In this document: one piece after another, positions 1 to 64,000 of the stretch
Layout: every line of letters begins with the position of its first letter
Position numbering within the stretch: position 1 is the stretch's first letter
Assembly: GCF_002259705.1 (NCBI RefSeq)
Contig: NZ_MWWT01000005.1
Coordinates: 434,001 to 498,000, forward strand
DNA from: Alloscardovia macacae
Lineage (GTDB): Bacteria > Actinomycetota > Actinomycetes > Actinomycetales > Bifidobacteriaceae
Length of the DNA stretch: 64,000 nucleotides
Direction of reading: 5' to 3'
Notes under the pieces: model-generated
The model's input: the letters and a program-made list of their open reading frames with translations, nothing else
Told to the model about the DNA's origin: nothing
Databases searched by the model: none
Made by a program: the position numbers and the translations under genes

Positions 1-2
1 GC

Positions 3-62
3 GAGATGACTGTGACAGACGTGAAGACGACTCTGAAAAATGCGGGATATGAGGTGCGCTAG
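3..62 (+). CDS. hisF: Imidazole glycerol phosphate synthase cyclase subunit HisF, C-terminal end (partial)
   Basis: The frame that opens at the window edge reads EMTVTDVKTTLKNAGYEVR and stops with TAG four bases before hisI. The ending (VK..L...G..VR) is typical of HisF C-termini, and hisF directly precedes hisI in many actinobacterial his operons. HisF supplies the cyclase half of the HisFH synthase, producing IGP and AICAR. Only 19 residues are visible, so the call rests mainly on context. Confidence 0.7.
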   Translation, partial: EMTVTDVKTTLKNAGYEVR

Positions 63-65
63 GAC

Positions 66-449
66 ATGAGTGATATGCATACACTAGACATGGCTCACAT
101 CCTTCCACGTCTGAAGCACGACGAGCAGGGACTCGTCGCGGCCGTCATTCAGCAGTATGACTCTGGTCGTGTGCTCATGGTGGGGTATATGAATGATGAG
201 GCGCTACACCGCACGCTGACCGAGGGGCGAGTGACCTTCTGGTCGCGCTCTCGCCAGGAGTTCTGGCGTAAGGGAGACACGTCCGGGCACGCGCAGTACG
301 TGAAGAAGGTGGAGCTCGACTGTGATGGAGATGCTCTGCTCATTCAGGTCGACCAGGTGGGGGCAGCCTGCCACACGGGCGAGTATTCCTGCTTTGATGC
401 GGGCGGCGAGCTTCCTGCACGCGTGGGACATGTCCCGGAGAAGGAATAG
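66..449 (+). CDS. hisI: Phosphoribosyl-AMP cyclohydrolase
   Basis: This 127-residue protein is the stand-alone HisI that opens the adenine ring of PR-AMP, the third step of histidine biosynthesis. It shows the family core: VGYMNDEAL near residue 40, the TFWSRSRQ segment, KGDTSGH near residue 70, the metal-binding DCDGDA near residue 86, and the paired cysteines of [11 protein letters not shown] near residue 100. The length fits single-domain HisI; the pyrophosphatase HisE is a separate gene 1.8 kb downstream. The start is three bases after the hisF stop, so the two are co-transcribed. Confidence 0.95.
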
Positions 450-484
450 TCTGCTCACTGTAGACGAATTAAGGAGGATTCAGG

Positions 485-1579
485 ATGAACTTAGCATACA
501 TTCCGTCGCCATCGATATCGAGTTTTTCGCTCGGACCGCTGACCATCCGTTTTTACGCGCTGGCTATCCTCGTGGGCATCGTCGTGGCTGTCTGGCTCAC
601 GAGCCGCCGCTGGATAGCGCTGGGTGGCTCGTTCGACCAGATTCTCGACATCACCATCGTCGCGGTTCCGTCCGGCATCGTAGGCGCGCGGCTCTACCAC
701 GTCATAACGACGCCGGAGCTCTATTTCGGCTCTAATGGCAATTTTTCTGATATTTTCAAGATTTGGAACGGCGGACTTGGTATCTGGGGAGCGGTACTTC
801 TGGGAGTGCTCGCCGTATGGGCATGGGCACGCTATAAGAAGTATTCCATCGCTATGCTCGTGGATGCTGTGGCTCCAGGGCTGCTCATCGCACAGGGCAT
901 AGGCCGCCTCGGAAACTGGTTTAACCAGGAGCTGTACGGTTCTCCTACCACGCTTCCGTGGGGTCTGAAGCTGAATGAGTCCACTAACGCCATCGGCTCG
1001 AGCGAGTCCTGCTACACGGGACAGTCCTGCCCTACAGGAGTGCTCTACCATCCGACCTTCCTCTACGAAATGATCTGGAACTTTATCGGAGCAGCACTGC
1101 TTCTGTGGCTCGGCGCTCAGATTACCAAGCGCTTTAAGGCTGGAAGTCAGTTCGCTCTGTACGTCATGTGGTACACGGCTGGACGCACGTGGATAGAGAT
1201 GCTGCGCATCGACCGTGCCCACGAGTTCCTCGGCTTGCGCGTGAACGTGTGGGTTTCTCTCATCGTCTTTGTCCTGGCAGTGGTCGCCTTCGTGCTCATC
1301 CAGCGTTCGGGCAAGAGCACTGCGGAGCTGAAGGAAGAATTGGACTACGTCACAGACCTCGAAAAGCAGGTCGAACTCGGCGTCCTGACCTCACGCCAGC
1401 TGCGCGATAAGCTCACGGATGAAGCACGTGCTGCTGCACGCGAAAAGCGAGAAGAAAAGCAGGCTCTCAGCGAGGAAAAGAAAGCGCACGAAAAGAGCGA
1501 AAAGGATCTCTACGAGGAAGCGAAGGCTCTCGTGGCGAAAGCGCATAAGGATCAGAAGGCCGAGTCGGACGAGAAGTAA
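485..1579 (+). CDS. lgt: Prolipoprotein diacylglyceryl transferase
   Basis: Lgt transfers diacylglycerol from phosphatidylglycerol to the lipobox cysteine of prelipoproteins in the membrane. Visible marks are the early motif RFYALAILVGI, the NGGLGIWGA signature near residue 95, the GRLGNWFNQELYG signature near residue 140, and YHPTFLYEMIWN near residue 190, spread over about seven hydrophobic segments. The last 75 residues form a hydrophilic, highly charged Lys/Glu-rich cytoplasmic tail, common in actinobacterial Lgt. An AAGGAGG ribosome site lies seven bases before the ATG. It sits between hisI and rpe on the same strand. Confidence 0.96.
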   Translation: MNLAYIPSPSISSFSLGPLTIRFYALAILVGIVVAVWLTSRRWIALGGSFDQILDITIVAVPSGIVGARLYHVITTPELYFGSNGNFSDIFKIWNGGLGIWGAVLLGVLAVWAWARYKKYSIAMLVDAVAPGLLIAQGIGRLGNWFNQELYGSPTTLPWGLKLNESTNAIGSSESCYTGQSCPTGVLYHPTFLYEMIWNFIGAALLLWLGAQITKRFKAGSQFALYVMWYTAGRTWIEMLRIDRAHEFLGLRVNVWVSLIVFVLAVVAFVLIQRSGKSTAELKEELDYVTDLEKQVELGVLTSRQLRDKLTDEARAAAREKREEKQALSEEKKAHEKSEKDLYEEAKALVAKAHKDQKAESDEK

Positions 1580-1616
1580 CGCCGCCCGTCTCCTACACAC
1601 CCTAAAATGAGGAACT

Positions 1617-2282
1617 ATGAGTATACAAATAGCACCAAGCATTCTTTCCGCAGACTTCGTGAACCTCGAGCGCGAGCTGCAGGCCATCTCCACAGCTGAC
1701 CTCGTCCACGTGGACGTCATGGATCATCACTTCGTTCCGAACCTCACGCTCGGCGAGCCTATCGTCAAGCGCATCTGCGAAGTAAGCCCTATCCCGGTGG
1801 ATGCACACCTTATGATAGAGGACCCTGACCGCTGGGCTCCTGAGTTCGCGAAGGCAGGAGCTGCATCGGTCACCTTCCACATGGGAGCTGCACACGCTCC
1901 AGTGCGCTTGGCACGCCAGCTGCATGACATGGGCGTGAAGGCATGCTTTGCTGTGCGTCCAGCTGAACCAGTGGAGCCTATCTTCGACATCCTCGATGAG
2001 TTCGACATGATTCTCATCATGACGGTGGAGCCAGGATTCGGCGGGCAGAAGTTCCTCGATAACCAGATGAATAAGGTGCGTCGCCTGCGCGATGAGATTA
2101 CTCGTCGAGGCCTGAGCACGAAGATTCAGGTGGACGGCGGTGTGAGCCCATCGACGGCACACATCGTAGCTGCTGCAGGTGCAGACGTGCTCGTGGCAGG
2201 TTCCGCTGTATATGGTGCAGAAAATCCTGCTGAAGCTATCGCTTCCATCCGTGAGGAAGCAGAAAAGGCATTTCGTGCATGA
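1617..2282 (+). CDS. rpe: Ribulose-phosphate 3-epimerase
   Basis: Interconverts ribulose 5-phosphate and xylulose 5-phosphate. The 221-residue TIM barrel has the family start [10 protein letters not shown], the catalytic/metal segments [12 protein letters not shown] near residue 32 and DAHLMIEDP near residue 62, [12 protein letters not shown] near residue 140, and the phosphate-binding VDGGV and AGSAVYG stretches. In bifidobacteria-like organisms this feeds the transketolase/transaldolase pair found near 44-47 kb in this window. The stop overlaps the start of hisE, implying translational coupling. Confidence 0.96.
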
Positions 2283-2542
2283 AGACTTTCGAATCCCTCT
2301 ATGCAGAACTCAGTGCGAAGGCAGCATCTGGGGCTGAAGACTCACTGACTGTGGACGAGCTGAAGAAGGGCACACACTTCATAGGCAAGAAGATCCTCGA
2401 AGAAGCAGGGGAGACCTGGACAGCGGCCGAGTATGAAGGCGCAGCCCGCACCGCCGAAGAGATGAGTCAGCTCATCTACCATCTGCAGGTCATGATGATT
2501 CAGAAGGGCATTAGCCTTGAGGACTTGTATAAGAACCTGTAG
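2279..2542 (+). CDS. hisE: Phosphoribosyl-ATP pyrophosphatase
   Basis: An 87-residue all-alpha MazG-fold protein that hydrolyses PR-ATP to PR-AMP, the second step of histidine biosynthesis. It has the expected start [11 protein letters not shown], the [15 protein letters not shown] metal-binding helix (E..E) near residue 35, and the [14 protein letters not shown] helix. The ATG overlaps the rpe stop (ATGA). A strong hairpin with a T-run follows, which separates it from hisG. Confidence 0.93.
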
Positions 2543-2600
2543 GCAGTGTCTGTGCTTTAAACTTCGCCTACGTCTCATTCGGTGAGACTGTGCAGAAGCC

Positions 2601-2658
2601 CCGCGAGGAGTTCGGGTAGAATGTGGAAAATATTTTACCCGAACTCCTTGCGGTTTTT
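2601..2658 (+). terminator. Intrinsic terminator or attenuator between hisE and hisG
   Basis: Arms 2601-2618 and 2636-2653 form an 18-bp stem with one G-U pair and a 17-base loop, followed by TTTTT. It ends the hisI-lgt-rpe-hisE unit. Because hisG starts only 34 bases after the stem, it could also control read-through into hisG. Confidence 0.85.
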
Positions 2659-2686
2659 ACGCGTTTTCCTCTGAAAGGCTCTGTAT

Positions 2687-3538
2687 ATGCTGAAGATAGC
2701 TGTACCGAATAAAGGCATGCTCTCCGAGCCAGCCTGGGATCTGCTGAAAGAAGCAGGTTATAAGCTGCGCTCGAATCCACGTCAGCTCGTCGTCGAGGAT
2801 GAGGAAAATGATATCCAGCTCTTCTACCTGCGTCCTCTTGACATAGCAGTATATGTGGGAAGTGGCATTATCGATGTGGGTATTACGGGGCGCGATATGC
2901 TGCTGAACTCGCAGACTGAAGCCATAGAGCACATGGCACTGGGATTCGGCGCATCTACCTTCCGTTTCGCAGCGCCGAACGAAAGCTCTATCCGGACTGT
3001 AGAAGATCTGGATGGAAAGCGCATAGCCACGTCCTTCGACAAGGTCGTGGCGGATTATCTGGCTGGTCGTGGTCTGAATGCGCGGATCGTGCACCTCGAC
3101 GGGGCTGTAGAGTCTTCTGTACAGCTGGGTGTGGCTGATGCCATCGCCGATGTGGTCTCCACAGGGACCACTTTGCGTAACGCTGGACTGCATATCTTTG
3201 GTGACCCTATCGTCACTTCAGAAGCCATCGTGGTACGCTCACCTCGCGTGGATACGTCTGACCGTGATCTCATTAAGTTCCAGCGCCGCATCCAGGGTGT
3301 GCTTACCGCACATAGCTATGTACTGATGGATTACGATATCCCGGTGGCGAAGGTCGCGCAGGCTGTGGCCATTACGCCAGGATTTGAGTCACCTACTGTG
3401 TCCCCACTGCATGACTCACAGTGGGCAGCTGTGCGCGCTATGGTTCCACGCTCGCAGATGAATACGCTCATGGATCAGCTGTACGACGTAGGGGCGCGCG
3501 CCATTATCATTACGAGCATTCAGGCTTCGCGTATGTAG
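2687..3538 (+). CDS. hisG: ATP phosphoribosyltransferase (long form)
   Basis: Catalyses the first and feedback-controlled step of histidine biosynthesis, ATP + PRPP to PR-ATP. At 283 residues it is the long, hexameric HisG with a C-terminal regulatory domain, so no HisZ partner is needed. Visible marks are IAVPNKGML at the start, [16 protein letters not shown] near residue 60, the PRPP loop [15 protein letters not shown] near residue 150, and the C-terminal ferredoxin-like part with [21 protein letters not shown]. It is placed directly behind a terminator, unlike most his operons, so its expression may be separately set. Confidence 0.96.
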
Positions 3539-3605
3539 TGGGTTTTGGTCTCTCGGGGAGGGGACGTTATAGGGCGTCGTAGGGCGTCGTAGAGCCTACC
3601 CGATG

Positions 3606-3694
3606 AAAAAATGCGACTTTTCTAGAAGTCTATCGAAAAAAAGACGGTGTGATCCGCGAAAAATCGACGAACTTCTAGAAAAGTCGCATTTTTT
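3606..3694. repeat. 24-bp perfect inverted repeat
   Basis: Arms 3606-3629 and 3671-3694 are exact reverse complements over 24 bases (core TGCGACTTTTCTAGAAGT) around a 41-base loop. Six As begin the left arm and six Ts end the right arm, so transcripts in either direction would carry a long hairpin with a U-tail. It may be a bidirectional terminator after hisG, but the arms and loop are longer than the other terminators here. A tandem AGGGCGTCGT duplication lies just upstream at about 3570-3590. Confidence 0.8.
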
Positions 3695-3773
3695 CGAATC
3701 AGAACCATCCCATCCGACACGCGCCAGCCGCCACGCCCGTGCACCATAGCCCGCATGGAGTAGAATAAAAGCG

Positions 3774-4412
3774 ATGACAGACATGAGACAGGATGAGAAA
3801 GATATTCCCAGCGAAAAGGATGCGCAGACGCTGAGCCTCAGGCCGAGTAACAGGATAGTTACCTGGCCTAATTTCGTGAGCCTTCTGCGCCTGCTCACTA
3901 TTCCGCTCATCGCTATACTCATCGACCATGGGCATCTCGTTTATGGTCTCATTATGCTGGCTATCTCCGCTCTGACGGACTGGCTGGATGGGTTCCTGGC
4001 CCGCTCATTGAATCAGATTACGAAGCTCGGACAGATTCTCGACCCTATAGCAGACCGTCTTCTCATTTTCTGCTCCATCCTGGCGCTCGGCTTTGCGGGC
4101 ATTATTCCCTGGTGGTTTATTATCATAGTCGGCTCTCGCGAAGTGGTTCTCAGCATCCTTGTGCTTGTTCTCGCTCAGTTTAACTATGGTCCACTTCCGG
4201 TGCACTTCGTGGGTAAGACGGCCACGGCCATGATTATGGCGGATATCCCGCTACTCATGATCTCTGGCATGGGCACGTCCACTCTTTTCTCCATCCTCGA
4301 ATATGCGGGCCTGGCCTTAGCTATTTGGGGGATTAGCCTGTACTGGGTGGGGGGATTCATCTATATGTACCAGGGTGTGAAGCTCATTCGGAAAGACTGT
4401 TATCGTGGCTAG
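3774..4412 (+). CDS. pgsA: CDP-alcohol phosphatidyltransferase, phosphatidylglycerophosphate synthase type
   Basis: A 212-residue membrane enzyme that joins CDP-diacylglycerol to a polyol phosphate, most likely glycerol 3-phosphate, giving the phosphatidylglycerol precursor. The signature DWLDGFLAR...G...D...D is complete near residues 63-90, and four to six hydrophobic helices follow. A 30-residue polar N-terminal tail precedes the TWPNFVSLLRLLTIP helix. Position ahead of DUF881-sbp-DUF881-FHA-merR matches the actinobacterial pgsA2 locus. The DUF881 gene overlaps its end by 8 bases. The exact polar substrate is inferred. Confidence 0.88.
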   Translation: MTDMRQDEKDIPSEKDAQTLSLRPSNRIVTWPNFVSLLRLLTIPLIAILIDHGHLVYGLIMLAISALTDWLDGFLARSLNQITKLGQILDPIADRLLIFCSILALGFAGIIPWWFIIIVGSREVVLSILVLVLAQFNYGPLPVHFVGKTATAMIMADIPLLMISGMGTSTLFSILEYAGLALAIWGISLYWVGGFIYMYQGVKLIRKDCYRG

Positions 4413-5406
4413 TTCAGATAGCCTGTACGACGAGAATGGCAGTACTCCTGTCCCGAGCATTATCCCTCCAGAGTCTGAGCAGCGTCCCGTGCGCGTGCGC
4501 TCCACATTTTCCAGTGATGCGAAAAAACTCGGTCGCCATCGCATCGATGAGGAGAGTATGGCGCGCGAGCACGATGTGCGCTCCATTCAGAATCATAAGC
4601 GACAGAGTTCATCGCAGCTTCTCGAAGACCTTATGCGCCATCCTCTCGACCCCATGTTCGAGGATTCTACCCTCACCGCGCATACCATTACGCCATTTCA
4701 GCGTATCGTCACGCAGGTCATCTCATTTCTCCTGTGCGTGGTCGTGGGCGTGGCTGGGACGCAGATAGTGCGAAATCTTCAGGGGAATTCTCGAGAGAAG
4801 GTACGCACCGAGCTGGCAGCTCAGGTGACGAGTGCTACGAATCATGCGCAGAGTATAGAGAATGACATTAAGCAGCAGCAGGCTCAGATAGCGCAGCTGA
4901 CCCGTCAGGCGCGCGCGGACTTGAGAACCGTGCAGAAGCTTCGGGATGTGAATATCCTGACAGGGCAGACTGCTGTCAGGGGAGATGGAGTCACAGTTAC
5001 GCTCATGAATCCTATGGATGCGTCGAATCAGGCGACGCAGGGCCGTGTGACGGAAGGACAGTCGAAGGGCAGGGTGACTGATGCGCAGCTTCAGCTGGTC
5101 GTCGCGCTCCTGTGGGCGGGCGGTGCAGAGGCTATTAGTGTAAATGATCAGCGTTTGGGCCCGCAGACGGCTATCCGTGCGGCGGGAGATACCATCCTCG
5201 TGGGCGTGTCCGGCGTGCAGAGCCCGTATGTGGTGCGTGCTATAGGCGATGCGTCTGACCTGCAGGCTGAGGTTCAGGCCGAGGGGAATACGGCACGCAT
5301 GTTCCGCTCTCAGAATATAGACATGAGTGTAGTGCATTCGCGTGGACTTCAGTTACCGGCTGCGAGTACAGTAGTAACTGAGTATGCACGGAAAGGAGAA
5401 GGGTAG
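4405..5406 (+). CDS. DUF881 family membrane protein, first copy
   Basis: A 333-residue protein with a long charged cytoplasmic N-terminus, one transmembrane helix near residues 100-120 (FQRIVTQVISFLLCVVVGVAG), a coiled-coil stretch (ENDIKQQQAQIAQLTRQARADL) and a DUF881 globular domain (GVTVTLMNP, LLWAGGAEAISVNDQRL, VVRAIGDASDLQAEV). The family lies beside small basic protein in actinobacteria and is implicated in envelope or division work, but its activity is unknown. It starts with GTG inside the end of pgsA and is linked to the next gene by a one-base overlap. Confidence 0.9.
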   Translation: MASSDSLYDENGSTPVPSIIPPESEQRPVRVRSTFSSDAKKLGRHRIDEESMAREHDVRSIQNHKRQSSSQLLEDLMRHPLDPMFEDSTLTAHTITPFQRIVTQVISFLLCVVVGVAGTQIVRNLQGNSREKVRTELAAQVTSATNHAQSIENDIKQQQAQIAQLTRQARADLRTVQKLRDVNILTGQTAVRGDGVTVTLMNPMDASNQATQGRVTEGQSKGRVTDAQLQLVVALLWAGGAEAISVNDQRLGPQTAIRAAGDTILVGVSGVQSPYVVRAIGDASDLQAEVQAEGNTARMFRSQNIDMSVVHSRGLQLPAASTVVTEYARKGEG

Positions 5407-5738
5407 TGGCAGCAGTTCTGGGCATTATCGTCGGGGTAGTCGTGGGCATCTTCGTGCACACGGATGTTCCGGTATGGCTTCAGCCGTACCTGCCTATTAT
5501 GGTCGTCGCGGCTTTGGACGCGCTTTTAGGTGCCGGACGGTCGTTTTTTGAGCGCAATTTTTCCGACCGCGTATTCGTCATCTCCTTCCTCTCGAATGTG
5601 CTGACGGCTGTGCTTCTCGTCTATATCGGCAGCTTACTCGGAGTGAGCTCGCAGCTGACCACTGCAGTGATAGTGGTGCTTGGTATCCGCATCTTCTCGA
5701 ACGTATCTGCTATCCGCCGCTTTATCTTTAGCGCGTAG
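5406..5738 (+). CDS. sbp: Small basic family protein (Sbp)
   Basis: A 110-residue hydrophobic protein with about four short membrane helices; the family (DUF1290) typically has the motif LPxMVVAALDALLGGxR, here LPIMVVAALDALLGAGRSFFERNF near residue 30. Sbp proteins sit between two DUF881 genes in Actinobacteria and Firmicutes, next to ftsZ-region or pgsA-region genes. The GTG start shares a base with the preceding stop codon. The molecular role is not established. Confidence 0.9.
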   Translation: MAAVLGIIVGVVVGIFVHTDVPVWLQPYLPIMVVAALDALLGAGRSFFERNFSDRVFVISFLSNVLTAVLLVYIGSLLGVSSQLTTAVIVVLGIRIFSNVSAIRRFIFSA

Positions 5739-5750
5739 GAAGAGGGAAAA

Positions 5751-6575
5751 TTGGCAGAAGAAAACGAAAAAGAAGCAGACAGCACGCAAACAGGCGTCTT
5801 TCCTGTGGTCGAAAAGCCACGTAAGCTTTCGCGCGCGGCCAGCTCCACCATATCGTCGTGGAGCGAGTTTCTGCGCGAGCTGCGCCATAACAGGCACACA
5901 CGTGGCCTCGTCAGCTCTCTCATACTTATAGCGCTCGGAGCGGGCGTGGGGTATGCGTTCATGGCACAGCAGCGCATTACGAACACCTCCTACGATGCGC
6001 TCAGCGAGTCCGAACTCGTCACACTGCTCGACGAAACGAATAATCAGATAACGAGGCTCGAAACGCAGCGTACACAGCTCAGCCAGCAGCTCGACTCTAT
6101 CCAGACAGCGAATAACAAGCAGCAGGAGATAGAACGCATCGCCCAGGAGAACAAGGATGCGAACGACATCCTCAGCGGAAGCACAGCAGCATACGGGCCA
6201 GGGATTCAGGTGACTATCTCCCAGGGTACGAAGAAAGACGTATCAGCGGCATCCCTCTTTACCGTCATCGAAGAGCTGCGAAATGCGGGCGCAGAAGTAA
6301 TCCAGATAGGGGACGTGCGCGTGGTAACCTCCACCTACGTAACAGACACGAAAACGGGTCTCGTTTCGGATGGAGTCCTGCTCGAAGCTCCGTATGTGAT
6401 AAAAGCCATAGGGGATAAGACCGCGCTGCAGAACGCCATAGATATTAGTGGTGGAGTAGGCTCGTCACTTCGTGTAAACTATGGTTCCACAGTAACTGTG
6501 GTCCAGAAAAGTAAAGTAGACATTACGGCTTTGGCACACAGTTTTGAATATAAGTACGCACAGACAGTAGAATAA
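5751..6575 (+). CDS. DUF881 family membrane protein, second copy
   Basis: A 274-residue paralogue of the protein at 4405-5406. It has a polar N-terminus of about 45 residues, one membrane helix near residues 50-70 (GLVSSLILIALGAGVGYAFM), a coiled coil (DETNNQITRLETQRTQLSQQL) and the DUF881 domain with GPGIQVTIS, ELRNAGAEVIQIGDVRV and YVIKAIGDKTALQNAI. TTG is used as start, with GAGGG seven bases before it. It closes the DUF881-sbp-DUF881 triad and is followed five bases later by the FHA gene. Confidence 0.9.
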   Translation: MAEENEKEADSTQTGVFPVVEKPRKLSRAASSTISSWSEFLRELRHNRHTRGLVSSLILIALGAGVGYAFMAQQRITNTSYDALSESELVTLLDETNNQITRLETQRTQLSQQLDSIQTANNKQQEIERIAQENKDANDILSGSTAAYGPGIQVTISQGTKKDVSAASLFTVIEELRNAGAEVIQIGDVRVVTSTYVTDTKTGLVSDGVLLEAPYVIKAIGDKTALQNAIDISGGVGSSLRVNYGSTVTVVQKSKVDITALAHSFEYKYAQTVE

Positions 6576-6580
6576 AGGTT

Positions 6581-7018
6581 ATGGATATATCGATTCCTAC
6601 AGCAGGTGAAACGACAGTAATAGGTATGCCGGCTATCACGATGCCGGTGACATCGACAGGTGAGCGGGCGCTCACTGCAGAAGATGTGGAGACGATTTCG
6701 CGCCTCGGGGATGGGGCAGCACTGCTCATCGCTACGCGCAGTGGCGCAGGTTCGCGCTATCTTCTCGACGCGGATGTAGTGCGTGCAGGGCGTGATGCGG
6801 CCAGTGACATCATTCTGGATGATAATACCGTCTCGCGTGAGCATACCGTCTTTACGCGAACTCCTGAGGGGTATGTGCTCTCGGATGCGGGAAGCCTGAA
6901 TGGAACGTATGTAAACCGTGAGCGTGTGGATAGCGCCGTGCTGAAGAACGGGGATGAGATTATCATAGGTCGTTTCCGCTTCGTGTATTTTATGAAGTCG
7001 GCCATGAGTGTGGCGTAG
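6581..7018 (+). CDS. garA: GarA/OdhI-like FHA domain protein
   Basis: A 145-residue protein with an N-terminal regulatory tail holding two threonine-rich patches (PTAGETTVIG and PVTSTGERALT), then an FHA domain from about residue 50. FHA marks are AGRDAASDIILDDNTVSREHTVF and SDAGSLNGTYVNRERV. In relatives, phosphorylation of a tail threonine by Ser/Thr kinases makes the FHA fold bind its own tail, switching control of 2-oxoglutarate and glutamate enzymes. The neighbouring DUF881 and MerR genes match the garA locus; gcvH, present there in mycobacteria, is missing here. Confidence 0.85.
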   Translation: MDISIPTAGETTVIGMPAITMPVTSTGERALTAEDVETISRLGDGAALLIATRSGAGSRYLLDADVVRAGRDAASDIILDDNTVSREHTVFTRTPEGYVLSDAGSLNGTYVNRERVDSAVLKNGDEIIIGRFRFVYFMKSAMSVA

Positions 7019-7033
7019 GCATACGCGGATTTT

Positions 7034-7792
7034 TTGATGGTAGACGAGGCAGAACTCACGCAGGATGCCGTGCAGTCGCAGCAGTCCCAGCAGCCGCAGC
7101 TGAGCCTGCACGTCCGTCTGGCGGACCGTGAAGACCTGAGTAGTCGCGGGGTTGTTCAGGGAGCGCTTTTCGAACTGGAATCCGACGAGGAAGAAGTCGG
7201 ATACCGGGGAGTAATCGCATCTAAAGTGGCGGGCATCACATACCGACAGCTGGATTACTGGGCCCGCAAGCACATCGTCGAGCCGAGCGTCACGCCGTCG
7301 TCTGGGTCCGGCTCGCGGCGACTGTATTCCTTTAAGGACATCGTTATCCTATCGGTGGCGAAAAAGCTGCTCGATGCGGGTGTGAACCTGAATAACGTAA
7401 CGACGGCACTGGCATACCTTGAGCAGCGCCGCATAGGACAGCTGGAAAATGTGACCATCATGTGTGATGGCGTGCGCATATACGAGTGCACGAATGAGAC
7501 GGAGATGCTGGATCTCATGCGTGATGGGCATGCCGTCTTCGGCGTGTCTGTGGGCGTCATGTGGCACGAGATTTCAGCCGCACTGAAAGCAGAAACATCT
7601 GTGAGCAAAGCGGATAATACGCGTGCACATGCTACTGAAGCGATGCATCGCGCCGAGATGGTCGATGAGACGAATGGGTTAGATCTCGGTTCGGAGTTCT
7701 CTGTGCGTGATGTGGCAGACCTGACTGAGCAGCGTATGCGAGAGAAGCTCGAGAAACAGAAGCGTGCGCGGGTGCAGGGAGCAGCGCTGTAA
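7034..7792 (+). CDS. ftsR: MerR-family regulator, FtsR type
   Basis: A 252-residue MerR-type regulator. The winged helix lies near residues 60-130: KVAGITYRQLDYWARKHIVEPS followed by RRLYSFKDIVILSVAKKLLDAGVNLNNVTTAL. It lacks the cysteines of metal-sensing MerR proteins. The homologue next to garA in corynebacteria activates ftsZ; that function is inferred here from synteny. About 50 polar residues precede the DNA-binding domain. It is the last + strand gene before the putative dif site. Confidence 0.82.
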   Translation: MMVDEAELTQDAVQSQQSQQPQLSLHVRLADREDLSSRGVVQGALFELESDEEEVGYRGVIASKVAGITYRQLDYWARKHIVEPSVTPSSGSGSRRLYSFKDIVILSVAKKLLDAGVNLNNVTTALAYLEQRRIGQLENVTIMCDGVRIYECTNETEMLDLMRDGHAVFGVSVGVMWHEISAALKAETSVSKADNTRAHATEAMHRAEMVDETNGLDLGSEFSVRDVADLTEQRMREKLEKQKRARVQGAAL

Positions 7793-7807
7793 AGGAAAAA
7801 CTACGTT

Positions 7808-7835
7808 TTCTGACATAACGTACATTATCGGACAT
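7808..7835. other. dif: Candidate dif site (XerC/XerD recombination site)
   Basis: The site reads as an 11-bp arm TTCTGACATAA, a 6-bp centre CGTACA and an 11-bp arm TTATCGGACAT. The inner arms (ACATAA / TTAT) are near-palindromic, and the reverse strand gives TTATGTCAGAA, close to the conserved XerD arm (TTATGTTAAAT in E. coli). The layout 11-6-11 and the TTAT/ATAA core match dif sites. It is intergenic, and gene orientation in the window flips at this point. No xer gene is in the window, so function is inferred. Confidence 0.75.
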
Positions 7836-7879
7836 TTGGGCGGGTTTGTTTTTGCAATTTTTTCTTTATGTCTAGTGGA

Positions 7880-8878
7880 TCATTTCTGACATGTTATGCG
7901 GGTGCTTGCACATATAATGTTCTCACTCAATTTTTCTACTTTCCGTCCGTTTGCGTTCCATGTGGCGGTTGCGCGGTTTCCTGCTGGTGTCTGCCCGTTT
8001 GGCGTGTTGTAGGTGAATTGGTTGCTGATGTTTGCGCCTGTAGTGGTATCCCAGACACTCTGGTCGGTTATTGTGTAGTGTAAGCCGTTTGGGTTTATCG
8101 TATCGCTGAACCAGAGGGCTTCTCCACCGACTCCTGTACCCGTGGTGATGAAGGTTGTGTTGCGCATGCGGTCAGCGCTAATGCCCTGCTCAATACGCTT
8201 AACTGGAGGGCTTGGCGGTTCTTTCACGCGTGGCTGGTCTTACGCCAACACAATAACCACGAGGGAACGGTTACCACCCGACGTCTCACGGTATGCAAGG
8301 CTATTTATAGTATCTACACCGCCATTCAACGGAACATTAGTTTTATAAACAGCCCCGTTATGCGCGTATGTCTTAGTTCCTACTTCTGCATTCCATGCAT
8401 TTCTCCATGTTTGCTCTGTGTGTCCGCCTGTAGCATTAGCGATAGTGTTATCGCTACTCTTGACAGCTCCCACGCCAAACACTCGACAGTTCGCGTTCCT
8501 ATCCCCGTTATGACGAGTCGCGTAGTTATTTACACACTCATTAAGCGCGTTCTCGGTAGCGGTATGAATATGCGTATTCGTATCGTTCCACGCTTTACCG
8601 CCAAGCGTGCCCGTAAGAACGTTCAGAACCGTAGCGTCATTAGCTGGACCGAAGTTATCATTTGTTGCCCACACAACGGTTGATGTGTAGTTTCCTGAGC
8701 CTTGGTTACCGTTCGTAGAACCGCCACCACCCGTATTATTATTCGGGGTTGACGGAGTGGTGTCTGCATAAGCGAGACCGCCTAGTGCTAACGATACCGT
8801 GAGAACGCCCACGCCCACCTTGAGAAGGCTTTGACGTATGCGCGTGCTCACGGGTTTATGTCGAGCAAATAAAGACAT
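7880..8878 (-). pseudogene. Surface-adhesin-like gene interrupted by an in-frame stop and 3'-truncated
   Basis: The first part, 8240-8878, encodes 212 residues with a signal peptide (basic start, hydrophobic LLKVGVGVLTVSLALGGLAYADTT), an Asn/Gly/Thr-rich linker and a domain with two cysteines. A TAA at 8240-8242 ends it, but the same frame continues without another stop for about 119 codons (DQPRVKEPPSPPVKRIEQGISADRM..., TGTGVGGEALWFSDTI, ITDQSVWDTTT) to 7880. The second part, Thr/Asn-rich with a proline hinge, resembles a repeat domain of Gram-positive pilin or adhesin proteins. No LPXTG anchor follows, so the gene also seems cut short. Readthrough or sequencing error remain possible. Confidence 0.6.
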
Positions 8879-8929
8879 ACTTTTCCCTTTCTGTTTCCCT
8901 TTCCTGAACTAGATTTTTGTTATGGATAC

Positions 8930-8961
8930 GCCCCTCACAGTGTTAAAGAACTATGAGGGGC
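8930..8961. repeat. Short stem-loop between two minus-strand genes
   Basis: GCCCCTCA at 8930-8937 pairs with TGAGGGGC at 8954-8961 around a 16-base loop. No T-run follows on the minus strand, so it is a weak terminator at best. It lies downstream of the secreted protein at 8976-9950 and upstream of the adhesin remnant. Confidence 0.45.
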
Positions 8962-8975
8962 AAGACTAAAACGTG

Positions 8976-9950
8976 TTAACCCACAGCGAGATTACAATTC
9001 CCAGCCGCAACACACGGACTCACGCCTTGTGCTTTTTCAAAGTCTTCCAGTGACATCCCATCAAATTGGCTATACTTCTGTGTGCTTGGTGTTGGTGTGT
9101 TTGTCCCAGTATTTGCGCGTGCTGAGCCTGCTCCACCGCCACTATTACGGGGAGCGCTGTTTGCACTTCGCCCCATATTGCGTGTGGTGTTGCGCTGTGC
9201 GCGCTGAGCGTTCGCCTGAGCCTGTTGTGCGCGTGCCTGCTGTTCTGCTTGCTCTCGTGCTTTCTGGTCTGCTACGCGTTTGGCTTCGACACTCTGGTTG
9301 ACCGTATCGCTCGCGGACTGGATAGGCTGGCTTGCTTTCTGGAGGGCTTCTACGGTCGCCTGCTTGTCGTTCAGCGTGTTCTGCAACGTGTCGATGAGTG
9401 TCTTCAGAGAGTCGCGTGTAGCATTATCCGCTACCTGACCATCCGTAGACTGGTAGACTTGGTTAGCAGTGTCGAGAACCTGCTGTGCTTGAGCGCGCGC
9501 AACCTCTACCTGCTTCACCTCATACGACTTCTCCACACGCCCTATAGCCGTCTTCAACGCGCTCGTAGCCTTCACGATACGCTCAGTCTCCACCTGACGG
9601 CTAGACGGGTCAAACCCCCACATAGACACGAGACCCAAACCACAATTAAGCGCCTTCTGCTCGGCAACCTTCACCGAACGTGCTTTACTAAAATCCGTAA
9701 ACACGCTCACATCAGCCACACTATCCGCGCTCGTCACCTTCTCGCCTATAGTTTCAGCCTGCTTCACACTCGCCTGCCACGTAGAAACAGCCGACTCATA
9801 CCCACCATTCACCGACACACACGCCGACACACGCGACTGACGAACAGAAAAAGTTCCTCCAGCAAGCACAAGCGCTATGCCACATATACTGGAAGTGATA
9901 ATCATCGTTCGACGGCGAGGATGACTGAAAGATGCGGAAGAATTGGACAT
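8976..9950 (-). CDS. Unrecognised secreted or membrane-anchored coiled-coil protein
   Basis: I do not recognise this 324-residue protein. It has a basic start (HPRRRT), a hydrophobic segment at about residues 17-35 (ITSSICGIALVLAGGTFSV) acting as signal or anchor, then an extracellular helical region with long alpha-helical heptads (EVKQVEVARAQAQQVLD, AKRVADQKAREQAEQQARAQ). A Ser/Asn/Gly/Thr-rich linker follows near residues 255-290 and a short C-terminal module containing VSPCVAAGNC. Four cysteines could form disulfides. It stands alone beside the dif-like site and the adhesin remnant, with its own promoter region; both may be recent acquisitions. Confidence 0.7.
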   Translation of the reverse strand: MSNSSASFSHPRRRTMIITSSICGIALVLAGGTFSVRQSRVSACVSVNGGYESAVSTWQASVKQAETIGEKVTSADSVADVSVFTDFSKARSVKVAEQKALNCGLGLVSMWGFDPSSRQVETERIVKATSALKTAIGRVEKSYEVKQVEVARAQAQQVLDTANQVYQSTDGQVADNATRDSLKTLIDTLQNTLNDKQATVEALQKASQPIQSASDTVNQSVEAKRVADQKAREQAEQQARAQQAQANAQRAQRNTTRNMGRSANSAPRNSGGGAGSARANTGTNTPTPSTQKYSQFDGMSLEDFEKAQGVSPCVAAGNCNLAVG

Positions 9951-10000
9951 AATATGATACTCTTTTATACTCTCGCAGGAAACGCAAACGGTACTAGAGT

Positions 10001-10039
10001 AGCAAAAAGGCTGAACAGAAGGTCTCCCCCTGCTCAGCC
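10001..10039 (-). terminator. Intrinsic terminator of the HAD phosphatase/rbpA unit
   Basis: On the minus strand GGCTGAGCAG pairs with CTGTTCAGCC (10030-10039 with 10009-10018, one wobble) and is followed by TTTTTGC. It lies 20 bases after the stop of the HAD gene. Confidence 0.85.
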
Positions 10040-10059
10040 GTTTCGAAACGAGCGAAAAA

Positions 10060-10779
10060 CTAACGAATGATGTTCTCGAAAACGTCGTTTACAGTGTCGA
10101 ACAGATCATCCACAGTCTCAGCCACAGCATCACAGTTATGTTCTTCGAACTCGCCGTCCGCTGCATATCCCCAGCCAGCGCCGATGGCAGGAATGCCGTT
10201 CTCGTGCGCGCCGTCGATGTCGGTCCAGCGGTCTCCCACCATCACAGCGCGGTCTCCAGCAGACTCATCGTAATGCAGCTTTTCAAACGCATACGTGATG
10301 ACCTCAGACTTATGCAGACGGCTCGTGTCCGACCCCTCAGAAGCGCCATAAATGCCCGTCACGAGGTACTCGAGGCCTATGTGCTCACAGAGGCGGATAG
10401 CTTCACGCTGAGGTTTCGCTGTAGCTACAGCAAGTACGTAGCCTGCCTCGCGCAGCTTCTGCAGCTGACCGAGATAGCCGAAGTACATACGGCTGAGGTA
10501 CAGGCCAGGAATCATCTGACCAGGGCTCTGCGGGTCATCGAAGTATGGCTTCGTGTACGACTCGCGGAAGAAGTCCACAGCCTCCTGCGCATTTTCTTCG
10601 AAACCATGCTCAGAGAAGGAATCCAGCAGCGGTGGACCTATGAACTTATTCAGCTCAGACTCGGACGGAAGCTCCTTACCGAAGTGTTCATATGTGAGGC
10701 GCACCGAGGCGAGGATGCCGGTGTCGGACTCGACAGTCGTGCCGTCGAGGTCGAGTAAAATAATGCGACGATTACTCAT
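10060..10779 (-). CDS. HAD-superfamily phosphatase, phosphoglycolate phosphatase-like
   Basis: A 239-residue HAD hydrolase. Motif I is DLDGTTVES near residue 10 with the nucleophilic aspartate; motif II is the T of AVATAKP near residue 118; the motif III lysine is likely in RLHKSEV; motif IV is MVGDRWTDIDGA near residue 185. The cap domain is the alpha-helical type 1. The family dephosphorylates small phosphate esters such as phosphoglycolate; the real substrate cannot be read from sequence. Its start overlaps the end of rbpA by eight bases, so the two are co-translated. Confidence 0.85.
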   Translation of the reverse strand: MSNRRIILLDLDGTTVESDTGILASVRLTYEHFGKELPSESELNKFIGPPLLDSFSEHGFEENAQEAVDFFRESYTKPYFDDPQSPGQMIPGLYLSRMYFGYLGQLQKLREAGYVLAVATAKPQREAIRLCEHIGLEYLVTGIYGASEGSDTSRLHKSEVITYAFEKLHYDESAGDRAVMVGDRWTDIDGAHENGIPAIGAGWGYAADGEFEEHNCDAVAETVDDLFDTVNDVFENIIR

Positions 10780-11119
10780 AATCTGGGAACCACCCTTCGC
10801 GCTTCATCTGCAGGCGCTTATCTAACAGTTCTTTTAGCTCTTCTTCCGTACGACGCTCCAGGAGCATATCCCAGTGCGTACGGGTAGGCTTAGTTATCTC
10901 ATCTGGCTCTTCATCTTCAGCGGTGGCGAGCTTCGCCGTCTGACCGCAGCGGCACTCCCACTCTTTCGGTGGTTCCGCCTCCGAAGATAAAGGCAGAATG
11001 GTCTTATGGCCACGCGGGCAGATGTATGCCACTTCGTTACGCTCAGCGAACTCGACATTACTGTCTGATTCGAGCGACTTCGCGCCTATACTCATGCCTC
11101 TGAGGCTGCGTTCTGCCAT
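10772..11119 (-). CDS. rbpA: RNA polymerase-binding protein RbpA
   Basis: A 115-residue actinobacterial transcription factor that binds the primary sigma factor and RNA polymerase and stabilises open complexes. It has the family start MAERSLRGMSIGAKSLESD, a central fold with two cysteine motifs (YICPRGH and WECRCG, possibly zinc-binding), and the conserved sigma-interacting end RTHWDMLLERRTEEELKELL. An extra four cysteine/histidine positions agree with the zinc-bearing RbpA class. RBS GAAGGAGA precedes the ATG. Confidence 0.95.
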   Translation of the reverse strand: MAERSLRGMSIGAKSLESDSNVEFAERNEVAYICPRGHKTILPLSSEAEPPKEWECRCGQTAKLATAEDEEPDEITKPTRTHWDMLLERRTEEELKELLDKRLQMKREGWFPDYE

Positions 11120-11218
11120 GATGTCTCCTTCATATCGTTAGTATCTACCGTACACAATCTCACCGACGAGGGAAATATTCCCACTTTCTCAGTCTGGTGG
11201 TATTCCTGTGTATTAAAA

Positions 11219-11256
11219 GTCCAGCGGGTTAGTCCAGCGGGTTAGTCCAGCGGGTT
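11219..11256. repeat. Three 13-bp tandem units spanning the helY stop codon
   Basis: GTCCAGCGGGTTA occurs at 11219-11231 and 11232-11244, and a 12-base third copy at 11245-11256. The units are the reverse complement of the last helY codons (Asn-Pro-Leu-Asp-stop), so the gene's 3' end has been copied beyond its stop. Confidence 0.9.
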
Positions 11257-14091
11257 CAGCGCCACGATGCCATGGTTAACGAGGTCATACGCTCTACTGG
11301 CCACTTCAGCCAGCCTCGTATCTTCGCGGCTTCGCGCCACGTGAGCGAGCTGCTGGAGAACGTCACACACTCGCTTGCATGCGCGGACGAAGTCCCCGGC
11401 CGTCAGGGCGGCTCGGCTGTGGCGTTCCGAGTCGCTGCCTATGCCACTCGTACGGAGAACCTCGCTCAGCGGCTTATCCGTAACCCAGTTAAACATAATC
11501 TCTACGAGGCCGAAGTCCAGCTGTGCGGTCGGCTCGTAGTCGAAAGACTCACACACAAATCGCAGTGATGTATCCTCGCTTTTTATCTGCGCTACTTTTG
11601 TGGCGAGTGTCCCCTGCGCGCCTCCTGGATAGTGAGCTGGTTCAGACCCAGCATCGCGGCGCGCCTCGTAGACGAATCCGCTCACTAAGGCAGCGCATTC
11701 TTCTGCAGATATGTCGGAGAAGATGCCATCGAGTATGCATTGTGCGAGCAGAAGGTCATTTTCGCTGTAAAGCTGACGTAGGAGCTCGCCGCGTGCGGTA
11801 AGCGTGTAGGATGTGGCGGAGGTGGCGGATATGGTGGTTTGCCCGTCGGACTCGTTGACGTGGAGGGCGTTCATCGTATCGAGCTCGTGCTCCTGCCCAG
11901 TAGCATCCCAGTCTACGCTACTGCTCTCTCCCACTTCTTCGATGTAATTGAGCGTATGGAGGATGTCACAGATTTTATCGAAACGACGAGAAACTGACTG
12001 TGTGCGCCACTCTAGGCGATCTTCGAGACGCTCGAGTTCGCGCGTCTGGCGAGCCCAGCGGTGTCCCCAGCGGATATGCTGCTCGAAGTCTGGGCAGGCT
12101 TTGCATGGGTGGCGCATTTCACGCGAACGCAGGATGGATATCTTCTTATCGAGTGCTGCGAATGCTTTCTTTCGAGCTTTTTCCGAAGGGAAAATAGTGG
12201 CCTTCAGTATGCGACGGTCGCGCTTTTCGAGCTCGGAAAGGTCCATGCGGATGCGCATAAACTCCGCGAAGTCTCCCATCTCACATGCCATAGCCTTCTC
12301 ATACTGGCGTGTAGTGGTATATGCCGCTTCTATCTGAGAGGACAGGCCATCTGCAGACTCATTTGCTTCCCACTGTGCGAAGGACTTATTCAGCGTACTG
12401 CGCGTCTGAGCGAGCGTATGCGTGTTCAGGAGGTTTACCGCCATATTAAAAGTCGGCGTAAAACTCGAATGAAGCGGATACACGCGCTTCGAAGCGAGAT
12501 TCGCTACGGCTTGCGGCGAAAAGTCTGCATGATCCACCACTACTGCGTGTCCTATGGTATCGATACCACGGCGCCCAGCACGGCCAGTGAGCTGCGTGAA
12601 CTCACCGGGAGTGAGCATCACATGTCCCATGCCATTAAACTTCTCGAGCTTTTCCACCACCACGCTGCGCGCTGGCATGTTAATGCCCAGAGCGAGAGTA
12701 CCCGTAGCGAAGACTATCTTAATGAGACCGCGCTCGAAGAGTGCTTCGACGATGTGGCGGAAGAGTGTAATCATCCCCGCATGGTGACTCGCGAAGCCGA
12801 GCTCGAGTGAGGCGACGAACTGATGGAAGTGCAGTGCCTTCTTCTCGTCAGGAGTGAGCTGGCCATCTACCATCTCGTTTACTATGCGGCGGATCTCGCG
12901 TACCTCTGCTTCCGTGGTCAGGTCGAGGTCTGCCTGCAGGCACTGTGCGAGAGCCTGGTCACATCCAGTTCGAGAGAAGATAAAATATATGGCTGGCAGC
13001 ATGCCGAGGAAGTCCAGCTCATCCACCACAGCCCAGCGCTTCGGGGTGTAGTGGCGGATAGGGCCGGGCATGCGGCCGGCTCGGCCGGGACGACCTTTGC
13101 GCCCCTTATACCCACCGCGATACCCACCGCGCGAGCTGCCATTCCTTGCGCTGAACGACGGTCTTTTTTCCTCCGCTTTCTGGCGTGCAGCCTGGTCGAG
13201 GTTCTGGAGAGCTTGAATAAGCGAAGGGTTCAGGAGTGACCGTTCCCGTGAAGTGTCCCGTGAAGAAGGATCAGTGGAAGTATCAGAAGAATTGCCCTCA
13301 GAAGATGCATACAGGTCGAACACCTGCGGCTCTTTACTCGGCTCGGACTGCAGCAGCACATGCTGAAGAAGTGGAACCGGGCGCGTTTCGGACATCACGA
13401 GCGTCGTGTCTCCGCGGATAGAGCGAATCCAGGCCGTAAAGTCCTCCACGTTCGAGACGGTGGCTGAAAGTCCGATGATGCGCACAGACTGAGGTAAGTG
13501 AATGATTACTTCCTCCCAGACCTGCCCGCGCATACGGTCAGCCAGGTAATGAACCTCATCGAGGATGACGTAATGCAGTGCTTCCAGCTTCGTAGAGCGC
13601 TCGTAAATCATGTTTCTGAGCACTTCTGTGGTCATGACGAGGATGTCCGCGTCCGCATTCAGTGACATATCCCCCGTGAGCAGGCCCACGCGCTCTGCGC
13701 CGTACACATCCGCCAGCTCGTGGTACTTCTGGTTACTCAGCGCTTTGATAGGCGTCGTGTAGAACGCCTTCACGTTATGGTGCTGCGCGAGGAAGATGGC
13801 GAAGTCCGCGACGACGGTCTTTCCGGCCCCCGTCGGCGCCGCGACGAGTACGTTATGATCGTTTTCGAGAGCCTCGCACGCGTCCTTCTGAAATGCGTCG
13901 AGCTCGAAGCTCAGCGACTGCGCGAACTGCGCGGTCAGCGTTCGGCTCGCTTTCTGACGTGCTCGAAATACCGCATAGCGCGCGGCTGGGCTCAAGTTTT
14001 CCTCGTCTGTGGATGCCTGGTTACTCGTTCGGTTACTCGTCTGGTTACTCGTAGTGCGCCCGTTCGTCGCTGGATTCTGCTGTGTGTTCAA
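11242..14091 (-). CDS. helY: HelY-type superfamily II (Ski2/Mtr4-like) RNA helicase
   Basis: A 949-residue helicase. Walker A is AAPTGAGKTVVAD near residue 84; Walker B is the DEVH box of LDEVHYLADRMRGQ near residue 175; SAT (GLSATVSN) near 212; the second RecA domain has IYFIFSRTGCD, FATGTLALGINMPA and QLTGRAGRRG near residues 375-505. A 300-residue helical C-terminal DSHCT region follows, containing the HPCKACPD cysteine pair. A basic Gly/Arg loop (SRGGYRGGYKGRKGRPGRAG) near residue 320 probably binds RNA. The start is TTG preceded by AGGAAGAA. Its gene overlaps the following small membrane protein gene by 47 bases and lies next to pafBC, as in mycobacteria. Confidence 0.93.
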   Translation of the reverse strand: MNTQQNPATNGRTTSNQTSNRTSNQASTDEENLSPAARYAVFRARQKASRTLTAQFAQSLSFELDAFQKDACEALENDHNVLVAAPTGAGKTVVADFAIFLAQHHNVKAFYTTPIKALSNQKYHELADVYGAERVGLLTGDMSLNADADILVMTTEVLRNMIYERSTKLEALHYVILDEVHYLADRMRGQVWEEVIIHLPQSVRIIGLSATVSNVEDFTAWIRSIRGDTTLVMSETRPVPLLQHVLLQSEPSKEPQVFDLYASSEGNSSDTSTDPSSRDTSRERSLLNPSLIQALQNLDQAARQKAEEKRPSFSARNGSSRGGYRGGYKGRKGRPGRAGRMPGPIRHYTPKRWAVVDELDFLGMLPAIYFIFSRTGCDQALAQCLQADLDLTTEAEVREIRRIVNEMVDGQLTPDEKKALHFHQFVASLELGFASHHAGMITLFRHIVEALFERGLIKIVFATGTLALGINMPARSVVVEKLEKFNGMGHVMLTPGEFTQLTGRAGRRGIDTIGHAVVVDHADFSPQAVANLASKRVYPLHSSFTPTFNMAVNLLNTHTLAQTRSTLNKSFAQWEANESADGLSSQIEAAYTTTRQYEKAMACEMGDFAEFMRIRMDLSELEKRDRRILKATIFPSEKARKKAFAALDKKISILRSREMRHPCKACPDFEQHIRWGHRWARQTRELERLEDRLEWRTQSVSRRFDKICDILHTLNYIEEVGESSSVDWDATGQEHELDTMNALHVNESDGQTTISATSATSYTLTARGELLRQLYSENDLLLAQCILDGIFSDISAEECAALVSGFVYEARRDAGSEPAHYPGGAQGTLATKVAQIKSEDTSLRFVCESFDYEPTAQLDFGLVEIMFNWVTDKPLSEVLRTSGIGSDSERHSRAALTAGDFVRACKRVCDVLQQLAHVARSREDTRLAEVASRAYDLVNHGIVALNPLD

Positions 14092-14452
14092 TTCTTCCTG
14101 CTATGCTTTCAAGTTCTTCCTGAGAGTACCCATCCCACCTTTTCAGCGCATCATCATGACGACTTGCCTTACGCAGGTGGCTTTTTTCTACAGCTTCACG
14201 CGTGCGAGTGTAACGGTCGGTAGCATCCGTTAGTGGGCGTGCGAAGAAAGGAGTGGGGTCTTCGTCAGCTGCCTTTCGGGCAGTGTCGAGTTCAGAGTCG
14301 CTCAGCTGACCGAGGACTTCGGCTATCTGAGATCCGGTCTGCCCTGCCTTCGCCACAGCGTCCAGACCGTGTCGAAAGACGTAATACACTCCATACGCGA
14401 AGTTTCCGAAGAGGAATATCCACAGGAGCACCCATACCCATACTGGAACCAT
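14045..14452 (-). CDS. Small single-span membrane protein next to helY
   Basis: A 135-residue protein with one N-terminal hydrophobic helix (residues 3-27, VPVWVWVLLWIFLFGNFAYGVYY) and a charged cytoplasmic helical tail with DEDPTPFF and KRWDGYSQEELESIAGRIEH. A comparable small membrane protein lies beside helY in other actinobacteria, but I know of no function. The ATG is clear; the 3' end overlaps helY. Confidence 0.8.
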   Translation of the reverse strand: MVPVWVWVLLWIFLFGNFAYGVYYVFRHGLDAVAKAGQTGSQIAEVLGQLSDSELDTARKAADEDPTPFFARPLTDATDRYTRTREAVEKSHLRKASRHDDALKRWDGYSQEELESIAGRIEHTAESSDERAHYE

Positions 14453-14510
14453 ATCCGTTACTCTTATCGCTTAGCCGCTTACTTACCTACTTGCTTACTC
14501 GGCGTCGTTT

Positions 14511-16463
14511 CTAGTCTTCAGCCGTCGGTGTGTTCATACTCAGCTCATGCTCTGCGCGCGCTACGCACATGGTCTGCAGAGTGGCTGGTCCCACAGCGCT
14601 GATATGGCGAGCGTGCGCGATGCAGAAGGCTACAAACCAAGAGTCGGAGGATACAGTGAGGTGAATCTTCTGTCCCTCACCGAAGTCTTCCACCTTCGCA
14701 TCTGGAAGAGAGAAAATGAATGGCAGGTTCTTCGTATCTGTGACGAAGACGGCTGGGGTCCCATTCTCGAAGTTCCATTCGCGAAGCTCTGCCAGTGGTA
14801 CATCCGGCACAGCTATGTCATGCTTCGGCTCCACGCTTTCCACGCGGCCTATGCGGGCGAGACGTAGCGTCTGCCACTTGGCAGATTCAGCATTACGAAC
14901 TGGAGTGTGGCGCGGCACATCTGCATCATATGCGCGAGAGCTCGGGACCTTGCGGTCCTCTTCGCTCACTCCCGTCCAGACGGCCGCATAGTACACGCCC
15001 TCGTCCACGTATATCTTCGCAGGAGCTACGAGCTTATGGCGCGTGCGTCCTGCTCCATCCGTGTAGTCCATATCCAGGAGGTTCCCACGCGATATAGCAT
15101 CGCTGACCACCTGGTAGCTCGCAGGCTCTAGCTCATATCCGGTCAGGCTCAGCCATGGAGCGTCGCTCGGAGCTGAGGTTTCCTCCAAGAGACGGTCGTA
15201 GAGGTCGTCGGCGCTCTTGCGGTCTGCGTCGGACATGAGCGGAGAATGAGCGAGGTAGCTTATCGACGCAGTGAGCAAACTCAGATACTGTGGCGACACG
15301 CCCGCTAGACGCTCTAGACCCAGCGAATTTGTAGCAGAAACGATGCCTTCAGCTTCCAGAAGTGACCAGTCGATGTCGAAGAACTGACTTCCTGCCAGCT
15401 CGCCATCATCCGATACAGTGGTCAGCGTGCCGATGTCCTTACGGATAGTCTGCACATTCTTCTTTTCCTCTTCAGGAGTCTTCGGCACGGCGATAAAGCG
15501 CTCTGCCAGTTCGCTCAGCAGATACTCTTCACCCAGATGCGCAGAAAGGAACAGCATGAGGCGCAGGCGGCGGTCCACCTCAGACCCCGTCTGGATAGGC
15601 GATGCCTTGCGATCTGTCTTCGCCTCTGGAGCATCCGGATCTTCCGGAATGGAATCCAGCTGCTCTTCAAGCTCGGAGATAGCTATGAGCTGAGTGGTAT
15701 CCTGCGGGGCCACGTCCGCCTCTCGGAAGGACACTGCAGCGTTCAGACGGCGCACGAATGCGTCCACAGCTTCCTGCGGGCTGACGATGGTCGCGCCAGG
15801 ATGCTCGAGCACGTAGGTGGCTAAATCATCCGAGTCTGTGTATGCCACATTAATGCTCTCGCCCTCGAACATAACGGTAGCCGTAAAGCGGCGCGAATCC
15901 ACTACGCGGATGAGATTCTCCGGGATGGACTGTGTGCCCAGGCCCGGCGCTATCGAGTCAAGGCCGAGACCCGGTGTCGGCGCTTGTGCGACATGCGGCT
16001 GAGTACGCGACGACTTATGCGCGCGCTTATCCTCGTTCTTCTTTTCCGCCGGCTTCGCAGACATGGCCAGAGAGCGTGCGAGATAGTTTGCCGCTGCCAG
16101 TATAGGCAATTCTTCCGCCTCGAAATGCATCCTCGTCCTCGGCTCGTCCCCGAGCTGAAGACGGTACGACGCAAAGTCCTGCCCTTCCGACTTCGAAGAA
16201 TACTCAGGCTGGCGAGATTCGATGGCGATGCCCATAGCAGTGAGCTTCGCGCGATCCCTCTGGAACTGCTTCGCAAAGGCTGCCTTCGCAGCCTGATCCG
16301 CTAGCTCGCCGTATGAATCTGCGTATGCCTTCACGCGCTGCGCTATTTGCCTCGAAGTGAGCCACTGTGGAAATGCAGAAGACAGTACTGCCAGTACGTC
16401 CAGTTCATGCTTTCCCCATTTGTCCGAAAAACGTCGCCTTCCGTGAGAAGATCCTTCAGCCAT
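14511..16463 (-). CDS. pafBC: Fused PafB-PafC WYL-domain transcriptional regulator
   Basis: A 650-residue protein that contains two copies of the HTH-WYL architecture in one chain: HTH near residues 10-90 (KHELDVLAVLSSAFPQWLTSRQIAQRV), a WYL-type domain near 185-260, a second HTH near 305-370 (RRLRLMLFLSAHLGEEYLLSELAERF), and a second WYL domain from about 440 (LLDMDYTDGAGRTRHKLVAP). PafB and PafC are separate in mycobacteria and fused in some other actinobacteria, where PafBC activates the LexA-independent DNA-damage response. No Pup-proteasome genes lie near. The start codon follows GAGGACTG; the upstream gap contains 44-bp palindromes. Confidence 0.85.
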   Translation of the reverse strand: MAEGSSHGRRRFSDKWGKHELDVLAVLSSAFPQWLTSRQIAQRVKAYADSYGELADQAAKAAFAKQFQRDRAKLTAMGIAIESRQPEYSSKSEGQDFASYRLQLGDEPRTRMHFEAEELPILAAANYLARSLAMSAKPAEKKNEDKRAHKSSRTQPHVAQAPTPGLGLDSIAPGLGTQSIPENLIRVVDSRRFTATVMFEGESINVAYTDSDDLATYVLEHPGATIVSPQEAVDAFVRRLNAAVSFREADVAPQDTTQLIAISELEEQLDSIPEDPDAPEAKTDRKASPIQTGSEVDRRLRLMLFLSAHLGEEYLLSELAERFIAVPKTPEEEKKNVQTIRKDIGTLTTVSDDGELAGSQFFDIDWSLLEAEGIVSATNSLGLERLAGVSPQYLSLLTASISYLAHSPLMSDADRKSADDLYDRLLEETSAPSDAPWLSLTGYELEPASYQVVSDAISRGNLLDMDYTDGAGRTRHKLVAPAKIYVDEGVYYAAVWTGVSEEDRKVPSSRAYDADVPRHTPVRNAESAKWQTLRLARIGRVESVEPKHDIAVPDVPLAELREWNFENGTPAVFVTDTKNLPFIFSLPDAKVEDFGEGQKIHLTVSSDSWFVAFCIAHARHISAVGPATLQTMCVARAEHELSMNTPTAED

Positions 16464-17043
16464 CAGTCCTCGCGTTTATGTGAATTCGTATTAACCTTTT
16501 ACTAGTATAGATTATTTTTTTAAAAAATGCACTTCGTGTGGACATTTCCTCTCCCCGTGGACACCGTGAGCTGTGCCACAGTGGGATGTGAGCGGGGCTT
16601 TTTTCTCGCTGGGTGGGGGTTTTGGGCGGATGTGATCATGGGCGTGGTCATATGTGCTCAAAAGACGCTGGTAATCCTGACCTTTATGGTCAGATGTGCC
16701 CAAAAGTCTTCTTTACGGCCAGCTCCTGCCCTATTTTGAGCATATCTGACCATGAGGGCTGTGAGGAGGTGGGGTTTTGGGCGAGAATGACTACGGTAGT
16801 GGTCACTTCCGCCCAAAACTGTGTCTATGAATACCCGCTAAGCCTGTTTTGGGCGAGAATGACCATGTGCGGCCTGAGAGTAGCTGATTTTGGGCGTATA
16901 TGACTGCTGAGACAGTCATTCCCGCCCAAAACCTCGCAGGAGGGCCTCGAGACGGGAGGGGCGAGGCAGATAGAGGGAAAATTGGCATAGGAAAGGCGCC
17001 TCCCTCATGCAGAAGGAAGGCGCCTTCAAAAGTAAGTGAGCGC
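16464..17043. other. 580-base gene-free gap upstream of pafBC
   Basis: No credible ORF or RNA gene is seen. The first 60 bases next to pafBC are AT-rich (a T7/A6 run near 16505-16525) and probably hold its promoter. From 16620 to 16931 the gap is filled by copies of a 44-bp palindrome listed separately. The last 50 bases include AAGGCGCC repeats that form a hairpin (16995-17025) near the der stop, a probable terminator. Confidence 0.6.
16620..16931. repeat. Cluster of 44-bp palindromes with TTTTGGGCG ends
   Basis: Full copies are exactly 44 bases long at 16620-16663, 16775-16818 and 16888-16931. Each has a left arm beginning TTTTGGGCG, then TGAC about 5 bases on, and a mirrored right arm ending CGCCCAAAA (TGCTCAAAA in the first). 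Half copies lie at 16688-16705 (right), 16734-16752 (left) and 16847-16866 (left). The centre 10 bases vary. The same element appears at 41920-42086. I cannot name the element. Confidence 0.9.
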
Positions 17044-19275
17044 TTACTTACGATTCTTCTTCTCGCGCACGTTCACGGAAATCTGGATAGGCGTGCCTTC
17101 GAAGCCGAACTCATCGCGCAGAGAATGCTCGATGAAGCGGCGGTAACTGTGATCCAGGAAGCCTGTCGTAAAGATGACGAAACGTGGCGGACGCGTGGAT
17201 GCCTGCGTGGCGAAGAGGATGCGCGGCTGCTTACCACCACGAAGCGGGTGCGGGTGCGCAGCCTGAATCTGGCCGAGGAAGGAGTTCAGGCGGCCCGTGG
17301 ACACGCGCTTATCCCAGTTCTCGAGAGCCGTATCCATGGCCAGCTTCAAGCGGTTCGTATGCCAGCCGGTCTTTGCGGACAGGTTAATGCGCTGCGCCCA
17401 GGTGACGCGGTTAAACTCGGTCTCCCACAGGCGCTCGATGCGCTGACGGCCGAAATCATCCAGCAAATCCCACTTGTTAAAGATGAGTACGACCGCGCGT
17501 CCCGCATCTACAGCCTGGCTCATGACCTTCAGATCCTGATCCGAGATAGGCACAGAAACATCGAAGAGGACGAGAGCCAGCTCCGAGCGCTCGATGGCAG
17601 CCTGCGTGCGCAGACTCGAGTAATAATCCGCACCGGACTGCTTATGCAGGCGGCGCTTAATGCCTGCGGTGTCGATGAAGAGCCAGTCTTCACCGCCCAC
17701 GCTGACCACTTCATCCACAGGGTCACGTGTCGTTCCTGCGATGTCGCTCACCACAGCACGGTTCTCGCCAGACAGCTGGTTCAGCAGCGAGGACTTGCCC
17801 ACGTTCGGGCGGCCCACGAGAGCTACACGACGCAGGTGTGATGGAGTGAGCAGACCGGAGGTACGCTCTGCCTTCACAAGCATCTCGAGGGCCACGTCGA
17901 GCAGGTCACCTACACCGCGGCCGTGCATAGCCGAGATAGGATAAGGCTCGCCGAGGCCGAGACTCCAGAATTCTGCAGCCTGATACTCAAGCATCTGCGT
18001 GTCGAGTTTATTCACTGCGACAGTTACTGGCTTACCGGAGGCGCGCAGCATGGAGACGATACGCTCGTCACTGGCTGTGAGGCCTACGGAGCCATCCACG
18101 ACGAGCACGACTGCGTCGGCCAGCTGGACAGCTATCTGCGCCTGGGATGCGATGGCGGAGTCGATGCCCTCTACGTCTGCTTCCCATCCGCCCGTATCTA
18201 CGAGCTGGAAGCGCGTACCCGTCCATTCGGCTTCGTACGTGACCCGGTCGCGAGTCACGCCAGGAGTGTCTTCCACGATGGCAGCACGGCGGCCGAGGAT
18301 GCGGTTCACGAGCGTGGACTTACCCACATTCGGGCGACCCACGATGGCGAGGACGCCGACGGTGTCATCTACCTCATCTTCGGTGTCATCTTCAGTAAGA
18401 TCATCACCTGTGAGGTAGGCTTCGTCTCCCTCTTCAAGCTCATACTCGCTGAGCTGGTCCACATAATTTCCGAAGAGCTGCTCGTCGATGGCGGTATCCA
18501 CCATGTCGATGAGACACTGAAGCGTGACCTCGAAGCTCATGTCCGAGTTATCGATGGTCGTGACGCCTTCGGCTGCTTCGAGGAACGATGTGACCTGAGC
18601 GTCCTTAGCGTCGCGAGCGGCTACGTCATCGGTCGATGGCTGTGGAGTGCTCGCAGCTGCTGCAGCGTTTATAGCTGCCGCAGTCGCTTCAGTCGTCACA
18701 CTCACCCCGTTCTGAGCGTTCTGAGCGTTCTGAGCGTTCTGCGCATCGCGGCGCGCCTGACGCACCTCTTCGCGAGCAGTTAGCAGCACGCGCACTTCAG
18801 CTTCTGGAGCCACGACTGTAGTGATATCACGGCCTTCGACCACGATGCCCGCACCATTCGAGAAGCCCTGAGGATTCTCCTCTCCAGCGATATAAGCGCG
18901 CTGAGCGGCGATGAGCAGGTGGCGCACTGACATAATGGAGGATACTGCAGAAACATGCGAGGCGACTTCAGTCGAGCGAATAGCCTCACTGAGGTCTACC
19001 CCATCGCTGCTGACTCCTGGATGCTCCGGGTCGAGAGAAATCTCGAAGTGATCTTCCGTGAAGAAATCTGCGACGAGCTGGGTCAGGCGTTCTTCAGCAC
19101 TAGCGTCTCCACTCGCGACGCCCTCCAGCGTCTCCCCATGCTGCAGGCACCACCACGCTGCCGCGCGGTACATCGCCCCCGTGTCGAGGTACGCGTAGCC
19201 GAAGTGCTTCGCGAGCGCACGTGCAGTGCTGGACTTTCCTACTCCAGATGGTCCGTCTATAGCTACTGTGATCAC
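17044..19275 (-). CDS. cmk-der: Bifunctional cytidylate kinase / ribosome assembly GTPase Der
   Basis: A 743-residue fusion typical of several actinobacteria. The first ~250 residues are CMP kinase (P-loop [34 protein letters not shown]), which makes CDP. The rest is Der/EngA: two G domains with GRPNVGKST near residue 315 and GRPNVGKSS near 490, the DTPG and NKLD / NKWD motifs, and a C-terminal KH-like domain for 50S subunit assembly. In the CMP kinase LID region a low-complexity insert (NAQ repeated four times, then Ala/Thr-rich) is present. The GTG start overlaps the preceding pseudouridine synthase stop (GTGA). Confidence 0.95.
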
Positions 19276-20048
19276 AGTCCCACCGCCTTCGCCAGAGAGT
19301 CCACTTCTGCCTGCGAGAGGACACGGTACGAGCCTGGCTTAATCTCGCCGAGCTTGATAGGTCCTATCTGTGTGCGCACGAGGCGCACCACTTCGAAGCC
19401 GAGCGAGCCGAAGATACGGCGCACGATGCGGTTTCGGCCTGAATGCAGGACCACGCGCAGCATAGTGAAGTCGCGCGTCTGGTCGAGGATGGTGCACTGG
19501 TCGAGCTTTATCCAGCCGTCGTCCAGCTGCACGCCTGTGGTGACGAGTCGGCGCGCGACTCCCCCGCCCACGCGGCCTTCTACGGTGACGATGTACGTCT
19601 TCGCTACTTCGTACTTCGGATGCATGACGTGCTGCGAGAGCTCGCCATCATCCGTCATAAGGATGAGGCCTTCAGAATCATAGTCGAGGCGCCCCATGTG
19701 GAAGACGCGCTCGTAGCGGTCTCCGATGATGTCGCGCAGAGTCCAGCGCCCGCGCTTGTCTTCCATAGCAGACAGCACTTTCTTCGGCTTATTTAAGGCG
19801 AGAGTGATGTGCTTATTCGTGAGGCGTACGCGTGAACCGTCCACGCGTATCTCCTGCTTGGCAGGGTCTACGCGCGTTCCGAGCTCGGTGACGAGTTCTC
19901 CGTCTACTTCTACGCGACCGTCCGTAATGAGGATTTCGCACTTGCGGCGTGAGCCGAATCCTGCCTGGGCGAGGACCTTCTGAAGGCGTATCCCGGAATC
20001 TGTTTTTTCTTCATGCGCTTTCTTCGCGCGAGAATATGGATGTGGCAT
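19272..20048 (-). CDS. rluB: Pseudouridine synthase RsuA/RluB family
   Basis: A 258-residue enzyme that isomerises a uridine in 23S (or 16S) rRNA. It has an N-terminal S4 RNA-binding domain ([22 protein letters not shown]) and the catalytic aspartate in [17 protein letters not shown] near residue 115, then [12 protein letters not shown]. The ATG at 20048 is preferred because GGGAGA lies five bases before it; the reading frame continues about 38 codons upstream without homology. It directly precedes cmk-der, an arrangement common in Gram-positives, with overlapping stop/start. Confidence 0.9.
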
Positions 20049-20121
20049 CGTTCTCCCAACGTGACCTAGAGAAGATATCCCTGCATAACATGAGAGATAC
20101 CTTAAGAATATGTGTTTCCTT

Positions 20122-20150
20122 TTGATTATAGACCATGGCCTTGATAGAAT
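20122..20150 (+). promoter_or_regulatory. Sigma-70-type promoter for the aquaporin gene
   Basis: TTGATT at 20122-20127 and TAGAAT at 20145-20150 are separated by 17 bases, 28 bases before the ATG of the channel gene and pointing toward it. Confidence 0.6.
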
Positions 20151-20177
20151 GACTACGTTCACTCAAAGCGAGGTATT

Positions 20178-21155
20178 ATGACAGATAATTTAATATATAC
20201 GACACAGACCCCAGAGCCTTCTGCACAGACTTCTGCGAAGGCTCATCATCACAAGTGCTCGCATCATGAGCTCAGCCCGAGCCGCGTAGTCCGCGTAGGT
20301 GCGGAATTTGCTGGTTCGGCTGCTGTGATGTTCGCCATTTATGCGCTGAGCACCTGGGGTACTATTATTAATTCGACCTCTGTGCTGGCACTGGTGGGAC
20401 TCGGCACAGCACTCGCCTACGCTGCTGCGAGCCTTATCTTCGGTCGCGCATCTGGCGGTCATTTTAATCCTGCAGTCACGTTTGCTGGCATCCTTACGGG
20501 TGTGACGCAGTGGCTGGATGGTGTGCTGTACATCATCGCGCAGGTTCTCGGTGCTCTGGCAGCTGCTGGCGTATGGTTTTTGGTGACTCCTACGTCCCAG
20601 TCCATCACGCATAGGACGTGGTTCGGCATCGTCGTGAACGGTTTCGACTCGAATAACCCTGCTGCTACCCTGCTCGGTCAGAATGCGGGCTTGAGCTTCG
20701 GCATTCAGGCGGCCATCGCGGTGGAGCTCATCTTCACCATCGTGGTCGTGGCTGCCTTCTTCTCCACTGTCCGTTCGAATGGTGCTCCTCATAAGAATCA
20801 CGTGATGGCTATCGCTGCTGCGTATGGTGTGGGCGCTATGGTCAGCTACCTCGTGGACGGCGCTGGTTTGAATCCAGCTCGTGCCACGGGTATCGCGGTC
20901 TTCGGTGCGATGAACGGCATGGCGACGAATCCGCTGACTCAGCTGTGGGTCTTCTGGGTCGCACCGCTCGTGGCTGCTGCTGTGGTCGCATTCGGCTTCA
21001 TCATCCGCGATTCCGTGCGTGCTCAGCGTGCGGAGACGGCTGCTGCTGTAGAAGCTCTGCGTGCCGAGAAGGAAGCGGAAGCTGAGGCTGAGACTGAAGC
21101 TGAGGCTGCTGAGACGGACGTTCCTGAGGTGACCGTAGAGACGACCGAAGAGTAG
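20178..21155 (+). CDS. Aquaporin / glycerol facilitator family (MIP) channel
   Basis: A 325-residue channel with six hydrophobic helices and the two NPA boxes of the family, HFNPAVT near residue 97 and GLNPARATG near residue 235. It passes water or small uncharged solutes across the membrane; the choice between water and glycerol cannot be decided without modelling the selectivity filter. A polar Thr/His-rich N-terminus (AKAHHHKCSHHE) and an unusually acidic C-terminal tail (AEKEAEAEAETEAEA) flank the channel core. It is a single plus-strand gene among minus-strand neighbours. Confidence 0.88.
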   Translation: MTDNLIYTTQTPEPSAQTSAKAHHHKCSHHELSPSRVVRVGAEFAGSAAVMFAIYALSTWGTIINSTSVLALVGLGTALAYAAASLIFGRASGGHFNPAVTFAGILTGVTQWLDGVLYIIAQVLGALAAAGVWFLVTPTSQSITHRTWFGIVVNGFDSNNPAATLLGQNAGLSFGIQAAIAVELIFTIVVVAAFFSTVRSNGAPHKNHVMAIAAAYGVGAMVSYLVDGAGLNPARATGIAVFGAMNGMATNPLTQLWVFWVAPLVAAAVVAFGFIIRDSVRAQRAETAAAVEALRAEKEAEAEAETEAEAAETDVPEVTVETTEE

Positions 21156-21168
21156 TTTTTCTACGTAT

Positions 21169-21220
21169 ATACAATTTTCCCTCTCCCGTGGTGATCACTG
21201 TGGGAGAGGGAAAATTGTAT
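21169..21220. terminator. Bidirectional terminator between convergent genes
   Basis: Arms 21169-21187 and 21202-21220 are exact reverse complements over 19 bases, around a 14-base loop that itself contains GTGATCAC. It lies between the convergent channel and DUF3017 genes and carries T-runs inside the stem on both strands. Confidence 0.85.
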
Positions 21221-21493
21221 TTAGAGCAAACTTATGCTGAAACAGGTCACCGCAAGTCCGATGGCCAGCGCGTAACTAATGAAGACGTCAAAACCGACGG
21301 AACGCACCTTCCACGGCGCGCGGTCGCGAAGAACGAGGCGACACGTGCCGAGAACGAGCGAATACAGTGAGAAAAGATACGCGGCGATGTCCACGTGATT
21401 CCACCAGCCTAGGAGTGCGGCCGCTATCACCACTGCTACGGTGGTCAGGCTCGGCCATAATGGCTCGATGTGATCGGGAGTGTTCGTCTTCAC
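21221..21493 (-). CDS. DUF3017-like small membrane protein
   Basis: A 90-residue protein with two to three membrane helices (LTTVAVVIAAALLGWW, AYLFSLYSLVLGTCRLVL, GFDVFISYALAIGLAVTCF) and the RAPWKVRSVGFDV segment that marks DUF3017, an actinobacterial family found near folD or purH. It follows purH on the same strand 40 bases away. Function unknown. Confidence 0.75.
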   Translation of the reverse strand: MKTNTPDHIEPLWPSLTTVAVVIAAALLGWWNHVDIAAYLFSLYSLVLGTCRLVLRDRAPWKVRSVGFDVFISYALAIGLAVTCFSISLL

Positions 21494-21533
21494 CCTACGT
21501 ATCCTTTCTCGCGTCGTCTCTCGTCTCTACGGT

Positions 21534-23132
21534 TTAGTGGAAGAAGTGACGTGTACCCGTCACATACATGGTAATGCCCGCTTCCTCAGCAGCGGCGAAG
21601 ACCTCCTCATCGCGGATGGAACCGCCCGGATGAACGATGGCCTTCACGCCAGCATCGGTGAGAATCTTCATGCCATCAGCAAACGGGAAGAACGCATCCG
21701 AGGCTGCCACAGCACCCTGGGTACGATTCTGGCCATCAGCGAGCGTATTCGCGCGGTCTACTGCCAGATGCGAGGAATCCACACGATTCACCTGCCCCAT
21801 GCCGATGCCCACGGTAGCGCCATCATGTGCGATGAGGATAGCATTCGACTTCACAGAACGCACAGCGCGCCACGCGAAGGCGAGATCTTTCAAGGTCGTG
21901 TCGTCTGCGGCTTCGCCAGCCACGAGAGTCCAATTCTCTGGATTATCCCCCTCAGACTGGAAGACATCCATATCCTGAACGAGTAGTCCTCCATCTATCT
22001 GGCGAATCTGGGCGTGTGCGGCTGGACGAGCTGGCACCTTCAGAATGCGCAGGTTCTTCTTCGTCTGGAGGAGCTCAAGCGCGTCTGGCTCGAAGTCTGG
22101 AGCCACGATGACTTCGGTGAAGATAGGCTTCACATTCTGGGCCATCTCGAGAGTGACGGTGGTATTCGCTGCGATGACACCGCCGTAGGCACTCATCGGA
22201 TCGCAGGCGTGTGCCTTCCTGTGCGCTTCAGCCACGGTTTCGCCTATGGCGAGGCCGCATGGATTATTATGCTTGACCACTGCCACAGCGATGTCTTCTG
22301 GGAAGTCCCAGACACTGCGCCATGCGGCATCTGCATCGACGTAGTTATTATAGCTCATGGCTTTTCCGCCGAGCTGCTCAGCATGAGCGAAGTCAGCGGC
22401 GGTTAGAGGATCCACATACAGGCTCGCGCTCTGGTGCGAGTTCTCGCCGTAGCGCAGAACGGATTCCTTATCCCATGTGCGCGTATACGTGGTGATCTCG
22501 CCAGCCTTATCGAGGGTTTCCGGCTTCGTCCAGTGCTTCGATGCCCATTCGATGATAGTGGCATCATAGGCACTCGTATGTGCGAAAGCCTTTGCTGCAA
22601 GGTAGCGGCGTTCTGGAAGGGTGAAGCCAGAGCCATTCGTGATACGCTCAGCCAGGAGTGCGTAATCCTGCGGGTCGGTGATGACGGCCACAGTGGCAGC
22701 ATTCTTCGCAGCCCCACGGACCATAGATGGTCCGCCGATGTCTATCTTTTCGATGATGTCTGCTTCACTCGCCCCGGAGCGGACAGTATCTGCGAAGGGA
22801 TACAGGTTCACTACGACGGCGTCAAAAGGCTTAATCTCGAGCTTGTCGAGCTGGGCGGCATGATCTGGGTTCGTCATGTCTGCGAGGATGCCCGCATGAA
22901 TATGAGGATGAAGTGTCTTCACACGGCCTTCTAGACATTCTGGGAAGCCTGTGACATCTTCCGCAGGAGTGACATTCACGCCCAAATTCTTCAGGAATGC
23001 GGCAGTCGATCCTGTGGAGACGACTTCGGTGCCCGATTCGACGAATGCCTGGGCGAGAGTCTCGAGGCCTTCCTTATGGAAGACGGAGACGAGAACGCGA
23101 CGCACTGGGCGCGCGGTACTACTAGTGTTCAT
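21534..23132 (-). CDS. purH: Bifunctional AICAR formyltransferase / IMP cyclohydrolase
   Basis: A 532-residue enzyme for the last two steps of IMP synthesis. The N-terminal MGS-like cyclohydrolase domain begins [20 protein letters not shown] with [10 protein letters not shown] and [12 protein letters not shown]; the C-terminal transformylase has [13 protein letters not shown] near residue 265, [11 protein letters not shown], and [11 protein letters not shown] near the end. ATG 23132 is chosen because GGAGG lies six bases upstream; 27 in-frame codons before it show no homology and run into the previous gene. The start overlaps the DUF6350 gene end. Confidence 0.95.
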
Positions 23133-24744
23133 GGGTATCCTCCGTGGTGTGGGTCGGGTTATGGGGGAAATCCGTGGCCTCGTGATGAGGGGAAGAAGCG
23201 GAAGAATTGACATCCTCAGAGCGAGAAGCGAGGTAAGCGCGACCGTAGATGACGCCGAGCTGGACGAGAACGATAACGATGACGAGTAGCCACGCGGTCA
23301 TCAGACCCCACTGAATAGGCCTGCCGAACGTGGCTAGACTTTCCGAAACGTCGATGCCGAGGAAAGCGAGGTTCTTCTCTCCCAGTGAGCCAGACGATAC
23401 GCGGATGAGCGCGAAACTCGTCGTTATGGTCACGAGAATGCTGACGATGAATGCGCCGAGCGGATACAGATAGTCGAGCAAGTCGCGCAGCGTGGGCCTC
23501 AGCTTGAGAAGTTTATACTCGCGACGTGCTACGAGCGTCCAGATGCCGAGGAGCGTGACGAGCAGGACCGGGGTGAAGAGTAGAGCTGTACGCGTGCCGT
23601 CAGACGGAATGGACTGCGGAAGTATGCCGAGGACAGGAATCGGAGGAAGAGCCGTGGACTGGTCCAGCCACAGGCTAAACGTTCCGAGCGTGCCGATGCT
23701 GATGGTGGCGCCGAACAGCCAGGCCAGAGCCCAGATGAGGAAGTTCGGGAGCCAGCCGATGCTCAGGACGGTGGTGGTGATGCGCGAACCGATGCCCATA
23801 TGTGTGAGGGTAAAGACATTCGCCATGGACGACCAGCCGAGGATAATCCAGACCAGAAGTGTGGCGAAGGCGAGCAGCAGGTACGTGATGAGGATACGGC
23901 GAGCAAGGCGCAGCCCGCGAGCGAGATTCGTACGCAGAGTGGCTGACGCATAGCGCTTTAGGACGCGGTGTTCGAGGAATGCATAGACTGGCGACGTCTG
24001 GTCGCTAGCGCACGACCATATCCAGCTGAGTGCTGCGATAAGTGCGGGATATGCTGCCACCTGCCACATCTGGGCAGCAAGTATGTCTCTGGTGAAGTAT
24101 GCCGTGCCGGCTGTGAGCGCTGTCCAGGTGAGGACAGACGCGAAATCTCCGAGGAGAGTGTTCCTGCGGCGCTGGAATGTAGCGCGCAGAAGTGACATGC
24201 TCAGCCACGTCAGGCCGAGTGGAATGATGGAGAGTTTCAGCTCGGTCGTATGAATGGCGAGACCTTGAGACAGGATGATGAGTCCTCCGGTGAATGAGGA
24301 GGTGACATTCCCGAGATCAGTGCCGGCTTCCATGGATGCGATGAGCAGGAAGAGGGAGACGAACAGGAAGATGGCGAGGGCGAACAGTCCGAATGCGATG
24401 ACACTCGTCAGGACTCCGCGCCAGATAGCTCGGCTCGGCTTGAGCTGGGGGAAGTGCGAGCCGGCGTACTCCCCAGAGTCTGTGGCGGAGTGCTGGGATG
24501 GTGTGCTGGACGATGTGGTAGACGAGGTGCTAGACGAAGTACTAGACGAGGTGCTAGACACAGAACGCGCGCTTCTGCCGGACATGCCAGAGCTCTGAGA
24601 ACTCGCGGTGGAGTTCTCACTCGCGGTGGAGTTCTCACTCGTGCGCGAACGCTTTTCAGAGCTGAAGCGCTCGCGTAAATCAGAGTGAGAAGCCGACTGT
24701 GAGCTCGAGTCGATGGTCGACGAAACGGTGCGTCCTTCTGCCAT
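23122..24744 (-). CDS. DUF6350 family polytopic membrane protein
   Basis: A 540-residue protein with a 110-residue Ser/Thr-rich cytoplasmic N-terminus, then about eight to ten hydrophobic helices. This matches the DUF6350 family lying between sucD and purN/purH in actinobacteria; function is unknown. The N-terminus includes coding tandem repeats: [12 protein letters not shown] around residues 65-80 and [12 protein letters not shown] around residue 40. The start lies only three bases after the sucD stop, so it is in the sucCD operon, and its end overlaps purH. Confidence 0.8.
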
Positions 24745-24747
24745 AAT

Positions 24748-25668
24748 TTAGAGGTTCTCCATAATCTCACGCATGAACTGTGCAGTCTCGCTCGGGTTAC
24801 GGCCCACCTTAATACCGCACGATTCGAGAGCTTCTTTCTTACCCTGAGCAGTGCCACTTCCTCCAGAGACGATGGCGCCGGCGTGACCCATCTGCTTGCC
24901 TTCTGGAGCGCTATACCCTGCTATGTACGCGACCAGAGGCTTCGTCATGTGATCCTTAGCCCACAGTGCAAGCTCCTGCTCGGCGGATCCACCTATCTCC
25001 CCGATGAGAACACATGCTTTAATGTCTGGATCTTCATTCAAAATCTCGAGGGCTTCCTGCTGGGTCGTCCCCACGATAGGGTCTCCCCCGACGCCGATGG
25101 CTGCGCCGAATCCGTAATCGGCTAATTCAGACATCATCTGGTAGGTCAGAGTGCCAGACTTCGAGACGAGGCCAAGCGGGCCATGCTTCACTATGGTGTC
25201 TGGGATAATGCCGAGGTTTACACCGAAGGAGCCAGAGGCCATATCCTCGTCGGACGTGTAGGTGGCCAGACCTGGGCAGTTCGGCCCCACGATACGCACG
25301 CCGTGCTTCTGAGCCAGTGCCACGCAGTATGCGGTATCTGCTACAGGGATGCCTTCTGTGATAACGACGATGAGGGGAATCTCAGCTTCGATGGCCTCGA
25401 CCATGGCTGCTTTCGCGAAACGTGGAGGCACGAAGATAACGGATGCTTCTGCTCCCGTGGCTGTGCGTGCTTCTTCACACGTAGCATAGATGGCCACATC
25501 GCGCTGTCCCTCGCGGTCTTCAAAGCTAAGAGACTGTCCACCCTTACGTGGATTTACGCCAGCGACGATGTTCGTGCCAGCTTTCAGCATGCGCGCTGTG
25601 TGGGTCATCCCCTGATGTCCAGTCATGCCCTGGACTATAACGGGAGCGTTTGGTCGGATGAAACTCAT
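24748..25668 (-). CDS. sucD: Succinate-CoA ligase (ADP-forming) alpha subunit
   Basis: A 306-residue subunit carrying the CoA-binding Rossmann domain (IVQGMTGHQGMTHT, VAGVNPRKGG) and the phosphorylated histidine in GKQMGHAGAIVSG near residue 250. VGPNCPG near residue 125 is also conserved. With sucC it interconverts succinyl-CoA and succinate with ATP formation. Bifidobacteria-like organisms have an incomplete TCA cycle, so the role is probably succinyl-CoA supply. It follows sucC by 101 bases. Confidence 0.95.
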   Translation of the reverse strand: MSFIRPNAPVIVQGMTGHQGMTHTARMLKAGTNIVAGVNPRKGGQSLSFEDREGQRDVAIYATCEEARTATGAEASVIFVPPRFAKAAMVEAIEAEIPLIVVITEGIPVADTAYCVALAQKHGVRIVGPNCPGLATYTSDEDMASGSFGVNLGIIPDTIVKHGPLGLVSKSGTLTYQMMSELADYGFGAAIGVGGDPIVGTTQQEALEILNEDPDIKACVLIGEIGGSAEQELALWAKDHMTKPLVAYIAGYSAPEGKQMGHAGAIVSGGSGTAQGKKEALESCGIKVGRNPSETAQFMREIMENL

Positions 25669-25769
25669 AATATGCCTGCCTCTTGCTTAAGTCTGTGTCT
25701 GGGTCAGCGTTTTTGTGGTGCGCAGCGTGCGCGTGTGCTTGTGCGCGCGTGTGCGTCGCGCCCTATGCT

Positions 25770-26984
25770 TTATGCTTTGTGCTTTATGTGGAGATTTTCT
25801 GCTGCTATGGCCACAGCCTTATCTGCAGTCTCCTGCATAGTGCGAGCCACATGGATGCGTGGATGTCCTGCGCGGGAAATGAGTGCCAGACCTTCTTCTG
25901 CTTCATACCCGTCGAAGCGGATAACGATGTCCTTGACGGATTCGTTCGCGGATTCTAAGGAGTGGACGGCTTCGAGGATGCCTTCTGCGACGAGGCGGCA
26001 GGAGGTAATGCCTCCGTATACGTTCACGAAGACAGATTCCACCTGTGGGTCAGACATAACCACACTGAGACTTTCTGCCATAAGCTCTGCGGACGCGCCT
26101 CCGCCGATGTCGAGGAAGTTCGCAGGCTTCAATGGCGTGTCGTAGAGCGAGCCTGCATCTGCCACAGCATCGATGGAACTCATGACCAGTCCTGCACCGT
26201 TACCGATGACACCTACCTGACCGTCGAGATGGACATAATGGAGGCCATGTTCTTGAGCGCGAGATTCGAGCTGATCCTGCTCGAAATGCGTATCAAAACG
26301 CGACCAGTTATCATGGCGGAATGCAGCATTCGAATCGAGAGATATCTTTGCATCCAGTGCTACGAGATGCTTCGTGGACTCATCATCCGGGTTCCCCACC
26401 TTCGCAAGTGGGTTTATCTCCACGAGAGTAGCATCTGTGTTCTGGAAGACATGCCACATGTCGAGGAGAATCCGAGCAGCCTGGTCGTTATCTGCGTGAT
26501 GGAATCCTATGTTCTGCGCCATCTTTCGCGCAGCAGAAAAATCAAAGTTATCCAGCGGCCCTATGTGCAGGCGCTTGACGAATTCTGGATGCTCGCGTGC
26601 TATCTCTTCGACCTCAGTACCGCCCGCAGCTGTGGCGAGGACATCATAGTCCCGCGAGGAGCGGTCGACGGAGATAGACACGTAGTACTCGTGGAGGATG
26701 GATGCAGCTTCCACGACGAGAAGGCCACGAACCTTATGGCTGTGGATGGTCATGCCGAGAATGTGCTCGGACATGTACCGCGCCTCTTCTGCATCATGGA
26801 CTATCTTCACGCCACCGGCCTGACCGCGGTGTCCGATGCGCACCTGAGCTTTGAGAACACAAGGATATCCTATGCGGTCTGCAGCCTCTACAGCTTCATC
26901 TGCCGTAGCCGCAAAGATGCCTTCTGGGATAGGGACGTTATTTTCTGCAAGCAGTTCGCGTGCTTGATATTCGTAGAGATCCAT
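25770..26984 (-). CDS. sucC: Succinate-CoA ligase (ADP-forming) beta subunit
   Basis: A 404-residue protein starting MDLYEYQARELLAENNVPIP, the classical SucC start, with an ATP-grasp domain (RIGHRGQAGGVKIV), VEINPLAKV near residue 200 and the C-terminal domain motif GNGAGLVMSSID near 262 plus NVYGGITSC near 325. The last codons form a short direct repeat (AAAGCA three times) that continues past the stop. The 101-base gap to sucD is GT/GC-alternating and contains no gene. Confidence 0.95.
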   Translation of the reverse strand: MDLYEYQARELLAENNVPIPEGIFAATADEAVEAADRIGYPCVLKAQVRIGHRGQAGGVKIVHDAEEARYMSEHILGMTIHSHKVRGLLVVEAASILHEYYVSISVDRSSRDYDVLATAAGGTEVEEIAREHPEFVKRLHIGPLDNFDFSAARKMAQNIGFHHADNDQAARILLDMWHVFQNTDATLVEINPLAKVGNPDDESTKHLVALDAKISLDSNAAFRHDNWSRFDTHFEQDQLESRAQEHGLHYVHLDGQVGVIGNGAGLVMSSIDAVADAGSLYDTPLKPANFLDIGGGASAELMAESLSVVMSDPQVESVFVNVYGGITSCRLVAEGILEAVHSLESANESVKDIVIRFDGYEAEEGLALISRAGHPRIHVARTMQETADKAVAIAAENLHIKHKA

Positions 26985-27063
26985 GAAAGGCCTTTCTGTG
27001 CGACATCGTTCTTCTTATGGAAGGAAGAGCTGATACGAATGATACTGGCGTTCTGAGGGTGTC

Positions 27064-27642
27064 TTATGCTGGCATCACCATGAGTGAGGACGTAGGATAG
27101 TGGCTGAGCTGATCAAGACCATGCAGACCATCGAGCTCCATAACGAAGCTGAAACCCGCCACAGTGCAGCCTACTTCTTCAAAGAGCTTCATAGCTGCCC
27201 ATGCAGTACCACCGGTGGCGATGAGATCATCGACGATGAGTATGCGCGAGCCTTCGGGAACGAGATTCTTTTCTATCTCCACAGTAGCTGTACCATACTC
27301 GAGCTCGTAGCTCTGAGACACGGTCTTCGGTGGAAGCTTACCAGCCTTACGTACCGCTATGAATCCTTTTCCGAGCTGACGTGCTAGCGCAGTACCGAGA
27401 AGAAAACCTCGCGCTTCGAGACCAGCGATGTAGTCGAATTCCTCAGGCTTCACGGGAAGTGCGCGTACGAATGCTTCAAGAAGAAGATCCATGCCGCGAG
27501 CATCTGCGAAGACTGGGATGAAATCGCGGAAAAGTATTCCCTTCGCCGGGAAGTCCGGGATGGTGCGAATCAGGGAGCACAGATACTGCTCGTCTTCGAC
27601 GGAGAGGATATCATGGCGAGCCAGGGATATATCGGTGGTCAT
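27064..27642 (-). CDS. apt: Adenine phosphoribosyltransferase
   Basis: A 192-residue purine salvage enzyme (adenine + PRPP to AMP). The PRPP-binding motif ILIVDDLIATGGTAW lies near residue 135, with the family segments FPAKGILFRDFIPVF near residue 30 and YIAGLEARGFLLG near residue 70. ATG 27642 gives the normal family length; the frame is open 17 codons further upstream. Neighbours yajC and ruv genes match the apt locus of actinobacteria, but relA and secDF, usually nearby, are not seen. Confidence 0.93.
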   Translation of the reverse strand: MTTDISLARHDILSVEDEQYLCSLIRTIPDFPAKGILFRDFIPVFADARGMDLLLEAFVRALPVKPEEFDYIAGLEARGFLLGTALARQLGKGFIAVRKAGKLPPKTVSQSYELEYGTATVEIEKNLVPEGSRILIVDDLIATGGTAWAAMKLFEEVGCTVAGFSFVMELDGLHGLDQLSHYPTSSLMVMPA

Positions 27643-27723
27643 AAAAAGGAGAACCTCGCGTGTGGTGCTGTGTATGTGCCCTGCACAGAGCACGGCACAT
27701 ACACAGACGGGTAAATGACTGAC

Positions 27724-28116
27724 TTACTTAGTCTCTTCCTGAGATTCAGGAGCTTCGGTCGCTTCAGCATCAGCTGCAGCTGGAACCTCAGACTCGACGT
27801 CCTTCTGCTCGAGCGGATTACCGTTCTCATCTACCTCATCATCACTGACGTATGCAGGGATGACTGGTGGTTCGGTAATGGCCTGGATGCGCCACTTCGA
27901 CAGGCTACCTTCAGAATTCAGGATGACGATATCACGGTCGAGGTCCACGGACTCTACGGTAGCGAGAAGGCCAGAATGAGTGGCCACTTCCATACCAGGC
28001 TGGAGGCTCTGGCGGAAGTCGTTCACCTTTTCCTGCTGCTTCTTCTGCTGACGAGTGCTCCACCACATAAAGCCGACCATAGCGATGAGGATAACGATCA
28101 TGAATGGTGTACCCAT
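27724..28116 (-). CDS. yajC: Preprotein translocase accessory subunit YajC
   Basis: A 130-residue protein with one N-terminal membrane helix (MIVILIAMVGFMWWSTRQQKKQQEK) and the YajC domain QSLQPGMEVATHSGLLATVESVD. An acidic Glu/Ala-rich tail of about 40 residues follows. YajC associates with SecDF in the membrane; neither secD nor secF lies nearby, unlike in mycobacteria. ATG 28116 is used because GAGGAG precedes it by eight bases; the GTG 15 bases upstream overlaps that site. Confidence 0.9.
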   Translation of the reverse strand: MGTPFMIVILIAMVGFMWWSTRQQKKQQEKVNDFRQSLQPGMEVATHSGLLATVESVDLDRDIVILNSEGSLSKWRIQAITEPPVIPAYVSDDEVDENGNPLEQKDVESEVPAAADAEATEAPESQEETK

Positions 28117-28158
28117 AGGGAAACTCCTCACATAATAAAATGGAAATACTGTTAAAGT

Positions 28159-29220
28159 CTAAAACAGTGAGGTGACATCATTAGGAGGCGTCAAGCCGAG
28201 ATGTGACCACGCTTTACCTGTAGCTATACGACCGCGCGGTGTACGTGCCAGGAATCCTTCGCGGACGAGGTAAGGCTCACAGACTGTTTCTACAGTTTCT
28301 GATTCTTCACCCACCATAGCAGCGAGGTTATTCAGGCCCACTGGTCCCCCGTTAAACTGACGGCAGATGGCATTCAGCACTGCGATGTCGAGTCGGTCCA
28401 AGCCCTCGGAATCTATCTGGTAGAGCTCGAGCGCATCGCGGACTGCATCTGCATTCACTTCAGTAAGTCCGTGGACTATGGCCCAGTCTCGTACACGACG
28501 CAGAAGTCTGTTCGCTACACGAGGTGTACCACGGGAACGCAACGAGAGTTCATAGGCTGCTTCTGTGTCTACGTGAATACCGAGGACATCCGCCGAGCGC
28601 AGGATAAGCTTTTCGAGCTCACTGGTCGGATAGTAATCCAGGTGTGCTGTAAAGCCGAAGCGCGCACGCAAAGGAGACGGAAGCATGCCCTCACGTGTGG
28701 TAGCGCCTATCACAGTAAAGCGCGGTAGCGTCAGCGGAATAGATGAAGCGCCAGGCCCCTTACCCACCATGACATCGACGCGGAAGTCCTCCATAGCTAT
28801 GTAGAGAAGCTCTTCTGCTGCGCGAGGAAGACGGTGGATCTCATCGATGAAGAGAACTTCCCCCTCTTCGAGCGAGGACACGATGGATGCGAGGTCTCCC
28901 GCGTGCTGGATGGCTGGCCCTGAGGTCACGCGGATAGGAACCCCCAGCTCATGTGCCACGATCATGGATAATGTGGTCTTCCCGAGTCCTGGAGGGCCTG
29001 CGAGCAAGATATGGTCAGGTGCTACTCCCCTGAGCTGGGCAGCATCGAGGAAGAGCTTCATCTGAGCCTTCAGCTGAGGCTGACCGATGAAAGTATCCAG
29101 TGTGTCCGGGCGAAGCTCTTCGTCGCTGATCTGTTCGTTATTCTGTGGCTCGGCGGAGATGATACGTAGCGACTCTTCCTGAGCGTCATTAAAACCCTGG
29201 GCCTGAAGTGTATCTGGCAT
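28159..29220 (-). CDS. ruvB: Holliday junction branch migration helicase RuvB
   Basis: A 353-residue AAA+ motor that drives branch migration with RuvA. Walker A is [11 protein letters not shown] near residue 77, Walker [11 protein letters not shown] near residue 127, sensor 1 [17 protein letters not shown] near 175, and the C-terminal winged helix ends with [14 protein letters not shown]. The start codon overlaps the ruvA stop by one base, so the pair is translationally coupled and shares the upstream SOS box. Confidence 0.96.
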
Positions 29221-29888
29221 TAGCGTCCCCTATCCAGTCGAGTCAGTGCGTGGCGCAGCACCACAGGAACCTGAGCAGAATCCAGTGGCGTATCTGCATC
29301 CAGCCCGAGGTCTTCAAGTGCGAGTGTAATGGCGTCGACGGCATCGCGCTGCTGCCAGCCGAGCGACATGAGTCCCTGGAGGACTTGGTGAGTGCCAGAG
29401 TCTGCGAAGTCATCCTCTGCAGTCTTCGCGCGTGAAGCTCCCAGAGCAGCACTCTCGTCACTTTCGCCCTCTTCAGAGATAAGCGCATCCAGATTCACTG
29501 AGCCACTGAGCTCCACGATAATCTTCTGTGCGCCTTTTTTCCCGAGTCCTGGAGCACGCGTGAGCGTAGTTACATTATTCTCCCGTATAGCCTGAAGAAG
29601 CTCCTGAGGACTGAGCGTGGACAGGATGGCCATGGCCACTTTCGGGCCTATGCCACTGGTTTTCTGAAGCTGAGCGAAAAGCTCCTGGCTGGCATGGTGC
29701 AGGAAACCGAAAAGGGTGATGGCATCCTGCGAGACAGACATGGTGGTGAGTACGCGTACATCCTGTCCAGCATGAAGCGATGCGAGGTCTTTTCCAGACA
29801 TGCGCACGCTATAGCCCACGCCAGCCACTTCTATCACTGCCTGACTGGCAGTTACGGAGAGTACCTCTCCATGCAGACTCGCTATCAT
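29220..29888 (-). CDS. ruvA: Holliday junction DNA-binding protein RuvA
   Basis: A 222-residue protein that binds four-way junctions as a tetramer. It shows the OB-fold start [12 protein letters not shown], the two helix-hairpin-helix stretches ([17 protein letters not shown] near residue 80 and [19 protein letters not shown]-like near 110) and the C-terminal RuvB-interacting domain with [16 protein letters not shown]-like residues. The linker before domain III is slightly long. RBS is GGAGG; a LexA box lies 59 bases upstream. Confidence 0.95.
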
Positions 29889-29946
29889 CTCAGCCTCCTG
29901 AGCTCATCTCGCGAAAACTCTTCGCGAATAATGCACACCATGCATT

Positions 29947-29962
29947 TCGAACATATGTTCGA
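29947..29962. promoter_or_regulatory. LexA-binding SOS box upstream of ruvAB
   Basis: TCGAACATATGTTCGA is a perfect 16-base palindrome matching the actinobacterial SOS box TCGAAC-N4-GTTCGA. It lies 59 bases before the ruvA start, in the 174-base gap after ruvC, so ruvAB has its own damage-inducible promoter apart from ruvC. Confidence 0.9.
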
Positions 29963-30062
29963 AGATGTGATTTCAGCTTACATGGTGAACCGGACACTGC
30001 ACACCACGACGCAGGTGCTGCCCACCGCGTAGCCTCGCGCCGTGCCCCCCCATGCACACACG

Positions 30063-30644
30063 CTACATATCGCGCCGCAGCCCGCGTCCAGGGCGCACCC
30101 GCCTCTGCGCGTCAGCCCACTGTTTCTGCGCCGAGGTGAGGTGCTGCTCACGTTCTCCGCCCTCGATGGCCCCAGCCGGACGCAGGGCATGGCAGATAGC
30201 CAGACCGAGGGCGTCGGCAGCATCTGGTGGATTCACGATGGCATTCAGCCCGAGAATCTTCGTGACCATGGTCTGAACCTGTGCCTTGCCCGCTGAGCCA
30301 TTTCCCGTCACAGCCAGTTTCGCTTCGGTCGGTGTGTGCAGGGCCACTGGTATCCCCCGCTGCGCGGCAGTGACCATGGCCAGTCCTGCGGCCTGCGCCG
30401 TCCCGAGCACAGTATTCCTGTTCTCCTGAGCGAACACGCGTTCGATGGACACGACATCGGGTGCAAACTCATCGAGTTTCGCGCTCAGCCCATTAAAAAT
30501 GGTCAGGAGTCGTGCATCCTGCGGAGTATTCGGCTTCGTGCGGATTACATCCACATGCATAAAAGAAAGCCGGCGCGAATGGCCGGCTTCTATCACACCG
30601 ACTCCGCAGCGAGTGAGCCCGGGGTCTACGCCTAAGATAATCAT
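30063..30644 (-). CDS. ruvC: Crossover junction endodeoxyribonuclease RuvC
   Basis: A 193-residue Holliday junction resolvase with an RNase H fold. Catalytic acidic residues are visible in [15 protein letters not shown] near residue 7, [13 protein letters not shown] near residue 67, and [16 protein letters not shown] near residue 140. The C-terminal tail is longer and more basic than usual ([12 protein letters not shown]). It follows yebC by 39 bases and precedes ruvAB, the usual actinobacterial order yebC-ruvC-ruvA-ruvB. Confidence 0.95.
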
Positions 30645-30683
30645 AGGTTTTTCAGTGCGCCTATACTTTCGTGTGTACTCGAA

Positions 30684-31439
30684 CTACTCTTCGTCCAGCT
30701 GAGCCATAACCTCATCCGAGGCGGTCCAGTTTGCGAAGATATCCTGTACGTCGTCGAGCTCGTCGAGAGCGTCGATGAGACGGTTCACCTTTACTGCGGA
30801 ATCATAGTCCAGCTCGACCTCGTTCAGAGGAAGCAGAGTGGATTCTGCAGAATCATAGTCGAAGCCTGCGTCCTGGATAGCCTTACGGACTGCTACCACG
30901 TCGCTTGGCTGGGTGGTGACAGTGAAGACGTCTCCATCTTCGGTCACATCTTCTGCGCCTGCTTCTGCAGCAGTTTCGAAGAGTGCGTCGAAGTCTACGC
31001 CATCAGCTGGAACCACGATCTGACCCTTGCGTTCGAAGTTAAAGGACACAGAACCGTTTTCTGCCAGAGATCCGCCGTTCTTCGAGAGAGTGGAGCGCAC
31101 GTCTGCAGCTGCACGGTTACGGTTATCCGTCAGGCAGTTAATGATCAGGCCGATTCCGCCTGGTGCGTAGCCTTCATACGTGATCTCTTCATAGTTCGCG
31201 CCGCCTGCTTCTTCGCCGGAACCACGCTTGACTGCACGGGTGATGTTATCGGCTGGAAGCGAGTTCTTCTTTGCCTTGGTAATAGCATCGTACAGTGCTG
31301 GGTTTCCGTCTGGATCTCCGCCGCCGTTTCGTGCCGCGATTTCGATGTTCTTCACGAGCTTAGCGAAGAGCTTACCACGCTTAGCATCGATAGCTGCCTT
31401 CTTATGCTTGGTGGTAGCCCACTTGGAATGTCCTGACAT
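30684..31439 (-). CDS. yebC: YebC/PmpR family protein
   Basis: A 251-residue protein of the YebC family, starting [28 protein letters not shown], with [39 protein letters not shown] and a C-terminal domain. Family members are described both as DNA-binding regulators and as factors that help ribosomes pass proline stretches; the sequence does not decide. Located before ruvC as in most bacteria. Confidence 0.94.
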
Positions 31440-31508
31440 GACTCTCCTCGTTACTTGTACTAATAAACCTTGTGATATTTTATGCGGTGCAGCAGACAGA
31501 CCGCGCTT

Positions 31509-32150
31509 TTACGCTTTGTCTGAGGTCAATTCTTCCTCTACCGACTGCACATACACCGTACGCATACGCTGATACACGGTGATGAGCCCTAAGATGGCCA
31601 GCAGCACCATAAATCCGCTAAGTGTGACGACGGGAAGCCCCAGTCCCGTAATCCCCATCCCCACGAAGGTGATGAGGATGCGGTCGGAGCGTGATGCGAT
31701 GCCATTTTTCGCCTCAAAGCCCGCAGCTTCAGCTCGAGCCCGAGCATACGGAGTGACGAAGGACGTCATCATGGCCACAGCCGCAGCTGCCAGCCCCACC
31801 TGGTTAACCACCGAACTCATATCCGTGTGGAGTAGATAGAACAGCCCCACTCCTGTCAGAATGGCCCAGTCTGCCACCCGGTCCATGGTTGAGTCGAGGA
31901 ACCCGCCGAAGACTGTGGGCCCCGTCGTCAGTGCTGCGACAGACCCATCGAGGGCATCACACAGAACGAGCGCAGTCATGACCAGCACTCCTGCGAAAAG
32001 CCACCCTGTCACGCCCGTAGCCAGAGCCACCACGCTCGTGAGCACAGCGCCTGCGAAGGTAATCACATTCGCGCTCACCCCACAGCGCACGAGAAGGCGT
32101 GCCAGTGGGTCCAGAGAGCGCTTAAAGGGGCCACGAATCTTTTCGAGCAT
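31509..32150 (-). CDS. Phosphatidylinositol-phosphate synthase-like CDP-alcohol phosphatidyltransferase
   Basis: A 213-residue membrane enzyme. Its place in thrS-HIT-this-yebC matches the mycobacterial PI-phosphate synthase PgsA1, and it shares that protein's YARARAEAAGF and QRMRTVY segments. The signature reads DALDGSVAA...GGFLDSTMD: all four aspartates are there, but the arginine of DG..AR is alanine. Glycosyl and acyl transferase genes of the PIM pathway, adjacent in mycobacteria, are absent. The product may be phosphatidylinositol phosphate; the substitution leaves some doubt about activity. Confidence 0.75.
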   Translation of the reverse strand: MLEKIRGPFKRSLDPLARLLVRCGVSANVITFAGAVLTSVVALATGVTGWLFAGVLVMTALVLCDALDGSVAALTTGPTVFGGFLDSTMDRVADWAILTGVGLFYLLHTDMSSVVNQVGLAAAAVAMMTSFVTPYARARAEAAGFEAKNGIASRSDRILITFVGMGITGLGLPVVTLSGFMVLLAILGLITVYQRMRTVYVQSVEEELTSDKA

Positions 32151-32155
32151 GGCTG

Positions 32156-32812
32156 CTACTCTCCTCGCTCCTCAGCGACTAAGCCGAACTCGCCACATAT
32201 CCGTGCCGCTTCTGCCGCATAGGCTGCACGCTGGTTTTCCAGCAGGATAGGCATGGTGCGGGTCTGCGCCACGATGGGCATGAAGTTCGAGTCGCCATTC
32301 CAGCGCGGGACCAGATGCTGGTGGAGATGCGTAGCCACGCCTGCTCCCCCAGCCTCGCCTTGATTAATGCCGAGGTTAAAACCATCCGGGTGAGACACGT
32401 TCGTCATGACCTGCATGGCCATCTGTGTGGCTTTCTCAAACTCGAGCAGTACCTGGTCGCGCGTGACATCGGTGAGCATGGCCACATGCTCTTTCGGGCA
32501 GACCATCACATGACCCGAGTTATAAGGATAAAGGTTCATGATGATGAACACATCGCGACCGCGCCACACGATGAGTCCATCTTCATCGCTTTTCGTCAGT
32601 GCTGCACAGAACGGGCACCCCTTCTCCTTTGTCTCGGCGCTCTGCGAGTCCGCAGTACTTTCAGCACTCTCCGCACTTTTATCGCGCAGCACATAGCTCA
32701 TGCGCTGCGGCGTCCACAAGCGCTCATAGTGGTCTTCCTGCGCCGGAAATTCGCGCGGATCATCCACACGCACCTGTGCGTCTGCAGCAGAAGATTTCTC
32801 AGAATAGGACAA
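32156..32812 (-). CDS. HIT family hydrolase (Ap4A phosphorylase-like)
   Basis: A 218-residue histidine-triad protein with a CPFC zinc pair near residue 65, then NLYPYNSGHVMVCPKEHVAML near residue 100 and the catalytic HLHQHLVPRW near residue 170 (HxHxH with the following H). Similar proteins next to PgsA1 in actinobacteria hydrolyse or phosphorylyse diadenosine polyphosphates. A TTG start at 32812 is proposed because GAGGAAAAGGGGAG precedes it at normal distance; the frame is open 20 codons further upstream. It precedes pgsA1-like by five bases. Confidence 0.85.
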   Translation of the reverse strand: MSYSEKSSAADAQVRVDDPREFPAQEDHYERLWTPQRMSYVLRDKSAESAESTADSQSAETKEKGCPFCAALTKSDEDGLIVWRGRDVFIIMNLYPYNSGHVMVCPKEHVAMLTDVTRDQVLLEFEKATQMAMQVMTNVSHPDGFNLGINQGEAGGAGVATHLHQHLVPRWNGDSNFMPIVAQTRTMPILLENQRAAYAAEAARICGEFGLVAEERGE

Positions 32813-32907
32813 AACACTCCCCTTTTCCTCGATGACAAAGACCGCGCGAAGCTGAGGAAGAATTGACCTCAAGCCACGCGCGGCCAGAACGAACAGAGAA
32901 CAGAAGC

Positions 32908-34971
32908 CTACGCCTCGACGGCAGCAGCCTCTGGAAGCTCAGCGTCCGTATACTGCGCGAAGTCTGCAGCCGAGTTAATCAAACCATGCGAGGCGATGGC
33001 CTGATTAATCCACTGAACAGCCGTATCCACAGCCACGCCATTGAGCTGGCTGCCGTCACGGAAGCGGAAGGACACAGCGTTATTATTCATGTCCTCCTCA
33101 CCCACGATGAGGATGAACGGAACCTTCGACTTCGACGCGTTACGGATCTTCTTACCGAAACGGTCATTCGAAGCATCCACCTCAGTACGCACCATGGACT
33201 TGTCGAGCTTCGCCAGCACGGAGTTCACATGATCGAGGCAGTTTTCTGCCACAGGCACGCCGAGCACCTGTACAGGAGCCAGCCATGCTGGGAAAGCACC
33301 CGCATAGTGCTCGAGCAGGATAGCGAAGAAGCGCTCGATGGAGCCGAAGAGTGCGCGGTGGATCATCACTGGACGCTGACGCGAGCCGTCCGCCGCGATG
33401 TACTCGAGGTCGAAGCGCTCAGGCAGGTTAAAGTCCAGCTGAATGGTGGACACCTGCCAGGTGCGGCCCAGAGCGTCGCGCGCCTGCACGGAGATCTTCG
33501 GACCATAGAATGCAGCGCCTGCAGGGTCATCCACGAGCTCGAGGCCAGATTCCTTCGCGACGGATGCCAGCGTGCTTGTGGCCTCTTCCCAAATCTCATC
33601 CGAGCCCACGTACTTGTGCTCATCCTTCGTGGACAGCTCCAGGTAGAAGTCATTCAGGCCGAAGTCGCGCAGAAGGTTCAGGACGAAGCTCAGGAGACTC
33701 TTAAGCTCATCGCGCATCTGCTCACGCGTGCAGTAGATGTGGGAATCATCCTGAGTAAGGCCGCGCACGCGGGTCAGGCCGTGTACCACGCCAGACTTCT
33801 CATAGCGGTACACCGTACCGAATTCGAAGAGGCGCAGTGGCAGCTCGCGGTAGGAGCGCTGGCGGGACTTGAAGATGAGGTTATGCATCGGGCAGTTCAT
33901 CGGCTTCAGGTAGTAGTCGAAGCCTTCCTTCGTGACGTTCCCGTCCTCGTCACGCTCTTCATCCAGATGCATCGGAGGATACATGCCGTCCTTATACCAC
34001 TGCAAGTGGCCGGAGGTTTCGTACAGGCCGCCCTTGGTGATGTGTGGAGTCTGCACGAAGGAGTAATCATGCTGCTGGTGCAGCTGAGTGGAGTATTCCT
34101 TCATCGCGTTAATGATGGCCGCGCCCTTCGGGTGGAAGACGGCCAGGCCCGAGCCGATCTCGTCTGGGAAGGAGAAGAGGTCCATCTCAGCGCCGAGCTT
34201 GCGGTGGTCGCGCTTGGCAGCTTCTTCCAGACGCGTCATGTATGCCTTGAGGTCCTCCTTCGAGGCCCAAGCGGTGCCGTAGATGCGCTGGAGCATAGGA
34301 TTATGCTCGTTACCACGCCAGTATGCTGCAGCGGCGCGCTGAATCTTAAATGCCTTAATGTAGCGCGTGTTTGGCAGGTGTGGTCCGTGGCACAGGTCCT
34401 TCCACACCACGTTTCCGTCGCGGTCCACGTTATCGTAGAAGCTCAGCTCGCCCTGCGAGACTTCGATGGCTTCTTCCGCGCTGATCTGGTCTTCTGCAGC
34501 CCCGATGAGTTCGAGCTTATATGGCTGGTCCGCTTCTTCAGCGCGAGCTTCGTCTTCCGTCACCACGCGGCGCACGAAACGCTGGCTTTCCTTGATGATG
34601 CGCTGCATGCGCTTTTCTATCTCTTTAAGCTCGTCTGGCGTGAATGGCTCGTCCACGTCGAAGTCGTAGTAGAAGCCGTCTTTAATCACTGGGCCGATGC
34701 CGAGTTTCGCGCCTGGGCGCACCTGCTGGACTGCCTGAGCCATGACGTGCGTGGCTGAGTGGCGCATAATGGCCAGACCGTCTTCGCTGTCTAGTGCGAT
34801 GGATTCGACAGCGTCCCCCTCGTTCAGCGGGGTGTACAGGTCGCGTGGGTTACCGTTAATGCGTACGGCTATGATGTTCTTATCCTCGGCGAAGAGCTCG
34901 ACGCCCGTTTCGTCCGCGCTGATCTCGCGTGGTTCGCCATTTACAGTGATGTGAAGAGAAGCTGCTGACAC
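32908..34971 (-). CDS. thrS: Threonine-tRNA ligase
   Basis: A 687-residue class II synthetase: TGS domain at residues 1-65, the editing domain with [11 protein letters not shown] near residue 72, the catalytic core with motif 2 ([18 protein letters not shown] near residue 365) and motif 3 ([18 protein letters not shown] near residue 555), and an anticodon-binding domain. Zinc ligands lie in [11 protein letters not shown] near residue 355 and in the HR box. It stands first in thrS-HIT-PI synthase, with a promoter visible upstream. A T-box leader was not found. Confidence 0.97.
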
Positions 34972-35027
34972 AGTTCATTCCTTTTCTCGTGGGTCCGCGT
35001 TACAGGTGCAGGCCGCTGGATATGTTC

Positions 35028-35056
35028 ACTGTAAGAGTAGGCGTACGTATGGTCAA
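35028..35056 (-). promoter_or_regulatory. thrS promoter
   Basis: On the minus strand TTGACC (35056-35051) and TACAGT (35033-35028) are 17 bases apart, 57 bases before the ATG. The -35 box lies inside one copy of the recurrent word GGATGAATTGACC. Confidence 0.6.
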
Positions 35057-35094
35057 TTCATCCGCTTCTTCGCGTGTTCATCTTCTGCCGATAT

Positions 35095-35124
35095 GCGAAA
35101 ACCCAGCTTCGGCTGGGTTTTCGC
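35095..35124. terminator. Intrinsic terminator after the tRNA operon
   Basis: A perfect 13-bp stem (35095-35107 with 35112-35124) closes on a TTCG tetraloop, with A4 and T4 inside the stem on either side. On the minus strand it follows the last tRNA-Val by ten bases and would also stop transcripts coming the other way. Confidence 0.9.
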
Positions 35125-35133
35125 GATGTGTCG

Positions 35134-35206
<73 letters not shown>

Positions 35207-35236
35207 GAGCTATTCAGTTTTCTCTACCCATGCGTG

Positions 35237-35309
<73 letters not shown>

Positions 35310-35319
35310 GAGGATAGAG

Positions 35320-35390
35320 AGGTGAGTACGAGAGTCGAACTCGTCTATACGGCTTTGCAGGCCGCTGCCTAACCGCTTGGCTAACTCACC
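35320..35390 (-). tRNA. tRNA-Cys (anticodon GCA)
   Basis: A 71-base cloverleaf: acceptor GGTGAGT/ACTCACC with discriminator U73, the cysteine identity base, and anticodon loop CTGCAAA giving GCA. T loop GTTCGACTC. CCA is not encoded. Confidence 0.95.
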
Positions 35391-35416
35391 GTAAGAGGTC
35401 ATTCTCGTCTGACCCG

Positions 35417-35489
35417 AGCGGACAACGGGACTCGAACCCGCGGTCTCGACCTTGGCAAGGTCGCGCTTTACCAACTAAGCTATGTCCGC
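35417..35489 (-). tRNA. tRNA-Gly (anticodon GCC)
   Basis: A 73-base cloverleaf: acceptor GCGGACA/TGTCCGC with U73, anticodon loop TTGCCAA giving GCC, T arm GCGGGTTCGAGTCCCG. First gene of the four-tRNA operon Gly-Cys-Val-Val. CCA is not encoded. Confidence 0.95.
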
Positions 35490-35538
35490 ATGTTCTCTGC
35501 ATGTCAGCCAGAAGGCTTTGTGCTGAGCACGAGATATA

Positions 35539-35567
35539 AATATAGCGAGGTGAGGGCGGTGGCGCAA
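35539..35567 (-). promoter_or_regulatory. Promoter of the tRNA operon
   Basis: On the minus strand TTGCGC (35567-35562) and TATATT (35544-35539) are 17 bases apart, about 50 bases before the tRNA-Gly gene. Confidence 0.65.
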
Positions 35568-35663
35568 GTATGGCGTGTCGCTCGCGAAAAATCTCGTAAA
35601 ATACGCCGAAAATAAGCCGGTGGCGAGAACGCTCCCTTTCGTAGCTGTACTCCCGTAAGCTGG

Positions 35664-36554
35664 GTGACTATGACAGATAGTGAAGAGTTTATGTATGACG
35701 AGGCTCAGCCTCAGCGTCACCGTACCGTGATGCTGGCAGCCTTCGAAGGCTGGAATGATGCTGGACAGGTGGCCACAGGCGCGCTGAATCATCTGGTCAG
35801 CATGTATGGGGATACGTCGCAGGAAGTGGGACACATCTGCTGTGGCACCTTCTTCGACTACACGACCACGCGGCCCGTCATGGTGAACGTCCAGGGACGC
35901 CGCAAGATTATGTGGCCAGAAATCACCTTCACTGAGATCCAGGTGAATCCGTCTCTCACTCTCCTCGTGGAGATAGGCCCAGAACCGAACTTTAAGTGGA
36001 CTGAATTCTCTCAGCGCTCTCTGGCTCTGGCCGAAGAGCGCGAGGTAGACGAAGTCATCACTCTCGGATCGATGTTTGCTGACTGTGTGCACACGCGTCC
36101 TCTACCTACTTATTTCTCGAATTCTGCGAATAATACGGCAGATGAGAACTCCTATACAGGACCTATAGGCATCCCGAGTGTGCTGAACTTCGCTGCCGTA
36201 GATAATGGCTTTACCACACACTCTCTGTGGGTCTCTGTGCCCTCCTATGCGCAGTATATCGATGCGCAGGAGAATCCTCTGGGCATGCTGCGCGTGATAG
36301 AAGCGCTCGGCGAGTATCTGGGCGTGGAGCTGAAGACAGGCGCACTTCCCGTGCTTGCTCTCAAGTGGAAGACGCAGGCAGATATGCTCGCTACCGTCCA
36401 TGAGGACGTGGCCACGTATATTCAGAATGCGGAAAAGTACTACGATGACGAGCAGAAGCGTCAGGCTCTCTCCCCCGATGCCACTCTCCAGCTCATCAGT
36501 GAGACCGAGAAGTTCCTGCGCGGATTTAACGGCGAGGACACTGCAGAGGAATAA
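35664..36554 (+). CDS. PAC2 family protein
   Basis: A 296-residue protein of the PAC2 (proteasome assembly chaperone) superfamily: MLAAFEGWNDAGQVATGALNHLV near residue 25, VNPSLTLLVEIGPEPNFKW near residue 92, DEVITLGSMFADCVHTRPLPTYFSN near 130 and GPIGIPSVLNF near residue 165. Actinobacterial members are widespread even without proteasomes, with unknown function. GTG at 35664 and ATG at 35670 are both possible starts; neither has a strong ribosome site. It is transcribed alone toward a terminator and converges with the MFS gene. Confidence 0.85.
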   Translation: MTMTDSEEFMYDEAQPQRHRTVMLAAFEGWNDAGQVATGALNHLVSMYGDTSQEVGHICCGTFFDYTTTRPVMVNVQGRRKIMWPEITFTEIQVNPSLTLLVEIGPEPNFKWTEFSQRSLALAEEREVDEVITLGSMFADCVHTRPLPTYFSNSANNTADENSYTGPIGIPSVLNFAAVDNGFTTHSLWVSVPSYAQYIDAQENPLGMLRVIEALGEYLGVELKTGALPVLALKWKTQADMLATVHEDVATYIQNAEKYYDDEQKRQALSPDATLQLISETEKFLRGFNGEDTAEE

Positions 36555-36575
36555 ACGCCTCTCGAGACATGGAAA

Positions 36576-36602
36576 GGGCTTCCCCGGATGACGGGGAAGC
36601 CC
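36576..36602. terminator. Intrinsic terminator after the PAC2 gene
   Basis: GGGCTTCCCCG (36576-36586) pairs exactly with CGGGGAAGCCC (36592-36602) around a five-base loop, followed by a short T-run. It sits between convergent genes and may act on both. Confidence 0.85.
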
Positions 36603-36640
36603 CTTTCTGTGAAGAAGAGGATGAATTGACCTCTCGCCTC

Positions 36641-37879
36641 TTATATGCGACGACCGAGCTGTCCCATCGTCGCCGCACAGAGCATCGACACGCAGATGAT
36701 AACGGACATCACGCCAGCCGTCGGGTCAGCGAAAACGGACAGAATGAGAGACGGCACTACCCCACTGCCGTACTGGAGCGCGCCGAGCAGAGCTGCAGCC
36801 GAACCAGCCATAGACTCAGGAACGCAGTTCAGTGCTGCCGCATTCGAGCAGGCCGCCACGATACCATTCATGCTAAAGACGAAGAACATGGACACCACGA
36901 TGGCTGCCAGACCCCACACACTCTGACCGCCCACATGCGTCAGGCCTACGATCATGAGCACTACGGAGAAGCCGAACGCCACAGCCGTGGCCACAGCGAG
37001 CAAATCTTTCAGAGCGAAACGCAGAACGAGCTGACGGTTCGCTGTACTCATGATCATGACGCCGAGGATATTCACGCCAAACAGTACGGAATACACTTCA
37101 GCAGGCACATGGAAGTGGTCTATGTAGATGGTCGAGGATGCGGAAATATAGGCGTAGACACCGAGGTAGAAGAACGTGACGCTGAGCGTATAGATCATAA
37201 ACGCATGGTTTTTCAGCAGCGTAGCGTACGCGGCGAAGTTCTTTCTCAGCGAGGACGGATTCTCGCACTGGCTACCAGGTTCCCCACGGTGCAGCGTCTC
37301 GGGAAGGGCGAAGATGAAGAAGAACAGGATGGTGCCAGCTACAGCCATAAACCAGAAGGACAGGCGCCATGCAGCGCGTGGCTCGAGGCCGAAGACAGGC
37401 CCGACAGCGAGCAGTCCTCCGCCGATGAGTGGCCCCACAAGCGGAGCGGCCGCCATAATGAGCATGAGCGTGGTGAGCACGCGTGCAGCGTTTGTCCCAT
37501 CATAGAGGTCACGCACCATGGCGCGGCTAATCATCGGACCCGTGCAGGCACCGAAGGCCTGAATCATACGCCAGAAGATGGCCGCGTGCATGGATGGAGC
37601 CAGTGCGCATCCCACAGCTCCGGCGATGAACAGGAGCGTGCCGATGAACAGCGGCGTTTTGCGGCCGATTTTATCGCTGATAGGCCCCCAGACTAGCTGC
37701 GCAAGAGCGAATCCTCCCACGAAGCCGGTGATGGTCATCTCTGCATGTCCGCCGAGATCATGCTGCATGTCCGGCATGGCAGGCAGATACACGTCCGTGG
37801 CCAGCGAGGTGAAGGCCATGAACGCACTGAGAATGAGAATAAAAGCGAGAGTGGGCTTTTTGTGTTCTTCTGTAGTCAA
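36641..37879 (-). CDS. Bcr/CflA-type MFS drug exporter
   Basis: A 412-residue transporter with twelve hydrophobic helices. The DHA1 family Bcr/CflA marks are DVYLPAMPDMQHDL near residue 30, LVWGPISDKIGRKTPLFIG near residue 60 (motif A) and AFGACTGPMISRAMVRDLYDG near residue 110 (motif C region). Such proteins export chloramphenicol, bicyclomycin, sulfonamides or peptides by proton antiport; the substrate is unknown. TTG 37879 is proposed as start (GAAAGAG before it); the longer frame runs back through the mleP terminator hairpin. It lies downstream of the malolactic genes on the same strand. Confidence 0.85.
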   Translation of the reverse strand: MTTEEHKKPTLAFILILSAFMAFTSLATDVYLPAMPDMQHDLGGHAEMTITGFVGGFALAQLVWGPISDKIGRKTPLFIGTLLFIAGAVGCALAPSMHAAIFWRMIQAFGACTGPMISRAMVRDLYDGTNAARVLTTLMLIMAAAPLVGPLIGGGLLAVGPVFGLEPRAAWRLSFWFMAVAGTILFFFIFALPETLHRGEPGSQCENPSSLRKNFAAYATLLKNHAFMIYTLSVTFFYLGVYAYISASSTIYIDHFHVPAEVYSVLFGVNILGVMIMSTANRQLVLRFALKDLLAVATAVAFGFSVVLMIVGLTHVGGQSVWGLAAIVVSMFFVFSMNGIVAACSNAAALNCVPESMAGSAAALLGALQYGSGVVPSLILSVFADPTAGVMSVIICVSMLCAATMGQLGRRI

Positions 37880-37911
37880 TTTTCTCTTTCTTCGTGGTCG
37901 TCTGATGGAAA

Positions 37912-37946
37912 ACGTATGGCTCCCCTGCGTGAGGAGAGCCATACGT
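37912..37946 (-). terminator. Intrinsic terminator after mleP
   Basis: On the minus strand ACGTATGGCTC pairs with GAGCCATACGT around a short GC-rich inner part, followed by TTTTCC. It lies 17 bases after the mleP stop, so the MFS gene is probably not in the malolactic operon. Confidence 0.85.
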
Positions 37947-37962
37947 ATCGGTGGATTCTGGC

Positions 37963-38925
37963 TTAGCCGAGAAGTACCATAATAACTGGCACGACGATGA
38001 CGAACAGTATAGTACTGATGGTCACGACATTTGTGGAGAATTCCACATCTCCATCACCCTGGTTCGCCAGGATAGGCAGGACGGCAAGCGCTGGAGCTGC
38101 AGACTGGATAATGAAGGTGTTCGACTCGAGCACTGGCATGCCTGGAGTCAGGAAGCCTGCCACATAGAGAATGCCGAACATGACTGCTGGAGCCAGGATA
38201 AAGCGCCCCACGAGGGTGATGATGGTATCACAGTCGAAGCGAATGGTCTTCAGTCCTGCCTTGTGCAGAGTAATACCGATGTAGAGCAGCGACAGAGGGG
38301 TCACGAGGTTCCCGATGTAGGTCAGTGTATTCGTGGCGAATGCTGGTACAGGAATACGTGCCACGAGGAAGACCAGTGCGATGAGGAAACCGACCAGTGG
38401 TGCCGGAAGTAGCTTCTTCCAGTTAAACTTCGCTGCGGGGCCCGTGCTCTTCTGGCCGCTCGTGCTGTCCGTGGTCATGAGGTAGACGCCCAGAGTCCAT
38501 GTGGAGATGGTGTTCATGATGTAGTAGACGAGGAAGAATGGCAGAGCATTATTCCCGAAAAGTGCGATGTTCAGCGGCAGACCGATGAAGATGGTGTTCG
38601 CGTTCGCGAAGGTGTTTATCATGGTGCCGCGGCGCCCTGGGCGGACCTTAAAAATCCACACAGCGAGGAATGCCAGAATGTAGCTTCCCGCAAAGGCGAG
38701 GAAGACGTAGAGCAGCCCGCTGGAGAGGGATACGAGCTTGTCGAGCGTCAGATAACGCAGGACAGACACGAAGATGGAGCATGGAAGCGCCACATTCATA
38801 ATGAGGCGTGAGAGGTTTGGTGCGAAAGCATCAGCAAACCATCCACGCGCCTGCAGCGCGTATCCGAGAACGATGATCACGATGATAGGAATAATGCTCT
38901 GAAGTGAGGTGAGGAATGCGGTCAT
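37963..38925 (-). CDS. mleP: AEC-family malate permease
   Basis: A 320-residue Auxin Efflux Carrier family transporter with about ten membrane helices. It shows the usual N-terminal repeat (IIPIIVIIVLGYALQARGWF, LSRLIMNVALPCSIFVSVL) and C-terminal repeat (LVTPLSLLYIGITLHKAGL, LAPAVMFGILYVAGF, QSAAPALAVLPILANQ). Next to a malolactic enzyme such proteins are the malate/lactate carrier MleP. ATG 38925 follows AGGGGGAGG; an upstream frame extension is unlikely. The 236-base gap to mleS contains a hairpin that may lower its expression. Confidence 0.85.
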   Translation of the reverse strand: MTAFLTSLQSIIPIIVIIVLGYALQARGWFADAFAPNLSRLIMNVALPCSIFVSVLRYLTLDKLVSLSSGLLYVFLAFAGSYILAFLAVWIFKVRPGRRGTMINTFANANTIFIGLPLNIALFGNNALPFFLVYYIMNTISTWTLGVYLMTTDSTSGQKSTGPAAKFNWKKLLPAPLVGFLIALVFLVARIPVPAFATNTLTYIGNLVTPLSLLYIGITLHKAGLKTIRFDCDTIITLVGRFILAPAVMFGILYVAGFLTPGMPVLESNTFIIQSAAPALAVLPILANQGDGDVEFSTNVVTISTILFVIVVPVIMVLLG

Positions 38926-39051
38926 GGCACCTCCCCCTTTCCTGATGATTCGAGGAGAGTGAAGTGAATACTCTGCTCGGGGGAAAATTGGAAAAATAAA
39001 ACAGAAATAAAACAAAAATGTAATAAAACGCAGCGCTCAGGCGTGCGAAAA

Positions 39052-39102
39052 CCTGCCTGCACCATACGGCACGTCAGAACGTACGTGTGACGGCGCAGGC
39101 AG
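39052..39102 (-). terminator. Branched hairpin after mleS
   Basis: On the minus strand CTGCCTGC (39102-39095) pairs with GCAGGCAG (39059-39052), enclosing an inner ACGT stem, followed by TTTTCGC. It lies 60 bases after the mleS stop and could partly end transcription before mleP. Confidence 0.65.
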
Positions 39103-39161
39103 TACACGAGACTCAGCCTTAGACTCAGCCGCAGCCTCAGGCGTAAAAGCCCGCTGAAGCC

Positions 39162-40796
39162 TTACTTATATTCTGGATACCACTTAAAGTCGCGGACAGC
39201 CTTCGCCATATCCTTCTCTTCAGCGCGGGCGAGGCCCTGCTCCTGAGCCTTCTTCGCCACAGCTTCAGCTACCTTAATGGATACGTCGGCCACGTACTTG
39301 AATGGCGGAAGCACAGGCGCTCCCGGCTCACCTGGATTTACGATGCCGCTGAGCGAATGTGCTGCAGCGCCGATCATCTCGTCAGTCAGCAGGGAAGCTT
39401 CCGAAGCCAGCATACCGAGACCGAGGCCTGGATAAATGAGCGCGTTATTCGCCTGACCGATGATGTAATCCACGCCCTTATAGCTCACGGTATCCGACGG
39501 AATACCAGTGGCCACGAATGCCTTACCATCCGACCAGCGAATGAGGTCCTCCGCGCTCGCTTCAGCCAGCTTCGTCGGATTCGAGATAGGGAAGATAATA
39601 GGACGCTCAGTAATCTCGCACATAGCCTCCACGATCTCCTTCGTGAAGGTCTTCGGCTGTGTAGAGGTACCCACGAGGATAGTCGGCTTCACCGCCTTCA
39701 CTACTTCGAGCAAATCAGTGAGCTTCTCGGCGTTCGGGAAGTCGGAACGCTTCTTCGCGAATGGACGCTGCTGGTCAGTGAGGTCATCCATGTCATCGAA
39801 GAGCAGGCCCTGCTTATCGACCATGAAGAAGCGCTTATAGGCGTCCTCTTCCGGCATACCTTCCGACACCATCTCTGCCAGGACGCGAGAAGCGATGCCC
39901 GCTCCAGCAGTACCACCGCCGTAGCACAGATACACCTGGTCAGTGAGCTTTTCGCCCGTAATGTCCAGAGCGCCGAAGATGCCGCCGAGGGTGACGATGC
40001 CCGTGCCCTGAATGTCATCATTAAAAGTAGGAATCTTCGTCTTATAGGTGTTCAGAATGTTCGCGGCATTTCCACGGCCGAAGTCCTCCCAGTGCAGGTA
40101 CAGCTTCGGGAAGAGACCTTCGATAGTCTGGACGAACTGCTCGATGAAGTCATAATACTTCTCGCCACGCACGCGCTCGTGGTGGTTACCCAGATAGTTC
40201 GGGTCATCCAGCAGGCTCTGACGGTTCGTACCCGCGTCGATGACGATAGGCATGACGCTGGCTGGGTCGATGCCCGCTGCCGCCGTGTACACCATGAGCT
40301 TGCCGACGGAGATGTCCACGCCATTCGTGCCCCAGTCTCCGATGCCGAGGATGCCTTCTGCATCCGTAACCACGGCGAGGCGAATCTCGCGGTCTCCTGC
40401 TGCATTCTTCAGCGTGGCTTCGATGTTTTCTGGATGGTTAATATCCAGATATGCTGCGTACTGAGGGTCTACGAACAGGTCGCTGTAGTTCTCGATGGTT
40501 TCGGCGATGGTCGGATCATAGACGATAGGGTTAAACTCTTCCACGTGCTGACTGAACATGCGGTAGAACAGCGTGCGGTTCGTGTTAAAAATCTCCATGA
40601 GGAACAGGCGCTTTTCGAGCATGCTCGTCTTCGTCTCCATCTGGGCGTACGCCTGAGCTGCCTGCTCGTCGATGGTCTGGACGTGTGCCGGCAGCATGCC
40701 CGTCAGCCCGAGCTGTGCGCGTTCTTCCTCGGTAAACGCGGTGCCCTTGTTCAGGAACGGATCGTTTAAGATCTCGCGTGCGGTCTTCTGTGTCAT
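39162..40796 (-). CDS. mleS: Malolactic enzyme
   Basis: A 544-residue protein that converts L-malate to L-lactate and CO2 using NAD and Mn. It belongs to the malic enzyme superfamily but reads as the MleS branch of lactic acid bacteria: [18 protein letters not shown] at the start, SKPTNLEKR-like region, [21 protein letters not shown] near residue 90, [12 protein letters not shown] near 160, [15 protein letters not shown] near 260 and [14 protein letters not shown] near 390. Agreement from memory is along the whole length. With mleP it forms a malate-use locus that raises pH and generates proton-motive force. No MleR gene is adjacent. The ATG has a weak ribosome site. Confidence 0.9.
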
Positions 40797-40987
40797 TCTT
40801 ATGCCTCTTTGTTCTTCTTTTTTGTTCTTACTGTTCTTACTGTTCTTTTGTTTTGCGTGCTTAACGGTACGCTCTTTTATGTTTCGCCGGTGCTCGGTTT
40901 GTGTTTCGTTTATATTTCTGTGTTACGAGCGCGTGACGAGTAGAATGGTTTTTAGTGGGGTCAATTCTACCGCTAAGGAGGTATATC

Positions 40988-41818
40988 ATGACCACGATGG
41001 CACTGCACAGGAAGTCGCGCTCTTACTCGCCTGAGGGCTTCTTTGAAGCCGAAGCGAAAGGGCTGCTGTGGCTGAAGGAAGCAGAGAATGCGGGAGGTCC
41101 GCGTGTCGTGAATGTGGACTCGTGGGGAACGGATTATCTGGACATCGAGCGCATTTCGCCAGCCAGTGCCACGCCTGATGCTGCCTATGCCTTCGGCAGA
41201 GCTCTGGCACACATGCATGATTTCGGAAGCGGGTCTGTGGTGTATGGTCAGGCGCCAAGCGGGTATGACGGCCAGTGCTACTTCGGCCCTCTGCAAGATC
41301 CTGTGGTTATGGACCGTGGCTCGTGGGATGATGCAGCGACGTACTATGCCGAGGGGCGTCTGATTCCTATGGTTTCGCTGGGTATCTCACGGGGACTTTT
41401 GACGCGGGCAGATCTGTCTCTGACGGAAGAAGTCTGCGCGGCGCTTCCTGAGCTCATGGGGGCTGCTGCGGCGGATAAGGCTGCTCGAGTGCACGGAGAC
41501 CTCTGGAGTGGTAACGTGATGTGGACGCGCACAGGAGTGAATGGCGCTTCACTCGAACAGTCCGAAGCTGTACTCATCGACCCTGCTGCGCATGGCGGCC
41601 ACCGCGAGGAAGACCTGTCCATGCTTTCCCTCTTCGGTATGAGCTTCATGAGTGACATCCTGCGTGGATATCAGAGTGTCCATCCGCTGAAGAAAGGCTT
41701 CGAAGAGCGTCGCACACTCTGGCAGCTCTACCCTATCGCTGGACACTGTGTCTTCTTCGGTGGAGGGTATGTGAGCCAGTACCGGTCCATGTGCCGGGAT
41801 TTGCTCGCGCGGCTGTAG
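40988..41818 (+). CDS. Fructosamine kinase family protein
   Basis: A 276-residue kinase-fold protein. Visible marks are FFEAEAKGLLWLKEAE near residue 18, LAHMHDFGS near residue 80, the catalytic loop RVHGDLWSGNVMW near residue 168 (HGDLW..N) and LIDPAAHGGHREEDLSML near residue 200. These fit the fructosamine-3-kinase/ketosamine kinase family, which phosphorylates sugar adducts on proteins so they fall off. The ATG at 40988 has AAGGAGG six bases before it. It is transcribed alone, divergent from mleS. Confidence 0.85.
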   Translation: MTTMALHRKSRSYSPEGFFEAEAKGLLWLKEAENAGGPRVVNVDSWGTDYLDIERISPASATPDAAYAFGRALAHMHDFGSGSVVYGQAPSGYDGQCYFGPLQDPVVMDRGSWDDAATYYAEGRLIPMVSLGISRGLLTRADLSLTEEVCAALPELMGAAAADKAARVHGDLWSGNVMWTRTGVNGASLEQSEAVLIDPAAHGGHREEDLSMLSLFGMSFMSDILRGYQSVHPLKKGFEERRTLWQLYPIAGHCVFFGGGYVSQYRSMCRDLLARL

Positions 41819-41919
41819 GAGGGGTTTGGGTTTTAGGGGGGGGCGATTTCGTTCCTTCTGGGAGGGGCTTAGCTGAGGCGCTAGGCCCCTTTTTGTGTGC
41901 CTGAGGGCTGGTGAGGGCG

Positions 41920-42086
41920 TTTTGGGCGAGAATGACCATATACGTAGTCACATCCGCCCAAAAGGAGAAGAGATTAAGGCCTACGCGGTCATTTCCGCCC
42001 AAAACTTGCTTTGAGTGAGTGACGCATCCCGGGGGTACGCCTTTTTGGGCGCAAATGACCATAGCTATAGTCACTTCCGCCCAAAA
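41920..42086. repeat. Second cluster of 44-bp palindromes with TTTTGGGCG ends
   Basis: Full copies of exactly 44 bases lie at 41920-41963 and 42043-42086; a right half copy lies at 41987-42004. Arms start TTTTGGGCG and end CGCCCAAAA, with TGACCAT in the left arm and TAGTCAC in the right. The centre of the last copy is itself a palindrome (ATAGCTAT). Matches the cluster at 16.6-16.9 kb. Confidence 0.9.
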
Positions 42087-42150
42087 CCTTCTTCCAGCCT
42101 TAGCGCCTTACATCCACGGCATAATATCGCCCTCCTCTGGCGGTGGCTCT

Positions 42151-42261
42151 TCACGTGGTACATAAGAATGCTTCAAAGTGGAGCTCCACGGCCAGCAGGG
42201 AGAGAGCTGTGATGACCGTGACGACGAGGAATCGGCGCGAAGAATCAGGCTTACCGCACAT
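42151..42261 (-). CDS. Possible small single-span membrane peptide
   Basis: A 36-codon frame starts MCGKPDSSRRFLVVTVITALSLL-like and ends TGA; residues 11-24 are hydrophobic. A different frame just after it reads SYVPREEPPPEEGDIMPWM then TAA, a plausible protein tail. Together they look like a short gene broken by a frameshift. There is no good ribosome site, so this is tentative. Confidence 0.25.
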   Translation of the reverse strand: MCGKPDSSRRFLVVTVITALSLLAVELHFEAFLCTT

Positions 42262-42414
42262 GCTACGGTGAAAAGTCCCTACTCTCCTGCCAGATACCGC
42301 GGCGTAAGCCGAAGATGAGGGAGAAAATGCGAAGAATAAGCGAGAATCCAGGCCGAGGAACGCATATGTGCTCCCCGGCCTGAGTACTGTGGATGTCGTG
42401 AGTGCGCGTGCGTT

Positions 42415-43563
42415 TTACGAGAAGGCGTGGCGCAGCTTCTCGAAGAAGCCCTTATTCTGCTTCATGCTCTTCGCGCTCTGCTGAGGTTTGCCCTCGACAC
42501 GCGCCTCTTTATTCAGTGCTTCGAAGTCGCTCAGGAGCTTCTTTTCCTGGTTACTCAGCTTCTTCGGAATGGTGATGTCGAGGTGCACCACGAGGTTTCC
42601 GCGCTCTGTACGGTTCAGACGTGTGACGCCGAGGCCATCCAGGGTGAGCACATCTTCCTGCTGGCTTCCCGCTGGGATGTTAATCTCGCGGTCGCCGTCG
42701 AAAGTGCCGATGCTTGTGGAGTGTCCGAGAGCTGCCCACGTCATAGGAATCTTAATCCAGCAGTGGAGGTCATTCCCGTCTCGAGTAAAGACGTCATCCG
42801 GGCGCACAGTAATGTCCACGTACAGGTCGCCGGCTGGACCGCCTCCCTCGCCCACTTCACCCTGACCGCTCAGGCGCAGGCGTGTACCATCCTGAATGCC
42901 TGCAGGAACAGAGACGGTGATGGTGCGCTGCTTGCGCACGCGACCATGTCCCATGCAGGATGCGCATGGATTCTGGATAATGGTGCCATGGCCTTCGCAG
43001 CGCTCGCATGGCTGGGAGGACATCATCTGGCCGAGCATAGTACGCACGACGCGCTGAACGGAGCCGCTTCCGTGGCATTCTGGACAGGTCACTGGCTCAG
43101 AGCCATCTGCACTGCCCTTACCTGTACAGGTATCACATACAGCGTAGAGAGTGACGCTCAGGCTTTCTTTTCCACCGAAGACTGTGGTCTTGAGGTCTAC
43201 CGTCAGGCTCGCCAGGGAGTCGCGTCCTGGCTGGGTGCGTGGCGTAGGCCCCTGACCTGAGCCAAATCCTGCTCCACCGAAGAAGGCGCTAAAGATGTCT
43301 CCATAGTCTCCAAATCCTGCGCCCGCTCCAGCTCCTGGTGCACCACCGCCTGGAGCCATAGGGTCTACGCCCTGATCATACATGGCGCGCTTCTGGGAGT
43401 CTGAAAGGACTTCGTACGCGGTATTTACTTCTTTAAATTTATCTTCGAACTCAGGGCCTGCCAGATCTGGGTGGTACTTGCGGCTGAGCTTACGATACGC
43501 CTTTTTTATCTCGTCATCGCTCGCATCGCGCGCCACACCCAGAGTCTCGTAATAATCTGCCAT
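42415..43563 (-). CDS. dnaJ: Chaperone protein DnaJ (type I)
   Basis: A 382-residue Hsp40 with the J domain ([31 protein letters not shown]), a Gly-rich stretch near residues 70-105 ([19 protein letters not shown]), four CxxCxGxG zinc modules ([32 protein letters not shown]) at about residues 145-215, and a C-terminal substrate domain. It stimulates DnaK. In related organisms hrcA precedes this dnaJ; here tkt lies divergently upstream and no CIRCE element is visible in the 250-base gap. Confidence 0.95.
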
Positions 43564-43815
43564 CGGCTTCCTTTTATTCTCGTTTTGTCTATTTTTCTCC
43601 CTCTATTTAAGCACGTGGACTCCACGTCGTGGGGTGGCTTAGCTGGGGATGAACGAAAATTGACACATAAAACGGACAAACCGCTGTGCGAACGAACGCG
43701 CGGACGTCTCTCAAAGGTCTCTATGCCTTACTAATATAGGAGATGTAAACGGGTCGCTGAGCGCACTACGTAGAGCGGTCAGCGCCTTTATCTCAAGGAA
43801 GGAAAGTTGGTCTAC

Positions 43816-45918
43816 ATGTCCGATTTCACATGGACTGAACTTGACGAGCGCGCAGTTAAGCTCGCTAAGGTTCTTTCGGCAGATGCAGTAGAAAAGGCTG
43901 GCTCTGGTCACCCAGGTTCGCCTGTTTCTCTGGCACCTATCGCTTACACCCTGTATCAGCACTTCATGAAGCATGATCCTAAGGATCCTCAGTGGGAAGG
44001 CCGCGATCGCTTCATCCTTTCCGGCGGTCACGCATCGCTGACGCAGTATGTCCAGCTGTATTTCTCTGGTTATGACCTGACCCTCGACGACCTGAAGAAG
44101 TTCCGTACCATGGGTACGCGCACTCCTGGTCACCCAGAGTATGGCCTGACCGAAGGCATCGAGATGACCACGGGTCCTCTGGGCCAGGGTCTGGCTTCCT
44201 CCGTCGGCTTCGCTATGGCTCAGCGTTACCAGCGTAACCTCCTGGATCCAGAAGCTCCTGCAGGCACCTCCCCATTCGACCACAAGGTATGGGTCATCTG
44301 CGGTGAAGGTGACGTGGAAGAGGGCGTGTCCTCTGAAGCAGCATCTCTGGCAGGCGGACAGAAGCTCGGTAACCTCACGGTTATCTTCGACGCGAACCAC
44401 ATCCAGATCGAGGGTGACACGAACCTGACCTTCTCCGAAGACGTTCTCAAGCGCTTCGAAGCTCAGGGCTGGTACACCGACGAAGTATCCTTCGTTCAGC
44501 CAGATGGTTCCTATAAGGAAGACACCGAGGCTCTCGCAGCAGCTCTCCATAAGGCAGAGCAGGTCACTGACCGTCCACACTTCATTAAGGTGAACACTCT
44601 CATCGCATGGCCTACCCCAGGTAAGACGAACGACGAGTCCTCCCACGGTTCGAAGCTCGGTGCTGAGGCAGTAGCTGGCCTGAAGAAGGTTCTCGGCTAC
44701 GACCCAGAAGTGGCCTTCCCTACCGACGAAGAAGCTCTCGCACACGCTCGCGAGGTAGCTGACCGCGGTGCAGAAGCACACAAGGCATGGAACGAAAAGT
44801 TCGAAGCTTGGCGTGCAGCAAACCCAGATAAGGCAGCCCTCTTCGACCGTATGGCAGCTGGTGAGCTTCCTGCAGACTTCGACAAGGCTATCGACGAGCT
44901 CGAAGCAGGCATCACTGCTGGCGCTTCTGTGGCTACTCGTAAGGCTTCTGGTGCAGCTCTGAATGCTATCGCAGCTGTCATGCCAGAGCTCTGGGGTGGT
45001 TCCGCTGACCTCGGTGGTTCGAATAACACCACCATTAAGGGTGCACCTTCCTTCCTCCCAGCAGAATATGCTACGAAGACCTGGCCAAACGTATCTGAAG
45101 GCGGCCGCGTGCTGCACTTCGGCGTACGTGAACTCGCCATGGGTGCTATCACGAACGGTATGATCCTCGGATCTCACACCCGTCCATTTAACGGCACCTT
45201 CTTCATGTTCTCTGACTACGAGCGCCCAGCTGTGCGCCTCGCAGCTCTGATGAACATTCCTAACCTCTACGTCTGGACCCACGACTCCGTGGCAGTGGGC
45301 GAAGATGGTCCTACCCACCAGCCAGTAGAGAACCTCGCTTCCATGCGTGCTATCCCGAACCTCGAGGTCGTACGCCCAGCAGATGAGTTCGAAACTGCTG
45401 AAGCATACCGCTACACCTTTAAGCGTGAGTCCACTGCTCCAGTAGCTATGATTCTGACTCGTCAGAACGTTCCTACCCTGGCAGAGACCATCGAGAAGGC
45501 TAAGGATGGCGTGAAGCATGGTGCATACGTGCTCGTAGACACCGAGGGTACTCCAGATGTCATCCTCATGGCGTCCGGTTCCGAAGTACAGCACGCTGTA
45601 GAAGCAGCAAAGACCCTCGCTGGCGAAGGTGTGAAGGCTCGCGTGGTCTCCGTTCCTTCCATGGAGTGGTTCGAGCAGCAGTCTGCAGAGTATAAGGAAT
45701 CTGTACTCCCAGCAGCTGTACAGGCTCGCGTCTCCGTAGAAGCTGGCCTGGCACTGTCCTGGTACAAGTACCTCGGCTCTTACGGTAAGGCTGTATCCAT
45801 CGAGTCCTTCGGCCTTCAGGGCGGTGGCTCGGAGAACATGGTGGCTCTCGGCATTACTGCTGAGCACGTAGCAGAAGAAGCGAAGGCTTCCATCGCTGCA
45901 GTAAAGGCTGCTCGCTAG
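43816..45918 (+). CDS. tkt: Transketolase
   Basis: A 700-residue thiamine diphosphate enzyme of the pentose phosphate and bifid pathways. Marks are KAGSGHPGSP near residue 30, SGGHASLTQY near residue 70, GHPEYGLTEGIEMTTGPLGQG near residue 103, the ThDP motif GEGDVEEG...N near residue 155-190, and the catalytic HDSVAVGEDGPTHQP near residue 480. Codon use is sharply biased toward C-ending and A-ending preferred codons, a sign of very high expression. ATG 43816 is preferred, with AAGGAAGG at normal distance; a TTG three codons earlier overlaps it. Followed by tal. Confidence 0.97.
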   Translation: MSDFTWTELDERAVKLAKVLSADAVEKAGSGHPGSPVSLAPIAYTLYQHFMKHDPKDPQWEGRDRFILSGGHASLTQYVQLYFSGYDLTLDDLKKFRTMGTRTPGHPEYGLTEGIEMTTGPLGQGLASSVGFAMAQRYQRNLLDPEAPAGTSPFDHKVWVICGEGDVEEGVSSEAASLAGGQKLGNLTVIFDANHIQIEGDTNLTFSEDVLKRFEAQGWYTDEVSFVQPDGSYKEDTEALAAALHKAEQVTDRPHFIKVNTLIAWPTPGKTNDESSHGSKLGAEAVAGLKKVLGYDPEVAFPTDEEALAHAREVADRGAEAHKAWNEKFEAWRAANPDKAALFDRMAAGELPADFDKAIDELEAGITAGASVATRKASGAALNAIAAVMPELWGGSADLGGSNNTTIKGAPSFLPAEYATKTWPNVSEGGRVLHFGVRELAMGAITNGMILGSHTRPFNGTFFMFSDYERPAVRLAALMNIPNLYVWTHDSVAVGEDGPTHQPVENLASMRAIPNLEVVRPADEFETAEAYRYTFKRESTAPVAMILTRQNVPTLAETIEKAKDGVKHGAYVLVDTEGTPDVILMASGSEVQHAVEAAKTLAGEGVKARVVSVPSMEWFEQQSAEYKESVLPAAVQARVSVEAGLALSWYKYLGSYGKAVSIESFGLQGGGSENMVALGITAEHVAEEAKASIAAVKAAR

Positions 45919-45942
45919 TTTCCGCTAGAATAGAACAGGTGT

Positions 45943-45977
45943 AAGGGCGGCTGACTGTACAGCCGGCCGCCCTTTTT
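45943..45977 (+). terminator. Terminator between tkt and tal
   Basis: AAGGGCGGC (45943-45951) pairs with GCCGCCCTT (45966-45974), enclosing a small GGCT/AGCC hairpin, followed by TTTTT. tal starts 58 bases further on, so this may reduce rather than abolish read-through. Confidence 0.85.
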
Positions 45978-46034
45978 ATCAGTGCGAAAGCTGTAGAGGT
46001 TTTCGCGCTACTCCGTACAAAAGGGGAATAAATT

Positions 46035-47147
46035 ATGGCACAGAACGTGCACACTCAGAAGACCAGTGACTCTGGCGTATCCATCTGGCTGGATGACCTG
46101 AGCCGTACCCGCATCGAGTCTGGCTCGCTGCAGGACCTCATCGCTCATAAGAACGTAGTAGGCGTCACCACGAACCCATCCATCTTCCAGAAGGCTCTGA
46201 GCCAGGTCGGTCCATACGACGCTCAGCTGAAGGAACTCGGTAAGGTAGACGTAGAGACCGCTATCCGCGAGCTCACCACCACCGACGTGCGTAACGCGAC
46301 GGATATCTTCCGCGAGATCGCAGAAGCTACCGACTTCGTGAACGGCCGCGTGTCCATCGAAGTGGACCCACGCCTCGCACACGACACCGAGAACACTGCG
46401 AAGCAGGCAGTGGAGCTGTGGGAAAAGGTGAATCGTCCAAACGCGATGATCAAGATCCCAGCTACCCTCGAAGGTCTCCCAGCTATCACCGCTACCCTCG
46501 CTAAGGGTATCTCTGTGAACGTGACCCTCATCTTCTCCATCGAGCGTTACGAGCAGGTTATCGACGCGTACATCGAAGGTATCAAGCAGGCACACGCAAA
46601 CGGTCACGACCTCACCAAGATCGCTTCCGTAGCATCCTTCTTCGTCTCCCGCGTGGATTCTGCAGTAGACAAGCTCCTCGAAGAGAACGGCTCCGAAGAA
46701 GCTAAGGCTCTCGAAGGTAAGGCAGCTGTGGCGAATGCTCGCATCGCTTACGAACTGTTCGAGAACAAGTTCGCAAACGATCCAGCATGGGCTGAGCTCG
46801 AGGCAGCAGGTGCTAAGCGCCAGCGTCCACTCTGGGCTTCCACTGGTACGAAGAACCCAGCATACTCCCCATCGAAGTATGTGGATGAACTTGTGGCTGA
46901 AGACGTGGTGAACACCATGCCAGAGAAGACCCTCGACGCTCTCGCAGAGCAGGGTGACGGCGCTCCTTCCATCAAGGGCACCTACGAAGAGTCCCACGCT
47001 GTGATGAACAAGCTCGCTGAGCTCGGCATCGACATCAAGCAGGTGACTGACAAGCTCGAGGCTGATGGTGTAGCAGCATTCATCAAGTCCTGGGATTCGG
47101 TGATCGCTGATGTTCAGGCTGGTATCGACCGCGTGAACGCTGAGTAA
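46035..47147 (+). CDS. tal: Transaldolase (large actinobacterial type)
   Basis: A 370-residue transaldolase. Marks are SIWLDDLSRTRIESGSLQDLI near residue 15, GVTTNPSIFQKAL near residue 43, the Schiff-base lysine in NAMIKIPATLEGLPAI near residue 140, VNVTLIFSIERYEQV near residue 165 and RQRPLWASTGTKNPAY-like residues near 270. It moves a dihydroxyacetone unit between sugar phosphates and works with Tkt next door. The same strong codon bias as tkt. GGGGAATAAATT before the ATG contains the ribosome site. Confidence 0.97.
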   Translation: MAQNVHTQKTSDSGVSIWLDDLSRTRIESGSLQDLIAHKNVVGVTTNPSIFQKALSQVGPYDAQLKELGKVDVETAIRELTTTDVRNATDIFREIAEATDFVNGRVSIEVDPRLAHDTENTAKQAVELWEKVNRPNAMIKIPATLEGLPAITATLAKGISVNVTLIFSIERYEQVIDAYIEGIKQAHANGHDLTKIASVASFFVSRVDSAVDKLLEENGSEEAKALEGKAAVANARIAYELFENKFANDPAWAELEAAGAKRQRPLWASTGTKNPAYSPSKYVDELVAEDVVNTMPEKTLDALAEQGDGAPSIKGTYEESHAVMNKLAELGIDIKQVTDKLEADGVAAFIKSWDSVIADVQAGIDRVNAE

Positions 47148-47186
47148 GACTGTGCTCTAAAGCGATTACTCTTTCGTGAGAATACG

Positions 47187-47234
47187 AACTGTGGCGCTGT
47201 ATCTCCTTCGGGAGGTGCAGCGCCACAGTTTTTC
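47187..47234 (+). terminator. Intrinsic terminator after tal
   Basis: A perfect 13-bp outer stem (47187-47199 with 47218-47230) encloses a second perfect stem ATCTCC/GGAGGT closed by a TTCG tetraloop, followed by TTTCTT. It faces the end of the next, convergent gene. Confidence 0.92.
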
Positions 47235-47252
47235 TTAGGTAAGAATTCGCAT

Positions 47253-48560
47253 CTAGTGCATGATGATATCTTTCATCTTCTCTTTACTGTTCAGAGTGAG
47301 CTGTGGAAGAATAGACTTCATGCTCGTAGAAATCTCAGGATATGCGCTGGGTGTACTATAGTGAAAATCTATTATTTCAGGTAAGCCATCACGAACTATT
47401 TCAGGCTTTGAACGTATAGTATTTAAGACATGGAGTATGTCCTCTACTCGTGTTCTATCTTGAGCTGATGACCAGCTTTCAGCACTAGGAAGATCTACAT
47501 TAAGCGAGTCGATAACTTGAGAGCGTATCGAGAGAGCGACACGTTTTCTTTCGAGAAGAAGCGAGTTTAGCTCTGCAGCCTCGTGTGCGTTCTGCTCGTA
47601 TTCCAGTCTGATAGAATCATACTCGAGCCTGTGTGGTTTTTCATAAGTACGATACCATGCATATTTTATGACGAAATATGGGATGAAGTAAAATAAGGCT
47701 ATGAAGGTAATAACAGATACGTTTGAAAACAGTTCATAGCCGACGATTCTAATGAATGGATCAAAAAGGTGGAAGGCTAGATTGGCTATGTCCCATATAA
47801 CGAAGAGGATTATCGTTAGAACTACACCGACGATGCCGAGACCAATCCGGATTCCAAGATTAAACTTCTTGTCGGTTGGAGCATAAGGAGGGAACTCAGG
47901 AATATCCTTCGGTACAAAGTTAACGATTCGGCGATTCATCGTATCTGGATAAGGCGTGAGTCGTAAACGGAGGTTCCTCATGAAATCGGTCTCGCGTGCT
48001 GCTTGCATAGAATCTGTGTTAGAAAAATACTGAGACAGATAGTCCTGTGCGTGAGGGAGCCAGTTCTGGAAGACCTTCCCCGTACTGGTATCGAGCCATG
48101 CTTCCCAATTAAAGTTATTATTAATCTGCTCTTCGCGAGTCAGTTTTCTGAATCCTTCATCAGTAAGCTCTATAAAACCAGAAAGTAAATCATTAGTTCT
48201 CTCATGAAGCTTGAGCTCATATGTGAACTGCTCAGAAATTAATCTCGTGGTTTGTGCTATATCGGCTACATTTGCTTCTATATCCGCTAAATGACCATTC
48301 GTTTCTTCAAGTTCACTGACTTGGTATCTGAGAGCATCATTCATCTCATAAAGTGCTGCAGTCTGGACAGCATTTTGTGCGACATGTGCCACACCTATGG
48401 CATTCGATGTAGATATTTGATTCGATATCCTATCGAGACGGTCTATAACCCCCCATATTTTCATCTCCTTAATAAGTAAGAGAACCACAGGATATTCATG
48501 TATCTTCCATGGTGCTTCTCTGCGTTTGTTATAATCCCACCTTATTTTATAAGGAAACAA
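47253..48560 (-). CDS. Unrecognised AT-rich membrane protein with coiled coil
   Basis: I do not recognise this protein of up to 435 residues. The N-terminal half is a coiled coil (residues 85-125, HLADIEANVADIAQTTRLISE), followed by WEAWLDTSTGKVFQNW, then two membrane helices near residues 235-260 and 275-300 (GLGIVGVVLTIILFVIW, FSNVSVITFIALFYFIPYFVI), and a second helical stretch to the end. The shape suggests a membrane-anchored effector or sensor. Its base composition is clearly AT-richer than the tal gene and codon use differs, suggesting transfer. The start is uncertain: TTG 48560 is the longest; an ATG lies 30 codons in. The insertion sequence sits directly upstream. Confidence 0.7.
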   Translation of the reverse strand: MFPYKIRWDYNKRREAPWKIHEYPVVLLLIKEMKIWGVIDRLDRISNQISTSNAIGVAHVAQNAVQTAALYEMNDALRYQVSELEETNGHLADIEANVADIAQTTRLISEQFTYELKLHERTNDLLSGFIELTDEGFRKLTREEQINNNFNWEAWLDTSTGKVFQNWLPHAQDYLSQYFSNTDSMQAARETDFMRNLRLRLTPYPDTMNRRIVNFVPKDIPEFPPYAPTDKKFNLGIRIGLGIVGVVLTIILFVIWDIANLAFHLFDPFIRIVGYELFSNVSVITFIALFYFIPYFVIKYAWYRTYEKPHRLEYDSIRLEYEQNAHEAAELNSLLLERKRVALSIRSQVIDSLNVDLPSAESWSSAQDRTRVEDILHVLNTIRSKPEIVRDGLPEIIDFHYSTPSAYPEISTSMKSILPQLTLNSKEKMKDIIMH

Positions 48561-48574
48561 AGGAAAAGTAAAGT

Positions 48575-50045
48575 GGCTCTTCTCATTTTGGTGTGTATGA
48601 GTGTTTACGGGAGTGGGGGTTGGGGTTTGTAGAGACCGTGCTGTTTTATGTGATATGTGAACAAAAAAATAATAAAATCAGCACGGTCCATTACGAAGTT
48701 TACCCCATGTAGTGTCGATAGTCTACTGGGGTTAGACCAGATAGGGTTAGAAGCATTAGGTCAAGCATTTATCCGAGGCGGGATGCGTGCTGGTTTATGG
48801 GTTATTGATTGCCAGAAAACTCAGCGTGATCGAGCGTGTGGAGTGTGTGGTTGTCTCGAGCCCCGTATTCGTAGTTCTCGTATACGGTGGATTACTCACA
48901 CGCCTATAGGTCAGTGTGGTGTAGTACTGCGTATCCGAGTTCGTTTGTATGAGTGCGTGCATTGCTGGTCAACATGGAGTGAAAACCTCGATAGGGTTGC
49001 TGCTCCTGGACGTCAACTCTCGTTCGCTGCCATCTGGTGGGCTATAGCAGAAATCTCGTGGAAATCGAAAAGTATACGCGCGTGCGCGTTAGATTTGTAT
49101 TGCTCGTGGGCCACGGTGAATACGGCTGTATTAGAAACAACAGACAGCATTCTGGTTACAGACCCTACACGATTAGACGGGGTGAGAGTCTTAGGTGTTG
49201 ATGAACACGTGTGGCGTCATACATCTACGGGTAGCCGCTATGTGACTGTTCTTGTGGACTTAACCGGGTTGCGTAGTGGCAAAAGTGCGCGCTTGCTCGA
49301 TATGATAGAGGGGCGTAGTGAGCATGTGGTCAGCTCGTGGCTTGCTGGCCAGTCGCGTGCTTTTCGCGATAATATTCAGGTCGTGGCTATGGACGCGTTT
49401 ACAGGTTTTAAGAACGCGTCTGCAGCTCAGCTTCCTCACGCGTGTGACGTCATGGACCCGTTCCACGTTGTTAAACTCGCAGCTGATAAAGTCTCTCAGG
49501 TACGCTGCCGACTCCAACGCGAAGAAACAGGCCAGCGAGGAACAAAAAAATGACCCGTTATATCGGCATCGTAGAAGCCTTTTAAAAAGCCAATGGTTAC
49601 GTACCGACAAACAAGCCCTCGCAGTTAAAAAACTCTTAAACGCGTATCCCTCGTTGAAACTCGCGCATGATGTATACCAGCGTATTATTGACTGTTACCG
49701 TGAGAAAAACCGGAAGAAAGCACGTCGCGCTCTGCGTGAACTGATCGATGCTCTCGCTCAGAAAGGGAGCAGCCCACACTGCCCGGAACTTGCTACTCTT
49801 GGTCGTACTCTTGCTAAACGCCGTGACGATGTTTTAGCGTATTTCACGTTTGCGAAATCCAGTAACGGTCCCACCGAAGCCATTAACGGTAGACTCGAAA
49901 CCCTGCGAGGAATCGCGTTAGGCTTTAGACAGCCAGAAAACTATCGACTCAGAAGCCTTCTCCACTCTGGAGGATTCACACAAACCATCCGAGCACACAT
50001 CCGCACCACACTCCACACCCCATACACACAAAAATGAGAAGAGCC
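48575..50045. mobile_element. Complete ISL3-family insertion sequence
   Basis: A 1471-base element. Terminal inverted repeats 48575-48599 and 50021-50045 match at 24 of 25 positions and start GGCTCTTC, the ISL3 family signature. The 8-base flanks AGTAAAGT and AGTAAAAT agree at 7 of 8 positions, so they look like a target-site duplication. The single transposase gene is frameshifted. The element inserted just upstream of the gene at 47253-48560. Confidence 0.93.
48657..50037 (+). pseudogene. ISL3-family transposase, frameshifted at an A7 run
   Basis: The first frame (48657-49553) encodes a zinc-ribbon-like N-terminus (ACGVCG, CVHCW), an HTH region and the start of the DDE domain (VLGVDEHVWRH near residue 178, VVAMDAFTGFKN near residue 240, CDVMDPFHVVKLA). 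It stops at TGA 49551-49553. The remaining catalytic part (ending SSNGPTEAINGRLETLRGIALGFR, with the last acidic residue) is in the +1 frame up to 50037. Removing one A of the seven at 49544-49550 restores one chain of about 460 residues, so the element is probably inactive unless slippage occurs there. Confidence 0.88.
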
Positions 50046-50117
50046 AGTAAAATGAAATATGATGGGATATCTTCTATAAGTAGTTAGTAGTGCGACAAAG
50101 GAAAAATTGACCTTAAC

Positions 50118-50159
50118 AAAAAAATCTGGAACGCTCCCGCCAGAGAGAACGCTCCAGAT
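50118..50159 (-). terminator. Intrinsic terminator after secG
   Basis: On the minus strand 50159-50145 pairs with 50138-50124 in a 15-bp stem with three G-U pairs, followed by seven Ts (50124-50118). It ends the pgk-tpiA-secG unit. Confidence 0.88.
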
Positions 50160-50181
50160 ATTCTACCGTATAAACCGAACC

Positions 50182-50442
50182 TTACGCACCCAGCCCGTAC
50201 TTCACCATGAAGTCCAAACCGATGATGATGGCTATCCACAGCAACGCCACGAAGACGGTGATGCGGTTCAGGTTACGTTCAGCGACACCAGACGTACCAG
50301 CGTTAGCAGAAATGCCGCCACCAAACATATCCGACAGGCCGCCACCCTTACCCTTATGCATCAGAATAAGTGCGGTCAGCATAATACTCAAAATCACGAC
50401 GATCACTTCCAGAGTGACCTTCAGCACGAACAACCAGTTCAT
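50182..50442 (-). CDS. secG: Preprotein translocase subunit SecG
   Basis: An 86-residue membrane protein with two helices (LEVIVVILSIMLTALILMH and VFVALLWIAIIIGLDFMV) around the conserved loop KGKGGGLSDMFGGG. SecG is the small third subunit of the SecYEG channel. Placement after tpiA is conserved in actinobacteria and Firmicutes. ATG 50442 is chosen over the ATG 12 bases upstream because GGGAGG lies between them. Confidence 0.93.
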   Translation of the reverse strand: MNWLFVLKVTLEVIVVILSIMLTALILMHKGKGGGLSDMFGGGISANAGTSGVAERNLNRITVFVALLWIAIIIGLDFMVKYGLGA

Positions 50443-50498
50443 GACACCTCCCATGCGAAACTACTTATAGAATACACGATACCCCAGAAAATTCAAGC

Positions 50499-51368
50499 TC
50501 AGGAGCGCCCGCTTCGGAAACGTGTTATCTGCTGAATAATGGCCGAAAACTCTTCAGCTTCGAGGCTCGCTCCCCCGATGAGGAAGCCGTCCATATCTCG
50601 CGCCTGCGTGAGAAGGGTGAGTGCATTTGCCGAAGTCACAGAGCCGCCGTACAGAATGCGCGCCTGAGCAGCAAGATCCGCACTATACGTGCGCTCGAGG
50701 TGTGTACGAATGGCGTGAGCGGCATCCTGAGCAGACTGCGGCGTGGCTACGAGGCCGGTGCCTATGGCCCACACCGGCTCATACGCGATGATGAGCTTTC
50801 GTGCGTCCTCTTCGGACAGGTCACGCGTAATGTCATCGACCTGACCTACAGCGTAATCGAGTTCTATTCCTTCTCGACGTTCCTCGTAGCCCTCCCCCAC
50901 ACACAGGATAGGCTGCATGCCGGCTGCGAGTGTAGCGCGTACCTGGTCTACGAGATTCGCATCGTCGTCCGAATGGTAGCGTCGGCGTTCGGAATGTCCC
51001 ACGAGAACGTATGTGCAGCCGAGCGCGGAGAGCATGTCCGCGGAGACGTCGCCCGTGAATGCGCCTTGAGACGTGACGGAGACGGTTTGTGCGCCGTAAC
51101 AGATGCTGAGTTTATCCGCTTGTACGAGCACCTGCACGCTATGGATGGACGTGAACGGCGGCAGTATGGCTATCTCGCACGCGCTCGGGTCGAAGCGCCC
51201 GTCGCGCAGTATCCACGCGAGCTGCTGCATGAACTGTGCGGCTTCGCGGTGGTTCAGATTCATTTTCCAATTTCCCACAATCAAAGGTGTGCGTAGCGCA
51301 GACTGAGGCTCAGCTACGGGCTCCGCCTTCTGCGGGGTGCTGTGATGTGGGAATGAGAAAATGCTCAC
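50499..51368 (-). CDS. tpiA: Triose-phosphate isomerase
   Basis: A 289-residue TIM barrel that interconverts DHAP and glyceraldehyde 3-phosphate. Marks are LIVGNWKMNLN (Asn and Lys of the active site), VLVGHSERRRYH (catalytic His), AYEPVWAIGTG (catalytic Glu and loop 6) and LYGGSVTSANA, GFLIGGASLE. The N-terminus is about 30 residues longer than usual. GTG 51368 is proposed as start because GAAGGA precedes it; earlier in-frame codons lie inside a hairpin between pgk and tpiA. It follows pgk. Confidence 0.95.
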   Translation of the reverse strand: MSIFSFPHHSTPQKAEPVAEPQSALRTPLIVGNWKMNLNHREAAQFMQQLAWILRDGRFDPSACEIAILPPFTSIHSVQVLVQADKLSICYGAQTVSVTSQGAFTGDVSADMLSALGCTYVLVGHSERRRYHSDDDANLVDQVRATLAAGMQPILCVGEGYEERREGIELDYAVGQVDDITRDLSEEDARKLIIAYEPVWAIGTGLVATPQSAQDAAHAIRTHLERTYSADLAAQARILYGGSVTSANALTLLTQARDMDGFLIGGASLEAEEFSAIIQQITRFRSGRS

Positions 51369-51387
51369 GATGGTATCCTTCGATAGC

Positions 51388-51426
51388 AGAGCGGTCACCA
51401 CTTACACATGAAGTGGTGACCGCTCT
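51388..51426. repeat. Perfect 16-bp stem-loop between pgk and tpiA
   Basis: Arms 51388-51403 and 51411-51426 are exact reverse complements around a seven-base loop. The T-run (TTTTT) lies on the plus-strand side, so it would be a terminator for plus-strand transcripts although pgk and tpiA are minus-strand genes. It may act as an mRNA processing or stabilising hairpin, or stop antisense transcription into pgk. Confidence 0.75.
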
Positions 51427-51439
51427 GGATTTTTCTCTC

Positions 51440-52636
51440 TTAGTCGAGAACGCTCAGACCTGGAAGAGTCTTACCCTCGAGGAACTCGAGCGATGCGCCA
51501 CCACCAGTGGAGATGTGCGAGAACTTGCTCTCGTCGAAGCCGAGGTTACGTACTGCAGAAGCGGAGTCTCCACCACCCACGATGGAGAATGCACCATTCT
51601 CAGCAGTAGCGTCGATGAGGCCCTGTGCTACAGCGCGAGTACCCCCCGCGAAGTTAGGGAACTCGAAGACGCCCATAGGTCCATTCCAGACCACAGTCTT
51701 CGAATCCACGATCTTATCGTGGAAGAGCTTCTGGGAATCTGGACCGATGTCCAGACCAATCTTATCTGCTGGAATAGCATCTGCTGGCACTGCTTCGTAC
51801 GCAGTATCTGCAGCGAAGCTGTCTGCTGCGAGGATATCCGTAGGAAGAACTATCTCTACACCGTTCTCCTTCGCCTTCTCGAGGTAGCCCTGGACGGTCG
51901 CTACCTGATCTTCTTCCAGCAGGGACTTTCCTACCTCGTAGCCGAGAGCCTTGAGGAAGGTGAAGACCATGCCGCCGCCGATGACGAGGCGGTCTGCCTT
52001 ATTCAGCAGGTTCGAGATGACGCCGAGCTTATCAGACACCTTCGAACCACCGAGAACGACGGTCAGTGGACGCTCAGGATCATTCGTCTTCGACAGTGCA
52101 GTTACTTCCTTCTCTACGAGCAGGCCTGCTGCTGCTGGAAGGTCGGTAGCCACGTCATAGTTCGAACCCTGTGCGCGGTGGACGACTCCGAAACCATCCG
52201 AGACGAAAGCGTCGCCGAGAGCGGCGATCTTCTTCGCGTATGCAGCGCGCTCTTCAGCATCCTTCGAAGTCTCTTCTGGGTTAAAGCGCACGTTCTCGAG
52301 GAGAACGACGTCACCGTCAGCCATAGCTGCTACCTTCGCCTGAGCATCCTCACCATAGGTGTCTGCTGCGAGAGTTACTGGTGCGCCAAGCAGCTCACCG
52401 AGGCGTGCTGCCACTGGTGCCAGGCTCAGCTCTGGAACGACCTGTCCCTTAGGGCGGCCGAGATGTGCCATAACGATGACCTTCGCGCCTGCTTCACGCA
52501 GAGCGTTAATGGTCGGCAGAGCAGCGCGGATACGGCCATCATCGGTGATAGTCGTACCATCGAGTGGGACATTAAAGTCCGCACGTACAAGCACGCGCTT
52601 GCCGCTTACGTTACCCAAATCTTTGAGTGTCTTCAT
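51440..52636 (-). CDS. pgk: Phosphoglycerate kinase
   Basis: A 398-residue glycolytic enzyme making ATP from 1,3-bisphosphoglycerate. Marks are [13 protein letters not shown] near residue 15, MAHLGRPKG near residue 56, [11 protein letters not shown] near residue 112, [13 protein letters not shown] near residue 160, [14 protein letters not shown] near residue 193, and [17 protein letters not shown] with GGGDSASAV near residues 320-355. Codon bias again suggests high expression. Forms the unit whiA-pgk-tpiA-secG. Confidence 0.97.
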
Positions 52637-52669
52637 GAGCTTCCTTTCTTGTGTCGCTATATATGAAGT

Positions 52670-53629
52670 TTAGTTCTTTTCCGCGTTTGCTGCACGCTGT
52701 TTCTCCACTTTCGTGGCCAGCTGGAGCAAACGGCGGATTCGGCCGGCGATGGCATCCTTCGTTATAGGAGGGTCTGCCAAACGACCCAACTCTTCTAGAC
52801 TAGCATCTCCATGATCCAGACGCAGCTGGCCTGCCGCACGAAGATTCTCCGGAATGTCTTCGCCGAGTACTTCGAAGGCGTGGCGTACTTTCTGGCTAGC
52901 CTCCACTGCAGCCTTCGCGCTACGACGCATATTCGCATCGTCGAAGTTCGCGAGACGGTTCGCCTTACCGCGAGTCTCGCCCTCAACGCGTTTTCCGCTC
53001 CATTCGCGAGCAGTGGTATGTGCCCCCATGAGGATGAGCATACGCTCGATGACGTCTGGATCGGTAATACGCACGCGGACGGAACTATTCACGCGGTGTG
53101 GCTTCGCGGTAACACCGAGTCGGCGTGCTGCCATAATGAGATCGTTTACAGAGTCCACGCTCGGGCAGACTATCTCCATCATGCTGGACTTACCAGGGTC
53201 ACTGAGGCGACCCTTCGCGAGGAATGCCCCGCGCCATGCTGCCTTCACTTGGGCTATATTTCCCTGAATGTGCGCAGGAGCGATGCCCGTAATTTCATGA
53301 GAACGCTGGTCGAGAAGACCACACTGGAGTGCGAGACGCTTTCCTTCGCGCGTAACGGCGACGAGATCATATTCCATCGTCTCACCAGTAGCTAGCGTGG
53401 AGGATGCTTTACGTAGCTCCACATCGTAGCCCCAGATTTCCATGATGGAACTCTTCAGCCAAGCAGCAGAAGAACGATTAGTGAGCTTCGCAAACACTAC
53501 TGGTACATTCTTCACCAGCTGGATTCCTCCGCCGAAGCGGAGCATGGTCGAAACCTGAGCTTGCTTCGCTAATGACGAGTCATCAGTAATCGCTGCGAGT
53601 TCGTTTTTGACCTCGTCGAGCAGTGACAC
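52670..53629 (-). CDS. whiA: Sporulation regulator-type protein WhiA
   Basis: A 319-residue WhiA/DUF199 protein: N-terminal two-part LAGLIDADG-like fold (AAWLKSSIMEIWGYDVEL, KAAWRGAFLAKGRLSDPGKSSMMEI, with PHRVNSSVRVRI) and a C-terminal HTH ending in LGRLADPPITKDAIAGRIRRLLQLA. WhiA homologues regulate sporulation in Streptomyces and influence cell division and metabolism elsewhere; sporulation is not expected here. The GTG start has AAGGAGG. In many relatives yvcK lies between rapZ and whiA; here it is missing. Confidence 0.94.
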   Translation of the reverse strand: MSLLDEVKNELAAITDDSSLAKQAQVSTMLRFGGGIQLVKNVPVVFAKLTNRSSAAWLKSSIMEIWGYDVELRKASSTLATGETMEYDLVAVTREGKRLALQCGLLDQRSHEITGIAPAHIQGNIAQVKAAWRGAFLAKGRLSDPGKSSMMEIVCPSVDSVNDLIMAARRLGVTAKPHRVNSSVRVRITDPDVIERMLILMGAHTTAREWSGKRVEGETRGKANRLANFDDANMRRSAKAAVEASQKVRHAFEVLGEDIPENLRAAGQLRLDHGDASLEELGRLADPPITKDAIAGRIRRLLQLATKVEKQRAANAEKN

Positions 53630-53741
53630 GGCGCCTCCTTGAGGGTTAAATGCAGATTATCCGAGAATTTAGTGTAACGATAACCATGGATAGAATACGG
53701 AAATCTGCCCGGAAATGGAAAAATTGGATACAAAAAACTTC

Positions 53742-54638
53742 TTAACGGTTCATACGCTCTAACTCACGTGCAGATACGGTTACAGTAAAACCATGCTCTT
53801 TCAAGCGCCGAGCGAGCTCCGCACTCATAGCCACCGAGCGATGCTGACCACCCGTGCACCCCACGGCTATAGTAACGAAATGCTTATCCTCGCGCGCGTA
53901 TCCAGAAAGTGCTACCTCTAACGCACGCTCATACGAGTCGAGGAACTCTCGCGCTCCAGAGCTCTCGAGAACATAGTCGCTCACGGCCTTATCTTTCCCA
54001 GTCAGCGTGCGAAGCTCCGGAACCCAGAACGGATTCGGAAGGAAACGAACGTCGAGGACGAAATCAGCATCCGCAGGAACGCCATGCTTAAAACCGAAAC
54101 TGAAGATGTGAACGTTCACGGTCTGCGGACCGGTGCCCACGAGCGACTCATAGAGCTGCGTCGAAAGCTGATGAATACTCGTACGCGACGTATCGAGAAT
54201 AACGTCCGCCTTCTCTTTCAGAACCTGAAGAAGCTCACGCTCTTCATTTATGCCATCGATAAGCCGACGCCCATTCTGCAGAGGGTGCGGGCGTCGAACG
54301 GACTCATAACGCTTAATGAGCACCTCATCGCTCGCATCGAGGAATAATATGCGCGTTTTCACGCCAAGATCTTCGAGATGCGCGAGAACTTCAGCGAGAT
54401 CATCGAAATACGAACGTGAACGAACGTCGATGACAGCAGCGAGCTTATGAACCTTCGAACCAGATGACGTCATCATATCCACGAGCGGAATAAGCAGCTT
54501 CGGAGGAAGATTATCCACGACATACCATCCGATGTCCTCGACACTATCCGCAGCGCGCGTTCGACCCGCACCGGACATACCGGTAATGAGCAAAACTTCG
54601 AAATCTTCTGCCACGTTCTTCTCCATGTCTTCTAGCAT
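53742..54638 (-). CDS. rapZ: RNase adapter RapZ family nucleotide-binding protein
   Basis: A 298-residue RapZ/YvcJ protein. The P-loop is ITGMSGAGRTRAADSVEDIGW near residue 18 with VVDNLPP after it; VIDVRSRSYF near residue 65, FLDASDEVLIKRY near residue 100 and VAVGCTGGQHRSVAM-like residues near 265 are also conserved. RapZ guides glucosamine-6-phosphate synthase sRNAs in enterobacteria; in actinobacteria the role is unclear. Two in-frame ATGs (54638 and four codons later) are possible. Confidence 0.93.
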   Translation of the reverse strand: MLEDMEKNVAEDFEVLLITGMSGAGRTRAADSVEDIGWYVVDNLPPKLLIPLVDMMTSSGSKVHKLAAVIDVRSRSYFDDLAEVLAHLEDLGVKTRILFLDASDEVLIKRYESVRRPHPLQNGRRLIDGINEERELLQVLKEKADVILDTSRTSIHQLSTQLYESLVGTGPQTVNVHIFSFGFKHGVPADADFVLDVRFLPNPFWVPELRTLTGKDKAVSDYVLESSGAREFLDSYERALEVALSGYAREDKHFVTIAVGCTGGQHRSVAMSAELARRLKEHGFTVTVSARELERMNR

Positions 54639-54698
54639 AGCCCCAGAGCTGGTCTTCTGAACATTTCAGCTTCTGGCTATATACGTGCGTGTATCCCT

Positions 54699-55706
54699 CT
54701 ACAAACTGGCGAACAGAGCGCGCTTCATGGGCTCGAATGCCACCTCGAGAACGTTCTGTACAGGAGTTCTGGTCATGTATGCTACCTGTGCGAGGGCTTG
54801 TCTCAAGAGCATATGCTCACCTCCCCTGACGTCTGCGTCTCGCGCGTCCATCTGCGCCATCAGTTGCGTCGGCCGAGGGTCGTAGATGACGTCGAGCATT
54901 CGTTTTTCCGTGAAGCGGACGGACTCAGGAAGCTTCTGGATTTCCTGGGCCAATTCATCCGTAGCGTGGGCGGGCACAGCAGCGATGATAATATCTGCTG
55001 CGAGAATCTCTTCGACGGCAGTCCTCCAAGGTTTCACGGTGAAGTTCACGGATGACTCTGCGCCAGGATACTGCTCCATGCGTCGGGCCATCTGCGCAGC
55101 CTCAAGAGTGTTCAGAGCGCAAATGGTGATGTCACTCACGTTCATCTCGATGAGAGCCGCTACGGCGGATGTCGCGGTCGATCCCGAACCTATAACGAGA
55201 GCGGAGAAGCTCTGTGACTGACTTTGCGGCTGCGGCCGTGACTGCGGGAGCGGATACGGATGTGACTGCGCATGTACGCTCGATTCACAGGTAGCGACTA
55301 CTCCGAATTCATCCGCGAATGTAAGCTTAATGCCATCCACATCCGTGTTATAGAGGCTAACGTGAGGAAGACTAGAATGCTGAGCACTCTTTCGAGTCCA
55401 GTCGAAGACCGCCGTATTCGCTACGCCGAGGAAAGATACTCTCGAATCCTGCGTGTCAGCAAAGCGAAGAGCTTCCTTCTTCAGCGGCATCGTCATACTG
55501 ACCCCAGCCCATGTCGAGTCGAGGTGTGTAAAGAAAGAGTCGAGCTGTTTTTCTTTCACATCGTGGCGGCTATACTCCCAGTCCGTGAGCCCCAAAGCAG
55601 CATATGCAGCTGAATGGAGCACTGGGGATAACGAGTGCCGTATGGGAGAGCCGAGCACTGCAGCACGATGCCGTATCGATGTGTCCTGTACATTAGTGTG
55701 CATCAT
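54699..55706 (-). CDS. aroE: Shikimate 5-dehydrogenase family protein
   Basis: A 335-residue AroE-type protein. The substrate site is recognisable in GSPIRHSLSPVLHSAAY near residue 20 and the catalytic lysine in VSMTMPLKKEAL near residue 73, with NTDVDGIKL near residue 120 and a nucleotide-binding GSGSTATSAVAAL near residue 175. Between these lies a Pro/Gln/Ser-rich insert of about 25 residues (SRPQPQSQSQS). It reduces 3-dehydroshikimate or a related compound. The start overlaps the uvrC stop by 14 bases, which couples the two. Confidence 0.85.
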   Translation of the reverse strand: MMHTNVQDTSIRHRAAVLGSPIRHSLSPVLHSAAYAALGLTDWEYSRHDVKEKQLDSFFTHLDSTWAGVSMTMPLKKEALRFADTQDSRVSFLGVANTAVFDWTRKSAQHSSLPHVSLYNTDVDGIKLTFADEFGVVATCESSVHAQSHPYPLPQSRPQPQSQSQSFSALVIGSGSTATSAVAALIEMNVSDITICALNTLEAAQMARRMEQYPGAESSVNFTVKPWRTAVEEILAADIIIAAVPAHATDELAQEIQKLPESVRFTEKRMLDVIYDPRPTQLMAQMDARDADVRGGEHMLLRQALAQVAYMTRTPVQNVLEVAFEPMKRALFASL

Positions 55707-58113
55707 TCTGACCGTCCTTAGTATCGTTCGTGCTGTTTATGTCGTTATGGCTAGCTGTATGTTCGTTCACGTCTTCCTTGTGAGAGTGAAGAGCAGCATA
55801 CAGAGCGTCTGCTTTTGCGTGGCCTACTCCCGGTACATCGAGAAAATCTTCGACAGTAGCCTCGCGCATGGCTCTTACGGAACCGAAATGATTCAGGAGC
55901 TTCTTCTGGAAGCTCGGGCCTATGCCCGGGATATCATCGAGGGCAGAGCGTAAAGCGCCTTTTCGTCTCGTCTTTCTATGATACGTGATGGCAAAGCGGT
56001 GTGATTCATCGCGTACGCGCTGGAGCAGGTACATCCCCTCAGACTGGCGTTTAAGGATAATAGGATAGTCATCATCTGCTACCCACACTTCTTCTAGCTT
56101 TTTCGCGAGTCCGCACACGGCCACATCGTTTATCCCACAGTCATCGAGTGCGCGCTGGGCTGCCTTCACCTGAGGCTGCCCACCATCGACGACGATGAGG
56201 TTCGGCTTATAAGCAAAGCGGCGGCGGGATGTATCCTGCTGAACGATGTCGGAAACGCTATCGGCGTTCTGCGTCTGCTCCAGTTTCTCAAGGCGCGCTT
56301 CGTCCTCGAGGCTATCCCCCGTATCTCCAGAAATATTTCCATGGCTGAAGCGCCGAGTAAGAGTCTCGTAGATGGCAGCAGTATCGTCGATAGCGCCTTT
56401 TCCATCTTTCCCGCGAATGGCGAAATGACGGTAAAAGTTCTTCTTCGCCATACCATCTTCGAAGACGACCATGGATGCCACCTGGAATCCGCCGCCCGTA
56501 GCATTCGAGATATCGTAACATTCGATGCGTAGTGGAGCCTGATCGAGGTAGAGCGCATCAGCGATATCGTGAAGTGCCTGTGAACGTGCGGCAAGGTCAG
56601 TAACACGACTGAGCTTACTGCGCTGAAGACTCTGCTGTGCGTTCGCGTTCGCGCGGTCGAGGAGAGTCTTTTTTTCGCCGCGTTCAGCGACTCGGATAGT
56701 CACGATGGCTCCACGCAAGCCAGACAGCCACATTTCGAGGCTATGCAGACGTGCTGGCTCAAAAGGTACGAGAATCTCACGCGGTATGGGAGATATAGGC
56801 GCGAGGAGATCGCTACGTCCGGTCATGTCTTCTCGCTCTTTGCGGTGCCGAGTTACCTGAGCTCGGCGCACAGCATCTGTAGCCGTGGTCTGCTGCGTCG
56901 GAGCGAGAGCATCACGACTAGCCGTCACTGAAATGGATTCGCTACTTTTTTCTGTGCTGCTGATCCCCATAATGTTTTCCGAGTCATTTTCCTCTACAGC
57001 AGCAGAATATACCTGTGTAATGAGGTCAGCGAGAAGCTCCGCATCATCCACATCCTCCACGCGTTCTACAGACCACCCACGTTCACCACGGATAGTGCCG
57101 GCACGCACGAAAAACGAGTGAACACTAGCTTCTAGCTCATCCGTTTCGATGCCTATGACGTCTGCATCTACATCTGTAGAGAAGACGACGGAATTCTGCT
57201 CGAGAACAGAGCTGAGAGCTTGAATCTGGTCTCGAATCTTTGCTGCTTTCTCAAACTCAAGTTCCGCGCTTGCCTCTTTCATCTGAGATTCGAGCTGTTT
57301 GCGGAAAGAATCTCCGAGACGTCCCGTCAGTATAGCGACGAGACGCTCACTCATAGAGCGATGCTCTTCCTTCGAAATCCAGCCGACGCATGGTGCTGAG
57401 CACTTGCCTATATGACCAAGTAAGCAGGGGCGTCCAGTTTCCTGAGCGCGCTTCAGCACGGCAGGCGTACACGTACGTACTGGGTATGCGCGAAGCATGG
57501 AATCCAGAGTCTGGCGCATATTCCATACTTTCGCATACGGGCCGAAGTAGCGTGCTTTACGGTTATTCTTATTTCTCGTGACCCATACACGCGGTATCTC
57601 TTCTTTAACGGAGATAGCCACGTAGGGATACGTCTTATCATCTCGAAAGACGACATTAAAACGAGGGTCGAACTCCTTAATCCACGTGTACTCGAGTGTC
57701 AGGGATTCGAGCTCAGTGCCGACTACAGTCCATTCGAGACTCCGCGCGGTGAGCACCATATTTTGAGTACGCGGATGGAGTCTTTCCAGGGGCTGAAAGT
57801 AGTTCGTCAGGCGATTCCTGAGATTTTTCGCCTTACCTACGTAGATAACGCGCCCGTCACCGTCACGCCATTTATAGACTCCCGGATTCGTCGGAATGTC
57901 CGAAGTTTTCGGACGGAAGAGGTCTCGGGTGTCTCCTAGGAGTGGGGCTCCGTTCACATTTGTCTTAGCCTCTACCCCTACTTCTTCAGGGGCTTCACTA
58001 CTGGTGGTATCGTAAGCTGGGACTGCTAGGGAGCCGTCGCTCTGCGCATCATGAAGGAGACGCACAGTTTTGCGCCATGCGCCCTGTGTATATTTTTCAG
58101 GGGCGGTATCCAT
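55693..58113 (-). CDS. uvrC: Excinuclease ABC subunit UvrC
   Basis: An 806-residue dual-incision nuclease, longer than the usual ~650. The GIY-YIG domain (GVYKWRDGDGRVIYVGKAKNL) is near residue 80; about 70 residues before it are low-complexity. The zinc-like CSAPCVGWIS is near residue 235, UVR at about 275 (ASAELEFEKAAKIRDQIQAL), the RNase H-type endonuclease with ECYDISNATGGG near 525, and the C-terminal helix-hairpin-helix pair (IPGIGPSFQKKLLNHFGSV, DVPGVGHAKADALY). Two acidic inserts, near residues 380-420 and 600-640, are poorly conserved. RBS AAAGGA precedes the ATG. Confidence 0.95.
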   Translation of the reverse strand: MDTAPEKYTQGAWRKTVRLLHDAQSDGSLAVPAYDTTSSEAPEEVGVEAKTNVNGAPLLGDTRDLFRPKTSDIPTNPGVYKWRDGDGRVIYVGKAKNLRNRLTNYFQPLERLHPRTQNMVLTARSLEWTVVGTELESLTLEYTWIKEFDPRFNVVFRDDKTYPYVAISVKEEIPRVWVTRNKNNRKARYFGPYAKVWNMRQTLDSMLRAYPVRTCTPAVLKRAQETGRPCLLGHIGKCSAPCVGWISKEEHRSMSERLVAILTGRLGDSFRKQLESQMKEASAELEFEKAAKIRDQIQALSSVLEQNSVVFSTDVDADVIGIETDELEASVHSFFVRAGTIRGERGWSVERVEDVDDAELLADLITQVYSAAVEENDSENIMGISSTEKSSESISVTASRDALAPTQQTTATDAVRRAQVTRHRKEREDMTGRSDLLAPISPIPREILVPFEPARLHSLEMWLSGLRGAIVTIRVAERGEKKTLLDRANANAQQSLQRSKLSRVTDLAARSQALHDIADALYLDQAPLRIECYDISNATGGGFQVASMVVFEDGMAKKNFYRHFAIRGKDGKGAIDDTAAIYETLTRRFSHGNISGDTGDSLEDEARLEKLEQTQNADSVSDIVQQDTSRRRFAYKPNLIVVDGGQPQVKAAQRALDDCGINDVAVCGLAKKLEEVWVADDDYPIILKRQSEGMYLLQRVRDESHRFAITYHRKTRRKGALRSALDDIPGIGPSFQKKLLNHFGSVRAMREATVEDFLDVPGVGHAKADALYAALHSHKEDVNEHTASHNDINSTNDTKDGQNDAH

Positions 58114-58154
58114 TACGTCATCCTTTCTTCTTGAGATGCTCTTTTATTTCAGTA

Positions 58155-58186
58155 TCGTGTTACTTCACATTCGTGTTACTTCACAT
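58155..58186. repeat. 16-bp tandem duplication spanning the uvrA stop codon
   Basis: TCGTGTTACTTCACAT occurs exactly at 58155-58170 and 58171-58186. On the minus strand this is the uvrA end (Asn-Val-Lys-stop) duplicated beyond the stop at 58176-58178. Confidence 0.92.
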
Positions 58187-61067
58187 TCAGGAGCGGCTTA
58201 AGGAATCTGCCAGTCCAGCTATTCGCTTCAGCTGCCACGGATTCTGGTGTTCCCTCGGTAACTACAGTACCACCGCCATCGCCTCCTTCAGGACCCATAT
58301 CTATAATCCAGTCTGCGCACTTAACGACATCGAGATTATGTTCGATAACGATAACAGTATTCCCTTTATCGACTAAACCCTGAAGAACGACCATAAGTTT
58401 ATTTACATCTTCGAAATGGAGACCTGTCGTAGGCTCGTCCAGGATATACACCGTCTTACCATCAGAACGTTTCTGCAGCTCAGTGGCGAGTTTTACTCGC
58501 TGGCTCTCTCCCCCAGAAAGTGTAGGAGCTGGCTGACCGAGACGGATATACCCGAGTCCTACATCGACGAGCGTCTGCAGATATCTCGAAATCGATGGAT
58601 AGGCTTTAAAGAAGCGAGCAGCCTCTTCTATAGGCATTTCAAGGATATCCGCTACAGACTTTCCGTTATACTTCACTTCGAGAGTTTCTCGGTTATAACG
58701 GCGTCCATGGCATACTTCACAGTCCACATACACGTCTGGCAGGAAGTTCATCTCTATCTTTATGGTACCGTCACCATGGCACGCTTCGCAGCGCCCTCCT
58801 TTTACATTAAAAGAGAAACGTCCGGGGCCGTATCCACGCACCTGCGCCTCAGGAGTTTTCGCCAGAAGAGTGCGAATCTTATCCCACACGCCTGTATATG
58901 TGGCAGGATTCGAACGTGGAGTACGACCTATAGGGTTCTGGTCCACGTGAATAACCTTCTTCACCTGGTCCACGCCTTCCACGCGCGTATGCTTGCCTGG
59001 GACGATGCGAGCACCATTCAGTTTATCTGCGAGAACAGGATAGAGGATAGAGTTCACTAAGGTGGACTTTCCAGATCCGGACACGCCAGTTACTGCTGTA
59101 AGGACGCCTAGTGGGAACTGGACGTCTATATTCTTCAGATTATTTTCTCGAGCTCCTACCACACGTAGATTCTTCGTCTTATAAACGCGACGACGCTTCT
59201 CAGGAATGCGTATCTTCTTGCGGCCGCTGATGTAGGCGCCCGTGATGGAACGTGTAGCCTCTGTAATGCGTTTCGCATTCCCAGAGAAGATAATTTCTCC
59301 GCCGTGTTCGCCAGCACCAGGACCTATATCGACAAGCCAGTCTGCTGTCTTAATAGTGTCTTCATCATGCTCCACGACGATGAGAGTATTTCCTAAATCA
59401 CGAAGATTATGCAGAGTCTTAATGAGACGCTCGTTGTCGCGCTGATGCAAGCCTATGGAAGGCTCATCAAGGACATACATGACGCCTACGAGTCCGGAAC
59501 CTATCTGCGTGGCGAGGCGAATGCGCTGTGCTTCACCGCCCGAAAGTGTGGCTGCCGCTCGAGAAAGAGTGAGGTATGTCAGTCCCACATCGTTCAAGAA
59601 CCCGAGGCGTGCACGGATTTCTTTCAGAATCTCCACTGCTATCTGTGCTGAGGATCCTTCCAGCTTGAGATTCTGCACCCACGAGTAAGCACGGGATATA
59701 GGCATATCGCACACGTCGATGATAGACTCATCCCCTACAGTCACAGCAAGAACTTCAGGTTTGAGGCGCTTTCCGCCACAGACCTGGCATGGTACTTCAC
59801 GCATGTATGACTCATAGTACTGCTTCATAGCATCAGAATCAGTCTCGTCGTGACGGCGCATAAGCGCGCGCACGACACCCTCGAATCCGGATGTATACTC
59901 GCGCATGCGCCCCCAGCGGTTTCGGTAGCTTACTTTTACCTTGAAGTCATGCCCATACATGATGGCATCGCGCACATCTTTACTAAGCTTTCCCCATGGC
60001 GTATCCATGCTAAAGCCCAGCTCATCAGCAAGTCCCTCGAGCAGATGCTGGTAATACTGCGTCTGAGTTTTCGAACCGTTCCATGGTTCTATAGCTCCAT
60101 CAGCAAGGGACTTTGATGAATCAGGAATGATGAGTTCAGGATCTATCTCGAGCTTAAAGCCTATGCCGGTGCATTCAGGACAGGCTCCGTAGGGAGCGTT
60201 AAAGGAGAATGTACGTGGTTCTATCTCCTCGAGTTCGAGCTCATGACCATTTGGACAGCTACGGTTCTCTGAGAACGGGCGGCGGCGCGCAGGATCTTTC
60301 TCATCGAGATCCACGAAGTCCGCTATAACCACGCCATGAGCGAGACGTAGGGCAGTTTCTACGGAATCGGTGAGACGCTGACGCATACCATCGCGGACAG
60401 CGAGACGATCTATGACTACCTCGATAGTGTGCTTATTCTGCTTCTTGAGTGTTATCTCCGAGTTCAGCTGGGTAAGCTTTCCATCGATAAGCGCACGGGC
60501 ATAACCGTCGGTACGCAACGTCTCGATGAGCTCGACAAATTCCCCTTTGCGTCCCTTAACTACGGGAGCGAGCAGCTGGAAGCGGGTCTTCTCTGGAAGG
60601 GTGAGAAGGGAGTCTACTATCTGCTGAGGTGTCTGTTCGGTGATAACCTCTCCACATTCAGGACAGTGAGGAATGCCTGTGCGTGCATAGAGGAGACGAA
60701 GGTAATCGTACACTTCTGTGATGGTTCCCACAGTGGAGCGAGGGTTACGATTCGTCGTCTTCTGGTCGATAGATACGGCTGGGCTTAATCCGTCGATGAG
60801 ATCCACATCAGGCTTATCCATCTGTCCGAGGAACTGGCGAGCATATGCAGAAAGGGACTCTACATATCGCCTCTGCCCTTCTGCAAAAAGCGTGTCGAAA
60901 GCAAGGGATGACTTTCCAGAACCCGAAAGCCCTGTGAAGACGACCATCTTGTTTCTCGGTATCTCGAGGTCCACGTCTTTCAGGTTATGCTCTCGGGCAC
61001 CCTGAATGACTATTTTCTCCGTGAGTGGTACACCATGGAGGTCCTCGATGATAGTTTCGTTCGCCAC
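58176..61067 (-). CDS. uvrA: Excinuclease ABC subunit UvrA
   Basis: A 963-residue damage-recognition ATPase. First P-loop [15 protein letters not shown] near residue 45, first zinc module CPECGEV (near 140), a C...C module CPNGHELE...CPEC near 275-295, the first ABC signature [13 protein letters not shown] near residue 508, the second P-loop [15 protein letters not shown] near 665, the second zinc module [29 protein letters not shown] near 765 and the second signature [13 protein letters not shown] near 855. The start is GTG with GGGGAG. A SOS-box-like palindrome lies 79 bases upstream. Confidence 0.97.
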
Positions 61068-61145
61068 GACACTCCCCTTCTGCGCGGTTTTCCGCGTTCT
61101 ATTCCAGACTATTCGCTTGAGTTTTCTCTGATGAGTAGTCTATCA

Positions 61146-61173
61146 GAACATTCGAACAAATTTTCGAATGTTC
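61146..61173. promoter_or_regulatory. SOS-box-like palindrome upstream of uvrA
   Basis: An exact 11-bp inverted repeat, GAACATTCGAA and TTCGAATGTTC, around six bases. Its inner 16 bases, TCGAACAAATTTTCGA (61152-61167), match the actinobacterial LexA site except for one position. It sits 79 bases before uvrA and 84 before the divergent ABC-F gene. Confidence 0.7.
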
Positions 61174-61256
61174 CACCCTGTCGGGTACACTATAAAACAC
61201 GAGTACACGCACGTGTACCCATTCCTATAGCATCATACCCGTAGAATGAGGACCGC

Positions 61257-62858
61257 ATGGCCATTTCAGCTCAAGGATTGGAAATTCGTATCGGAGCGAG
61301 GCAGCTGCTCGCGCCGACAGATTTTCATGTTTCTCCCGGGGACCGCATCGGTCTCGTCGGACGAAATGGTGCTGGGAAGACCACACTTACACGTGTTATT
61401 ACTGGAGAAATGCTTCCGTCGGCGGGAAAAGTAAGCTACTCGGGAAAGTTGGGATATCTTCCTCAGGATACGCATGCAGCAGATCCTGAGCAGACAGCAC
61501 TCGACCGGATTATGTCTGCTCGAGACATCGCGTCTATCGTCGCGCGGATACGTAAAGCTGAACGCGAGATGACGAACCCTGACCCGGACGTCATGACCAA
61601 AGCCATGAAACGTTACGATAAAGCTATGCAGGACTTCGAAAATGCGAACGGCTACTCTGCGCAGTCAGATGCCACAGTCATGGCGGAAAGTCTCGGCATA
61701 AGTCAGGATGTACTTCCCCGCCAGCTCGGCACGCTCTCAGGTGGTCAGCGTAGGCGTATCGAGCTCGCGCGCATTCTTTTCTCGGATGCGGATACCCTTA
61801 TCCTCGACGAGCCGACGAATCACTTGGATGCAGACTCCATCGAGTGGCTGAAGAAGTATCTGAAAAGCTATGCAGGTGGATTCCTCGTTATCTCCCACTC
61901 GACAGAGCTTCTCGGCGAGACGGTGAATAAAGTCTGGCACTTGGATGCGCAGCGCGCCCAAATAGACATGTATTCACTGGGATGGGCAGCATACTTGAAG
62001 CAACGAGCAGTCGATGAGGAACGTCGCCGCCGCGAGCGTGAAGTGGCTCAGAAGAAGGCCGAGCGTCTGATGCAGCAGGGCATACGCCTTCATGCGAAGG
62101 CTACGAAGGCAGTAGCAGCTCAGAACATGATTCGTCGCGCCGAAAAGCTGCTGGAGTCCACAGAACCTGAGCAGAAGAAGGAGAAAGTGGCAGACCTGCG
62201 CTTCCCTACTCCTGCACCATGCGGTCGCACCCCTATCATGGCAGAAGACATCTCGAAAGCATTTGGTTCGAATATCGTCTTCGCGGGAATAAACCTCGCC
62301 GTGGATAAGGGTTCTCGCGTGGTTATTCTCGGATATAACGGTGCAGGTAAGACCACGACGCTACGTATTCTCGCAGGTCAGGATGAACCAGATACGGGAG
62401 AAGTAAAGTACGGCCATGGAGCGAAGATAGGCTACTTCGCACAGGAGCACGATACTTTGGATACGGAGAAAACTCTTCTCGAGAATATGCAGGCTGTAGC
62501 TCCTGAACTCGATGATACACAGATTCGCACTATTCTCGGTAGTTTTCTCTTTTCCGGGGACGACGTCTATAAGCAGACGAAAGTACTCTCAGGTGGTGAA
62601 AAAACGAGACTTGCTCTCGCTACGCTTGTCTCCTCGAAGGCGAATGTGCTTCTGCTCGATGAGCCGACGAATAACCTCGACCCAGCTTCGCGAGATGAGA
62701 TTTTGAATGCCATCTCGAAGTATGAAGGCGCTATAGTTCTCGTCACACATGACGAAGGTGCTGTGGAAGCGCTTGAACCGGAGCGCGTACTTCTCTTACC
62801 GGATGGGGATGAGGACCTCTGGAATGATTCCTACTTAGACTTGGTGGCATTGGAGTAA
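61257..62858 (+). CDS. ABC-F family ATPase
   Basis: A 533-residue protein with two ABC domains and no membrane segment. The first domain has GRNGAGKTTLTRVITGE near residue 37 and LSGGQRRRIELARIL near 160; DEPTNHLD near 182 and a histidine in LVISHSTELL. The linker (residues ~245-310) is Arg/Glu-rich, the P-site tRNA interaction motif of the family. The second domain has GYNGAGKTTTLRILAG near 362, LSGGEKTRLALATL near 445 and DEPTNNLD near 472. ABC-F proteins act on ribosomes; some give antibiotic resistance. This one resembles the housekeeping group, but its target cannot be decided here. Confidence 0.93.
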   Translation: MAISAQGLEIRIGARQLLAPTDFHVSPGDRIGLVGRNGAGKTTLTRVITGEMLPSAGKVSYSGKLGYLPQDTHAADPEQTALDRIMSARDIASIVARIRKAEREMTNPDPDVMTKAMKRYDKAMQDFENANGYSAQSDATVMAESLGISQDVLPRQLGTLSGGQRRRIELARILFSDADTLILDEPTNHLDADSIEWLKKYLKSYAGGFLVISHSTELLGETVNKVWHLDAQRAQIDMYSLGWAAYLKQRAVDEERRRREREVAQKKAERLMQQGIRLHAKATKAVAAQNMIRRAEKLLESTEPEQKKEKVADLRFPTPAPCGRTPIMAEDISKAFGSNIVFAGINLAVDKGSRVVILGYNGAGKTTTLRILAGQDEPDTGEVKYGHGAKIGYFAQEHDTLDTEKTLLENMQAVAPELDDTQIRTILGSFLFSGDDVYKQTKVLSGGEKTRLALATLVSSKANVLLLDEPTNNLDPASRDEILNAISKYEGAIVLVTHDEGAVEALEPERVLLLPDGDEDLWNDSYLDLVALE

Positions 62859-62867
62859 GATACAGAT

Positions 62868-63794
62868 ATGACACTTTTACAGCTTCAGTACATCGTGAAG
62901 ATCGTGGAATGCGGCTCTATGAACGAGGCATCCCACGCTCTGTACATCTCCCAGCCAGCTCTGAGCTCCGCTGTTAAAGAGCTGGAAAAAGAGATGGGCA
63001 TAGAGATTTTCACACGCTCCTCTCAGGGCATCGCCCTGACTGTAGATGGAGTGGAGTTCCTTCAGTATGCGCGTCAGATTCTCGACCAGACCGAGCTCAT
63101 GAATGAGCGCTATAAGCATACGAAGCCACGTAAGCAGCTCTGTCAGGTGTCCACGCAGCACTACATGTTCGCCGTAGAAGCGTTCGTCGAGATGATTAAT
63201 TCGTCGGATTCGGAAGAATACGAGTTCTCTATACGAGAGGACAGAACACGTGAGATTATCGAATCTGTGGCGAACATGCGCTCCGAGATAGGCATCCTGT
63301 ACACCTCGGATTTTAATCGAAACGTGATTAATAAGCTTCTGCGTGAAAAGCATCTCGAGTTCCATCCGTTATTTAATGCCGGGCTGCACGTGTTCATCTC
63401 GCGTGAGAATCCGCTCGCTGTGAAAGATCGCCTCACCATGGAGGATCTGAAGCCATACCCGTTTATCCAGTTCGAACAAGGTGAAGAAGGAAGCTTCTAT
63501 TTCGCTGAAGAAGCAGTATGGCCCGAGTATGCGTCGAAGCAGATTAATGTAACAGACCGTGCAACGAATCTGAACTTCATCGTAGGACTGAACGGATATA
63601 CCATCTCCACGGGTATCGATAATGAAGACCTGAATACGGAGAAGATAGTCACTGTTCCTCTGGATACTGATGACCGTATGCTCGTGGGCTGGATTACGAA
63701 TGAGCGGTCGAATCTTTCTCATGCTGCTGAGACGTACATTTCGAAGCTGAAAGAAGTGGTACGTAAGCATGGGTATAGCACGATAGAAGGCTAA
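62868..63794 (+). CDS. LysR-family transcriptional regulator
   Basis: A 308-residue LysR regulator. The winged helix-turn-helix is at residues 1-60 (LLQLQYIVKIVECGSMNEASHALYISQPALSSAVKELEKEMGIEIFTR), followed by a co-inducer domain with GIALTVDGVEFL and a flexible hinge. The second helix is slightly unusual (MNEASHALYI). The ligand is unknown; the domain looks CysB/CbbR-like rather than MleR, so I do not link it to the malolactic genes 22 kb away. It starts nine bases after the ABC-F gene and ends with a strong terminator. Confidence 0.9.
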   Translation: MTLLQLQYIVKIVECGSMNEASHALYISQPALSSAVKELEKEMGIEIFTRSSQGIALTVDGVEFLQYARQILDQTELMNERYKHTKPRKQLCQVSTQHYMFAVEAFVEMINSSDSEEYEFSIREDRTREIIESVANMRSEIGILYTSDFNRNVINKLLREKHLEFHPLFNAGLHVFISRENPLAVKDRLTMEDLKPYPFIQFEQGEEGSFYFAEEAVWPEYASKQINVTDRATNLNFIVGLNGYTISTGIDNEDLNTEKIVTVPLDTDDRMLVGWITNERSNLSHAAETYISKLKEVVRKHGYSTIEG

Positions 63795-63808
63795 GATTTT
63801 GCTACGGT

Positions 63809-63864
63809 AAAAATCGAGGGTGTGTGCACAGTTCTCAGCAGTCGTGCACACACCCTCGATTTTT
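63809..63864 (+). terminator. Strong terminator after the LysR gene
   Basis: A perfect 21-bp stem (63809-63829 with 63844-63864) with a 14-base loop, starting A5 and ending T5. It faces the end of the next, convergent gene and can serve both directions. Confidence 0.95.
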
Positions 63865-63881
63865 ATGTTCAGGATCCTACC

Positions 63882-64000
63882 TTACCTTATCCCATCCCGC
63901 TCCTTACGGGCAGCATATATTTGGAAAATCAGGGCCAGCACTGCTGTGAGAATGCGCGCTAGGACAGTACTCCACCAGATCATCATCTGCGCTGCGTCTG
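63882..64000 (-). CDS. C-terminal end of an unidentified membrane protein (partial)
   Basis: The minus-strand frame reading in from the window edge ends ...RILTAVLALIFQIYAARKERDGIR then TAA at 63882-63884. The visible 38 residues include one hydrophobic helix (VLARILTAVLALIFQIYAA) and a basic tail, as in the last helix of a membrane protein. The family cannot be named from this fragment. Confidence 0.55.
   Translation of the reverse strand, partial: DAAQMMIWWSTVLARILTAVLALIFQIYAARKERDGIR

Follow-up and report, generated by a model that had tools for sequence, protein, structure and literature searches.

The window, a stretch of 64,000 nucleotides (C16:434001-498000) on a 549-kb contig of the 20-contig Alloscardovia draft genome G000 (1,891,581 bases, 95% complete), contains a switch in the strand on which genes are carried. 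Judging from its open reading frames, plausible genes occupy the plus strand from 66 to 7792 and the minus strand from 7880 to 16463, and the gap left between the end of the last plus-strand gene and the first minus-strand frames holds a 28-bp sequence (C16:441,808-441,835; TTCTGACATAACGTACATTATCGGACAT on the plus strand). The initial annotation had described this sequence as a putative dif site with an 11-6-11 layout, a centre of CGTACA, a XerD-like arm on the minus strand, and an intergenic position exactly where strand use flips. All of these features were found as described, the layout to the base, with the minus-strand arm fitting a matrix of family sites and its assignment to XerD made by analogy. 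The features of the locus are collected in Table 1.

Table 1. Features at and around the predicted dif site, in window coordinates
Feature	Position	Strand	Description or basis
Predicted dif site	7808..7835	-	ATGTCCGATAA-TGTACG-TTATGTCAGAA on the minus strand; pattern, conservation, matrix
Putative XerC arm ATGTCCGATAA	7825..7835	-	Matrix of family sites; XerC assigned by analogy
Central region TGTACG, 6 bp	7819..7824	-	Base counts in 103 other genomes
Putative XerD arm TTATGTCAGAA	7808..7818	-	Matrix of family sites; XerD assigned by analogy
Nearest RGGGGAG to the left	4978..4984	+	Points to dif
Nearest RGGGGAG to the right	10024..10030	-	Points to dif
FHA-domain gene	6581..7018	+	Conserved neighbour; nearest NCBIfam model OdhI, 129.5 bits (cut-off 200)
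MerR-family regulator gene	7034..7792	+	Converges on dif
Insertion, 2.2 kb, from dif to the HAD gene	7836..10059	.	Not present at dif in four congeners
Remnant of a further domain	7880..8239	-	In frame of 8240-8878, past its stop codon
Putative surface adhesin, N-terminal 212 residues	8240..8878	-	Truncated; open frames of most listed relatives exceed 1100 residues
Putative exported protein gene	8976..9950	-	Beside the adhesin-like gene in some relatives
HAD-family hydrolase gene	10060..10779	-	Neighbour of dif in congeners
rbpA-like gene (RNA polymerase-binding protein)	10772..11119	-	No more than 5 kb from dif in 18 of 20 one-contig relatives

The MerR-family gene, which we take from its position to be FtsR-like, encodes a protein whose best-scoring named relatives come from Alloscardovia criceti (60% identity), A. 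theropitheci (60%) and A. omnicolens (57%), with 60% identity over a shorter stretch to a protein of Pseudoscardovia radai, and 18 of the 20 one-contig relatives have a MerR-type gene within 5 kb of dif. In four congeners, dif is located between the HAD-type and MerR-type genes; the stop codon of the HAD gene precedes dif by 3, 17 and 26 bases in three of them and falls within the site in the fourth. In contrast with these congeners, the window carries an insertion on the HAD side of the site. The exported-protein product gave no Pfam family above cut-off, and the truncated product beside it, which is probably an adhesin, matched no Pfam or NCBIfam family. Counting the genome itself, matches to the exported-protein gene were found in 139 of 189 genomes and to the adhesin-like gene in 90, many of the former being weak (25-35% identity over a stretch apparently low in complexity). 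Both genes are adjacent in some genomes, for example on G004:C15, where the adhesin-like gene is a 1124-residue open frame with an end that looks like a cell-wall anchor. The downstream remnant shows 36-57% identity (E 0.006 or better) to sequence in 15 loci retrieved using the adhesin-like gene or its neighbour, and had no significant match to the intact G004 gene (best E 0.39). The adhesin-like gene in the insertion is broken, with its final fragment reaching to about 45 bases from dif.

The 28-bp sequence has the structure of a dif site, in that two 11-bp arms surround a 6-bp centre and the whole is partly palindromic. On the plus strand the arms are TTCTGACATAA and TTATCGGACAT; on the minus strand the order runs from XerC arm to XerD arm, with XerC putatively placed on ATGTCCGATAA and XerD on TTATGTCAGAA by analogy with known dif sites. 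The site was compared with CACGCCGATAATGCACATTATGTCAAGT, which PMC3025954 proposes as the dif of Frankia alni. Both are 28 bp long with an 11-6-11 layout and share the identical blocks CCGATAATG and TTATGTCA, whereas 9 of the 28 bases differ, these being located in the outer arms and at two central positions. According to the same paper, no actinobacterial dif had been confirmed experimentally as of 2011, and dif was predicted in 66 of 66 single-chromosome actinobacterial genomes, so bifidobacterial sites may well be listed in the supplement to that paper. A literature search by title returned no description of this dif site, or of the polar motif RGGGGAG (see below) in Bifidobacterium, although either could still have been published.

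Searching the draft genome with up to three mismatches returned one occurrence of the 28-mer and likewise one of its 21-bp core, that is, one copy per chromosome in a draft that is 95% complete. No copy of the 28-mer appeared when the window was shuffled 100 times. A weight matrix built from the sites of 103 other genomes, with the window's own site left out, scored dif at 47.2 bits, whereas the second-best place on the 549-kb contig scored 0.1. A chance origin of the 28-bp match is excluded. With a looser pattern for the inner arms and one mismatch allowed, 26 places were found in the genome versus 10 for a reversed control; exact matches to this pattern numbered two, and the one other than dif, C16:119234, is in a region where the skew stays constant. 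Neither a second dif nor a better match, either of which would have spoken against the initial annotation, emerged from the pattern search of the whole draft genome or, on this contig, from the matrix.

An attachment scar or pseudo-dif belonging to an XerCD-using element (IMEX), with the true dif elsewhere in the genome, would be in keeping with the 2.2-kb insertion directly on the XerC-arm side and with a XerD-arm-like sequence, two mismatches away, at 7884-7894. However, the genome search gave no other site, and in congeners that lack the insertion an identical core is flanked by the same pair of genes. Moreover, none of the three open frames in the insertion matches a Pfam recombinase or phage family, searches of plasmid and phage collections gave no match to the adhesin-like part, and a search of the plasmid collection gave none to its partner gene. 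The sequence at 7884-7894 was rejected as a relic of Xer-mediated insertion and carries no weight, because about one 11-mer with at most two mismatches is expected in the 4 kb scanned. We therefore regard an element scar as highly improbable at this position, and retain the reading of the 28-mer as the chromosomal dif.

The initial annotation had also pointed to dif sites of related Bifidobacteriaceae, and comparison with them bore out the site. Within the genus (five genomes, including that of the window), the core occurs once per genome without mismatch in all five. Across the family, the 21-bp core, with up to three mismatches, was present in 176 of 189 genomes, and in 155 of the 161 with completeness of at least 90% and contamination of at most 5%; because the sites were located via this core, its conservation is partly a product of selection. 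Base-by-base reading covered 104 loci (the window's included), drawn from 127 listed genomes among the 176 with a match. Among the 103 other sites, positions 5-11, 13, 15, 18-25 and 27 are each invariant or have a single exception, the bases of the centre are T in 99, G in 102, T in 98, A in 103, C in 97 and G in 99, and position 26 is G in 95, while positions 1-4, the outer four of the XerC arm, vary across the family. The inner seven bases of ATGTCCGATAA follow the family consensus. Relative to these other sites, that of the window has the majority base at every position from 5 to 27 and differs from most at position 28, where it has an A that is seen in 24 of the 103.

The 13 genomes in which the core was not found comprise six at 57-89% completeness and all seven members of genus g12 (G174-G180), whose genomes measure 0.6-0.9 Mb; the six misses among the 161 good-quality genomes all belong to this genus. 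A PF00589 recombinase was found in none of the seven g12 genomes, while RecA is kept in every one. Elsewhere, PF00589 gave four matches in G000, two in G003, and one and three in the incomplete genomes G010 and G168, with none in G161 (57% complete). The joint absence of dif and PF00589 recombinases from a genus that retains RecA raises the question of how chromosome dimers are handled there, and a genus devoid of both the site and these recombinases may be a new observation.

The turn in GC skew that the initial annotation had proposed as a check on the site is present. On this contig, which makes up 29% of the genome and on which skew was profiled, the best single change-point is at 442,237, only 0.4 kb from dif. 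GC skew is positive in every 20-kb bin ahead of the one that holds dif, falls to approximately zero past it, and later becomes negative. The cumulative skew of the contig peaks further on, at 483,412, 41.6 kb beyond dif, and it is here that the skew evidence is weakest; the curve is nearly flat over this stretch, with 15,992 at dif and 16,253 at the peak. The one-contig congener G003, profiled over 400 kb, has its core at 1,194,666-1,194,686, and both its change-point (1,194,942) and its cumulative maximum (1,194,918) are less than 0.3 kb away. In the 20-contig draft, dnaA is on another contig than dif. The distance from dif to dnaA was 0.435-0.498 of the circle (mean 0.476) in G003 and 20 of the 25 one-contig genomes in a set of 34, and 0.439, 0.495, 0.461 and 0.491 in four of the other five, so that in all these relatives dif is roughly opposite the replication origin.

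This placement bears on a second alternative, in which the 28-mer would be a terminator or a regulator-binding palindrome conserved for a reason other than dimer resolution. Its location between convergent genes and its imperfect palindromy would both suit such a role. However, its placement with respect to dnaA is maintained across 21 one-contig genomes, even at loci where the usual neighbours are missing within 5 kb (L128, L132, L134 and L137), and in genus g12 the site is absent along with the tyrosine recombinases. These observations argue strongly against a terminator or regulator-binding palindrome, a reading to which we attach very little credence, and favor a chromosomal dif.

The orientation of the heptamer RGGGGAG also switches around dif. 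This motif was chosen from 7-mers with 40 or more copies, ranked by the lowest strand bias that each showed in any arm of G000 and G003; AGGGGAG came first and GGGGGAG ninth, alongside other strand-biased words such as GTGGATG and TGTGGAT. On the contig, 116 of 120 copies are on the leading strand and the orientation flips between 438,977 and 444,023, on either side of dif; in G003, the count is 48 of 50 and the flip falls between about 1,192,982 and 1,195,295. The motif having been selected on these two genomes, independent tests are provided by a sample of G095, from genus g4 (probably Bifidobacterium), in which 64 of 67 copies are on the leading strand, and by the dif loci. Across 20 dif-centred loci of 10 kb each, all 126 copies point to dif, with 60 of them in the 1-2 kb bin that is home to the conserved genes, and in 84 further, shorter loci (G000 and G003 included) 118 point toward dif and 3 away, although these locus counts are not independent events because the loci share ancestry. 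The strand counts cover one of 20 contigs in G000 (29%) and 400 kb each of G003 (1.9 Mb) and G095 (2.6 Mb).

The polarity of RGGGGAG is independent of gene direction and of base composition. In frames running against the fork, as assigned by a crude labelling of open reading frames, 22 of 22 copies are still on the leading strand. On the contig, AGGGGAG (52 to 3) has the top z-score bias among the 21 heptamers composed of two A and five G, and GGGGGAG (64 to 1) among the 7 composed of one A and six G. Both heptamers exceed a hexamer-based prediction only mildly (64 against 45.7 and 52 against 48.8), and GGGGAG, with 136 copies toward and 5 away in the 20 dif loci, may therefore be the real core.

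The KOPS of E. coli is GGGNAGGG, and the SRS of B. subtilis is GAGAAGGG. RGGGGAG resembles both in being G-rich, on the leading strand and pointed at dif, but differs from both in sequence. The two known sequences were themselves considered as polar sequences here and rejected: GGGNAGGG is distributed 27 to 7 on the contig and 9 versus 2 in the 20 dif loci, but 16 toward and 19 away in G095, and GAGAAGGG, at 11 to 9 on the contig, is not cleanly polar. KOPS near dif are described in a passage of PMC5357621 as more than 90% leading-strand and as rising in concentration toward dif. Measured against that passage, RGGGGAG shows one of the two marks, since more than 90% of its copies are on the leading strand with a switch at dif, whereas a rise in density toward dif was not seen on the contig (18 per 100 kb within 50 kb, versus 10-32 in other bins). 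Based on its distribution, RGGGGAG is a candidate FtsK-orienting sequence of the Bifidobacteriaceae, and as a polar motif it may be new. We take dif to mark the convergence of skew and polar sequences, with no claim to the exact base at which forks stop; an excerpt of PMC3025954 argues that termination occurs at a site other than dif.

The genome encodes the proteins expected to act at such a site. XerD is encoded on contig C20 (TIGR02225, 348.8 bits, cut-off 329.6), as is XerC, for which TIGR02224 is the best family at 332.2 bits, just below its cut-off of 335.15, and there are two further PF00589 proteins. FtsK is encoded at C16:288908-291985 by a 1025-residue open frame with alpha, motor and gamma domains; the gamma domain scores 78.9 bits against PF09397 (cut-off 30.6), and the region matches the gamma structures 2ve8 and 2j5o by sequence. 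Aligned to 2ius, the stretch GYNRAARIIE, which we take to be the KOPS-reading helix, corresponds to GFAKAGRLMD in this protein. We lean slightly toward the view that in the Bifidobacteriaceae FtsK is oriented by RGGGGAG, or by its core GGGGAG, a sequence unlike those of E. coli and B. subtilis and read by a gamma recognition helix that is unlike that of 2ius. If true, RGGGGAG and dif together would provide a complete and testable map of the terminus machinery for this family.

In the XerCD-dif system, FtsK moves along DNA to dif, where it pairs two copies and activates XerD for resolution of the dimer. By the same scheme, homologous recombination between sister chromosomes would generate a dimer in Alloscardovia, and FtsK at the closing septum would pump the DNA in a direction set by polar sequences, probably RGGGGAG, until both dif copies meet. 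XerC would then occupy the ATGTCCGATAA arm and XerD the TTATGTCAGAA arm, the gamma domain of FtsK would activate XerD, and strand exchange around the 6-bp centre would split the dimer. Binding by XerCD, recombination at dif and the role of RGGGGAG are what we infer for this genome. Given the single copy, the conservation, the skew switch, the convergence of RGGGGAG, the presence of XerC, XerD and the FtsK gamma domain, and the joint absence of site and recombinases in g12, we put the probability that 7808-7835 is the chromosomal dif site of this Alloscardovia genome at about 0.96, a prediction drawn from sequence data. It appears to be an ordinary dif, of a kind that bacterial genomes normally carry, well supported by independent signs that agree. 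This would place the terminus of a little-studied bacterial genus, with several signs in agreement within a few kilobases, and a dif with named recombinases, FtsK and a candidate polar motif offers a ready test case.

While comparing the dif loci, we also noted additional Xer-arm-like sequences next to the site. In eight g4 genomes (G095-G101 and G103; loci L135, L136, L137, L138 and L249-L252), the first 300 bases after the XerD arm of dif hold inverted repeats, one to several in number and roughly 80 bases long, which begin approximately 10 bases from dif and contain further Xer-arm-like sequences, namely TCTGACATAA-N10-TTATATAC or close to it, followed by CTTACATAACG. In G095 the repeats form a tandem array with a period of 83 and 2.7 copies, and the unit was absent from 400 kb sampled elsewhere in that genome; no tandem array was found in L138. 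Similar single Xer-arm-like repeats are present in G017 and G040. The g4 repeats are possibly accessory Xer-binding sites. Folding energies over 70 bases at the 104 loci indicated no general hairpin tendency beside dif (mean best -21.8 to the right, -23.7 to the left and -21.4 further away).

Several genomes have extra, weaker matches to the dif pattern among the matches listed, where G028 and G060 also have two near-perfect dif-like sites each on separate contigs (loci L318, L317, L316 and L201). At L318 (G060:C37:115964-117984, around 1001), a partial dif directly precedes a complete one, as if an element had entered or left by Xer recombination. The sequence CCGATAATGGACATTATGTTC, with three mismatches to the dif pattern, occurs far from dif in G095-G097, G101, G102, G104 and G106 among the matches listed, and with one base changed in G103; in the three loci that were read (L313-L315), no open frame of at least 80 codons extends over it. 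A perfect palindrome, GACATAATGTACGTTATGTCA, with two XerD-type arms and TGTACG-like centres, is found in L320 (G029) and L321 (G079), far from the dif of each genome. Finally, scanning IMG/VR with the dif pattern returned 32 stretches, of which 23 have a centre that does not start with TGTA and may be chance matches. The centre starts with TGTA in the other nine, three of them with the exact core CCGATAATGTACGTTATGTCAG (L262, L278 and L282), and these contigs may be prophage calls that include a host dif, or elements that use dif.
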